A DNA stretch of 64,000 bases, taken from Bolinopsis microptera (taxonomy: Eukaryota > Ctenophora > Tentaculata > Lobata > Bolinopsidae). The notes beneath the pieces were generated by a model. It searched no databases. It was not told the DNA's origin and saw only the letters and a list, made by a program, of their open reading frames with translations. How positions within the stretch are numbered: the stretch's first letter is position 1; the number at the start of each line of letters is the position of its first letter. Positions 1 through 64,000 of this stretch are shown piece by piece. The stretch is from positions 310,001 to 374,000 of the forward strand of contig NC_087081.1 of the NCBI RefSeq assembly GCF_026151205.1. Reading direction: 5' to 3'. The position numbers were made by a program, and so were the translations under genes.

Positions 1-178
1 AGAACCTTAAACTCACGAAATCGCACCAGTCAAAGATTTGCAAAGAGGTAGAATTGAATCTCATGAACTTGAATGGGGATTAAACTGCACCACATGTAAA
101 TTACAAAAGTTGTCATTAAATCTGGGCTATGAATACGTTGTAACTCATTGTGTTGTTACTAACATTATGTTTCGTCAG

Positions 179-7039
<6,861 letters not shown>

Positions 7040-7059
7040 GTTCGTTACAGTTTTGTCAC

Positions 7060-7900
7060 ATGTCACCAGTTACAACCACGTCACAGTTCACACGTTACAG
7101 TCAGGTCACACTTTACAACCACGTCACAGTTCACACGTTACAGTCAGGTCACACTTTACAATCACGTTACAGTTCACACGTTACAGTCAGGTCACACTTT
7201 ACAACCACGTCACAGTTCACACGTTACAGTCAGGTCACACTTTACAATCACGTTACAGTTCACACGTTACAGTCAGGTCACACTTTACAATCACGTCACA
7301 GTTCACACGTTACAGTCAGGTCACACTTTACAATCACGTCACAGTTCACACGTTACAGTCAGGTCACACTTTACAACCACGTCACAGTTCACACGTTACA
7401 GTCAGGTCACACTTTACAACCACGTCACAGTTCACACGTTACAGTCAGGTCACACTTTACAACCACGTCACAGTTCACACGTTACAGTCAGGTCACACTT
7501 TACAACCACGTCACAGTTCACACGTTACAGTCAGGTCACACTTTACAACCACGTCACAGTTCACACGTTACAGTCAGGTCACACTTTACAATCACGTCAC
7601 AGTTCACACGTTACAGTCAGGTCACACTTTACAATCACGTCACAGTTCACACGTTACAGTCAGGTCACACTTTACAACCACGTCACAGTTCACACGTTAC
7701 AGTCAGGTCACACTTTACAACCCCGTTACAGTTCACACGTCACAGTCAGGTCACACTTTACAACCACGTCACAGTTCACACGTTACAGTCAGGTCACACT
7801 TTACAATCACGTCACAGTTCACACGTTACAGTCAGGTCACACTTTACAATCACGTTACAGTTCACACGTTACAGTCAGGTCACACGTTACAGGTCACACG
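7060..7900 (+). repeat. 43-bp minisatellite, about 19 tandem copies
   Basis: Unit begins ACAACCACGTCACAGTTCAC and continues ACGTTACAGTCAGGTCACACTTT. Units differ mainly by CCACG/TCACG and GTCAC/GTTAC transitions. The array starts about 20 bp downstream of the last recognised APBB-like exon and so lies in an intron or at the gene end. Because 43 is not a multiple of 3 and the unit has no stop in any plus frame, all three frames stay open for about 860 bases. None is likely to be a gene. Confidence 0.97.
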
Positions 7901-10439
7901 TTACAGTGACAGTTACGTGACACATTTAAATCACATGACACACGTCACGTGACATTTTCATTGTTGGGCATTGTACCCATACAAAACATTTATCACCATG
8001 ACAATATCCCATACAATATAACCACGATATTATCTTGACACTCACTACTTATCTCTGTAATGTGCAGTGGGAGACAGTATTTATGGTAAGAACCCCCATT
8101 CTGTGAAGCGTAACGAGATTACCTGATCCAGGGAATCAAGTCAACGTATTAATCTCCTCTTAATGCAATCCACCGTCTGATACTCTGCTAATGAATGAGC
8201 GAGCACCAAGAGAGACGTCAATTTAATCGGACCAATGGTGGCCCGTAATTATTGTCAGCAGCCAGTGGGAAGGCGCGAGGGTGGTCACGTGGCCGAAGTA
8301 ATATTTGCAGAAAGGTTGCTGCTGGTTGAACAAGCTTATTTGGTGGTTTCTGGATATTGGTTGTCATGGTAACGTGGCATATATTCAGCTGTTTTATGAA
8401 AAATATATTGTCATGTAAATCGAATGAAGGTGATCATGCTTAAAGCAAATTTTTGCGCTCCCTCTGTCAAATACGATTAGTTTTATTCGAGGTCTTACTT
8501 CTAATCATTAGTTGCCATATTGCCTTTCAGTTATATCGCAGGTCTCGACTCTCGGATGAATTAAATAGATGATAATGTTGTAGTATTAATGTGTGCTTGC
8601 TGAGATATAACGTGATATATCACTAACAATAAGTAGTCTGAGGTTGAACCCATGATCCTTAACAAGCAGTATAATGTAAAGATCGCTGAGTCACGGTGGC
8701 TACGCCCTCCTTCATTTAATATGATTTTAAAAGTTTACTGTGAGGAATTATTTAACATGCCCAGACGAGTTTGAGCAACCTGTAATATTATACTTATAAT
8801 TTTAAACATTTTGATGGTAAAATTTTGAATGAAAGTATTGAAATGAAAGATTTAAGTTGTCTCGTTAAACTGTGGCTTAAGTTTTGTGGGAAGTTGGCCC
8901 AATCCCATACTGTCAGAGACAAGATGTTTTATCATCGTGTTGCCAGTTAAACCTGTTCTCAAGACAGAGCCTAATTGACCTCTTATTAATTTTTTCAACG
9001 GAATAAGGGTGTTTTCGTGTTATGAGACCATCAATAATTTAACTCCTCGTGGAATTTTATATCAGAATGATGCTCCACTTTCTGATCATGGGCCTTATTT
9101 AAAAATACCAATTTTAATTATTTCCCCTCTTTTTTAAGACGGGTTTCTGTTTGTATGTCCTCGTCTTACCCCTTACTCCGTCTCACCGTCTCACCGCTCA
9201 TAAGTGGACAGCGCCATGAACACGTGACAGTCACCTGTCACATTAACTAGTACTCAGTCTCCAGTGTCCAGTTACCAACTACCTCATGTCACGTACTCAT
9301 AGAGAGAACCTTTATAATTTACATCTTTTATCGCAGCTAAACGACCAGTTTCTGGTAACTAGCATCGTGTTTCCATGGATACCAAACATCCCTAATGGCT
9401 TGATTGTTAATTACGTACTGTTATAAAGGATAATGGATCGCTTAAAATGTTTAAGTAGAAAAAAGTCGTTAAATGGTATACATCGCCATTATTCGAGTTT
9501 ATTTTTTGCTTTCGCTCCAGTTTTTCCGTCTGTTCGAGTTGTTTTTGCGGGTTGTCCGACTTTAAGATGACGATTTTCCGTCCTTTCGATCAGCTGCAAC
9601 TTTTCTGGGGCAACATAAACAAGGACGAAAGTGTCTACCCTCCACGTGAATCTTTTCACTCACGATCTTGTCGTCCAAAACACCTCTCCGGACGTGGGCA
9701 GATGGGGGATTTATCGGAATCTGAGAGAGGGTGTCGCAAACGGATCATCAATCAGGTACTTCCAGATGAGATCGAGTAATTTGTGGTTTTTGATTAGATA
9801 ATTTCGTTTAGTAGATGTGTGGGCATATTTTGAGGTGGTGATTTGAAGAATGACACCCGGGGAAACTTTGAAAGGTTTCCGAATTAAACCAGCGGAGACG
9901 TTAGTCGTTGCTAATTGCTACATTATCGGGTTATTCAGACGAATTATTCTTTGGCATTGCAGTTTCATAATATTTATCGTTTTCCCATTTCAAAACGATC
10001 AACAAAACATAGACGTAGCGCGTGTCACGTGCGATGTAACCATGGGAACAGTATTACTTACCATATGTTCCACCGTATGACTGATCATTAGATCGCTTTT
10101 AAAAGTTTTAATAGACGTAAAACACATATTCTTCCCTCCCTTCTGCCTAGATTTCTACCATCTTTGAACTCGTACCAACTCAAGATACTCACCCAGCCAC
10201 TGCTCCCCAGCCACCCCCATAATCCAGTCTCCGGAAAATTAAACAAACCAGAGAGATCTAGTTAAACCAGCTAAATGTGGAGCACTTTCCACTCAAGTTC
10301 AAGTTTTGTGCAGCTTGGTGGGAGCACGGTGGGCAGCTAGCGCGCATAAGCTGTCATCGTGTATACATTTTGTTGTACTACTTATGGAGGGAGGGTATTT
10401 TCTTTTAACCTGAATCTTGTTGTTGTCTTCTTTTACTAA
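7901..10439. other. Non-coding region, possibly APBB-like intron
   Basis: Clean-looking sequence with no supported gene. A possible 18-nt exon (8068-8085, AG before and GTAAG after) is in the right phase to follow the last PTB1 exon. Small open frames at 9552-9779 and 9850-10080 lack family resemblance and are flanked by ordinary AT-rich DNA. Confidence 0.4.
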
Positions 10440-10599
10440 TCCCCTATGTGGGGACATTTTTTGTCCCTCATTAGGCTTTAAACTTTTAGTATTTTAGTAG
10501 TTTTATTTAGTTTGTATATTTGGAGTGAAAGGAGTGTGACATTAGTCCCGGTTGTTGTTTGGGTGTGTGTGCTAAATTTGTGGGGGCCCTTCTCGGTGG

Positions 10600-11010
10600 T
10601 ACTGTGCCAAGGGGTTAGAAAGGGGGTGGAGTCCCCAGTAAGGACCCCACTATTTACTGTGCCAAGTGTAGTGTGGAGTGCAGGAAAGACTCCACTACTA
10701 TTTTGTCCCCAAGTGTAAGGGGGGGGAAGGTTGGCGGGGGTTTTTTAAATGGATTTCCACTACTCCCTGTCCCCAATTTGTGGGTAGGGGGAGTGCAGAA
10801 TGACTCCCTAATTTTACGGGTCCCAAAAGTGTAAAAAAAAAAATTTTTTGGGGGTGAATTTAAGGGACCCCCTTACTACTGTCCCAAAGGGGGGTTTAAG
10901 TTTTTTGGGGGTTGGGCGGGTTAAATTGACTCCACTACTTAGTGCCAAGTGTGAAATTGGGTGCAGTAATGGACCCCACTATACTGTGCCAAGTAAAGGT
11001 GAACCCTTTT
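10600..11010 (+). repeat. Degraded tandem repeat within the low-quality stretch
   Basis: Variants of GACTCCACTACT, TGTGCCAAGTGT and AGTGGAGTGCAG recur every 40-100 bases, increasingly corrupted by homopolymer runs. A short tandem repeat would explain why sequencing or assembly failed here. Confidence 0.6.
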
Positions 11011-14000
11011 TTAGGGGCGTGTTGGAGTTGGGAGGGTTTTTTACGTTTTACAATTCGACAATTTTGTTTGCCCGGTCTTCCTTAAAAGTTTGAGTTGTCT
11101 TTTGTGGCCCTTTTTTAAAAACGGGAGGGTTTCAAATGATTTGGGGAAATAGGGGGGCCCATTCCCTTTTTGGGTTTATGAGTGAAGTTTTTCCGAAGGG
11201 GGTTAAGTTTTGTTGCCTAAAATGTCTGTGTTTTTAAATGTTGTTACATTTTTTTTTCCCAAAAATTTTAACAGTTATTTGTCACAGTGTGACCCCTCGT
11301 TTGGTACAGTCTTTTTATTGCAGCCCAATCACCCAATCTTTTAAAAAATTTTTGATCACCCAAAAAATCCGTTTTATTTAAAACCCAATTTTTTTGGCAG
11401 AAACAACTTTTAAAACTGTTTTCAGAGAAACCCGCTCTTTTGTTATAGTTGAAAAACCCCTTTATATATTTTATTATAACAAAATTATACTATTTTATAT
11501 AATTTTTAAAAGTATTCTAGGTTTATTTTTAATTTTTTATTATTTACAATGTTTAAGGGGGCAAAAGGGGATTAGTCAATGATCATTTGGGGGGAGGGAA
11601 ACCCCAAAAAAATTTTGGGGCGGTAAAATTGTTTGATTTTCCCTTGTGGCCCCCCTCTTCGTAATTGTTTTTTTATTTTATTTTTAAAATTTTAAGTAAA
11701 AATTTTAACGGTTGTGGGGGGTTTAAATTCACTTTTCCCAAAACACGTTTTTTTTAAAAAATGTCTTTTTAAAAAATGTCAATTTTAACTTCATTACACC
11801 GGGGGGTTTGCTTGGGGGGTTTGGGGCTTTTTCTATTTTGAATTCTATCCAAAAAATTCTCAAGGGAACGCTTTCCCCAAAAGAGCCCCCCCAAAACCCC
11901 ATGAGTTCCCCTTTAAACCCCCAAACAATCAGTGAACCCCAAATTAGTGGTTTTTCCAAATCCATTCAAAATACTTCCAATTTTTCAAAATTCCCTTATT
12001 TTCACCCGGGGGGCCTCCCACCTCCCCCATTCCCTGTTTCATTCCCCTTTTCCCTTTCATTTCCCAAAATTAATTAAAATTTTCCCCCCCCCCCCTTTCC
12101 CAACTCCCCCCCTTCCCCTACCATCCCCCCTTCCCCCCGGCGGCCCTTTTCCTTTCCCAAACTAAAACTTTATTTTTTTGTAATTTTAGAGAAGCCCCTG
12201 GTTTCATTGGACTTTGATGGGGGCCCTTTTCCCCCCCCTTTTACCCCCCCCCCCCCCTATTTCACCCCCCCCCAACCCCCCCCCCCTTTTTCCCCCCCCC
12301 AGTTATTTTTCTGTGTTTTTGGGTAAAGGTTACATTTTTTTATTTCCCCCTTTTAGGGTGATTTTTCCTGTCCCCCCGGTTCCTTTGCACGGGGCCCCCT
12401 TCCTGTTTTTCTGTTTGGGCTAATAACCCTTAAAAACAAAACCAGGTTTTTTTTGTTTTGTGTTTTATTTTGGGGAGGGGGGGTCCCAAAATCGCGGGTT
12501 GGGGGAAAAAATTATTTGTCCCCCAAATTAGTACGGGGGGGGTTAAAACGGTGGGTTGCCCCCCCATTGAAATTTTGGTGGAGTTTTTAAAGTTTGTTTT
12601 TGGCCTTTTTTTTGGTCCGTTTTTCTAGCTTTCCCTTGCGATTTTAACGGATTTGTCTCTTTTTGTGTTTGGTTCTGTTTTTTTCACGGCCCACTTTGGA
12701 GTCCCGGGAAAAAAAAATACGCCCTCAGCCGGGAACTTTGTTTTAAGATTTTCAAGTTTTAAAAGGGGGCCACTCTGTTCTACTTTTTCCCGGGCAGCTG
12801 TACCCGCCCCACCCCATTCGGGCCCATTTCGTCAGCCCTCAAAAGTTTTTTTTTGTTTCCCATTCGTTTTTAGCCCCCCCAAAAAATATTTTTTTTGACT
12901 TAGGGCTTTTATGTTAATTTATTTTTTAATTTATGCTTTTTGGTGGTTTTCAAATCTAAAAACCCTGAAAAACAACCCCCAGAAAAAAAAATTTTTTGTA
13001 AAAATTTGTTTCCCTTTTATTTCCGGGTTTGTTTTCCTTTTTTGGCGGGAAAAGGGGGCCCGTCATCTTTACTTCCCTAATTTTTTAGAATTAAAATTTT
13101 AGACGCAGGTAGGGGCTTACTGATTTTAATTTGGTCGGGATGTTTAATGAAAAACCTTATTTATCCCGTTTGTTATTTTTTTCCTTTAGGGGGAAAACAT
13201 ATTTTTGATTTTTTGTGGGCTTTTTTAAATTTGTCCTTTTTTCTTAAAGAGTTCCCTTTTAAAATTTACTAAAATTAAAAGTTGCGTTTTAAAATATTGT
13301 TATTAATTTTTAAATCCTTTTGGGAAAGGAAATTTTCGCAATAAAGGTGAAAAACATTAAAACCCAAAAATTAAAAAAGTAAGGTTTTGAAACCCCATGC
13401 TGGGGGTTTGGCTTCCCTTTCCAAACTGTTTCCCCCAAACCAAGAATCTACTTGGGGGATTTTGGGGGCCCCTTTGGGTTTTTTAAAAAAAAATTTAGGG
13501 GGTTTCCTTGGATATAGGGGCCGCCCCATCTTTTCAACTTTTACCTGTCTTTTTTTTAATTTAAAACCCCACTTTTTCCCAAAACCTTTTCCTGAAAAAT
13601 TCAACCCCTAAAAAAGTTTGTTTAGTGATAAAAAAACCTGACCAATTCCTATGAAACGGCCCCCGTTTTTAAAAACCCGAAATTTTTCCCCCTTTCCTCC
13701 CCCCCGGAATTCCATAAATTTTTTCGTAAAACCTGCGGGAATTTCTTAATTTTCCCGTTTAAATTTTTTCCCCGGTCCAAAGTTTGTTTGTTTCCCCGTG
13801 CGTGTCGCCCTTTCTTTTCCCATTCCCCAGTCTTACATTTTTTAATAATTTTCTCCAAAACTCCCCTCCATCAAACCCCCCTTGGGGGAATTCTTTTTAC
13901 TATTGGTTTTTAAATTTCGTTTCCCCTGTCTTTTTTAAAATTTTTTGGGGGAAGGGGCCTTTTTTTTGAGCCATAGAACATATTTTTTTTATAGCGAGGG

Positions 14001-14037
14001 TTTTTTAAATTCTTGGGAAAGGAATTTTAACAATTCC

Positions 14038-14290
14038 CCACCCTCACTCACTCCCCTCCCCCCACTAACCCTCACCCACTCACCTTCCTTTTCACCCACT
14101 CCCTCCCCTTTCCCCTTTTCACCCCCTACTCCCCCTTACTCACTCCCTACTCACCACCCCCACTCATCTCACTTCACTCATCCTCACTCACTACCACTCA
14201 CCCTCACTCACTCACCATCACTCCTCCACTTCACTAAACTCACTCCCCACACTCACTCATCACTCCCTTTCCCAAAAACACCCCCACATT
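14038..14290 (+). repeat. CACT/CCCA-rich low-complexity tract
   Basis: Dense CACTCACT and CTCACCC motifs, a simple repeat blurred by the poor consensus around it. Confidence 0.7.
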
Positions 14291-16173
14291 CCCACACGCA
14301 TCCCCCATCCTCAAGAAAATAAATGTAAAAACCCTTAAAATCCTGCGAATGATCTCACCCACCCGTTGTTTTTTTCAGGGCAGTCCCCACCGGGGACCCC
14401 CCCGGTGATTTTTTTTCAAGTTTTTAAAACTTTTTGACCCCCTTTTTGGGGTCCCCAAATAAAATCTAATTAGTTTTTTTGTAATACAAGCATTTTCCCC
14501 CTTCCTCTACCTTTTTTTGTTTTCTAAAACTGGGGTTTTTTTAAAAAAAATGTTTTTTTAATTGCAGTTTTTTCCCCAGTTTTTAAAAATTTTTCCTCGT
14601 TGGGGTAAGCAGGGTTTAAAGGGGGGGGGGGGGGGGGATGGGGGGGGGGGAAAGGCGTTTGTTGAGTGAACCCTTCACAACTCGTCGGTCAATTTCCTTT
14701 GCTGAACTTTTCGCTCGTTATCGGTTTTTTAAAAACGGGTTTTTTAGTTAGTTTTTTTGATAGTTTGTTTTATTTTGGTTTTTACTTAGTGAGCTATTAA
14801 AAAAGACCCTTTCTTTTTTTATTTTGTATTTTTTTTTTATTTAAATGGGGCCAACTGACCACGGGTTGTAAAAATGAAGTTGTATTCATTTTCAAATGCT
14901 GATTAGTTTTTTAGGGTTTAATTGATAGGGGATTGAAGAAAATTGAAGAATAAAGAAAGGGAAGATATAAAACCCTATGAAGATAAAGTTTAAAAAAAAA
15001 TGAAGTTTATGAAGATAGGGAAGATATGAATTTGAAGTATATGAAGATAAAATAAAGATATGAAGATATAAAAGATATGAAGTTTGAAATATAAAGAAAA
15101 GGGAAGATATAAAAGATATGAAGATATAAACGATAGGTTATATACATCAGGGTATTTTTTTGGGCCCAATAAAAATTTGTCCCCCAAAGGGGTTGGAGCG
15201 GGAGAAAGGTTATCATGTTAATTTTGAGCGCCATTGTGGTTTTTCGAAAAATGAATTTTTGATTTGGGTCGTTTTTGAGTTCAAGTATTTAAAGGAAACC
15301 TTTGGGCAATTTTATTAAAATCCCCTGAAATTTTCTTAAAAATCAAAAACCCTCAAATTTTCCCAGGGAAAAAGGATTTGAAATGAGGGTAGTTTTATTA
15401 ATTCCCATCTTATCAAAAGAAAAAAATTTTGAAAAGCAGCCCAAAATAGGGAAATAACGAGGACCCGCCCGGATGTAACCCTTAAATTTGTGTCATGTGC
15501 TGTTTCCTTGAACACCCTAGTTCTTTTTATATAGTTTAATTTCCCTTGATTTCTGCCCCATTTTGTTTTTAAACGTTCTATCGGGGGGGAACCCAAATTT
15601 CTTGGCTCCTTAAATTACTTTCACAAAATTAAAAATAATAAAAATTATAAATTTTTTTGGTTGCATGTTAAAATTTTCGCTCGAAAAAACTGACCGGCCA
15701 AATTTTTTCTTAAATTTTAAACCCCGAGGGGTTTTCAGGACAGGATTTAAAATTGGGGGGGGTTTTTCATTTCTTCAGAAATTTTTTTGGAAAAAAACCC
15801 TTCATCCTAGTTTTGATAAAAAAGGTATAACGTACGAAGATTTTTTATTTCACAATATTTGTTCGGGCGATGACGTCAGAAAAACCCTTAAATTTTTTGT
15901 AAATAGAAGTAACCAACATCCCCTAAAATTGTGGGGATACAAAAGGGGTCCCCCCCCCCCCACCCCCCCCCCCGGGCCCTTTCCCCTTTTTCCCCCCGGG
16001 CTAAACTTTTTTCCCCAAAATAGGGGAATTTAAATGAATATTTAGGAGGGTTTTTTTCGCCCCTTCCCTTTTACCCTTTTAAAACCACTTTTAAACCATC
16101 CCTTTGAATTTTCCCCATTTTTCTTATCGGGTTTTTATTAATTGTTTTTGTTTTTCCCTTTTAATGAAAATTT

Positions 16174-16215
<42 letters not shown>

Positions 16216-17564
16216 TTACAAAAATTATTTTTTTACTTTAAAAATTCTAATTTTTAACCTTTTAAATCCTAATTTTTTTTTTGAAAGATTTTTTTATTCT
16301 CTGAAACCCCCTTTCCCCTTTTTCACAAATTTTGTAACTTTCCCACAAAATTTAAAATTTTTGTACTGAGCGGGTAAAAATACCCTTAAATTTTAGGGTA
16401 ATTCGCCAAACACGATAAACCCCATACCCTTTTAAACTTTCCCGTTTTAAAATATGTTTTCTAAAGGGGTTTAAAATATTTCTTTTTTTCATGATCGGGG
16501 ACTTTGACAGCAAATAAACCCCAATCAGTTGGAAACCATTTTTTTTAGTTTTTCCCCAACAAAACTTTAAAAACCCCGCAACCCAAAAATATTTAAAAAA
16601 AAAACAAATTATTTATATAAAATTCCAAGTTTTATTGAAACAAACCTGTCTTTTTCCCTTGGAAAAAACTGCCAGGGCAGGGGGGTTTCAGAGCAAAGTC
16701 CCGCCCCCCACCCCCGGGGCTATCGGGGTTACCCCCCTTCTTTCCACCCGCCCCCAGTCTTCCCTCCCAAAAAACCCTTTGCGGGGATTTGAGACACTTT
16801 CCTTGGGGTTTTTAAAGAGGGGAAAAAGGAGAAGGGAAAAAACTTTTTCTAAATGATTCTTAATTCACTTTTTTCCCCCTTTCTTTTTTTTTCGTATCTT
16901 AAAAATTAAAAATTTGTCTTCTTGGGGTTTGTTTCCCGGACCCCCCCACCCAAAACCCACAACCCATGAGTCCGTTTTATTCAGAGCAGGGGAAAAATTT
17001 GTTCCCAATGGGAAAACAATTTAACTTGTTGTGAAAAAGGAACCGCTGTAAAGGGGTTTTTAATCTCCCAATACGGGGCCCTTCCTAACTTTTGGAAAAT
17101 TAAAAACGCTTTATTGGGTAAAAGGGTTATCCATGAAAGCGTTGAGAAACGGGAGAAAAACCCTATCGGGGAAAAAAAAATTTGGGAGAAAAGTTCCCGG
17201 GGAAAAAATTTCTTTTGTCAGCAATCAATTTTATCAAAAAACAGCTGGTAAGTTTTTAAATTTTTAAATTAAAATTTGAGGTACATTTTGTAAATTTGTT
17301 TCATTTTTTAATTTTAATTCCTAATTTTCTTAAAAAATATTAATTTTTATAATACTCTACAAAATGTCAACCTTTTCTCTAAAGGGAATTTTTGGGTTTT
17401 TCGGATCGCACATTTTTAGCGGGAAAAACGGATTTAAAGGTTGTGTCTTTCAGGGCGCGGGGGGAAAACAGGAACATCTTTTGGGAACCCAAAGTCCACG
17501 GAGGTCCCAGGATTTTTATTGTAAAGGGTTATACCGGGGTTATTTTCGGGCCCGGGTCGCTGTC

Positions 17565-17760
17565 GGTCTGTCGGGTTTTTGTCTGTCTTTGTCTTTTTCT
17601 GTCTGTCTTGTCTTGGTCTCTGTCTGTCTGTTGTCTTGGTTTTGTTTTGTCTGTCTGTTGTCTGTCTGTCTTTTTCTGTCTGTTTGAAAGTATGTCTGTC
17701 GTTTTTGTCTGTTTTGTCTGTCTGTCTGCTGTCTGTCTGTTTGGTCTGTCTGTCTTTTTG
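17565..17760 (+). repeat. (GTCT)n microsatellite
   Basis: Repeated GTCTGTCT with TTTT interruptions; the matching SVCLSV and TDRQTDRQ reading frames are artefacts. Confidence 0.9.
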
Positions 17761-17794
17761 CCCTGTTGTTGTCGGGCCGGGCATCCCATGGATG

Positions 17795-17975
17795 TAGTAT
17801 GTATGTATGTATGTATGTATGAAATGTATGAAATGTAATGTTGTATTTTAGGGCTGTATGTAGTTATGTTATGAAAGGTTTGTATGTAAGTGTTTTGAAA
17901 ATTGTATGTATTTTAGGGTTAGGGGAAAAATGTTGTATGTATGTTGTATGTTGTTATGTATGTATGTTTTGAAAT
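17795..17975 (+). repeat. (GTAT)n microsatellite
   Basis: Tandem GTATGTAT with interruptions, directly after the GTCT tract. The two adjacent tetranucleotide repeats probably contributed to the poor consensus. Confidence 0.85.
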
Positions 17976-18962
17976 TTATGTCTGTTTATTTTTCTTTTTG
18001 GGGGTTGGGGTTTTTTTGGTTCCAAAATTTGGTTGCTTTTTCTTTTTAGCAAAAGGGCTTACTGCGGTTGTTAGGAGAAATTAAAAAAACTGGTCCCCAG
18101 GTAAACGAGGGTTTCGTAAAAATTTAAAAATTTTTGGGAGGGATTTTGGTGCAACCAGCAAGGTTTTTCAGTGACTTTTCCTTACAAATTAAAAAGATGG
18201 CAAACATTTTACAGCAAAAGGTCCCTTCCTTTTTTTCAAAATTTTATTTTTTTAAAATTAAAAATTTTAACTTTTTAACTCAAAAACTTCCTAAAAAACC
18301 TTAAATAAAAACTTTTAAAAGAAATGCCTTTTACAAATTTAGTTTCTAACTAAAATTGTTTTTAATAAGAAATTTCCTTTTAAAAAGGTTTCTGCCCCTT
18401 TGTAAAAAAAAAACAATCCTTACGGGGTTTGAAAAGGTTATGTGCGGGACATGGGGGCGCCCCTATTAAGAAGGGCTTTTTTAAACGAAACGAAAATCAG
18501 TTTTTAAAACTGGCAAAAAGGGGGGAAAGAAAAGAAAGGGGGAAAACGCGGATTGCGGGAAGGGGTCGCCGGGAGTACCCCCCTTTTACCCAAATAAACC
18601 TTTCCCAATTTTTTATTTTTTTTTTTTAACCTTCGGTCAAATTGTAGGATTCCCTGCCGGATGGGGTTTTGTTTTGAACATTTCTTTCGTTCTACATCAA
18701 TATGAATGCTTTTAATTTTAAACCAAATTTATTTTAACCTTTAGGGGTTTTTAACTGTAAAATAGATAAAAAACAAGGGGAAAAAGGCTTTTTTTCCCAA
18801 AATTTCCTGCGGCAAAAATTTGCCCCTAATTTTTTAACGATAGGTCATTCTGGAAGCGATTAAAAAAGAAGAGCCCAGAAACGGAAAGGCGAAGTCTAGC
18901 TACAAAAGGATAAAATTATCAGCAAGTTGCGGTTCACATGCACCCCGCGCTTCAACAGTTCA

Positions 18963-19008
18963 TGACGTCACGTTGTTCCGATGACGTCACATCTATCATA
19001 CGACGTCA
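18963..19008. promoter_or_regulatory. Cluster of three CRE-like (TGACGTCA) sites
   Basis: Perfect TGACGTCA palindromes at 18963-18970 and 18982-18989 and a half-matching GACGTCA at 19002-19008, all within 46 bp. TGACGTCA is the binding site of CREB/ATF bZIP factors. No adjacent promoter or gene is recognised, so regulatory function is inference. Confidence 0.35.
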
Positions 19009-20187
19009 CAACACCGTGCGTTGCTCGTGACGCTAAAGTCAGTAGTACAGAGTAGCCGCTACCTTGTATGTAAACTGGATACTAGCGTCGCGTCTTTAAT
19101 GAAATTCCTCCTCATAGTTTCCACTATGAAAACACCTATGGAGGGATTATTTATACTACAGACAATTCCCAGACAATTTGGTGTGCTGTGATTGGACACA
19201 GAGCTATGTTTATATTTCAAAGATAATTTGGCCTCCGAGGTTACAAATTTTGTTTTAACCAGATAATGTTGTTGGGATGCTTAAAATATTCCAGTACGTA
19301 CAATTATTTTTATTCGATATCAGATTTCTCTAATGGCAACAGACCATAGGAAGTTTTCATTCGAAAGAAAACTTACATTTCCTCATTTTGTTTACTTGTA
19401 CTGTTTCTTGGTATGTACTTCGTACAGGTTATCATAATCGATATTTTAATTGTTATCAGCTTGATAAAATCCACCACGATACCCACCATCAGTCCTGATG
19501 GTCCAGATATTTGTGTAATCTGAGATGTTTAGGGATATTAACGGATATAATACATGATAATTATTGATTAATTGAATTTAATCGATAAATGTTCATTGCG
19601 GTTAATTACAATACCAATTTCGATGGTAAGAAGATGGATTAGATTAAAAGTGATCAGAGTTTTGAGTTAGCGGTTTTAGTTATCGGATAATGAATCTGTT
19701 TATTTTGTTTTATGTACATTGCGGCAGTGGTCAGCTCATGAACGAACAACTGTCCAGTACTGATATTGGATATTATATGATAGAATATAATTTTTATTGT
19801 ATAGTTGTTTGGTCAGAATTCTCAAAATTCAGCAATGATTTGAAGTTTCAGTTCGTCGAGCAGGCAGCTTATCTTGATCTTGATACCAAAACCATGAACC
19901 AATACCAAATACTGATGAAAGAAAATGATAAATGAATTAGTTCCCATTGCAACAGAAATCATTTGGGGTTTCCAAACCAGCGTGCTAAATCACTCTACAG
20001 TCGATCTTCGAGATTTTTCTAAAAGGGCCCCCGACAGTTGAATCAAACTTGAATCGATTTATTTTCGGACGCTGATTCCGAATCACCCTCCACGACATTG
20101 GGTTATAATGCTCCCCTGGCGAGATATTGGCGAAAAACTGTCTCGATCACGTGATATGACCATATACGTGCATCTCACCATCCTTGA

Positions 20188-20516
20188 TACATGTTTCGTA
20201 TCCAAATATCAGAGATATTATTATATATTTTTCCGCCTTCGGCGGCGCGCGCTTCGCGCGCGAAAAGTGGCATGCAACGTATGTCAACACCATCCTTAAA
20301 TGGACCCTTGGAGTTGGCAAAACTACATCCAACACAGCTGTTTGGGGAGACTGCGGAAGAACCCCTATTGTAGTTCAATATGTCAAACAAGTCACTGATT
20401 TCCATAATCGACTTGCAAGACTTGATACATGATACGTATCCCAAATATCATGTATTTGGGATACATGATATCCCAAATACATGTATCCCAAATAAGTGGC
20501 ATGCAACGTATGTCAA
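20188..20516. repeat. Duplicated segment with palindromes and two GC-rich TTC-loop hairpins
   Basis: GTGGCATGCAACGTATGTCAA occurs in direct orientation at 20267-20287 and 20496-20516. Each is preceded by related text (GATACATG...ATCCAAATATCA near 20188; GATACATGATACGTATCCCA near 20426). Between them lie two perfect back-to-back hairpins (CCGCC-TTC-GGCGG at 20233-20245; CGCGCGC-TTC-GCGCGCG at 20246-20262) and an AT-rich palindrome series (20426-20490). No coding content is supported. Confidence 0.7.
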
Positions 20517-20748
20517 TGCAAGACTTAACCTAGAAGACTCGCCAGCTCTGGCCAGGCACGCATTTGTGGAGCAGAAGAAACTTGACCTAGGATGGTTCAG
20601 AGCACTAGAATCGATGCTAATGATACTCGACGAGAACAAACTAGAACATCAACTTTACAACCCATTGCTGTGTCGAGAAAGGGCACACAATCGATTTATC
20701 ACAGTGCTGGCAAGCACGACCGTTGCATTTATTGTGGGTATACTATGT

Positions 20749-20822
20749 ACCCCATTTACTATTATACCCCCTTTACTATTATACCCCCTTTACTATTATA
20801 CCCCCTTTACTATTATACCCTC
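20749..20822 (+). repeat. 17-bp tandem repeat, about 4.3 copies
   Basis: Unit ACCCCCTTTACTATTAT repeated head to tail with one variant first copy. Non-coding; open frames through it are fortuitous. Confidence 0.95.
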
Positions 20823-21635
20823 TTTGGTACACGTTACAAGCCTCTTTCGTGCACGCGAAGCTCCGGCAGGAGTTTTTCAGACATTAAGACTCATCGGAAG
20901 TCGTTCAGCAGATTTATTTTAGTTCAAAACATTCTAATTTGATGTCAAAGATGACAGGAATAAAAAATAGTTATGTTGAGATTTTTAAGAAATTTGCATA
21001 AAATACTCGCCAGCACTGTTATACGAAATTCGGTAAAAAACCCAAAATCGCCATATTCAGGTGCCTTAAAAACCATGTTAAAATTGAGTTAGAGATCTGA
21101 AATTTTTCAGGGCGTCTAGACGTTGACCAAATCGACTGCAAAAAAAGTTTCAGGTTTCAGGAACATCGGGAAGTGGGTTTTCTAGAACCCCTGTTTTATG
21201 ACAGATTGTCGTGATATATACATATATTCAGGGATAGACGCTTTGCCAGTCAATTGTAGCCTGTATTTAATTGTCCATAGATTCAAAAGTATAAAAGATA
21301 CAGCCATTTCCGACCACAGGTCTTGAAAATAATTGTTTACACTTTGCACTTTAGTTTACATTGTATAAACAAATTATTTGACGTCATGAACACCCTTTGA
21401 TGACGTCATCAAGTTAACCGTTTTTAAAACTTTATTTTTGACAAAGCAATAACTTTTAAAAATGATTTTACACCATTAAAAAGTAATTGTATTCAAAATC
21501 TGAGGAAATTTTCATCTTAGATAATTGTTCAAGCATTCTGAAAATCTACCGGAAAGTTTTTCTAGCTTGCTCCTTCAGTTTGCTGCTACCGTTTACCTTT
21601 GCGTGTGTACTTGTACATTACTATACAAGTACACT

Positions 21636-22532
21636 ATGGGGGATGACCCAACTTTGACCCGATCCCAGGAGTTGATTAAGGAGTTCAACTATGATCAACA
21701 GGAAGATGTGGAAGGCTGTGTTGCACGCTGGTCCGATCAGTTAGAAAAAAACCTGCATATGGACTACCGTGAAATTGACTACGAAAGTCGTGAAAAGATC
21801 AAGACTAAGGATAAAACGACTCTGTCTGGCTGGGTTGTGGATGCAGTGGACCTTGTTCGTCGGCAGAGTAGTCAGATGTATCTCTTGAAGGAGATCATCG
21901 AGTGCTTCAAGACGGAAGCACTAGCAGACAAAGAAAAGGTGATCAGACTGCAGGGCCAGCTGCTGATGCAGAAGGACGAACAACTACAGTTGCTTAAGAC
22001 GTCTGTTGAGGAGACAGTCCAAACAACGGTGGAGTCAGGGATTCAGAACTATAGTGCAGCTGTTCAACAGAACAGTGCTAGTGGTACGGTCTGCAACAGT
22101 AAAATCCTGAAGAAGGTGATGAAGAGTGTGGCTGCAGAGGAGGACAGGAGCAAGAACCTGATCGTGTTTGGGCTGAAAGAAGAGGAGGAAGAACAGCTTC
22201 CAGCGCTAGTTACCGCAGTTTTGGAGGAGATCGGGGAGAAACCTCACTTCGAAGCGACTAGAGTCGGTTGGAAGAGGCCAGGTAGTACGGCTATCCGACC
22301 AGTCAAGATCACCGTCCCAAGCTCAACAGCGGTTCATCAGATTCTGATGAAAACAGGGAGACTGAGGGAGACGCACAAAGATGTATGGATATGTCCAGAC
22401 AGATCCAGCGAAGAACGAGCAACAAGGAAGCATCTGGTCACTGACCTGAAGAAGAAGAGGGCGGAACAGACTCATCTCGACCACTACATCCGGTACGGGA
22501 AGGTATGTAGCCGTGATAAGAAGTCATCATGA
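21636..22532 (+). CDS. LINE ORF1-type protein (coiled coil + RRM-like/CTD), apparently solitary
   Basis: 298 residues from the ATG at 21636 (MGDDPTLTRSQELIKEF); an in-frame ATG at 21525 adds 37 hydrophobic, less convincing residues. The middle is helical and coiled-coil-like (about 90-150: QLLMQKDEQLQLLKTSVEE). The C-terminal half (RSKNLIVFGLKEEEEEQ, then RVGWKRPGSTAIRPVKITV, then WICPDRSSEERATRKHL) follows the L1-type ORF1 layout of an RRM-like fold plus a C-terminal nucleic-acid-binding domain. Such proteins coat LINE RNA. No EN/RT frame follows within 1 kb, so this is either a remnant of a degraded LINE or an exapted single gene. The frame is intact. Confidence 0.6.
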   Translation: MGDDPTLTRSQELIKEFNYDQQEDVEGCVARWSDQLEKNLHMDYREIDYESREKIKTKDKTTLSGWVVDAVDLVRRQSSQMYLLKEIIECFKTEALADKEKVIRLQGQLLMQKDEQLQLLKTSVEETVQTTVESGIQNYSAAVQQNSASGTVCNSKILKKVMKSVAAEEDRSKNLIVFGLKEEEEEQLPALVTAVLEEIGEKPHFEATRVGWKRPGSTAIRPVKITVPSSTAVHQILMKTGRLRETHKDVWICPDRSSEERATRKHLVTDLKKKRAEQTHLDHYIRYGKVCSRDKKSS

Positions 22533-23556
22533 GTTACACTCTCGGACACTGATCAGTATATGAAGGAGTGATGATTATTTTAAGAATTTTCAGACGTTAT
22601 CTGTATTTAAGAGACAACTATATATTTTGAATATTTTATTATTTGATTGTTTCACACTTTTCATATTTCATAATTTTATTACTAGGTGGAGGTGATGTTA
22701 TTGAGACTTTGGGCGGCCATAAAACTCCTGTTTTGAAAGTTGTCCTCTGTACTTGTTTCACTGACCCACGCTTTATAGCATTTATACATTTCGGCCCATG
22801 TTATATGTTTGTTCGACTTGCTGTACATTTGTATATTTGCTATTTTGTAAAAGTTTCAAATCAAATCATAAAGATATTCGTCATTGAAGTTTGTGCTTTT
22901 TTGAAGAATTATTTTATAAAAACGTCAATTTTGCGATTTAGTATTCTCTGGTGTTGGGCCATGCCTTGGGTTGTGGAGCTCAGTTCTGCTTCCTATAGGT
23001 ATAAATTGTGCATTAGGCTAGTTTTAAAGTTGAAAATCGAAAAGTTGCACACGTGGGGACACGCCCAAATTGATAGAAAATCGCTAAAATCACTGAAAAT
23101 TGCTGTTTTCGTCATTTTCTGTCAACTTTAGAGTGCCGTTGTGATTATTACAATTCTTCTTGTAATACTTTGAAACTTTGCATGCTTATCAAACTATATA
23201 TAAAATAATTACATGCAAAAATTTACGGCGATTCAATATTGGATGCGCACGCAACGTCCGCTCAAAGGTTGCACGCGCGAAAGGTGAGAATTTGGCTCAT
23301 TCGTGATTTCCAACAAATTCTGCTTTGCCACGACAGTTTAATGTCATTATATATGAATTTAATGCCAACTTGAATGAGTATTAAGTGGCATATTCAGTCA
23401 GTGATCGACCGATATGCTTACCTAAACACAAGGAAATGTTTTTTAAGGAAAAATTTCGAAATCGTTGAAACTTCCTCCTTATTAATGAAGATATCAGTTT
23501 ATATTTCGACTTTATAAAGTACCCTGACATTATAAATATAATCAAAAAGAGATGAT
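22533..23556. other. Non-coding, nothing recognised
   Basis: AT-rich sequence after the ORF1-type gene. The 162-residue open frame at 22643-23131 has no family features and is probably chance. It may be decayed LINE sequence. Confidence 0.35.
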
Positions 23557-23890
23557 ATTTGACCAAAACCCATATAATAATCATGGGTAGAGTTAACCGC
23601 TGCCAGTGTCTCTCTTTTCCAAACAAAAGGAAATGATATTAATTTGAGGAACCGTCCGCAAATGCAAATTGATACCGAGAATGAAATCGGTCGCTCGCTT
23701 TTCCCATTTAATAAGCTTTATTACAATTCGTAAGCCGTGAATGAATGGGAAAAGCGAGCGACCGATTTCATTCTCGGTATCAATTTGCATTTGCGGACGG
23801 TTCCTCAAATTAATATCATTTCCTTTTGTTTGGAAAAGAGAGACACTGGCAGCGGTTCACTCTACCCATGATTATGGGTTTTGGTCAAAT
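23557..23890. repeat. Large near-perfect inverted repeat (about 150-bp arms, 35-bp loop)
   Basis: Left arm 23557-23708 (ATTTGACCAAAACCCAT... to ...GCTCGCTTTTCCCATT) is matched by the reverse complement in 23744-23890, with only a few differences such as TATAATAATCATG against CATGATTATGG and GTTAACC against GGTTCAC. The transcript or single strand would fold into a roughly 150-bp hairpin. It may be a foldback/MITE element; no protein coding. Confidence 0.9.
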
Positions 23891-24579
23891 TAAACTATGG
23901 GAAAGAGAAAGAAAAAGCAATAAGAAGCTTATATGTTATACTCGTAGGGAATAAGTAATCGGGTTTGGATATATGAGGTGGCTCGACGGCGCTACAGCGA
24001 TGACAAAAGTTTGCTTCTTCGCAATATACTTATAGACCACTCCCTTATAATTATGTGGATGAAAGGAGTCTATTTTGCGCGCGCGACGCCAGTTATGTGT
24101 TAATTAATTACATTTACAGGCATGGCAACCAGTTTTTGGTGCTTGACGACAGTTAAACAGGTTTCCATCGGGTTCCAATTCAATTTCACTCTAATTCATT
24201 AATAATAATATAGCATATTATTATTAGTCATCTGAGCGCCTGAGCGGATCAATCATCAATATAAGATTAAATGTTATTTTGGTGATTAATTACCGGTAAT
24301 AAATTACCGAGTGATAAAATTCAGCAAGTCAAAAAAATTAAATTATGATATCAGCTGATAAACTCGTGGCTGATTATTTAACAGTTGATCGCACTGGATA
24401 GTAAATAGCGAAAACATAGTTGAAAACAGATGTTACTTAATTACATTTACATTCAATGAGCAAATAAGATCAGAGCTATTACTACTAGTGAAACGACAAT
24501 GGGGGTCACGACGTGATACAACATAAACCCTCATGGCTAATCTCAACCCTAACGGCCTAACAGGAATGCACCTAAAAAT

Positions 24580-25209
24580 TTGACCATTGTTTATAATGAT
24601 CAGGCCCGGCGCGCGCTACTTTGTAGCACTTGCCACACGGTGGAAAATTTGTAGATTCTATATATAGGTGATTTTAGAAGACAAATTGTCATAAATAATT
24701 TTCTAGCTCGAACACAAATTGTACAAATTTTTTTACAAATTTTGTGTCTTTAACCATTATAAATTTGGTACTAAAAGATTCGTCTTACCAAGCTGATTAC
24801 GATCCTGTAAAAATTATTTCAAAAAAAAACTGATACTTTTTGAGTTATAGGCATTTTAAGCCTTAAATCTGCCATGTTTGGCCTTTTTGACGATGAATTT
24901 TACTAAGTCGTTTGAGGCCACATTTCATACCTTAAAACTCAAAATTGAGAAAGATCCTGTTCCAAAAAGTTAAATATGATCATCAGCTACACTCACAAGA
25001 ATTTTTAAGGCGATATCTTATGACCTGGGTGAATGGTAAAATATACAACTTTGATTTTTACAAAAATTTCAATTTTGCTTCTCTCGACCTTGTTTGGCTT
25101 GACGGATGTTACTCGTCTAAATTTCTTCGAAGTAGCGCGCGCCGCTTTCTTCTCGACGGCAAGTGCTACGAAGTAGCGCGCGCCGGGCCAGATCATTAAC
25201 AATGGTCAA
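24580..25209. mobile_element. Non-autonomous inverted-repeat element (MITE-like), about 630 bp
   Basis: Terminal inverted repeats of about 55 bp: left 24580-24634 (TTGACCATTGTTTATAATGA, then CAGGCCCGGCGCGCGCTACT, then TTGTAGCACTTGCC) and right 25158-25209, its reverse complement with a few mismatches. The very GC-rich CCCGGCGCGCGC core stands out in AT-rich DNA. No transposase inside. No clear target-site duplication was identified. Confidence 0.7.
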
Positions 25210-26413
25210 TGTTTGGCCTGTAACTTCGTCATCTATATTTTAATTATAAAATCCTTTGAAGGGCTTCTTGTACGGATTGTAAATAATGTTCAGTTAAAAA
25301 ATCAGTCAATAAAAATGACTGAAATATCGGTATTACACTTACAGTGACTGGTGACAGACTTCTCAAAATTTCCAAAACTTTCGAAAAAAGAAAATATTTA
25401 TTTTTTCGAAAGTGCGTGCTCTCAAAAATAATTTTTAATGTATCAAATCTTATTGTTTTGATGTATACTTTCTTAATATGAAGTTAACAGCAGGGCCAGG
25501 TCATAAAAGCTTTTGGTGTATGTCCCCTTAAGTAGGCTGTAAATGTTATATTGTTATATATTTTAACCTATGTATGTCCCGGGTCCCCCCGTAGGGGGGG
25601 GCATACATAGGTTAGAATGGTTTTGTGCACCAAGAGGAGTAGAGTTGTTTGAATTATAATTTAAGTATAGATATCAATAATGAATAATCCCCATGCAAAT
25701 AGAACAAAATTTTGAGCTGTTTTAGAAAGAAAAAAAAGACTCAAAAATAATTTACACAAAACATCGTTTTATCATGAATCTAGTTCTACAGCTCTCAAAT
25801 ATCATAAGAAAATTAAGCAAATACTATAGCATATTTTAGTTTGTTTGGGGACTGGTTTATAAGCCAGTCAATGTTTACGAATATAATAACTTTATTGCAT
25901 AATCATAAATGCATATTATAAATAGATCAAATCTGAAACACAAATTTGCACGCAGTTAATAAATTTAAAAAAATAAAATGAAAAAAGAAAGGTTTATTCA
26001 TATTGATCAAACAAAATATGGAGCACTCTGTGCTTCCAACAGCCTTTCAGACTCGCGCTAAGTTCATGTTAGGGACTGGTTTAGGAAATCGTAGATATTG
26101 CTATGCCATTAGTTTGGATATGTAGACGTGTTGTGATTGTTAAAATCAATTACGGTTTGTGCTGATAGGAAAATAGTGATAGTGGGGAATGTGGCAGTGT
26201 AAATATGGATCTGGAATTTAGGATGTGTGGCTTATCCATTAATATTAGTTGCCGCTAGTCTGTGCTCAGTTTGTTCTGGTTTTTTGTGTGCAAATATATA
26301 TATAAATATATATATATCATTTGTGGAGTATGGTGTAAGTAATGTTTTTGGTTGGAGTGCAGTGGTTATATGTGTGAGAAAAGATATATGGTCATTTTAG
26401 TAACTCACATAAA
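25210..26413. other. Non-coding; includes a 51-bp palindrome and probable LINE 3' flank
   Basis: A palindrome at 25564-25614 (TAACCTATGTATG ... CATACATAGGTTA around C6/G8 runs) and AT dinucleotide repeats at 26297-26322. The part nearest 26413 is probably the 3' UTR of the minus-strand LINE, whose exact end I could not place. Confidence 0.4.
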
Positions 26414-28148
26414 TCAGAACTTGAGCTCATTTGTGGCAAAATTAAGCTCACACCAATCAAGTGTATCATGCTTGAATTGCAATTCTCGTAAGGCAATTTT
26501 CAATATATTCTTAAACCCGTTTGTCGGAGTATTAAAACTTATCTTACTTGATGTTTGTCGACAGCTGTTCCACATGTAGGATGATTGGTAGATGAATTGT
26601 GAGGATGGTTGTGATGTAATGAAATAATCCTCTCGTCGTGGTGACCTGTTAAATGATGAGTACAGTGATAATGGTTCCTCTAACTTATTAATTTTGAATA
26701 GTTCTAAGAGACAAGTGTACTTGTACAGATTGTGGACCGTCAACAACCTGTGGGTTTTAAACAAGGGCTTGGAGTGTTCTTTTTGGTAAAAGTCCACCCC
26801 CAGTCTTTGCTTATCAACAGGTCGTGTTCGGGCACACGTTTTAAACTTCTCTAGGTAAGCTTCTCTATCCCCAAACAGAATTCTTATACACTTTTTCTGT
26901 GTTTTAAAGATAGGTTCAAGTCGGTTATTGCTAATACCACCCCACACAGATATTCCAAATCCTAAATGTGATTCAAATAGAGTATGATATAAATCCTTAT
27001 AATACTGCTTTGGGACAATGTGTCGTATTTTGCACAGCTTTCCTACTTCGCATTTAAGTTTTGAGTTAAGTGACTGCGTATGTGATTTCCAGTTAAGTTG
27101 GTCGTCAATAATAACGCCTAGAAATTTAGCTTCTTGAACTCTTTTAATAACTACATTATTTAAAGTTAGTATGTTCTCGTCATTTTCTACTTCCTCTTTG
27201 GCCCGTGAGGGTTTAAAATGAATAAAACAACATTTCTTAATGTTAATATGTAATAAGTTTAGTTTCATATACTTGTACACAAATGATAGAACTTCATTTC
27301 CTTTTTCGTATAGTCTTTTGACACATGTGTCTTCTATAAATATGTTAGTGTCGTCGGCAAATAGTATAAACTTTCCTATAATTGATGAGTTACGGATGTC
27401 ATTAATATAAATAATAAAAAGTAAGGGACCAAGACAGCTCCCCTGCGGCACTCCATAGACTACTGGAAGTTTCTCGGATTCTTCACCTAATACCGAGACA
27501 TACTGGTATCTGTTCGACAGGTAACTTGCTATAAGGTTATTTGCATTTCCACGGATTCCATAATTTTCTAACTTATGCAGTAACTTTTCATGTGATATTG
27601 TATCAAAGGCTTTACTAAGATCAATAAATATTCCAAGAACGTGTTGTTTTTTCTTGAGGCAAGATTCTACGTGGTTCACTGAGTAATTTAGGGCATAACT
27701 GGTCGAGTGATTTTTACGGAATCCGTACTGGTTTTCATATAAGGAGTTCTGTGAATGAAAGAAGCTGTATAATCTATTGAATATAATCTTTTCAAATATT
27801 TTACCAAACACAGCTAGCGTTGATACAGGTCTATAGTTTTCAAGGAGTTCCTGGTTATCTTTCTTGTAAATGGGACTAATCCTTCCAACTTTAAGGTCAT
27901 CTGGAAATATGCCATCTTTCATACATTCGTTATACAGTACAGTGAGTAAAGGAGTAACTATTTTAGAGGACTGCTTAATTACATGAATCGGTATGTCACT
28001 TGCCTTGCCATTTTTAAGTTCAGATATGATTTTGCTAACCTCGTCTGTTGTGCAGTCATGCATGTAAATGCTGGAAGTGTTTGAAAGCGGTAGATAATCA
28101 TAGAAACTAGGTATACTGTTTATGTTAATTTGTCCAAGATCATTGTAA
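26414..28148 (-). CDS. LINE ORF2, reverse transcriptase part (separated from EN by insertion)
   Basis: Reads continuously from NDLGQININSIPSFYDYLPL through the RT motifs: NYRPVSTLAVFGKIFEKI, NQYGFRKNHSTSYAL, GIFIDLSKAFDTISH, GVPQGSCLGPLLFIIYINDI and the active site LFADDTNIF, then KFLGVIIDDQLNWKSH and a C-terminal thumb/zinc-poor domain. The enzyme would copy LINE RNA at a nicked target (target-primed reverse transcription). The first residues of the open frame (above 28148) derive from antisense of a tRNA copy and are not native. The stop at 26414 looks natural. Confidence 0.9.
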
Positions 28149-28214
28149 GCGCAGTGGAAGCGTGCTGGGCCCATAACCCAGAGGTCGGTGGATCGGAACC
28201 ACTTCCTGCTACCA
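28149..28214 (+). pseudogene. Partial initiator tRNA-Met copy with genomic CCA, lacking bases 1-9
   Basis: Starts GCGCAG (tRNA position 10) and continues GGAAGCGTGCTGGGCCCATA and ACCCAGAGGTCGGTGGATCG to GCTACCA: D arm, CAT anticodon with the initiator-type GGG/CCC stem pairs, T arm and 3' acceptor strand plus CCA. The 5' acceptor strand and bases 8-9 are missing, so it cannot fold as a tRNA. An encoded CCA and a break at G10 point to reverse transcription of a mature tRNA. It abuts the end of the adjoining inverted-repeat element, as a primer-binding site abuts an LTR. Confidence 0.8.
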
Positions 28215-29226
28215 CTGTTGGAACCCTGTTCTTGGGTTAATTAAATAACAAATAATACTCAATTATTATAAATACAAATTAGATGAATAAAGAGGTTATA
28301 CAAATCTTGTGTCAAAAGTAACCTTGTTACTCTACAATGTACTCTCTTAAATAGTGAATGATTGATATGGTGTGACTCAGTAACTCACACTACTCTGCTC
28401 TAACTAATAGTTAAAACACATTTTAATACTTTCAACACTACTATATAACAAATAATTTGAGCAAAGGTTTAGTTCCAGTGATTGTATATACAGTGTTGGG
28501 GTAAAGGGACTCCAGAAGGCAGACAAGGCTCGACTCCAGACTCTAGTTGAAGTAACAGAAGAGAGAGGAGTGTCCAGTGTTTAGTTGACTCCAGACTCTA
28601 GCGTAGCAGAAGGGAGAGGAGTGACGTTGTCGACTCCAGACTCTAGCGTAGCAGAAGGGAGAGGAGTGACGTTGTTTTAGTGATCCCACAGATTCCAGTC
28701 GACAGATACTATCTGTGTTCTGTGACGTGGAAAGAGTGGTAAGTAGTTTATAGTTATAGTTTAGTAGTTTAGTCTAGGAGTTCCCGCTTCCTCTTTCACT
28801 TTCATTTATAGTTTCACGTGGATTACCTTTCACTTTACTCACGGTAGTTTTCCCCCAGGGTTTTGTTTTATAGTTATCAGTTCCAGTTTTACTTGAAGTC
28901 CTCATCATTCAGAAGTCCCTCATATAGTAAGAAGAACATCATCATCAGGAGTAGTAGTTTTAATTTAATAGTAGTTTAATCTAATAGTAACAAAGACATT
29001 GTTTAGTTTAGTATTGAAATGTGTTTTAACTATTAGTTAGAGCAGAGTAGTGTGAGTTACTGAGTCACACCATATCAATCATTCACTATTTAAGAGAGTA
29101 CATTGTAGAGTAACAAGGTTACTTTTGACACAAGATTTGTATAACCTCTTTATTCATCTAATTTGTATTTATAATAATTGAGTATTATTTGTTATTTAAT
29201 TAACCCAAGAACAGGGTTCCAACAGT
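28214..29226. mobile_element. 1.01-kb element with perfect 210-bp terminal inverted repeats, inserted in the CR1-like LINE
   Basis: Arms 28214-28423 and 29017-29226 are exact reverse complements by eye (ACTGTTGGAACC ... GTTAAAACACATTT). The 593-bp centre has an internal tandem motif (GACTCCAGACTCTAG, three times between 28530 and 28660) and no ORF. Ends are TG...CA, and one end is followed by CCA of an initiator-tRNA copy. Two readings: a long-TIR (foldback) DNA element, or two LTRs in inverted orientation made by aberrant LTR-retrotransposon cDNA, the tRNA being the copied primer. No clear target duplication (at most TAC). Confidence 0.75.
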
Positions 29227-30840
29227 ATTTAGGTCAGAGGCTAATGATACAAAATATTTATTGAATTCGTTTGCTATGATCCTTCTATTTGTTATCTTAA
29301 CGTTGTCTATGGTGAACAGCGGCTTTATTTCACGCCGCCGTTTACCTCTTATACGATTTATTAGTTCCCAGGTCTTTTTACTATCACCGCTATTTTCAGC
29401 AAATTTACCAGAGAAGTATTCTGTTTTCACAGTTTGACGTGTTTTCTTTAGGACTTTTCTGTATTCTTTGTAGATAAGGTAGCAACTACGTTTTAGTGAG
29501 CATTCAGGGCACTGGCAAATGCCGCCCTTGTTATCAGTTTCCCCGAGTTTACATTTTCTATTTCTTATCTCAACCCAATTTTCGTACAGTTTATGCTGAT
29601 TATTAATTGAGCAAATGAGACCGGGAGTTATCCAAGGGTTAACCTGAACAGTTCTCTTAGAGGTTTTCGGGGTCTCTAATTTAAACGATTTTTCGACGCA
29701 GTTTTTGTAAGTGTCATGGAATTCAGTAAAGTTATGGATTGTTTTAGTTTTAAGCTCATCTTCAAGATCCACTAGGAAGCCGTTAACATTTGATTGACAG
29801 AAGTCGTAATATTGTTTAAAAGAAGTTTTTTCAGAGTTGACTTCAACATTCCAGTTAAATGTGTTAAAAATAGGTGAGTGATGAGTTATTCGTTCTTTTA
29901 GGGTGCCTGAAGTAATCACATTCTCAATATCGTTAGTAATAATGTTATCTATGCAGGATGCTTTACAGCCTGGTTTTTCGTGGGTAACAATAGATATTAA
30001 CGGACAAAATCCTTTACTGAATAATATTTCTTCATATTTTTGAACATTTTTGTTATCTTTATCATGAAGATCGATATTAAAGTCTCCAGCTAGATAACTA
30101 AACTTCGGCATGTGATCAAGAAGGTTAGAAAGTTCAACTAGAGCTTGGGAAATACAGCCACTTGGTGGACGATACAAAACACCTACATTAACAGGTTGAT
30201 CTTCGTTACTTAATGATAAGACAAGTATTTCTAGATGTTCTGTGACTTGTGATATATTCTCAATTACAGTAGCATTTAATTTATCGTCAACATAAAGGGC
30301 TACTCCAGTGCCCTTTTGTTTGTTAGGTGCTGTGTCCTGATAGTAACTATTATAACCGTCGAGCTGAAATAGATTGCTTAATTCTTTTCCAGTGTTGGTT
30401 TCAGCTAGGGCTATTACGGAGAATTTTGTTTTGTACCTACAGGTTTCAATGGCAAGGTTGTCAAAATTTGATTTATTTCCATCAATATTTTGAAAGAGAA
30501 TAGATGATTGTTTCTTTACTTGGTTGCAGAGAATATTTGTAAGGTCAGATGCAGTGTATGAGTTACAATCATTTAAAGTATTTGAGATTTTGGTTGTGTA
30601 TTCGTCTAGGTTGTTGTCGTCGTCGTCATTGTCAGTGAGTAGTTTAAATGGGTTGTATTTAACCTTGTCTAAATGGATACAACGAGTACAGTAAAACTCA
30701 TTAGATTGGCTATTTGGATTTGATTTGCGATAGCATTTATGGTGCATTATGCAGTCACAGTGAAAACATTCAACTATTGTTTGGCCGATGACTATGTTCT
30801 TAGAACAGACAGGACATACCTCCTTAATGAGGGGAGTCAT
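29227..30840 (-). CDS. LINE ORF2, N-terminal PHD-like finger and AP endonuclease
   Basis: About 537 native residues from ATG 30840. Residues about 9-55 form a PHD-type Cys4-His-Cys3 finger (CPVCSKN..., VECFHCDCIMHHKCY, then YCTRC). Residues about 115-335 are an AP-like endonuclease: FQNIDGNKSNFDNL, the catalytic-Glu motif ALAETNTG, GVLYRPPSG, GDFNID, SCIDNIITND and HHSPIF. This enzyme nicks target DNA to start retrotransposition. The frame ends in the linker before RT (NEFNKYFVSLASDLN), where the 1-kb element sits; the last residues before the stop come from that insertion. Its start ATG overlaps the ORF1 stop (ATGA). Confidence 0.88.
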
Positions 30841-31350
30841 GGTTGGTAACCATCCACGTGACCCTGACTAGCAGCAGCAGGAACAACAGGACCAGTTTCT
30901 CTTCCAGCAGTCGCATCCCTGTAGGATCTATCGTCTACCCTTGTGGACCTCCTCTTCCTTTTGTCGATACCACCGTTAATCCTGAGAAGAACAGTGTTAC
31001 GAATAAATTGACCTAACTTTGCTAGTCCCCTCCAGTTGAGGTGAAGGAAGTCCGGTTTTTGGTATTTGTTGAGGTCGCGAGAGAGAGAGCGGTCAAGGAG
31101 ACCATCCCTATCACAGAACTCATCAAATCCATCCACATAACTGACACCAAAATTGGACGGGAGCAGCCTACATCGAATCAAACTGTTAAAGTATATAAGC
31201 TTTCTATTTAAATCAGCACGTTTAGAAGGAATTGTTGGACAAACATATACATGCACACCCGGATTAATAGATTGAATCTGGGCAATTTTTGAAACTAGAT
31301 GGTTGTAGATTATATCAATATCGTTTTGGCTTTGATAAATGGCTTTAAAT
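30837..31350 (-). CDS. LINE ORF1, C-terminal SGNH/GDSL esterase domain (5' truncated)
   Basis: Open from about 31350 through IYNHLVSKIAQIQSINPGVH, VYVCPTIPSKRADLN, the GVSYVDGFDEFCDRDGLL segment and block V DFLHLNWRGLAKLGQFI, whose Asp/His pair belongs to the SGNH catalytic triad; a basic tail follows. CR1-group ORF1 proteins with this esterase are known and are thought to act on membranes or lipids. The N-terminal part with the nucleophile Ser is missing. ATG 31256 is internal, not the true start. ORF1 TGA overlaps the ORF2 ATG. Confidence 0.75.
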
Positions 31351-31359
31351 AAATGATAT

Positions 31360-32262
31360 CTCTAATAGCTCTAGCTTGGGATCGTTTGTCACCTTTGCGG
31401 ATGACACCAACATATTTGTTGTTGGTAAAACTGCACAAGAAGCATATGAACGCAGCAACGCCCTACTTTCAAACCTTCAAACATACATGCGGGCTAACAA
31501 GCTTCACATAAACATGTCAAAATGCTGCTACATTCACTTTAGACCTAAGTCACGTACTGAAGCAAACGTTGAAGAAGAATTCATAATGAATATAGACAAC
31601 TACCCCATCAAAAGAGTAACGTCAGCTAGATTTTTAGGAGTCGTCATTGACGAAAATCTAACATGGGAAGAACATATAATAGCCCTAAAACGAAAGCTTA
31701 ACCATGCCACCTCAACTCTGTGTCGTCTACGCTGCTCCCTCCCAGAATTTCTCCACAGACAGTTATACTACACTCTTTTTGAATCCCATCTGTCGTACTG
31801 CATATCAGCATGGGGTGGGGCAGCTAAAAATCGTATAAGCTCAATATTCACTGCACAGAAGTACTGTCTGAGGGTCTTGTTTGGTGATAGAGCAGCCTAC
31901 CTGGATAAATTCAAAACGTGTGTTCGAACCAGACCATTTACTGACCAGAAACTTGATAGTAAATTTTATAAAAAGGAGCACACTAAACCTTTGTTTAAAA
32001 ACAACGAGAGTACAGACTCACTGTACAAAATCTTTATACTTACCATAGCTACATAGAATTATTCAAGATCATGAAGTTTTCTACTCCTATGTCTATGTAC
32101 GAAGAGTATTCTCGTTCTTCCAGGAAACCAATGCTTATTATCAATAAACCGGATCGCCCAGACAACCATAACACGAGGTCAACGAAAATATGGAATATAA
32201 TAACCCCTAACCTTAAAATCTTTGATTGTTCTGTTAGTATTTCTTGCCTGAAATCCATTTAA
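31360..32262 (+). pseudogene. 5'-truncated LINE RT fragment, relative of the neighbouring CR1-like element
   Basis: Begins inside the RT domain at the active site (SFVTFADDTNIFVV) and runs through SARFLGVVIDENLTWEEH, LYYTLFESHLSYCISAWGGA and LRVLFGDRAAYLDKFKTCVR, clearly the family of the minus-strand LINE next to it but a distinct subfamily. A one-base frameshift near 32022 moves the end (NLYTYHSYIELFKIMKF...) into another frame, open to 32262. It lies head-to-head with the minus-strand element, which is truncated at the same junction. Confidence 0.85.
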
Positions 32263-33105
32263 CTGAAATCTTCACTACTTTCCAACCAGCATTGTCATGC
32301 CGTGTACGACTGGACAAATAAAGACTTTGATATTTGTAACCTTAAATTTTCGTAGGCTCCTGCAGGGATTCCACCTGACCTCCAAAATTTCATGACCAAA
32401 TAGACTTACTCTGCCAGCGTATTCCTCTGTCAAGTTAAATGTGATGTGTGAGTGAGTAAGTGTAGTGTAAAGAGATCCTATTTTTGTAACCAATTTGAAT
32501 TCTAATAAAGACCCTAAGCATTATGATCAAATTTTTAGTACAATAGTTATATCAGGGTTGACATCTATGATTAATATTATAACCTAATATTCATTTCTTT
32601 TTCTCCCTTAAATTTAAACACCTTTTAGACTTTTAGCCATGATTTAGTATTGAACACCCAAAATACTTACCTTCCTTAATAATCGTAAAGACCATTTGTT
32701 ACAAAATAGCTGCTAGAATAATGCATGCCAAATATTCCCTCTTACACCCACAAATTATAATGCCTTCCTATCAACGCCTCTAATTTGGTCACTAATCAAC
32801 CAGACTAGCGTTCTGGTGTGTACAAAAGCTACCAGCCAGTACATTCCTTGCCCCGCTAGTTGATTGTCAAAAAATCATACAGCTCAGAACAAACGGCCAT
32901 TTACCACTAAGAGCATTATATGTTTTCATTTGTTTAAATTTTATGCTGTAAAATGTGCTAAAACTTTGATTATTTGTTTAATTGATCAATTTTAAAATTT
33001 TAAGATGACAACTCGTTTGGTAGGTAGGAATTTGGATCATAAATTGCAAATGCCAAATGACTCAAATAGCTTTACCAAAAGGTAGTTAAAAACCCGCTCC
33101 CAGCA
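32263..33105. other. Non-coding; probable LINE 3' UTR then unknown sequence
   Basis: The first few hundred bases are probably 3' UTR of the plus-strand LINE fragment. AT-rich sequence follows up to the Penelope-like frame. Nothing else is supported. Confidence 0.4.
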
Positions 33106-34737
33106 ATGATAAGTGATATCGAACTTTTATGTGAACACCTGATAGAGAAATACCCTAAACTAGAAGGAGTTGAACCTTATTGCCCAAGATTACCTGAGTT
33201 TTATGGTACATACAAGACACACAAGAAAATCAATCCACCCCCACTACGACCAGTAACATCACAAGTTGACTCACCAGGAGAGAGACTTGGACATGCTACC
33301 AACCACATCTTGAAACAAGCCCTTCAGTATGTACCTGTTCACCTCAAAGACTCCACTGAGGCCCGACAGCGACTGCAACAATGCTCAATAAACTCCAATC
33401 ACATGCTCATAACAGCCGATGTGAAGAGCCTATACACCAACATCCCACTGGAACATGGAGTCAAAGTGGTCTCAGACTTTATCAAACATCACAGGGATAA
33501 AATCGATATGCTTGGGATAGAACACTTTGACTTTGTCACTATGCTGAAAACCGTGACTCAGTCTGCATATTTTAGATTTGATGAACAATACTATAGACAA
33601 ACGGAAGGACTAGGGCTGGGAGTAAAACCAGCCCCAACATTTGCCATCATATACGTATACTTGACAGTAGAGAAACCATTACTGGAACAAGATTTCACAT
33701 ACAGTGAAGCTGAACCAGGAGATAGACCATCAAATCTCATGCCTGTGTATTGCTGGAACAGGTATGTTGATGACTGTATCACTATAGAGGAAGGAACAGA
33801 AAATGACGTCAGTCAACTCTTTAAGTATGTTAACACGCTTAACCCGAAAATTCAGTTCACATATGAAGCTAACCCTAAACAAATAGACTTCTTAGATCTC
33901 ACTATCCACTTGCAAGAGAACTCAGATAAACCACAATTCGAACTCTTCATAAAACCGACAAGTTTGGGCATATTCCTCAACTACAACTCTGGACATCCGA
34001 GAAGTACTATTATGAATAGTGCTAGGAACGAGTTGTTAAGAGCAGTGAGAAACGGGTCTACAGACGAATTCAAACAACGTGGTGTAAATAAAATCAAAGA
34101 CATGTTACTCTCCAATTACTCTGTTATAGAGAGGTTGACGAGGGAAATAAACAAAGATAAACCACCTAACCAGACACGACTGAGAATCACACAGTACCTA
34201 AGCCTCCCATATGTTAATGAATACCACAAACGGAAAGTATATCAGATTCTACGTCAAAATGATCTATTGGACAAAACCAAAGTATCATTTTATCCGGACA
34301 AGAAACTGGGAGAGATTCTTACTAGGTCAGCACTACACCCTACACCATGTAACAAACAGAGTGCTTCAAAGTGCTATGATTGTGATGATCTATGTATGCA
34401 GAAGAACATAGCGTACAAACTGACATGCAATATCTGCAATGCAAAGTACTGTGGTGAAACAGGCAGGTTCAAACGCAACAGATGCTGGGAACACCTAAAA
34501 TCTGTAAGGAATAAAAATAACAAGACGGCCATGGGGAAACATTATCTCATGTCACACCCTGAAATAAAAGAAATTCCTATCGAACCATTTAAATTTGAAG
34601 TCCTCAAAGTATGTAAGGATTATGCAGACCGAATGATCTGGCAATCACTGTATATCAAGCAGTTACTTCCTAAAATAAACACTCAGCTCTCACCTGAAGC
34701 AGACTCGTGGCAAAAGACCACATGGGCTATTATGTAA
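33106..34737 (+). CDS. Penelope-like element polyprotein: RT + GIY-YIG endonuclease
   Basis: 543 residues. The RT shows Penelope signatures: LPEFYGTYKTHK...PPLRPVTS, TADVKSLYTNIPLEHGV, FRFDEQYYRQTEGLGLGVKP, the active site NRYVDDCITI, IDFLDLTIHL and PTSLGIFLNYNSGHPRS. The C-terminus (about 430-510) carries a Cys-rich CCHH-type motif and a GIY-YIG nuclease core (AYKLTCNICNAKYCGETGRF, then RCWEHLKS), the endonuclease typical of Penelope elements. The usual N-terminal region before the RT is missing, so the element is 5' truncated or the upstream part has decayed. The frame is otherwise intact. Confidence 0.92.
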   Translation: MISDIELLCEHLIEKYPKLEGVEPYCPRLPEFYGTYKTHKKINPPPLRPVTSQVDSPGERLGHATNHILKQALQYVPVHLKDSTEARQRLQQCSINSNHMLITADVKSLYTNIPLEHGVKVVSDFIKHHRDKIDMLGIEHFDFVTMLKTVTQSAYFRFDEQYYRQTEGLGLGVKPAPTFAIIYVYLTVEKPLLEQDFTYSEAEPGDRPSNLMPVYCWNRYVDDCITIEEGTENDVSQLFKYVNTLNPKIQFTYEANPKQIDFLDLTIHLQENSDKPQFELFIKPTSLGIFLNYNSGHPRSTIMNSARNELLRAVRNGSTDEFKQRGVNKIKDMLLSNYSVIERLTREINKDKPPNQTRLRITQYLSLPYVNEYHKRKVYQILRQNDLLDKTKVSFYPDKKLGEILTRSALHPTPCNKQSASKCYDCDDLCMQKNIAYKLTCNICNAKYCGETGRFKRNRCWEHLKSVRNKNNKTAMGKHYLMSHPEIKEIPIEPFKFEVLKVCKDYADRMIWQSLYIKQLLPKINTQLSPEADSWQKTTWAIM

Positions 34738-35004
34738 ATGTCATCAACAGATATGTAGTGGCACCCTTTCAGTTTCCCCGAAAATGTTAGGGAGTAGGAA
34801 GCTATTTCTGTTGCTGTTTTGTGAACGTTGGTCTAGCTCTCAAATATTGGACAGTTCTAGATTCTTTGGCCTAACATCTATCTTTTGCTTTGAAAAATTT
34901 TCTACCGCTTAGAATCTTCCCATTTTATTTTTAATGTTTTTCAGAGTTTTATGTATTAATTTGGATATTTACCAGGTCACTATGTAACAAAGTTTTTGTT
35001 CCGC

Positions 35005-35042
35005 CTTGAAGAAGCCATGGTGGCGAAACGTCGGCAATAACG
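35005..35042 (+). ncRNA. Hammerhead-ribozyme-like motif downstream of the Penelope-like frame
   Basis: CTTGAAGAAGCCATGGTGGC followed by GAAACGTCGGC has the CUGANGA-stem-GAAAC layout of the hammerhead ribozymes found in Penelope terminal repeats, with a short GCC/GGC stem II. The first core position appears altered (TTGAAGA rather than CTGANGA), so activity is doubtful. Confidence 0.4.
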
Positions 35043-35125
35043 TGTGTTATTTGTATTCAATTCAGAGGAGATTAGCCATTTTCAATCTAAACTCATAAGC
35101 TTTTTAAAGTGCTGAAAAAGGTGCA

Positions 35126-36153
35126 GTAAATGGAAACTAATTCCGAACTGTGATAAAAACAAAACAGAGTGCATAATGATTGCACCAACATCCTCACCTG
35201 CACCTGATGTCACAAACTTCAGATTGTTAATTATTGGCAACAGACCCATAACCTATACATATCAATCAACTGTTCTCGGATTAACAATCGACAACAAGCT
35301 TGCATTCAAGGGTCACGCAAATTTCAAACTCAAGCAATGCTGGTTTGCCTGGCACAGGATCACCCAAAACTCCACCTGCCACAGAGGTCTGAATGCAAGC
35401 TCACTCAGAATGCTCTTCAGAACAGTGGTACTCACAAAACTTCTATATGCTGCTCCTATATGGCTAAAAGATAACCTCGATACTTTCAAAGACTTTTATG
35501 CCAGGGTCCTCTTGAAGATAAGCGGGGCCACTCACCATCCTCCCAAAGATTTGACCTCTGTTGCGCTTGGGATTCCACCCCTTGAAATATCCTACAAGAT
35601 GGTCACTATAAAATTTATAATAAAAGCACTTATAAGTGACCCATTTATGCAAGGGCTCATCTTGCAGCTAGAGGTTATATCAAAGCTTGACTACTGTAAT
35701 GCACTGTATGTTTGCCTACCGATGAAGTCACTAAAAAAGCTCAAATCTGTACTGAATGCTGGAATACGATTCATTTATAACATCGATGACCGTGATGTAG
35801 ATCTTCTTGAATACTACAAAAAAGCACACATTCTCCCCATTGAAGAACGAATAAGTTTCAAGATTTGTCTTCTGGCGTATAAGGTTATGTACAGCCAAGC
35901 ACCACCATATCTGTCTGATCTTCTTCAGATTGACTCCCAGGCAGCATATTCTAAAACACGGCAACTGTCTGGTGATGACTTAAGGTTTAAGGTTAGTAGA
36001 CCCAGTAAAATCAGGCTAGGTGATAGGAGGTTTAGCAACGCAGCCCCAAAACTCTGGAACTTGCTACTGTATACGGTAAGAAAAACTAAAAACATTGATA
36101 CTTTTAAACGGGCTTTAAAAACCCGTTTTTTCAATCATTTAGAACATACCTAG
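35126..36153 (+). pseudogene. Chimeric frame made of two different truncated LINE RT ends
   Basis: The first part (to about 35660; WKLIPNCDKNKTECIMIAPT, STVLGLTIDNKLAFKGH, LLYAAPIWLKDNL) is the RT C-terminal region of one LINE. The second (about 35665 on; EVISKLDYCNALYVCLPMKS, LNAGIRFIYNIDDRD, LPIEERISFKICLLAYKVMY, APPYLSDLL, NAAPKLWNLLLYTV) is the C-terminus of a CR1/Jockey-type LINE. The join is in frame, giving a 325-residue open frame by chance. Neither contains the catalytic RT core. Confidence 0.8.
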
Positions 36154-37380
36154 TCGTATTTATATTTGTGTTCTTTTTTAGAAAGTTCCTAGAACCTGGC
36201 CTAAGTTTGTAGGTTTGTAGATTATTCCATGGGATATTTTAACTGCCATGAGTTTTGTGTATAGTTACACTTACACGGAGTCCGGAGAGACTAGACTGCC
36301 ATTTGCCATGCCCTGGCTTTTTTAAATTTTTATAACCTGTATCCTTGGCCGGTACCACATGATTGCAGCGTTGGTAGCACATGCTTCGGCAATCTACCTG
36401 TACCTCAGTGAACCGGTGGGTGAACGGCAGCTTGCTTGCAAGCTGTTGGGTACAGGGTGATGTAGTGTGCGAGTTCCCTTAATTGGGTGCGACAATACTT
36501 AGGGAAATCGGACTGGGGATCCGTCGGCCTGGTCTACTACCTTGAGCAACTCATTAAATGATTGTGTGGTATTGACGGGGATGCAGGCCACAGTTTGTGT
36601 TTGTTGTTTTGATCTACAAATAAAGAAGAGTGTATAATGAAGTTCAATTAATTAAATTCTTTTGAATAAATCAAAGTAACCAATATGTGTCGAGATTATT
36701 ATTTTACTCTTATAGTATATTCCATCTGATGTCTGATTGTACCACCATGTCTGTCGTATAATATAGTTTTTAGACGTTAGTGTTACTTATAAGCAGTTTA
36801 AAGGAAAATGAGAATTTTTTGTTGGAGAATTCTAAATTATTATAGTTTTATCTTTGTTTGGACAGCCGCTCTGACATTAGTAGCTAGTACCATTCTTGGT
36901 TACTAGTTGCTAATATGAGCGGGATATAAATACTTTGTTATTATTATTATTATTAATTGCGCTGATAAAAATGTATGATTGAGACGAATCTTCGAGTAGT
37001 TCATTTTTTTTTTTTTTTTGTTCAGGGAGCAGGCTTGCCACATAGGTCCAGGAGTACCGAACGTTTAGGCAGGGTGCTAGGTTATGGAACACACTCAACT
37101 AGGTAGTAGGTAGCCTGAGAGTCCGAAAATCTCCAAAAGGAGATGTCATCAGAGTGTGATCCACTGCCTGACTAACCTGTGGGTAGAGTTCATTAGACTC
37201 TATAATGATGACAGGTAGTATCTTCTGTATGTTGCTGAGATCCAGTGTCCATGGTACCTATTTTTGAATTAGTTGGAAGAAGGATAATCGATAATATTGC
37301 AACCACTTTCTGCAAATTAAACTGATAAATGAAATAAAAATTTAAAAACCAATAATAAATATAAGGATAAATACCTTGAC
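36154..37380. other. LINE 3' UTR with (TTA)n tail, then unassigned DNA
   Basis: The sequence after the chimeric frame reads as a LINE 3' UTR and ends in GGGATATAAATACTTTG plus a (TTA)n tract at 36938-36957, a common LINE tail form. 36958-37380 holds a T run (37004-37019) and nothing recognisable. Confidence 0.5.
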
Positions 37381-38570
37381 TGAATAGTGAATGTCTCTGA
37401 AGAAGGAGAGACGATAAAGCATGATACAACACGGTATGTTGAAATAAAGCCTGTCTCTGAAGAAGGAGAGACGATAAAGCATGATATGACACGGTATGTT
37501 GAAAGAAAGCCTGTGTCTGATGAAGGAGACACGATAAAGCATGATACGACACGGTATATAGAAAGAAAGCCTGTCTCTGAAGAGGGAGAGACGATAAAGC
37601 ATGATACGACACGGTATGTTTCGAAAGAAAGCCTGTCTCTGAAGAAGGAGAAACGATAAAGCATGATACGACACGGTATGTTGAAATAAAGCCTGTCTCT
37701 GAGGAAGGAGAGACGATAAAGCATGAAACGACACGGTAAGTTGAAATAAAGCCTGTCTCTGAAGAAGGAGAGACGATAAAGCATTCAATACGACACGGTA
37801 TGCTGAAATAAAGCCTGTCTCTGAAGAAGGAGAGACGATAAAGCATGATACGACACGGTATGTTGAAAGAAAGCCTGTGTCTGACGAAGGAGACACGATA
37901 AAGCATGATACGACACGGTATGTTGAAAGAAAGCCTGTCTCTGAAGAAGGAGAGACGATAAAGCATGATATGACACGGTATGTTGAAAGAAAGCCTGTGT
38001 CTGATGAAGGAGACACGATAAAGCATGATACGACACGGTATATAGAAAGAAAGCCTGTCTCTGAAGAGGGAGAGACGATAAAGCATGATACGACACGGTA
38101 TGTTTCGAAAGAAAGCCTGTCTCTGAAGAAGGAGAAACGATAAAGCATGATATGACACGGTATGTTGAAATAAAGCCTGTCTCTGAGGAAGGAGAGACGA
38201 TAAAGCATGAAACGACACGGTAAGTTGAAATAAAGCCTGTCTCTGAAGAAGGAGAGACGATAAAGCATGATACGACACGGTATGCTGAAATAAAGCCTGT
38301 CTCTGAAGAAGGAGAGACGATAAAGCATGATACGACACGGTATGTTGAAAGAAAGCCTGTGTCTGACGAAGGAGACACGATAAAGCATGATACGACACGG
38401 TATGTTGAAAGAAAGCCTGTCTCTGAAGAAGGAGAGACGATAAAGCATGATGCGACACGATATGTTGAAAGAAAGCCTGTCTCTGAAGAAGGAGAGACGA
38501 TAAAGCATGATACGACACGGTATGTTGAAAGAAAGCCTGTGTCTTAATATGAAGGAGACACGATAAAAAC
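37381..38570 (+). repeat. 60-bp minisatellite, 20 units, with higher-order repeat of eight units
   Basis: Unit: GTCTCTGAAGAAGGAGAGAC then GATAAAGCATGATACGACAC then GGTATGTTGAAAGAAAGCCT. Variant units (GTGTCTGAYGAAGGAGACAC; TATAG junction; TTTCGAAAG; GAGGAAGG) recur in the same order with a period of about 483 bp (for example 37620 and 38103), showing block amplification. Because 60 is a multiple of 3, a 20-residue repeat is open on both strands for hundreds of codons, but TAA in many GAAATAAAG units breaks the plus frame. No gene is supported. Confidence 0.95.
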
Positions 38571-39600
38571 GACAAACGATACGTTATGCTGGAAATATGG
38601 ATATCTCTGTAGATTAAACAAATGGCAAGAAAAATACTATAAAAGACCCATCGCAGGATCTGGTGCTGGCCAGCCCGTGAACGCACAAAATATCTGCACT
38701 GTGCAGAAAAACTAGAAATAACCGAGGAACTAAGGCGATGTAGCGCCGAAACAAGTGAAGCATTCCCAGATGGGGAGAAGGAACCATCAACTCAGTGTGC
38801 GAGACCAAGTGATAAACAAATACTTATAACAGTAACACAAATAAATGTGCAGTTCAAAAAACTGTGATGCTAACTGTAAGCGTAAAAAGTATGGGGAGAA
38901 GTAATGAAAATGGGAGTGATAAAGTCACATCCAAAGAGTTAGTGAAGAAGGTGTTCACAAACCTTAACCAGAAGTGTCTAATGAAGTAAGTCAGACAAGC
39001 AAACGCTTCCTTAAATGATGATTTAAGTCGTCTCTATCCCAGAAATTATGAATGATGACCCAGTGTAAAAGTGCAGAAATCGGCCGAAAATAACAAAGAC
39101 TAAAAACAGTTAAAAAGTGACAGGATTCAAACACAAGGAAAATTAATAACATAAAGCGTAATAAGGAATATCTCCAAACGGAGTTTTCTTAGAGGGTGAG
39201 AGGTTCTTTAATAAGACCTAATGATTAAATGAGACCCACTAAAGGTACTAAATTAACCGGACTGCTAGCGAGGAATCGAGAGTAGGAATAAAATAAAAGC
39301 GGAATAAATTCTAAGATAACGAAAAACTGGTACAGACAGCTAAAGTCCTAACACGGAGTCTGGGAAAAACCTGTGAACCAAATAAGCAGAATGAGTAGTT
39401 CATTACTATATATAGTAAAAAAGCTTATTTTAAATTTCGTTAGCATATCCAATATTCATGAGTTTATTATCGGATGTTTAAGTTCGACTATGTTTATTAT
39501 GATATTATTATTCATTGTAATATGGCAATAAAATTTAAATTTTGTTTTACTTAAAATTTTGTTTTACTTATCACCCTGTGTTGTTCCTTCCTCAGATTTA
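38571..39600. other. Unassigned sequence upstream of the gene array
   Basis: Purine-rich, unique-looking DNA with no supported gene. Similarity to the array spacer begins at about 39606 (GATTTAAATTTAAGT), which marks the 5' edge of the tandem array. Confidence 0.4.
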
Positions 39601-39750
39601 TTAACGATTTAAATTTAAGTCAAAATTTAAATATAAGTTATATGTATATCTCATATCTGTTTTGTAAATTATGAACTCTAAGTTGAGTTATAAAATCTAA
39701 ACTAACTGTTCCTTCCAACTAAATCTATTTTGTAATATTTAGAACATATA

Positions 39751-42700
39751 ATGTCACTGTGGAAGTTGTTTGAAGGGGCCAGGTACTGTGGAGGTGTGTG
39801 TGAACACAGTCTCAAAAGATACAAGAGAATAAGAGATAACAGAGATAAGTTGGTGGAACTGGGTTTTATGACACTCGATGAACCACTGGAATGTTACCGG
39901 ACTAAAGAATGGGAGGAACATACCTCAGCCTACTCACAGTGTACATTTAATTTTCATCCGTTAAACAAATAATGAACTAACAATTAATGAACCTCTCACC
40001 CTCTGAACTTCTGCTCCAACTTTAAGTAGTCACTTCAGAAAGGATACTGTGATAGATCAAATTATTGCCAAATTTTGTGAAATTTGTTTTTGATAAAACA
40101 GTAGTCTCAAAACTCATTTTTCGTATATATTAATCATTATCTCAAATCGCAGATAAAACATTGCTGAATCAGTATGAAGATGGGTTGATAAAACTTGAGG
40201 AGGTTGTTAATATTGATCCCAGAAACCCCGCTGAGAGGTACAGCTCAGACAGTGACAAAGACAGTCCTGTAGTCAATAAGAAGAAGAAATCTCCCAACAA
40301 AAAGAAGAAGTCCCAGAAAGGTAAACATAAGAATGGAAGAGTTGAGACTAAAAAGATAAAAGTAGAACAACTGGATTGTGTGGAATGTGTAAGACAAGTT
40401 AATCAGCCTGAAGAAGCTGAAGCTCCTGAAGTAGAGGAACTAGAGATGTTCCTACACTCAGAACCTGAATCTGTACCAGCATTACAAGATCTACTTGTCA
40501 ACAAGAATCTAGCTTCTCACCTCGGAGAAGGTCCTGTAGATGTGTGTAAACTGATTGCAGAAAACCCTGAGTTTACACATGAAATATGTGAGGCTAACAT
40601 AGACTCTCTTATGTCTGATGAGGAGTTCTATAAAATTACTTGTGAGACTTATCCTGGTGGCTGGGAGAAATTCCTGGAGGACATGTTAGTTACATTATAT
40701 CTTCTTATTTAATTTGATTTAATAGCTTGAATCTTGATCATAATCGTGTTTTAGAACTTTTGTTCGTGTTTCTTTTTGCATAAATATTTGTCAGATTCTC
40801 AATGATGTTTTGTTTTTGAACTAAACAATGTTATGATATTATATGTTTAATGGGTACTACTTTACAGGGAGAATGAAGAGTCTTCAGATGAGGAAATAGA
40901 TAGAATTGAGCTGCCCCCTGACCTCTATAATGAACTTATGTCTGACAAGAGTAATGATGTACCTGACGATGATGAGGAACAGTATAAGTTTGGTAGAATA
41001 AACGAGGACCAGGCAGATACTTGTCTTGATCGAGCACTTGAGTTGTATGATAACTATCACAACATGACTCAGGACGAGTTAGTTTTTACTTTTGATACTT
41101 TGTTGTCTTGCACATAAATATACATTTAATTGCTTCTCCTAACCACTGCATAGTATATATTTCGTAATTGTAATTGATTGCATGTTGCTAGTGCATTTTA
41201 AATATGACTTACATGTTAATTGTTTATCCCGCAGGTATAACGAGAAAGTGAAGGAGGTGCTCAAAGATATGGATAGAATTACTGTTCTAGATAATGATGG
41301 CGACCATACCAAAGCGAGTACTAACAAAAGTAACATACCACAAAGCAAAGAATATGCCACAACAACACCTGAACCGAATGACAACTTACCCTCTTGTAGC
41401 GGTACACACAACGATACTGAACGTAGTGACATGGTAACTCCAGATAAAAGTAGCAGTACTTATCATAAGAGTGAAACAGACAATGTGAGAATTGATAACA
41501 CATCTGGTGTAACAACAGAATCTAATACCAGCTCCAGCTCTGTAACACAAACAAAGAAACTCCCCACCATACTCAGTAACAGAGAAGTGTACGAGAATAT
41601 TGACAATATTCCCCGTCCTTCTTATTGGTTACCTGAGTCAGAACCTGACCCTGAGAAGAAAGAAGAAGAGATAGATGATTTTGAGTATCTAGGAATGTTG
41701 GATGATGGTTATCTACTGAGCTTGTTTGACGAAGATAAAGAATCAGAAGAGTTTCCAAACATTACACAGACACAGAACAGTGTTCCTACAGAAACCACTG
41801 CTGAGAGAGATAACATTCAGGAAGAATTGTCCAAGACAGAACTTGAAGCAGCTGCAGGAAAAGCTTCTAAAAATAGACGTAGTAATCCTTCTAGAGTTGC
41901 TAAAGAGGGGGTTACATACCGTGATGATAACGATAATCTGGAGGAGGTGTTACAGTCTGAATATTGTAAGTTACAATGTAGACGGGAGTTAACTTAAATT
42001 TGTTTATCAATACTATATGGTATTTTTTGTTATGTATCAGCAACTACTTACTTTACTTTGTAGGGTTTCATAGAATCCTCTATCGGGCCATCGAAAAAGT
42101 CGACCCCCCGGACAGTGTAGAAACTGTTTTATCACCACTCCAATCAAGCAAGGAGTTTCCATTCCGACGGCTGTATCCTGGAGCTGGAGGCTCGTCCGGA
42201 AATGACTTCACAAAGTTCGTTAAAACCTGTTTTGAATTGCATAGGATCCTCGATGGTGTGCATATGTGTTGGGATTACATTCCATAATCGAGGTCCAGTG
42301 ACTGCAAATGAGTTGTCGTGTAGTGCTTGATTACGTTGACTGCTGGACTTAGCTATACTGGGCACAACTGCTTGAACTAAAATTCAAGTCTGAATTATAA
42401 TAATCCGTCAGAATCAGATGTTCAAAAGAATCTTTGCTTAAATTAAATAGTTATGTTACTGTTACTTTTACTGTAATAATTCGGTGGATTCTTTTATAAA
42501 TGATGTTTTCAATGGAATGCTTCTGTTTTCAGTTTGTTGGCAGTGTAAAGATTATGTGAGGGGAGAATGTGAACTACATGGTCCTTTACTCCCCTGTTTA
42601 GAAGATATCAGCCAACCTGGAACCAAGAAGACTGTAAACTTCCCAGTTCCTAGTTGTATTGAAATCAAAGAATCCGCAATTCCCAGGGCTGGAGATGGAG

Positions 42701-44382
42701 CTTTTGCGTCTCAGTTTATTGAACCAGGAAGTATATTGGGTAAGTCACGTGATTTGCTGGGATCAACTTTTACTTCTTTTTTTGGTGTCCACTGTCCCTT
42801 TCTCCAGACAGCAAGTCTATAAATGTTTTGTACCCTAAAGTGGGTTGTTCTGATTTATCTATTTTATCAGGTAACTACAAGGGAAAAGTCATATCAGAAA
42901 AGGAGTACAAGAAGTTAGAGTCTTCAGATAAAGAGAGTGGATATGCGTGGAGAGCTGTTAGTCAGGACGGTGATGTTATTTACCTAGATGGGGCTAGTCA
43001 CAGGGCTAGCAACTGGTTACGGTTTCTTAACTGTGCTCGGGGTCAATGTGAAGAGAACGTCCTTGTTAGAAATATCCCAGGTAAAATTGAGTGCACATAT
43101 GCGCCAGTTTTCTACGTTTTTACTTATCTATTTACATGAGTTGTGAATATTTCATACCCAAGTATGTTGGGCAGAATCGTTATAAACCTGCAACTTACCA
43201 TCCACAGATTAAATAAGCTGTTTTTTACTTAGGTGTATTCTGGTGATGAAATAACATTGGTTTAGTTAATGACTATTAGTATAAATAAATATTTGTATCG
43301 TTGTGCAATGCCTTCTATCATGGAATAATTATTCTAGGTGGAATACAGTATTATTCGTATAAACCAATTGGGCTGGGAGAGGAATTACTAGTTTTCTACG
43401 GAGAGGACTATTTTGAAGAGTTAGGGTATTCGTTGCAGACTGATGTTGAAAATGGTAAGAAAAATTCTATAGTGACAAATAGTCGTAAATTAAATGGTCA
43501 CATCGAAGATTATCTTTATTTCAAGATATTGCTGGACAGGTCATCACTTTATTTCAGTAATCTTCCATTATTACAGGTCAGCAATATCATTGCACTGCAA
43601 CTGGTTGTCTTAAGCTGTTTAAGACACAACAAGAACTGGAGACACACACATGTGGGAAGACTCGAGGAGTATCAGGAAAAGAGAAAGTACACAAGTGTGC
43701 CACGTGTGGGAAGATGTTTGGTTGGAGGAGTCACTTAACTGCACACATCAGAACAGTACACGATAAGGTAGCGAGACTGAGCTGTCCTTACTGTAAATAT
43801 AGGACTGATCACCAACCTCACCTCACACGTCACATGTTAACTCACAATGGGGACAAACAGTACAAGTGTACACACTGTGACTATACTGCTATTACGAAGC
43901 AGAATCTCACTGCTCACATCTACAATAACCACACTAACAAGACATACAGGTGTCGGTACAAGCAGTGTGGTGTTAAGAAACCTTCTCAACAGGAACTATA
44001 TGATCATATCAGCACAGAGCATCCACTACAACAATACAGATGTGATGTGTGTCCGATGTCTTATAACAGAGCAGATAATCTTGAATACCACAAGCGAACA
44101 CATGGTGATCGTGAGCTAGAATCACAACACGAGTGTAAGTACTGTGGAAAACTGTTTTTAGAATCAGCTCATCTGAAGAGACATGCTCTGACACACACTG
44201 GAGAGAGACCACACAAGTGTAGTGTGTGTGGCAAGGGCTTTACTCAGAACAGTAATTTAACTAGACACATGAGGACACACACAGGGGAGAAACCCTACTC
44301 CTGTTCTTATTGTGATAGGAGATTCAGTGAAAGTGGTGACAGAAATAAACACGAAATTACTTGCAAGAATAAACCCTGTTGA
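39751..44382 (+). CDS. PRDM9-like: PRDM9-like histone methyltransferase, copy A (KRAB-like/SET/C2H2), 8 exons, 1000 residues
   Basis: Exons: 39751-39940, 40153-40684, 40868-41077, 41235-41965, 42533-42739, 42871-43080, 43338-43454 and 43577-44382. Phases agree and the sum is 3003 nt. Residues 1-63 are KRAB/SSX-like ([17 protein letters not shown]). Residues 64-240 hold a Lys-rich NLS and the sumoylation-type IKVE. The 240-554 linker is acidic and Ser-rich. From 554: a zinc knuckle ([20 protein letters not shown]) and PR/SET domain ([40 protein letters not shown]) to about 732, then one C2HC-like and eight C2H2 fingers. Family role: H3K4/H3K36 trimethylation at finger-bound DNA to place meiotic breaks in the nucleus. 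Intron 4 carries a LINE fragment. Donor of intron 1 is GTACAT; introns 2 and 3 use GTTAGT. Orthology rather than convergence is inferred. Confidence 0.9.
42060..42370 (-). mobile_element. LINE 3' fragment in intron 4 of copy A
   Basis: A roughly 300-bp segment absent from the same intron of B, C and D. On the minus strand it reads SSSQRNQALHDNSFAVTGPR, LWNVIPTHMHTIEDPMQFK, a typical C-terminal end of LINE ORF2 (...GPRLWN.LP...). It is a severely 5'-truncated insertion that arose after the array duplicated, or was lost from other copies by conversion. Exact ends are uncertain. Confidence 0.75.
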
Positions 44383-44493
44383 AGAAATTGTTATTGGTAG
44401 TTTTCTTGTAGTTTGACGAATTACTTTATGTTTATTGCTTATTGGACTATATTTTCTTCTATGTAATGTTATTTTATAATTCTGAACTGGTGG

Positions 44494-45839
44494 TTCTTCC
44501 TAAGAGGCTGGATGTTGGAATGGAGTGTCTTCTTAGGGAAAATCAGTGTGGGTTCAGACGGAACCGCTCATGAATTGATCAGATTTATTCCATCCGCACC
44601 ATTATTCACAACTGCATTGAGTTTAACATTCCACTTTATGTTAATTTCATTGATTTTAAGGCAGCATTTGATTCCATCAGAAGAGAGTTTATTTGGTCAA
44701 GCATGAGACACTATGGACTTCCTGAGAAATATGTTAGAATCTTTCAGGCATTCTTCAATGGAACCATGAGTGCTGTCAGGGTTAATGGTGAAATGTCTGA
44801 TTGGTTCTCTGTTAATTCGGGCACTGGACAGGGTGATATCCAGGGCCCTCCTGTATTTAATTTCTGTCTGAACTTTGGAATCTTTTTGGCCGAGGTTCAC
44901 AAGGCAATCAGTCATGGTGCTGTACTGCAAAAGGAACTAAAGGGTGCAGATGAAAAAGTTATCATGGATAGTGACTACGCTGATGATCTGGCAGTGATGG
45001 ACAATACTGAAGAAGGGCTGCAAGAGTCCACTGATCTTATAGCTCATTACACCTCTTATGCTGGGTTGAAGATCAACGCTAAAAAGACACAATGCATGGC
45101 GATCAGCAAGTGTGCGTCCCAGCGACCTTACACCGAAAGAGACAGTATGAAGCTAACAGTGGAGGGAGAACCTGTTGAACAGGTCAGCAACTTTGTTTAT
45201 CTTGGTGCCAACATCAGTGGGGATGGTACCATTGACCGAGATCTTGACATCAGGATCCAGCGTGCTAATGGTGCGTTCCATCAGCTTTGGAAGATATGGA
45301 ACAGTCGAACTATAAGAACGCCCACCAAGATCCGTATCTACAAGGCTGCTGTTATTACTATTCTGTTATATGGAGCTGAAGTGTGGAACACAACAAAGAA
45401 GCAGATGAAACGGTTTGAGGTCTTCCATCTGACCTCCCTGAGAAGAATCTTGAAGATAAAGTGGTTCTTCCATGTCTCCAATGAAGAAGTTCTCAGGCGT
45501 GCTGGAATTAAGTCTATCGAAACTTTCATCGGTGCGGCTAGACTAAGGTGGTACGGACATGTTGTCAGAATGCCAGAAACGCGGTTCCCCAATTTCTTAC
45601 TGGATTGGAAACCAAACTATGGAAAGAGACTGAGAGGACGACCCCGCAAAGGCTGGATGGCCTGTGTACTCGAGGATGCGGCTGAATTTACAGGTGTCGA
45701 TAACATCAGCAGAGATGCAGTAAAACAGTTGGCTCTAAAGCGAGTGGAATGGAGGAACATGTTACGCCGTAGAAGAGATGTGTGTGATGCAGGCCACTCC
45801 AACGACTAGGAGGAGACCTCTTCATGTAGCATGTATGTA
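44494..45839 (+). mobile_element. 5'-truncated non-LTR retrotransposon between copies A and B, 10-bp target duplication
   Basis: Flanked by GAACTGGTGG at 44484-44493 and 45840-45849; the uninterrupted site is visible after copy C (near 57985). It encodes an RT from within the palm: QCGFRRNRS (then an in-frame TGA), VNFIDFKAAFDSIRREFIW, SGTGQGDIQGPPVFNFCLNF, the active site SDYADDLAVM, GLKINAKKTQCMAIS, SNFVYLGANISGDGT, and the C-terminal LRWYGHVVRMPETRF and RLRGRPRKGW. Long open frame 44703-45809. The 3' end is CATGTAGCATGTATGTA rather than poly(A), as in RTE-like elements. Clade assignment is tentative. Confidence 0.88.
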
Positions 45840-45849
45840 GAACTGGTGG

Positions 45850-45998
45850 AGTTTTCCAACTGATGTTCAAACTAATATTGTCAAATAACTTTGAACCAAC
45901 ATTTGATTAAGATTTAAATTTAAGTTATATTTATTATATCTCTGTTGTAAACTAACTGTTGCTTCCAACTAAATCTAGTTTGTAATATTTAGAAGATA
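45850..45998 (+). promoter_or_regulatory. Conserved upstream segment with AG acceptor just before the start codon (copy B)
   Basis: The block TTTAAATTTAAGTTATATTTA ... AACTAACTGTTGCTTCCAAC, ending TTTGTAATATTTAG a few bases before ATG, is conserved before all four copies (also 39606-39750, 53488-53633, 58006-58151). TTTGTAATATTTAG looks like a 3' splice site, so the first coding exon may follow a 5' UTR exon or receive a spliced leader. Confidence 0.4.
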
Positions 45999-48900
45999 AT
46001 GTCACTGTGGAAGTTGTTTGAAGGGGCCAGGTACTGTGGAGGTGTGTGTGAAAACAGTCTCAAAAGATACAAGAGAATAAGAGATAACAGAGATAAGTTG
46101 GTTGAACTGGGTTTTATGACACTAGATGAACCACTGGAATGTTACCGGACTAAAGAATGGGAGGAACATACCTCAGCCTACTCACAGTGTAAATTTAATT
46201 TTCATCTGTTAAACAAATAATGAACTAACAATTAATGAACCTCTCAACATCTGAACTTCTGCTCCAACTTCAAATAGGCTACTGTGATTGATCAAATTAT
46301 TGCACGATTTTGTGAAATTAGTATTTTGACACAGTAGTATTAAATCGGTAGTGTCAAAACTCATTTCCGTATAAAATAACCATTATCTCATATCGCAGAT
46401 GAAATATTGCTGAATCAGTATGAAGATGGGTTAATAAAACTTGAGGAGGTTGTTAATATTGATCCCAGAAACCCCGCTGAGAGGTACAGCTCAGACAGTG
46501 ACAAAGACAGTCCTGTAGTCAATACGAAGAAGAAATCTCCCAACAAAAAGAAGAAGTCCCAGAAAGGTAAACATAAGAATGGAAGAGTTGAGACTAAAAA
46601 GATAAAAGTAGAACAGCTAGATTGTATGGAATGTGTAAGACAAGTTAATCAGCCTGAAGAAGCTGAAGCTCCTGAAGTAGAGGAACTAGAGATGTTCCTA
46701 CACTCAGAACCTGACTCTGTACCAGCATTACAAGATCTACTTGTCAACAAGAATCTAGCATCTCACCTCGGAGAAGGTCCTGTAGATGTGTGTAAACTGA
46801 TTGCAGAAAACCCTGAGTTTACACATGAAATATGTGAGGCTAACATAGACCCTCTTATGTCTGATGAGGAGTTCTATAAAATTACTTGTGAGACTTATCC
46901 TGGTGGCTGGGAGAAATTCCTGGAGGACATGTTAGTTACATTATATCTTCTTATTTAATTTGATTTAATAGCTTGAATCTTGATCATAATCGTGTTTTAG
47001 AACTTTTGCTCGTGTTTCTTTTTTGCATAAATATTAGTCAGATTCTCAATGATGTTTTGTTTTTGAACTAAACAATGTTATGATATTATATATTTAATGG
47101 GTACTGCTTTACAGGGAGAATGAAGAGTCCTCAGATGAGGAGATAGATAGAATTGAGCTGCCCCCTGACCTCTATAATGAACTTATGTCAGACAAGAGTA
47201 ATGATGTACCTGACGATGACGAGGAACAGTATAAGTTTGGTAGAATAAACAAGGACCAGGCAGATACTTGTCTTGATCGAGCACTTGAGTTGTATGATAA
47301 CTATCACAACATGACTCAGGACGAGTTAGTTTTTACTTTTGGTACTTTGATGTCTTACACATAAATATACATTTAATTGCTTCTCGTAACCACTGCATAG
47401 TATATATTTCGTAATTGTAATTGATTGCATGTTGCTAGTGCATTTTAAATACGACTAACATGTTAATTGTTTATTCCGCAGGTATAACAAAAAAGTGAAG
47501 GAGGTGCTCAAAGATATGGATAGAATTACTGTTCTAGATAATGAGGGCGACCATACCAAAGCGAGTACTAACAAAAGTAACATACCACAAAGCAAAGAAT
47601 ATGCCAGAACAACACCTGAACCTAATGACAACTTACCCTCTTGTAGCGGTACACACAACGATACTGAACGTAGTGACATGGTAACTCCAGATAAAAGTAG
47701 CAGTAGTTATCATAAGAGTGAAACAGACAATGTGAGAATTGATAACACATCTGGTGTAACAACAGAGTCTAATACCAGCTACAGCTCTGTAACACAAACA
47801 AAGAAACTCCCCACCATACTCAGTAACAGAGAAGTGTACGAGAATATTGACAATATTCCCCGTCCTTCTTATTGGTTACCTGAGTCGGAACCTGACCCTG
47901 AGAAGAAAGAAGAAGAGATAGATGATTTTGAGTATCTAGGAATGTTGGATGATGGTTATCTACTAAGCTTGTTTGACGAAGATAAAGAAACAGAAGAGAT
48001 GCCAAACACTGCACAGACACACATTAGTGTTCCTACAGATACCACTGCTGAGAGAGATAACATTCAGGAAGACTTCTCCAAGACAGAACTTGAAGCAGCT
48101 GCAGGAAAAGCTTCTAAAAATAGACGTAGTAACCCTCCTAGAGTTGCTAAAGAGGGGGTTACATACCGTGATGATAACGATAATCTGGAGGAGGTGTTAC
48201 AGTCTGAATATTGTAAGTTACTACGAAGATAGGAGTTTACTTATTGTTTATCAATACTATATGGTATTTATAGTCATTTATCTGTACAACTAAAATTTAA
48301 CTTCAAACTTCAAACTATCTGAATAATAATTAGTCCGTCAAAATCAAATGTTTTTTTTTCTGAATCTATACTTGAATTTGTTGGTAACGGTACTGTTACT
48401 TTAACTGTAATAATTTGGTAGATACTTTTATAAATGACATTTTCAATGGAATGCTTCTGTTTCCAGTTTGTTGGCAGTGTAAAGATTATGTGAGGGGAGA
48501 ATGTGAACTACATGGTCCTTTACTCCCCTGTTTAGAGGATATCAGCCAACCAGGAACTAAGAAGACTGCAAACTTTCCAGTTCCTAGTTGTATTGAAATC
48601 AAAGAATCCACAATTCCCAGGGCTGGAGATGGAGCTTTTGCGTCTCAGTTTATTGAATCAGGAAGTATATTGGGTAAGTCACGTGTTTTGCTGGGATCAG
48701 CTTTTACTTCTTTTTTGGTGTCCACTGTGAGAAGGTGCCGAACTTCCGCAGGTTCAATGCGGCTGCACATGCTGATTTCAAAAGAATTTTTGAGAGCGAA
48801 ACGTGGAGTGAGGTGCACAGAGAAACTAATGCGAATGACCAGTATGACAAATTCAGTGAAATCTATTCCAAACATTACGATCAAGCATATCCTGAAAAGA

Positions 48901-51900
48901 AACCTGGACCTAGACGTAAAAATGAACGGCACGACTCAAAACCCTGGATCTTACCGTGGCTAGAAGATGCATGTGCCCGTAGACAACGTCTCTACCACGA
49001 TAAGATAAAAGTTCCCAGCGTGACAAATATTGCTGCGTACAAAAAAATTAATAAATTTTGTAACAAACATATAAATTTGGCCAAAACCAAGTACTACAAA
49101 AACTTTTTTGAGGAGTACCGCGACAACTCCAAAAAGCAGTGGCAACTTATTAATAGTCTCCTGGGTAGAAATGTCAGGCACTCTGGGCCTATTAAAATAA
49201 AGGATGAATGTGGAAACATACTCAGCAGCCATTCCGATGTATCGGCTAAATTTAATGAGTATTTTTCCAACATTGCAAGCAACATAAAGTCCCAGATAAG
49301 TGCTAGGCAAACTTTCGATCCAGGAGGTTTTGAAGAATTCTTACAGGACGGACGTAGGACGGATATAGGTACTAGCAGTATTGAGTTAAGACCTGTTACG
49401 CCCTCTGAAATCAGTAAAGTAGTAAAAAAATTCAAGAACAAAGCGACACTTGACACAAAAATTGAACCAATGAAGCTTGCAAGCTTAGATACGAAATTCA
49501 CAAAAACGTTGGCCGTAATCATAAATTCTTCCTTTACTGAGGGAATATTTCCAAATGCTCTAAAATCGGCACGAGTTGTTCCGATACACAAAGGTGGCTC
49601 TAAAACAGAAGTTACTAATTACAGACCAATCTCTTTGCTAAGCTCTTTCTCGAAAATTTACGAAAAACTTATGCATAGTCGAGTTCTTGAATTTTTAGAC
49701 TTCAATGGATCACTTTTTGAAAGCCAGTACGGTTTTAGGCCTGGCATGTCATGTGAACACGCTTTACTTAATGCTCAAAATAGTATTCTACACTCTCTCA
49801 ACAGTAAGCAAATTGCTGTGCTGCTTCTTCTTGACTACTCTAAAGCTTTTGACGTTATTGAACATCCTATACTACTAAAAAAACTGGAACATTACGGCAT
49901 TAAAGGTTCAGCACTTAAATGGTTCGAGTCCTATCTGAGCGGCCGCCACCAATTCGTGACTGTCGGTGGAGAAGACTCGAGGCCCAAAGAAATCCAGTTT
50001 GGAGTACCCCAGGGGTCGATTTTGGGACCATTACTCTTTGTGATCTATATCAACGACCTTCCAAACATCACAAATTTAGCTAAGTTTATACTGTACGCAG
50101 ACGATGCGAATATCATAGTTACTGGTTACACCGAGCAAGAGGTTCAGTTCAAACTAAATCAAATAACCTCGCTCCTGATCAAATGGGTTGATAGCAACGG
50201 ACTTGCTCTCAATCTCAAAAAAACTCACTTTATGGTATTTAGCAATCATAGAACGACAACCCTTTCTAACATTAATGTTTCCATAGCTGGAGTAGTGATA
50301 GATCAAGTGACTGAGGCACGTTTCCTCGGAGTAATAATCGATGATAAATTAACGTGGAGCAAACACATACATGCCGTTAGGGCCAGGATGAATAGATACA
50401 TGGGTATCATGTACAAAATTAAACGGCACTTACCGTTAAAAGTCAGGCTTCAAATTTATCACAGCTTTGTTCAATCCCACCTCAATTTCTGCTCCCTCGT
50501 CTGGGGTTTCGCAGCCAAATCACACATTGAGTCACTATTCACAAAACAGAAACAAGGTGTGAGAATGGTTATGCCAGGTTACGTCAACTATTTCTACAAG
50601 GACGGCCAATTGCCTGCACACACGAGGGATAGCTTTAAAGAGTATGGAATTCTCACTATTCATGGAATAATCGTGAAGAACGCACTTATATTAATGCACA
50701 GGATGAAATACTTCCCTGAAACAGTGCCAAAATCAATCAAAGGCCTTTTTCCAAGTAATATCCCGACAGTTAACTCCAGCCATGAGACTAGCTCTGACTG
50801 GCTTCTTACATACGGTAGTAACACTTTTAGACAATCAGTATTTTTTAAAGGTCCACTGCTTGCCATCACTGAAACAAACTTAAATATAACTTGTCTTCCC
50901 AGCTTATTTTCAATAAACATTTACAAGTCTAATGCAAAACGTGTGCTATTGGAACACCAATCAAGAGGCAACAACGAGGAAAGCTGGCAAACCTTTTTAC
51001 TGAATAATATTCCAGGTTTAAGGAAATCTCAACGGTCACAAAATCACACACCCCACAACATAACTTAGTATTAGTAAACTATCTAAACAACATGAGGCAC
51101 TCACTCAATAAACTTCTTAGTTACAAAAGCACTTCAAAACTAATAATTACCGACCACTTTTGAAATCGGAAAATTTTCACTGCCAGACCTGCTACTAGTT
51201 TACTGATAGTACTCCTGGCCATTGCTCAATTAAAGCCTTATCAGCACAACACGCACAATCACATATCATCAACGTAGCTGATCTCAACGCATCATAATAA
51301 CAACCACGCGCACACACACCCACTTACCACTACACAGTACCACACAGAGCCCTGCAGCAATCAATTCAAATATCGCCTAGCTGATTTTGATAGAATAACA
51401 TCGTGATCCAGCGTGATGAATTGTTTTAATCTTAATTGAAGTTAAACGGCTGCACCCCTGACTTTTTAACTAAAAGATAAGAGACGTATATATTAGGACA
51501 TTTGTAATCTGATAAAATTTAAAGTTTTGGTGTGTGAATTAAAGCTTGGTGTGAGAATTAGTGTGGAAATAAAGAGATTCATTTTATTACATCATATATC
51601 TTAATTAAGTGACAGTAAGTATTATTATTTTAACTACAGCTTATATTATTTCAGTTAGTATTGACATGAATGTTACGATTTCAGTTTATTTATTATATAT
51701 TATATTGTCAATAAACCGGTTTCAAAGCCCTTAAGGGTGGCCCTCGGGTCTTTAAAACAAAAACTGTCCCTTTCTCCAGACAGCAAGTCTATAAATGTTT
51801 TGTACCCTAAAGTGGGTTGTTCTGATTTATCTATTTTATCAGGTAACTACAAGGGAAAAGTCGTATCAGAAAAGGAGTACAAGAAGTTAGAGTCTTCAGA

Positions 51901-53365
51901 TAAAGAGAGTGGATATGCGTGGAGAGCTGTTAGTCAGGACGGGGATGTTATCTATCTAGATGGGGCTAGTCACAGGGCTAGCAACTGGTTACGGTTTCTT
52001 AACTGTGCTCGGGGTCAATGTGAAGAGAACGTCCTTATTAGAAATATCCCAGGTAAAATTGGGTGCACATATGCGCCAGTTTTCTACGTTTTTACTTATC
52101 TATTTACATGAGTTGTGAATATTTCATACCCAAGTATGTTGGGCAGAATCGTTATAAACCTGCAACTTACCATCCACAGATTAAATAAGCTGTATTTTAC
52201 TTAGGTGTATTCTGGTGATGAAATAACATTGGTTTAGTTTTAAATGACTATTAGTATAAATAAATATTTGTATCGTTGTGCAATGCCTTCTATCATGAAA
52301 TAATTATTCTAGGTGGAATACAGTATTATTCATATAAACCAATTGGGTTGGGAGAGGAATTACTAGTTTTCTACGGAGAGGACTATTTCGAAGAGTTAGG
52401 GTATTCGTTGCAGACTGATATTGAAAATGGTGAGAACAATCTCTAACTTTAGTAGTACGATTCATCCCTTAAAATGCAAAATTAAGTGAACACGAGACTA
52501 TTTTTATTATATTGCTGGACAATTCCTCACTTTATTTCAGTAATCTTCCATAAATACAGGTCAGCAATATCATTGCACTGCAACTGGTTGTCTTAAGCTG
52601 TTTAAGACACAACAAGAACTGGAGACACACACATGTGGGAAAACTCGAGGAGTATCAGGAAAAGAGAAAGTACACAAGTGTGCCACCTGTGGGAAGATGT
52701 TTACTCGAAGAGCCAATTTAACTATACACATCAGGATAGTACACGATAAGGTAGCGAGACTCAGCTGTCCCTACTGTAAATATAGGACTGATCACCAACA
52801 CGCTCTCACATGTCACATGTTAACTCACAATGGGGACAAACAGTACAAGTGTAAACACTGTGACTATACTGCTATTACGAAGCAGAGTCTCACTTCTCAC
52901 ATCTACAATAACCACACTAACAAGACATACAAGTGTCGGTACAAGCAGTGTGGTGTTAAGAAACCTTCTGAACAGGAACTATATGATCATATCAGCACAG
53001 AGCATCCACTACAAAAATACCGATGTGATGTGTGTCCAATGTCTTTTAACACAGCAGGACAACTTGGATACCACAGGCGAACACATGGTGATCGTGAGCT
53101 AGAATCACAACACGAGTGTAAGTACTGTGGAAAACTGTTTTTAAAATCAGATAATCTGAAGAAACATGCTCTGACACACACTGGAGAGAAACCACACAAG
53201 TGTAGTGTGTGTGGTAAAGGGTTTAATACGAACAGTAGTTTAAATAGACACATGAGGACACACACAGGGGAGAAACCCTACTCCTGTTCTTACTGTGATA
53301 AGAGGTTTTGTGATAGTAATAACAAAAACAAACATGAAATTTTTTGCAAGAATAGACCTTGTTGA
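45999..53365 (+). CDS. PRDM9-like: PRDM9-like histone methyltransferase, copy B, 8 exons, 1000 residues, LINE in intron 5
   Basis: Exons: 45999-46188, 46399-46930, 47115-47324, 47482-48212, 48467-48673, 51843-52052, 52313-52429 and 52560-53365. All frames are intact. Outside the fingers it differs from A by scattered substitutions only. SET tyrosines are kept (ESGYAW, QYYSY, FYGEDY). Fingers differ from A and C at helix positions, e.g. finger 1 RRANLTI, finger 2 HQHALTC, finger 6 KSDNLKK, finger 7 TNSSLNR and the last finger DSNNKNK. Intron 5 is 3.17 kb because of a retroelement at 48729-51762; the exons on either side still have good splice sites, so it may remain expressed. One difference in exon 5 is Glu-Ser for Glu-Pro (FIESGS). 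Confidence 0.9.
48729..51068 (+). CDS. LINE reverse transcriptase frame (N-terminally truncated) in copy B intron
   Basis: Continuous open frame of about 779 codons starting at the insertion junction (EKVPNFRRFNAAAHADFKRI). The first 170 residues are the EN-RT linker, then RT fingers-palm-thumb with FADD-type site LYADDANI. It has no native start because the 5' end was lost on insertion. No stops or frameshifts, so the insertion is young. Confidence 0.85.
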   Translation, partial: EKVPNFRRFNAAAHADFKRIFESETWSEVHRETNANDQYDKFSEIYSKHYDQAYPEKKPGPRRKNERHDSKPWILPWLEDACARRQRLYHDKIKVPSVTNIAAYKKINKFCNKHINLAKTKYYKNFFEEYRDNSKKQWQLINSLLGRNVRHSGPIKIKDECGNILSSHSDVSAKFNEYFSNIASNIKSQISARQTFDPGGFEEFLQDGRRTDIGTSSIELRPVTPSEISKVVKKFKNKATLDTKIEPMKLASLDTKFTKTLAVIINSSFTEGIFPNALKSARVVPIHKGGSKTEVTNYRPISLLSSFSKIYEKLMHSRVLEFLDFNGSLFESQYGFRPGMSCEHALLNAQNSILHSLNSKQIAVLLLLDYSKAFDVIEHPILLKKLEHYGIKGSALKWFESYLSGRHQFVTVGGEDSRPKEIQFGVPQGSILGPLLFVIYINDLPNITNLAKFILYADDANIIVTGYTEQEVQFKLNQITSLLIKWVDSNGLALNLKKTHFMVFSNHRTTTLSNINVSIAGVVIDQVTEARFLGVIIDDKLTWSKHIHAVRARMNRYMGIMYKIKRHLPLKVRLQIYHSFVQSHLNFCSLVWGFAAKSHIESLFTKQKQGVRMVMPGYVNYFYKDGQLPAHTRDSFKEYGILTIHGIIVKNALILMHRMKYFPETVPKSIKGLFPSNIPTVNSSHETSSDWLLTYGSNTFRQSVFFKGPLLAITETNLNITCLPSLFSINIYKSNAKRVLLEHQSRGNNEESWQTFLLNNIPGLRKSQRSQNHTPHNIT
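48729..51762 (+). mobile_element. 5'-truncated CR1/Jockey-type LINE in intron 5 of copy B
   Basis: Inserted between ACTGT (48724-48728) and ACTGT (51763-51767), a 5-bp target duplication; copies A and C show the empty site CCACTGTCCCTTTC. The open frame to 51068 lacks the endonuclease but has the EN-RT linker (NEYFSNIASNIKS) and all RT motifs: NYRPISLLSSFSKIYEKL, QYGFRPGMSCEHAL, LLLDYSKAFDVIEHP, GVPQGSILGPLLFVIYINDL, the active site LYADDANII and RFLGVIIDDKLTWSKH. A roughly 690-bp 3' UTR ends with an AATAAA and an A-rich tail (TTTAAAACAAAA). Transcribed in the same direction as the host gene. Confidence 0.9.
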
Positions 53366-53633
53366 GAATATTGTTATTGAGTTATTGGTAACTTTCTGTT
53401 ATAGTTTGTCGAATTACTTAATGCTAACTGGACTATTTCTTCTGTCAAAGTTATTAAATAATTCTTAATTGTATTTGATTTGTCATTTTCCAACTGATGT
53501 TCAAACTAATATTGTCAGAATAACTTTAAACCAACATTTGATTAAGATTTAAATTTAAGTTATATTCATTATATCTCTGTTGTAAACTAACTGTTGCTTC
53601 CAACTAAATCTAGTTTGTAATATTTAGAACATA

Positions 53634-56600
53634 ATGTCACTGTGGAAGTTGTTTGAAGGGGCCAGGTACTGTGGAGGTGTGTGTGAACACAGTCTCAAAA
53701 GATACAAGAGAATAAGAGACAACAGAGATAAGTTGGTGGAACTGGGTTTTATGACACTAGATGAACCACTGGAATGTTACCGGACTAAAGAATGGGAGGA
53801 ACATACCTCAGCCTACTCACAGTGTAAGTTCAATTTTCTTCCGTTAAACAAATAATGAACTAACAATTAATGAACCTCTCAACCTCTGAACTTCTGCTCC
53901 AACTTCAAATAGGCTACTGTGATTGATCAAATTATTGCACGATTTTGTGAAATTAGTCTTTTGACACGGTAGTGTCAAAACTCATTTCCGTATAAAATAA
54001 CCATTATCTCACATCGCAGATGAAATATTGCTGAATCAGTATGAAGGTGGGTTGATAAAACTTGAGGAGGTTGTTAATATTGATCCCAGAAACCCCGCTG
54101 AGAGGTACAGCTCAGACAGTGACAAAGACAGTCCTGTAGTCAATAAGAAGAAGAAATCTCCCAACAAAAAAAAGTCCCAGAAAGGTAAACATAAGAATGG
54201 AAGAGTTGAGACTAAAAAGATAAAAGTAGAACAGCTAGATTGTGTGGAATGTGTAAGACAAGTTAATCAGCCTGAAGAAGCTGAAGCTCCTGAAGTAGAG
54301 GAACTAGAGATGTTCCTACACTCAGAACCTGAGTCTGTACCAGCATTACAAGATCTACTTGTCAACAAGAATCTAGCTTCTCACCTCGGAGAAGGTCCTG
54401 TAGATGTGTGTAAACTGATTGCAGAAAACCCTGAGTTTACACATGAAATATGTGAGGCTAACATAGACTCTCTTATGTCTGATGAGGAGTTCTATAAAAT
54501 TACTTGTGAGACTTATCCTGGTGGCTGGGAGAAATTCCTGGAGGACATGTTAGTTACATTATATCTTCTTATTTAATTTGATTTAATAGCTTGAATCTTG
54601 ATCATAATCGTGTTTTAGAACTTTTGCTCGTGTTTCTTTTTGCATAAATATTTGTCAGATTCTCAATGATGTTTTGTTTTTGAACTAAACAATGTTATGA
54701 TATTATATGTTTAATGGGTACTACTTTACAGGGAGAATGAAGAGTCCTCAGATGAGGAGATAGATAGAATTGAGCTGCCTCCTGACCTCTATAATGAACT
54801 TATGTCTGACAAGAGTAATGATGTACCTGACGATGATGAGGAACAGTATAAGTTTGGTAGAATAAACAAGGACCAGGCAGATACTTGTCTTGATCGAGCA
54901 CTTGAGTTGTATGATAACTATCACAACATGACGCAGGACGAGTTAGTTTTTACTTTTGATACTTTGTTCTCTTACACATAAAAATTCTATGGCTTCTCGT
55001 AACCACTGCATTATATATATTTTGTAATTGTAGTTGATTGCATGTTGCTGGTGAATTTTAAATATGACTAACATGTTAATTGTTTATCCTGCAGGTATAA
55101 CAAAAAAGTGAAGGAGGTGCTCAAAGATATGGATAGAATTACTGTTCTAGATAATGATGTCGACCATACCAAATCGAGTACTAACAAAAGTAACATACCA
55201 CAAAGCAAAGAATATGCCAGAACAACACCTGAACCTAATGACAACTTACCCTCTTGTAGCGGTACACACAACGATACTGAACGTAGTGACATGGTAACTC
55301 CAGATAAAAGTAGCAGTAGTTATCATAAGAGTGAAACAGACAATGTGATAATTGATAACACATCTGGTGTAACAACAGAGTCTGATACCAGCTCCAGCTC
55401 TGTAACACAAACAAAGAAACTCCCCACCATACTTAGTAACAGAGAAGTGTACGAGAATATTGACAATATTCCCCGTCCTTCTTATTGGTTACCTGAGTCA
55501 GAACCTGACTCTGAGAAGAAAGAAGAAGAGATAGATGATTTTGAGTATCTAGGAATGTTGGACGATGGTTATCTACTGAGCTTGTTTGACGAAGATAAAG
55601 AATCAGAAGAGATGCCAAACACTGCACAGACACACATTAGTGTTCCTACAGAAATGACTGCTGCGAGAGATAACATTCAGGAAGACTTCTCCAAGACAGA
55701 AGTTGAAGCAGCTGCAGGAAAAGCTTCTAAAAATAGACGTAGTAACCCTCCTAGAGTTGCTAAAGAGGGGGTTACATACTGTGATGATAACGATAATCTG
55801 GAGGAGGTGTTACAGTCTGAATATTGTAAGTTACAATACGTAGAGTTTACTTATTGTTTACTATATGGTATTTTTTGTTTGGTAGCAACAACTGAAATTA
55901 AAGTTGAAACTATCAGAATTATAATGATCCCTCAGAATTTTACTAAATCTTTGCTTAAATTAAATAGTAATGTTACTGTTTCTTTTACTGTAATAATTTG
56001 GTGGATACTTCTATAAATGATGTTTTCAATGAAATTCTGTTTTTCAGTTTGCTGGCAGTGTAAAGATTATGTGAGGGGAGAATGTGAACTACATGGTCCT
56101 TTACTCCCCTGTTTAGAAGATATCAGCCAACCGGGAACTAAGAAGACTGCAAACTTTCCAGTACCTAGTTGTATTGAAATCAAAGAATCCACAATTCCCA
56201 GGGCTGGAGATGGAGCTTTTGCGTCTCAGTTTATTGAACCAGGAAGTATATTGGGTAAGTCACGTGATTTGCTGGGATCAGCTTTTACTTCTTTTTTTGG
56301 TGTCCACTGTCCCTTTCTCCAGACAGCAAGTCTATAAATGTTTTGTACCCTAAAGTGAGTTGTTCTGATTTATCTATTTTATCAGGTAACTACAAGGGAA
56401 AAGTCATATCAGAAAAGGAGTACAAGAAGTTAGAGACTTCAGATAAAGAGAGTGGATATGCGTGGCGTGCTGTTAGCCAGGACGGTGATGTTATATACCT
56501 CGATGGGGCTAGTCACAGGGCTAGCAACTGGTTACGGTTTCTTAACTGTGCTCGGGGTCAATGTGAAGAGAACGTCCTTGTTAGAAATATCCCAGGTAAA

Positions 56601-57877
56601 ATTGGGTGCACATATGCACCAGTTTTCTACGTTTTTACTTATCTATTTACGTGAGTTGTGAATATTTCATACCCAAGTATGTTGGGCAGAATCGTTATAA
56701 ACCTGCAACTTACCATCCACAGATTAAATAAGCTGTATTTTACTTAGGTGTATTCTGGTGATGAAATAACATTGGTTTAGTTAATGACTATTAGTATAAA
56801 TAAATATTTGTATCGTTGTGCAATACCTTCTATCATGGAATAATTATTCTAGGTGGAATACAGTATTATTCGTATAAACCAATTGGGTTGGGAGAGGAAT
56901 TACTAGTTTTCTACGGAGAGGACTATTTCGAAGAGTTAGGGTATTCGTTGCAGACTGATATTGAAAATGGTGAGAACAATCTCTAACTTTAGTAGTACGA
57001 TTTATCCCTTAAAATGCAAAATTAATTTCCACAATTCCTCACTTAATTTCAGTAATCTTCCATTAATACAGGTCAACAATATCATTGCACTGCAACTGGT
57101 TGTCTTAAGCTGTTTAAGACACAACAAGAACTGGAGACACACACATGTGGGAAGACTCGAGGAGTATCAGGCAAAGAGAAAGTACACAAGTGTGACACGT
57201 GTAGGAAGATGTTTGCTCAGAGGAGTCACTTAACTGCACACATCAGAACAGTACACGATAAGGTAGCGAGACACAGCTGTCCTTACTGTAAATATAAAAC
57301 TGATTACCAACAAGTTCTTACCAGTCACATGTTAACACACACGGGGGACAAACAGTACAAGTGTACACACTGTGACTATACTGCTATTACGAAGCAGAGT
57401 CTCACTCTTCACATCTACAATAACCACACTAACAAGACATACAAGTGTCGGTACAGGCAGTGTGGTGTTAAGAAACCTTCTGAACAGGAACTATATGATC
57501 ATATCAGTACAGAGCACCCACTACAACAATACAGATGTGATGTGTGTCCAATGTCTTTTAACACAGCAGGACAACTTGGATACCACAAGCGAACACATGG
57601 TGATCGTGAGCTAGAATCACAACACGAGTGTAAGTACTGTGGAAAACTGTTTTTACAATCTGGTGATCTGAAGAAACATGCTCTGACACACACTGGAGAA
57701 AGACCACACAAGTGTAGTGTGTGTGGTAAGGGGTTTACTGTTAAGTGTAATTTAACTAGACACATGAGGATACACACAGGGGAGAAACCCTACTCCTGTT
57801 CTTACTGTGATAGGAGGTTTAGTGAAAGTGGTGACAGAAATAAACACGAAATTACTTGCAAGAATAAACCCTGTTGA
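53634..57877 (+). CDS. PRDM9-like: PRDM9-like histone methyltransferase, copy C, 8 exons, 999 residues, no insertions
   Basis: Exons: 53634-53823, 54020-54548, 54732-54941, 55095-55825, 56048-56254, 56386-56595, 56853-56969 and 57072-57877. One Lys codon is missing from the basic run in exon 2. It has the cleanest structure of the four and shows the ancestral unit. Donor of intron 1 is consensus GTAAGT. SET knuckle, catalytic tyrosines and fingers are all present. Fingers: 1 AQRSHLTA, 2 YQQVLTS, 3 TKQSLTL, 5 TAGQLGY (as in B), 6 QSGDLKK, 7 VKCNLTR, last ESGDRNK (as in A). The mosaic of A-like and B-like fingers suggests gene conversion within the array. The stop is followed 274 bp later by the start of copy D. 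Confidence 0.92.
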
Positions 57878-58151
57878 AGAAATTGTTATTGGTATTTGGT
57901 AGTTTTCTTTTAGTTTGACGAATTACTTTATGCTTATTGCTTATTGGACTATATTTTCTTCTATGTAATGTTATTTTATAATTCTGAACTGGTGGAGTTT
58001 TCCAACTGATGTTCAAACTTCAAACTAATATTGTCAAATAACTTTGAACCAACATTTGATTAATATTTAAATTTAAGTTATATTTATTATATCTCTGTTG
58101 TAAACTAACTGTTGCTTCCAACTAAATCTACTTTGTAATATTTAGAACATA

Positions 58152-61100
58152 ATGTCACTGTGGAAGTTGTTTGAAGGGGCCAGGTACTGTGGAGGTGTGT
58201 GTGAACACAGTCTCAAAAGATACAAGAGAATAAGAGACAACAGAGATAAGTTGGTGGAACTGGGTTTTATGACACTAGATGAACCACTGGAATGTTACCG
58301 GACTAAAGAATGGGAGGAACATACCTCAGCCTACTCACAGTGTAAGTTTAATCTTCATCCGTTAAACAAATAATGAACTAACAATTAATCAACCTCTCAA
58401 CCTCTGAACTTCTGCTCCAACTTTAAGTAGTCACTTCAGAAAGGCTACTGTGATAGATCAAATTATTGCCAAATTTTGTTAAATTCGTTTTTGATGACAC
58501 AGTAGTCTCAAAACTCATTTCCGTATAAAATAACCATTATCTCACATCGCAGATGAAACATTGCTGAATCAGTATGAAGATGGGTTGATAAAACTTGAGG
58601 AGGTTGTTAATATTGATCCCAGAAACCCCGCTGAGAGGTACAGCTCAGACAGTGACAAAGACAGTCCTGTAGTCAATAAGAAGAAGAAATCTCCCAACAA
58701 AAAGAAGAAGTCCCAGAAAGGTAAACATAAGAATGGAAGAGTTGAGACTAAAAAGATAAAAGTAGAACAACTGGATTGTATGGAATGTGTAAGACAAGTT
58801 AATCAGCCTGAAGAAGCTGAAGCTCCTGAAGTAGAGGAACTAGAGATGTTCCTACACTCAGAACCTGAGTCTGTACCAGCATTACAAGATCTACTTGTCA
58901 ACAAGAATCTAGCTTCTCACCTCGGAGAAGGTCCTGTAGATGTGTGTAAACTGATTGCAGAAAACCCTGAGTTTACACATGAAATATGTGAGGCTAACAT
59001 AGACTCTCTTATGTCTGATGAGGAGTTCTATAAAATTACTTGTGAGACTTATCCTGGTGGCTGGGAGAAATTCCTGGAGGACATGTTAGTTACATTATAT
59101 CTTCTTATTTAATTTGATTTAATAGCTTGAATCTTGATCATAATCGTGTTTTAGAACTTTTGCTCGTGTTTCTTTTTGTATAAATATTTGTCAGATTCTC
59201 AATGATGTTTTGTTTTTGAACTAAACAATGTTATGATATTATATGTTTAATGGGTACTACTTTACAGGGAGAATGAAGAGTCCTCAGATGAGGAGATAGA
59301 TAGAATTGAGCTGCCTCCTGACCTCTATAATGAACTTATGTCAGACAAGAGTAATGATGTACCTGACGATGATGAGGAACAGTATAAGTTTGGTAGAATA
59401 AACAAGGACCAGGCAGATACCTGTCTTGATCGAGCACTTGAGTTGTATGATAACCATCACAACATGACGCAGGACGAGTTAGTTTTTACTTTTGATACTT
59501 TGTTGTCTAACACATAAAAATTCTATGGCTTCTCGTAACCACTGCATAATATATATTTTGTAATTGTAGTTGATTGCATAGTGCTAGTGCATTTTAAATA
59601 TGCTACATGTTGATTCTTTATCCCGCAGGTATAACGAGAAAGTGAAGGAGGTGCTCAAAGATATGGATAGAATTACTGTTCTAGATAATGATGGCGACCA
59701 TACCAAAGCGAGTACTAACAAAAGTAACATACCACAAAGCAAAGAATATGCCAGAACAACACCTGAACCGAATGAAAACTTACCCTCTTGTAGCGGTACA
59801 CACAACGATACTGAACGTAGTGACATGGTAACTCCAGATAAAAGTAGCAGTAGTTATCATAAGAGTGAAACAGACAATGTGAGAATTGATAACACATCTG
59901 GTGTAACCACAGAGTCTGATACCAGCTCCAGCTCTGTAACACAAACAAAGAAACTCCCCACCATACTCAGTAACAGAGAAGTGTACGAGAATATTGACAA
60001 TATTCCCCGTCCTTCTTATTGGTTACCTGAGTCAGAACCTGACTCTGAGAAGAAAGAAGAAGAGATAGATGATTTTGAGTATCTAGGAATGTTGGATGAT
60101 GGTTATCTACTGAGCTTGTTTGACGAAGATAAAGAATCAGAAGAGATGCCAAACACTGCACAGACACACATTAGTGTTCCTACAGAAATGACTGCTGAGA
60201 GAGATAACATTCAGGAAGACTTTTCCAAGACAGAACTTGAAGCAGCTGCAGGAAAAGCTTCTAAAAATAGACGTAGTAACCCTCCTAGAGTTGCTAAAGA
60301 GGGGGTTACATACCGTGATGATAACGATAATCTGGAGGAGGTGTTACAGTCTGAATATTGTAAGTTACTACGAAGATAGGAGTTTACTTATTGTTTATCA
60401 AAACTAGATGGTATTTATAGTCATTTATCTGTACAACTAAAATTTAACTTCAAACTTCAAACTATCTGAATAATAATTAGTCCGTCAAAATCAAATGTTT
60501 TTTCTGAATCTATACTTGAATTTGTTGGTAACGGTACTGTTACTTTTACTGTAATAATTTGGTAGATACTTTTATAAATGACATTTTCAATGAAATGCTT
60601 CTGTTTCCAGTTTGTTGGCAGTGTAAAGATTATGTGAGGGGAGAATGTGAATTACATGGTCCTTTACTCCCCTGTTTAGAAGACATCACCCAACCTGGAA
60701 CTAAGAAGACTGCAAACTTCCCAGTACCTAGTTGTATTGAAATCAAAGAATCCACAATTCCTAGGGCTGGAGATGGAGCTTTTGCGTCTCAGTTTATTGA
60801 ACCAGGAAGTATATTGGGTAGGTCACGTGATGTGGTGAGATCAGACTTTACTCCTTTTTTGGACATTTGGACATTTGGACATTTGGTGTCCACTGTGCCT
60901 TTCACCAGACAACAAATGCAAGAATGTTTTGTATCTTAAAGTGAGTTGTTCTGATTTATCTATTTTATCAGGGAACTACAAGGGAAAAGTCGTATCAGAA
61001 AAAGAGTACAAGAAGTTAGAGTCTTCAGATAAAGAGAGTGGATATGCGTGGAGAGCTGTTAGTCAGGACGGAGATGTTATCTATCTAGATGGGGCAAGTC

Positions 61101-61381
61101 ACAGGGCTAGCAACTGGTTACGGTTTCTTAACTGTGCTCGGGGTCAATGTGAAGAGAACGTTCTTGTAAGAAATATCCCAGGTAAAATGGGGTGTTCTTA
61201 TTCGCCAGTTTTCTACTGCTATGCGTCATTCTTAGTTCTTACTTATCTTACTTACTTACTCTTACTTACTTAGATTCGCTATGTCAACCTGCAACTTACC
61301 ATCCTCGGATTATTAAGCTCTATTGTATTACGATGTATTCTAGTGATAAAATACCCTTTTATCATGGAATAATTCTTCTAG
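58152..61381 (+). CDS. PRDM9-like: PRDM9-like histone methyltransferase, copy D, exons 1-6, interrupted at exon 7
   Basis: Exons: 58152-58341, 58553-59084, 59268-59477, 59629-60359, 60611-60817 and 60972-61181, all open and in phase. Intron 6 is diverged from the other copies and ends ATTCTTCTAG, after which exon 7 should begin. Instead only GTG remains before ATTTGATTTTGATTTG, the reverse complement of a LINE tail. The second half of SET and the zinc fingers are therefore absent from this locus or displaced beyond the LINE, past the window end. As it stands the product would lack the last two catalytic tyrosines and the DNA-binding array. Intron 5 has a triplicated GGACATTT. Confidence 0.88.
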
Positions 61382-64000
61382 GTGATTTGATTTTGATTTG
61401 AAACTTTTACAAATAGTACATTATATTGTTTATACAATACAGCAAAGAGAATTAAAAATATACGACATTATTATCATGAGGCATTTGTAGGGTAAAAGTT
61501 GTAGTCCATATTGTATAAATACTAAAAGCATGGTTAAGTGGTACAAGTTCTGGGGGTATACGTATTACAAGTAATAGTTCTACTCCCAGACTCACTAACA
61601 CCACCTCCATCTAAACACACAAAATGTATCTAAAACACGCAAATTTAGAATTATCAAAATAAATACATAATGTATCCATGACCTGACCCATAATGCGCCA
61701 AAAATTGCGCGCGTATCATCACACAGCGCTTAGAAGCAAGATTACAGTCGGATATAAAGTTCGCGTAATCCAGTTAAGTATATTAACTGAGGACTGCACC
61801 AGGGTCAAATCATGGAGACAGAACGTAAATGTTATTTAATATTATTTAATAGATTTATTTTTATATTATAGTTGTTATATTCAGTATCGTGACCGATCTA
61901 TCAGTGGCGGGGGCCCACATATAAATATCATTTGCACTCATTAACTTAGTCAGGGTCTGTCAATTTGTCCCAAAAGTGTTTTGCCAGGTTTGCCTTAAAA
62001 GTTCCGGCATCACTTATCTCTTTAAGGTCAGTTGGTAGGTCATTCCAGACACTGTGTGTTCTGAAGAAGAAGCTTCTCTTAAAGGAGTGAGCTTTTGCTT
62101 CCACAGTACACTTCAGGGAAAGGTGGTCGTGTCTGTTCTGTCGCCTCTGGTTGATATCAGGCATTTGAGATGTATCAACTTCATTATATCTCGAGGGTTG
62201 CCTTATGTTTGAACGCAACCTACCCTGTTCACTGGTTGTTATCGGGGTTAAATAAGGTGGGAGCTTCAGAACAGATTGACCATTGTATATCTGATGGAAT
62301 AATAGTAAGTCTGTGTATTCAAACTTCAGCTCCATTGGCAACATGTCTAGCTCTCTTAATCGAGCCAAGTATTCTAAGTCATTATAGTGATGATCCTGTT
62401 CGCCAAGGATCCACTTAATTGCTCTGCGCTGAATGTTTTCAACTTTGTTATTCAAGACAACACTTGTTGGTCTCCAGACAACACTGCAATTTTCGAAAAG
62501 GCTCCTAACCAGCGCTAGATAGAATGCCCGTTTTTGTTTACGGTCGTTAATAAACCGTAGAGTTCTTTTCATTAGACCTAGACGAGAACTAGCTTTCGTA
62601 CAAAGGTTGACTATGTTCTCCTCCCACTTAAGGTCTGTTCTAACAAAGACCCCAAGGTCTTTTTCACTCTGGACGAAGTCTAGTGCCGTTCCATCTAGGG
62701 TGTAGACAAAGAGCTGAAAGGGGAAAAAACTCAAAATTCCTTTTTCGCTCAATTTGCTTGATATAGAGAGTACCTTACATTTATTGGGGTGAAACTTCAT
62801 TTTGTTTCTTACTGCCCAGCAATGCAGGGCATCTATATCTGCTTGTAGGATCTCATGGTCCCTCCAGCCCACAATTTTACGCCATATTTTGGTGTCATCA
62901 GCGTACAGGGCAATTTTTGTACCTTCACTTACGCATTCTGACATGTCATTAATAAAGAGTACAAAAAACAGAGGTCCTAAAATGGAGCCTTGGGGAACTC
63001 CTGATTGGACATTCTTTTGTTCTGATTGGGATCCCCCAATAATAACACACTGTTTGCGGTCTTTGAGATAGTTCATAATAAACTTCAACAGTGTACCATC
63101 AATTTCAAATTCCGATTTTAATTTCTTTAGGATGACATCATGGTTAACTGAGTCAAAGGCCTTGGCAAAGTCAAAGTATACCACATCAGTTCTGATATTA
63201 TCGTTAATAGACAGTGAAAGACAGTCTATATACCCGACCATTTGTGTAGTACAAGACCTCTGAGGAAGAAAACCATGCTGGTTGTCATGTATTTTATGCT
63301 GGCATTTTGCCAACAGTTCATCTCTCACTATTTTTTCAAAAATTTTCATTGTAAGGCTTGTGAGAGAGATTGGCCGATAATTTTCAACTAAAGTTTTGGG
63401 GCCTTTCTTATGCACAGGTACTACGTTAGCAAATTTCCATTCAGATGGTATCTGACCTATATTATAAGAGATTTTAAAAAGGCTCGAGAGTGGGTATGCA
63501 ATACTATCTCTACAGTTCTTTAAAATTTTGCCATGGATACCATCTGGACCAGCAGCTTTATTAACATTGACATCTTTTAGAATTTTTCGGATTCTGCTGG
63601 TACTGAACTCAATGTCGTTTACTGAGTCATTACTATAATCAATATCAACATCATAATTACTCGCTTCGGAAAACTGTGCAGCAAAATATTCATTGAACAT
63701 TTCAGCTTGGTCTAAGTGATTGTTTCTAAATCTGCCGTTATAGTTTACTGTTCCTGGTATGCGAGTAGATTTTGATGTCGATTTGACATGTTTCCAGAAT
63801 TTCTTTGATATAAGAGCTGGATCATCATCATCATTCAGATTTGATATCATTTTTTGGTCGACCAAATTTTGAAAATCTTTTCTACATTGTGAGAACTTTT
63901 CATAGTCCTCAGCTAGGCATGATCTTTTAGATTTGACTCGTAGTTTTTCTTTTTTGAGACACAGCTGATAAGTGTCAGAGTCAAACCAGGGTGGCTGATC
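61382..64000 (-). mobile_element. CR1-group LINE interrupting copy D, runs off the window
   Basis: The 3' end lies at about 61385, with an (AAATC)-like tail on the minus strand, immediately after the exon 7 splice acceptor of copy D. A 3' UTR of about 560 bp follows, then ORF2. The 5' end is beyond 64000, so target duplication cannot be checked. Confidence 0.75.
61946..64000 (-). CDS. LINE ORF2, linker and reverse transcriptase, partial at the window edge
   Basis: Open without a stop from 64000 to 61946; the internal Met at 63865 is not the start. Begins in the EN-RT linker (PPWFDSDTYQLCLKKEKLRV). RT motifs: KAAGPDGIHGKILKNC, NYRPISLTSLTMKIFEKI, NQHGFLPQRSCTTQMV, VYFDFAKAFDSVNHD, GVPQGSILGPLFFVLFINDM, active site LYADDTKIW, then KDLGVFVRTDLKWEEN. 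It ends in HSVWNDLPTDLKEIS... and a natural stop. Intact, so possibly an active copy. Confidence 0.88.
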   Translation of the reverse strand, partial: DQPPWFDSDTYQLCLKKEKLRVKSKRSCLAEDYEKFSQCRKDFQNLVDQKMISNLNDDDDPALISKKFWKHVKSTSKSTRIPGTVNYNGRFRNNHLDQAEMFNEYFAAQFSEASNYDVDIDYSNDSVNDIEFSTSRIRKILKDVNVNKAAGPDGIHGKILKNCRDSIAYPLSSLFKISYNIGQIPSEWKFANVVPVHKKGPKTLVENYRPISLTSLTMKIFEKIVRDELLAKCQHKIHDNQHGFLPQRSCTTQMVGYIDCLSLSINDNIRTDVVYFDFAKAFDSVNHDVILKKLKSEFEIDGTLLKFIMNYLKDRKQCVIIGGSQSEQKNVQSGVPQGSILGPLFFVLFINDMSECVSEGTKIALYADDTKIWRKIVGWRDHEILQADIDALHCWAVRNKMKFHPNKCKVLSISSKLSEKGILSFFPFQLFVYTLDGTALDFVQSEKDLGVFVRTDLKWEENIVNLCTKASSRLGLMKRTLRFINDRKQKRAFYLALVRSLFENCSVVWRPTSVVLNNKVENIQRRAIKWILGEQDHHYNDLEYLARLRELDMLPMELKFEYTDLLLFHQIYNGQSVLKLPPYLTPITTSEQGRLRSNIRQPSRYNEVDTSQMPDINQRRQNRHDHLSLKCTVEAKAHSFKRSFFFRTHSVWNDLPTDLKEISDAGTFKANLAKHFWDKLTDPD

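Follow-up and report, generated by a model that had tools for sequence, protein, structure and literature searches.

Expansion of a PRDM9-type gene family in the ctenophore Bolinopsis microptera

Introduction

PRDM9, which in mammals determines the sites of chromosomal recombination, is usually treated as a single gene whose alleles turn over, and the question raised by a 64-kb window of the Bolinopsis microptera genome (the whole stretch of DNA that was analysed, on contig C10) is what several genes of this type might be doing side by side. An earlier note had read the window as a four-copy tandem array of PRDM9-type genes in a probable invertebrate, and on both points the reading has held, since the host is a ctenophore and four copies (c1-c4) lie head-to-tail in the same orientation. 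The window shows part of a lineage-expanded PRDM9-type family.

Some comparable cases have been described. According to one study (PMC11703093), salmonid genomes carry 6-14 Prdm9 paralogues, several of them damaged, with one or two full-length per species; the ctenophore likewise has many paralogues, some damaged, but differs in that 11 of its SET-type genes are intact and carry distinct fingers. Among invertebrates, positions -1, 3 and 6 of the fingers have been reported as positively selected in Prdm9 of Nematostella, and three near-identical sequences of Capitella were left open as alleles or paralogues (both in PMC2779102), whereas the ctenophore family is multi-locus and comes from a chromosome-scale assembly. 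A 2026 review (PMC13186367) includes cnidarians and sponges in the clades that have full-length PRDM9 homologues. Text searches of the literature found no report of a PRDM9-type family in ctenophores.

The tandem array and its genome-wide family

The first copy, c1 (39751-44382, forward strand), consists of eight exons (39751-39940, 40153-40684, 40868-41077, 41235-41965, 42533-42739, 42871-43080, 43338-43454 and 43577-44382) that form a single open frame of 1000 amino acids, with GT/AG at all introns. The same organization of eight exons in a single open frame is found in c2 (45999-53365, forward strand; 1000 amino acids), whose intron 5 measures 3169 bp owing to an insert that contains a reverse-transcriptase frame, and in c3 (53634-57877, forward strand; 999 amino acids). 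These models rest on GT/AG splice sites conserved between the copies, and they bear out both the coordinates and the 999-1000 residues given in the earlier note.

The fourth copy, of which 58152-61384 (forward strand) falls within the window, has intact exons 1-6 (58152-61181), an exon-7 acceptor whose AG ends at 61381, and the first bases of exon 7. Homology ends after a GGTG at 61384, where a retrotransposon insert of ~6.2 kb starts (first part 61385-64000, reverse strand; GGTG on both sides), and exons 7 and 8 pick up again outside the window, at C10:377578-378690, after the second GGTG. The cut at exon 7 noted earlier is thus real and is due to a retrotransposon sitting in the start of that exon; because the last two exons resume past the insert, c4 is interrupted rather than truncated. 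Two more copies, c5 and c6, lie beyond the window end and bring the array on C10 to six.

The family was previously taken to be local, and here its extent had been understated: at least 19 SET-type loci occur genome-wide (11 with intact frames, 8 of the 19 damaged or partial), spread over C10, C13, C5, C2, C3 and C129, with further relics on C8 and C11. It could be argued that allelic haplotypes or collapsed repeats have been set out as tandem genes, particularly as the public assembly derives from a diploid animal (PMC10232365). Such an artefact is scarcely credible, since the SET-type copies reside on six contigs with different flanks and insertions, the introns of c1-c3 range from 67 to 99.5% identical (i.e., differ by 0.5-33%), and finger signatures are distinct in 12 of 12 copies. 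The copies, with their distinct finger signatures, are most probably tandem genes, as the earlier note had it.

Domain architecture and relationship to PRDM7/9

The protein of every intact gene begins with a KRAB-like N-terminus and a long linker, followed by a zinc knuckle, a PR/SET methyltransferase domain and eight C2H2 fingers. In c1, the KRAB-like segment occupies exon 1 (39751-39940, forward strand), the knuckle and PR/SET exons 5-7 (42533-43454, forward strand), and the fingers exon 8 (43577-44382, forward strand), a single terminal exon. The PRDM9 domain order asserted in the earlier note is confirmed by Pfam and PDB matches from the knuckle onward, and is weak at the N-terminus. Pfam recognizes the PR/SET domain of c1 as PRDM2_PR (1e-23) and SET (7e-10), and the best PDB match of its exons 5-7 is PRDM9 (4c1q; 1.6e-19), with the phmmer alignment beginning at the zinc knuckle. 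Over the knuckle and PR/SET, c1 scores 73.6 bits against PRDM9 and 58.7 against PRDM12, and the margin is smaller for the divergent copy g2 (72.3 vs 64.6 bits).

The catalytic domain is likewise conserved. The knuckle motif CWQC-x7-C-x2-H is present in 16 of 17 copies, the exception (d1) lacking that part of exon 5, and the three catalytic tyrosines of PRDM9 are kept in all 17 copies with PR/SET exons. Their positions were read from an alignment to the PRDM9 structure sequence; the numbers Y341 and Y357 were taken from papers, and the remaining tyrosine is Y276. With pN/pS of 0.08-0.12 in its exons, the PR/SET domain is, to judge by substitution patterns, under purifying selection.

The N-terminal half is a different matter. 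The exon 1 segment is nearly unchanged among all copies having it, including copies without SET, and in c1 is weakly similar to the KRAB of human PRDM9; among 2000 shuffles, 6 (c1), 1 (g2) and 25 (the SET-less copy B1) scored at least as high in local alignment to that sequence. Profile searches proposed earlier matched SET and C2H2, and returned neither a Pfam match to KRAB or SSXRD in the family proteins nor a KRAB chain in the PDB. For SSXRD, 1584 of 2000 shuffles scored as high without the knuckle and 263 of 2000 with it; this motif is short and, according to PMC5519329, weakly predicted even in some fish.

A SET phylogeny, also proposed earlier, does not resolve the placement. In the best tree of nine PR/SET sequences, the ctenophore rows group with PRDM9 and PRDM11 (support 63/72) on a long branch (1.93), and none of five alternative groupings is rejected (p-AU of 0.166 for PRDM9 alone, 0.291 for PRDM12, 0.128 for PRDM14, 0.207 for PRDM1 and 0.159 for PRDM11). 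Strict orthology to PRDM9 is accordingly not proven by these comparisons, given the weak KRAB, the undetectable SSXRD and a SET tree without resolution. Prdm genes of animals were reportedly surveyed in 2016. A ctenophore-specific PRDM subfamily that gained a PRDM9-like architecture independently would account for the unresolved tree and its long branch, for the missing SSXRD, and for an exon 2-4 region that is conserved between copies without a Pfam match. We regard this origin as unlikely, in view of the PDB preference for PRDM9 over knuckle and PR/SET, the shared domain order and the single finger exon.

Diversification at the DNA contacts

Comparison of the finger exon between paralogues, rather than alleles, shows change concentrated at the DNA-contact codons. 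Every pair among 12 paralogues shows differences at 14-25 of the 32 contact positions, and at least four different residues are found at 20 of 32 contact codons versus 2 of 235 other codons (Fisher 7e-20); in this same exon pN is 0.361 at contact codons and 0.040 at the others, and the C2H2 ligand columns are unchanged across the 12 copies. In all 66 pairs, which are not independent of one another, pN at the contacts is higher than pS over all codons, and the same holds for all six disjoint pairs. As read from sequence, this pattern is the one that diversifying selection for DNA specificity leaves in PRDM9. In vertebrates, according to Baker 2017 (PMC5519329), rapidly evolving fingers occur together with the complete architecture, save perhaps in one case.

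The signal is uneven along the array. Taken alone, contact codons have a pN/pS of 1.73 overall, and by finger the values are 0.87, 0.95, 3.68, 0.40 and 1.96 for fingers 1-5, undefined for finger 6 (no synonymous change), and 5.07 and 14.38 for fingers 7 and 8. Fingers 1, 2 and 4 thus stay below 1, which counts against a role in specifying recombination sites, and finger 4 (SQED) hardly varies. Array growth is shown by the extra finger in exon 8 of c4, whose duplicate differs at 2 of 84 nt and is the sole recent 84-nt duplicate. The 28 finger pairs of c1 are 29-56% identical in nucleotides, unlike the near-identical 84-bp repeats of mammals, and finger spacing is irregular (28-31 residues).

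One could also view the genes as ordinary paralogous transcription factors, subfunctionalised after duplication and without a germline role; other PRDM proteins are developmental regulators. Contact change above the synonymous rate in every pair would be unusual for such regulators, and makes this very unlikely.

SET-less copies carried by DNA transposons

Five further copies lack PR/SET; all have fingers, four keep the N-terminus and four are intact. They are located on C1, C4, C5, C12 and C3. All five reside in or at terminal-inverted-repeat DNA transposons, as revealed by the right border that they share. A 26-base transposon end has 149 forward and 140 reverse matches in the genome and 0 in the control; pairs of these ends enclose B1 and B3 among 100 places listed, and one end was seen at each of the other three copies. 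A search for inverted repeats of at least 14 bases within two 9-kb blocks did not show the ends, and the pattern of terminus plus inner part within 10 bases gave two matches only. The carrier resembles PIF/Harbinger-type transposons in its terminal inverted repeats and an HTH_Tnp_4 fragment (4e-6; 26.8 bits, where the cut-off is 27; two frames were searched), and differs in that the transposase is seen only as a fragment and five carrier copies bear a host-derived PRDM9-type gene.

KRAB zinc-finger proteins (KRAB-ZFPs) have been proposed to derive from a PRDM9 ancestor. The SET-less copies resemble, in the makeup of their predicted proteins, an independent birth of KRAB-zinc-finger-like genes: like tetrapod KRAB-ZFPs, they combine a KRAB-like N-terminus (4 of 5) with a C2H2 array and no SET, but they would be of independent origin, are transposon-borne and are not recognized by Pfam as KRAB. 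It is conceivable, if rather unlikely, that the whole family serves germline genome defence, with fingers that track new mobile elements as those of tetrapod KRAB-ZFPs do and a SET domain that marks or silences the targets. The shape of the SET-less forms, the several reverse-transcriptase frames in and around the array, and the multi-copy, tandem and dispersed organization with its high turnover (the damaged loci and the relics) would all fit, but the strong conservation of PR/SET, which retains the residues that make PRDM9 an active methyltransferase, would not. Moreover, the copies most like KRAB-ZFPs diverge less at the contacts: pN is 0.12-0.14 in six pairs between two SET-less lineages (non-contact pS 0.07-0.11), which are very few independent comparisons, versus 0.24-0.43 (mean 0.33) in 25 equally distant clade-A pairs.

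A possible multi-locus system and its significance

The family has in common with vertebrate PRDM9 a KRAB-like segment followed by knuckle, PR/SET and a C2H2 array confined to the last exon, the three catalytic tyrosines and the fast change at finger contacts; it differs in its number of loci within one genome, its weak KRAB and undetectable SSXRD, and its fingers, which are not near-identical. Whether these genes are multi-locus, sequence-directed histone methyltransferases that probably specify recombination sites, and possibly control mobile DNA, is in our judgment evenly balanced. Each paralogue would bind its own DNA motif and methylate histone H3 there. With the whole set acting in the germline, sites of many kinds would be marked together, and the choice of where to recombine would rest with several loci instead of with the alleles of a single gene. 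New specificities could come from duplication and exchange between copies while old target motifs erode. The meiotic role is one that we infer, and control of mobile DNA in the manner of KRAB-ZFPs would be expected to leave the same finger pattern, which counts against recombination as the main function. Of a ZCWPW-like reader the genome gives no more than a hint, a further point on that side.

The fuller proposal is more tentative and falls somewhat short of an even chance: polygenic specification of recombination sites by ~11 PRDM9-type methyltransferases of differing specificity, renewed by duplication and inter-locus exchange, together with a SET-less lineage that, as DNA-transposon cargo, would be re-running the proposed founding step of the KRAB-ZFPs. 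Many intact, differently targeted copies would allow the hotspot paradox to be tested directly, by asking whether a multi-locus set slows motif erosion, and the transposon-borne, SET-less copies may make the proposed transition from PRDM9 to KRAB-ZFP observable in a second lineage.

A tandem array with a transposon-like insert

The tandem array of PRDM9-type genes is real, larger than the earlier note had it, and unusual. In an assembly of 264.65 Mb and 232 contigs, the window covers C10:310001-374000, where four copies of one gene type stand head-to-tail, as first described. With exon limits placed via splice sites common to the copies, c1 (39751-44382; 1000 residues), c2 (45999-53365; 1000 residues), and c3 (53634-57877; 999 residues) each have one open frame after splicing, in agreement with the 999-1000 residues originally given. 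Beyond the fourth copy, c4, which starts at 58152, lie two more complete ones, c5 (C10:378962-383194) and c6 (C10:383429-387706).

The break reported in exon 7 of c4 is indeed there, but the gene is interrupted by an insert, not truncated. Exons 1-6 are kept, the exon-7 acceptor lies at 61381, and after a GGTG the insert begins; it is ~6.2 kb long and contains a reverse-transcriptase frame in minus orientation. Exon 7 picks up at C10:377578 behind a second GGTG, and exon 8, ending at C10:378690, encodes nine fingers, including a recently duplicated pair (2 of 84 nt different). Because the insert separates the acceptor from the remaining exon 7, c4 is probably non-functional as a SET-finger gene.

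Reverse-transcriptase frames occur in the window at 26417-28240(-), 33070-34734(+), 44574-45806(+), 48678-51065(+), and 61949-64000(-), the one at 33070 being Penelope-like by eye, with a weak RVT_1 match below cut-off. A minisatellite of 60-bp units (37392-38567; 19.5 copies) lies ~1.2 kb upstream of the array, and another, at 7070-7891, has 19.1 copies of a 43-bp unit (97% matches); a rhodopsin-type GPCR frame is present at 4353-5345(-) (7tm_1, 1.9e-19).

Protein architecture and affinity to PRDM9

The PR/SET domain, zinc knuckle, and C2H2 array of the original description were all recovered: Pfam recognised the first, the knuckle motif is found in 16 of 17 copies, and a single terminal exon encodes the fingers. 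The best PDB match for the c1 PR/SET domain is PRDM9 (4c1q; 1.6e-19), followed by PRDM12 (5.8e-15) and PRDM11 (6.2e-14); for g2, a divergent SET-type locus, the lead of PRDM9 over PRDM12 is small (4.1e-19 vs 9.3e-17). The PRDM9 structure match spans the zinc knuckle, which in the match list is common to PRDM9 and PRDM11 only, and the three catalytic tyrosines of PRDM9 are present in 17 of 17 copies.

The N-terminus may be KRAB-like, as proposed. Exon 1, in which six representatives agree at 49 of 63 columns, aligns weakly with the human PRDM9 KRAB region (equalled by 6, 1, and 25 of 2000 shuffles for c1, g2, and the SET-less copy B1, respectively), but Pfam and PDB profile searches gave no KRAB match there. 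No SSXRD counterpart was detectable with Pfam or shuffled alignment scores. Separating the KRAB-like exon from the knuckle is a conserved stretch, exons 2-4 (e.g., window 40153-41965), with no Pfam match above cut-off; the SET-less copies retain the exon-2/3 portion of it. In a SET tree of nine sequences, the ctenophore proteins group with PRDM9 and PRDM11 (support 63/72), none of five alternatives being rejected; we therefore use the name PRDM9-type and not PRDM9 orthologue.

For salmonids, 6-14 Prdm9 paralogues are described, of which one or two are full-length (PMC11703093). A 2026 review places cnidarians and sponges among the clades that have full-length homologues (PMC13186367); the PRDM9 passages of PMC11577847 deal with mammals. 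A literature text search, with subscription papers largely outside its reach, found no report of PRDM9 in ctenophores.

A family spread across the genome

What had been taken for a local family is multi-copy, but spread genome-wide rather than local. A query of the N-terminal 733 residues gave at least 102 matches (61 of 147 candidates scored) and one of the first 240 residues gave 65 (60 of 60 scored), both finding copies on many contigs. Fetching regions and mapping exons yielded at least 19 SET-type loci: c1-c6, b0 and b1 (C10:857-862 kb), k1 and k2 (C10:888-894 kb), d1 and d2 (C10:13.12 Mb), e1 (C10:18.25 Mb), t1 and t2 (C13:14.49 Mb), f1 (C5:22.43 Mb), g2 (C2:13.35 Mb), g3 (C3:12.25 Mb), and g129 (C129). 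The sequence of k2 comprises exons 1-2 alone and that of b0 exons 7-8 alone, and their SET-type class is therefore assigned by similarity. Frames are intact in eleven loci (c1, c2, c3, c5, c6, b1, k1, t1, t2, g2, and g3); c4, b0, k2, d1, d2, e1, f1, and g129 are damaged or partial. Degenerate relics of the family are found at three places on C8 and also on C11, and isolated exon-1 pieces on C12, C6, and C129.

In the same genome, an obelin query gave 55 matches at 25-37% identity, 54 of them without internal stop and many in tandem. Photoprotein-like frames of high mutual similarity form arrays at C5:17012730-17026404, C13:11082451-11094343, C1:21999412-22006929, and C3:3415487-3427366; tandem photoprotein genes are known from luminous ctenophores.

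Selection on the fingers

Judged from sequence comparison, the intact genes join a constrained enzyme part to DNA-reading fingers that are diversifying. Exon 8 was compared among 12 complete sequences of the SET-type group clade A (c1-c6, b0, b1, k1, e1, t1, and t2), damaged loci c4, e1, and b0 included, with one duplicate c4 finger omitted and d1, d2, and f1 excluded for incomplete exon 8. At contact codons (finger positions -1, 2, 3, and 6), nonsynonymous difference (pN) was 0.361 and synonymous difference (pS) 0.209, as against 0.040 and 0.129 at the other 235 codons; in the PR/SET exons, pN/pS was 0.08-0.12. At least four different residues are found at 20 of 32 contact codons vs 2 of 235 others (Fisher 7e-20), both of the latter sitting immediately 5' of a contact position -1. 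Contact pN exceeded all-codon pS in every one of the 66 non-independent pairs and likewise in all 6 disjoint pairs. Pairwise differences between copies affect 14 to 25 of the 32 contacts and all 12 finger signatures are distinct, with zinc ligands unchanged throughout. Inside contact codons, pN/pS is 1.73; three fingers (1, 2, and 4) have ratios under 1, the last of them (SQED) being close to invariant. Synonymous change is also elevated at the contacts, which points to short-stretch replacement besides point mutation.

The same contact-residue pattern has been described in rodent, primate, and Nematostella PRDM9 (Oliver 2009, PMC2779102); in the ctenophore it is seen between paralogues of one genome. 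Intron identity among c1-c3 ranges from 67% to 99.5%, and pS is lower in exons 1-4 (0.03-0.07; 8 to 11 copies, rows of differing length excluded, as was e1 for exon 2) than in exons 5-7 and non-contact exon 8 (0.11-0.13), which together suggest exchange between copies.

SET-less derivatives as putative transposon cargo

Five SET-less loci, the B copies (C1:8.31, C12:8.67, C3:18.72, C4:14.23, and C5:5.70 Mb), consist of exons 2 and 3, the initial 62 codons of exon 4 plus donor, and exon 8, exons 5-7 being absent from all. The four with exon 1 encode intact, 614-residue proteins; exon 1 of the C3 copy was not found by exon mapping or the 240-residue genome search. Homology reaches past the gene (B4-B5, 99.5% over 8.4 kb), the C3 copy sharing just 2.5 kb and smaller pieces, and has a common border in 5 of 5 loci. 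Genome-wide, this border sequence has 149 forward and 140 reverse occurrences (control pattern, 0), and among 100 places listed it often forms inward pairs. Such end pairs flank two of the genes, the one on C1 (pair at 8303705-8318994) and the one on C3 (pair at 18716318-18721716); one end each was seen for the C12, C4, and C5 copies. The window lacks this pattern, as do the other retrieved loci at zero mismatches. One frame of the C1 block has a match to HTH_Tnp_4 (4e-6) slightly below cut-off, and the flank recurs elsewhere, e.g., on C7 at 100%, where family searches list no member. Given the common border, the inward end pairs, the HTH_Tnp_4 match, and the C7 flank, the SET-less derivative seems to be carried by a DNA transposon, tentatively assigned to the PIF/Harbinger type. 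The ends define a terminal-inverted-repeat transposon family (e.g., C1:8303705-8318994), with listed end pairs ~0.17 to 15 kb apart.

In the six pairs that compare the two B lineages, contact pN is 0.12-0.14 and non-contact pN 0.04-0.05, compared with a contact pN of 0.24-0.43 (25 pairs) in clade A at equal synonymous distance; contacts are thus elevated in the B copies as well, though less than in clade A, on few independent comparisons.

Proposed function

On C4 (4978731-4989518), a zf-CW match (at 4978731) and a PWWP match (at 4989420) lie 10.7 kb apart on the same strand, in a genome with 4 and 5 matches to these domains, respectively, and a possible ZCWPW-like reader is hinted at by the pair. 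Each PRDM9-type protein would act on its own DNA motif, methylating H3 there. In germ cells, the positions of double-strand breaks would be set in this way, as they are in mammals and salmonids, with many loci taking part. Alternatively, the targets may be mobile elements, and such a defence would suit the copy number and turnover of the family equally well.
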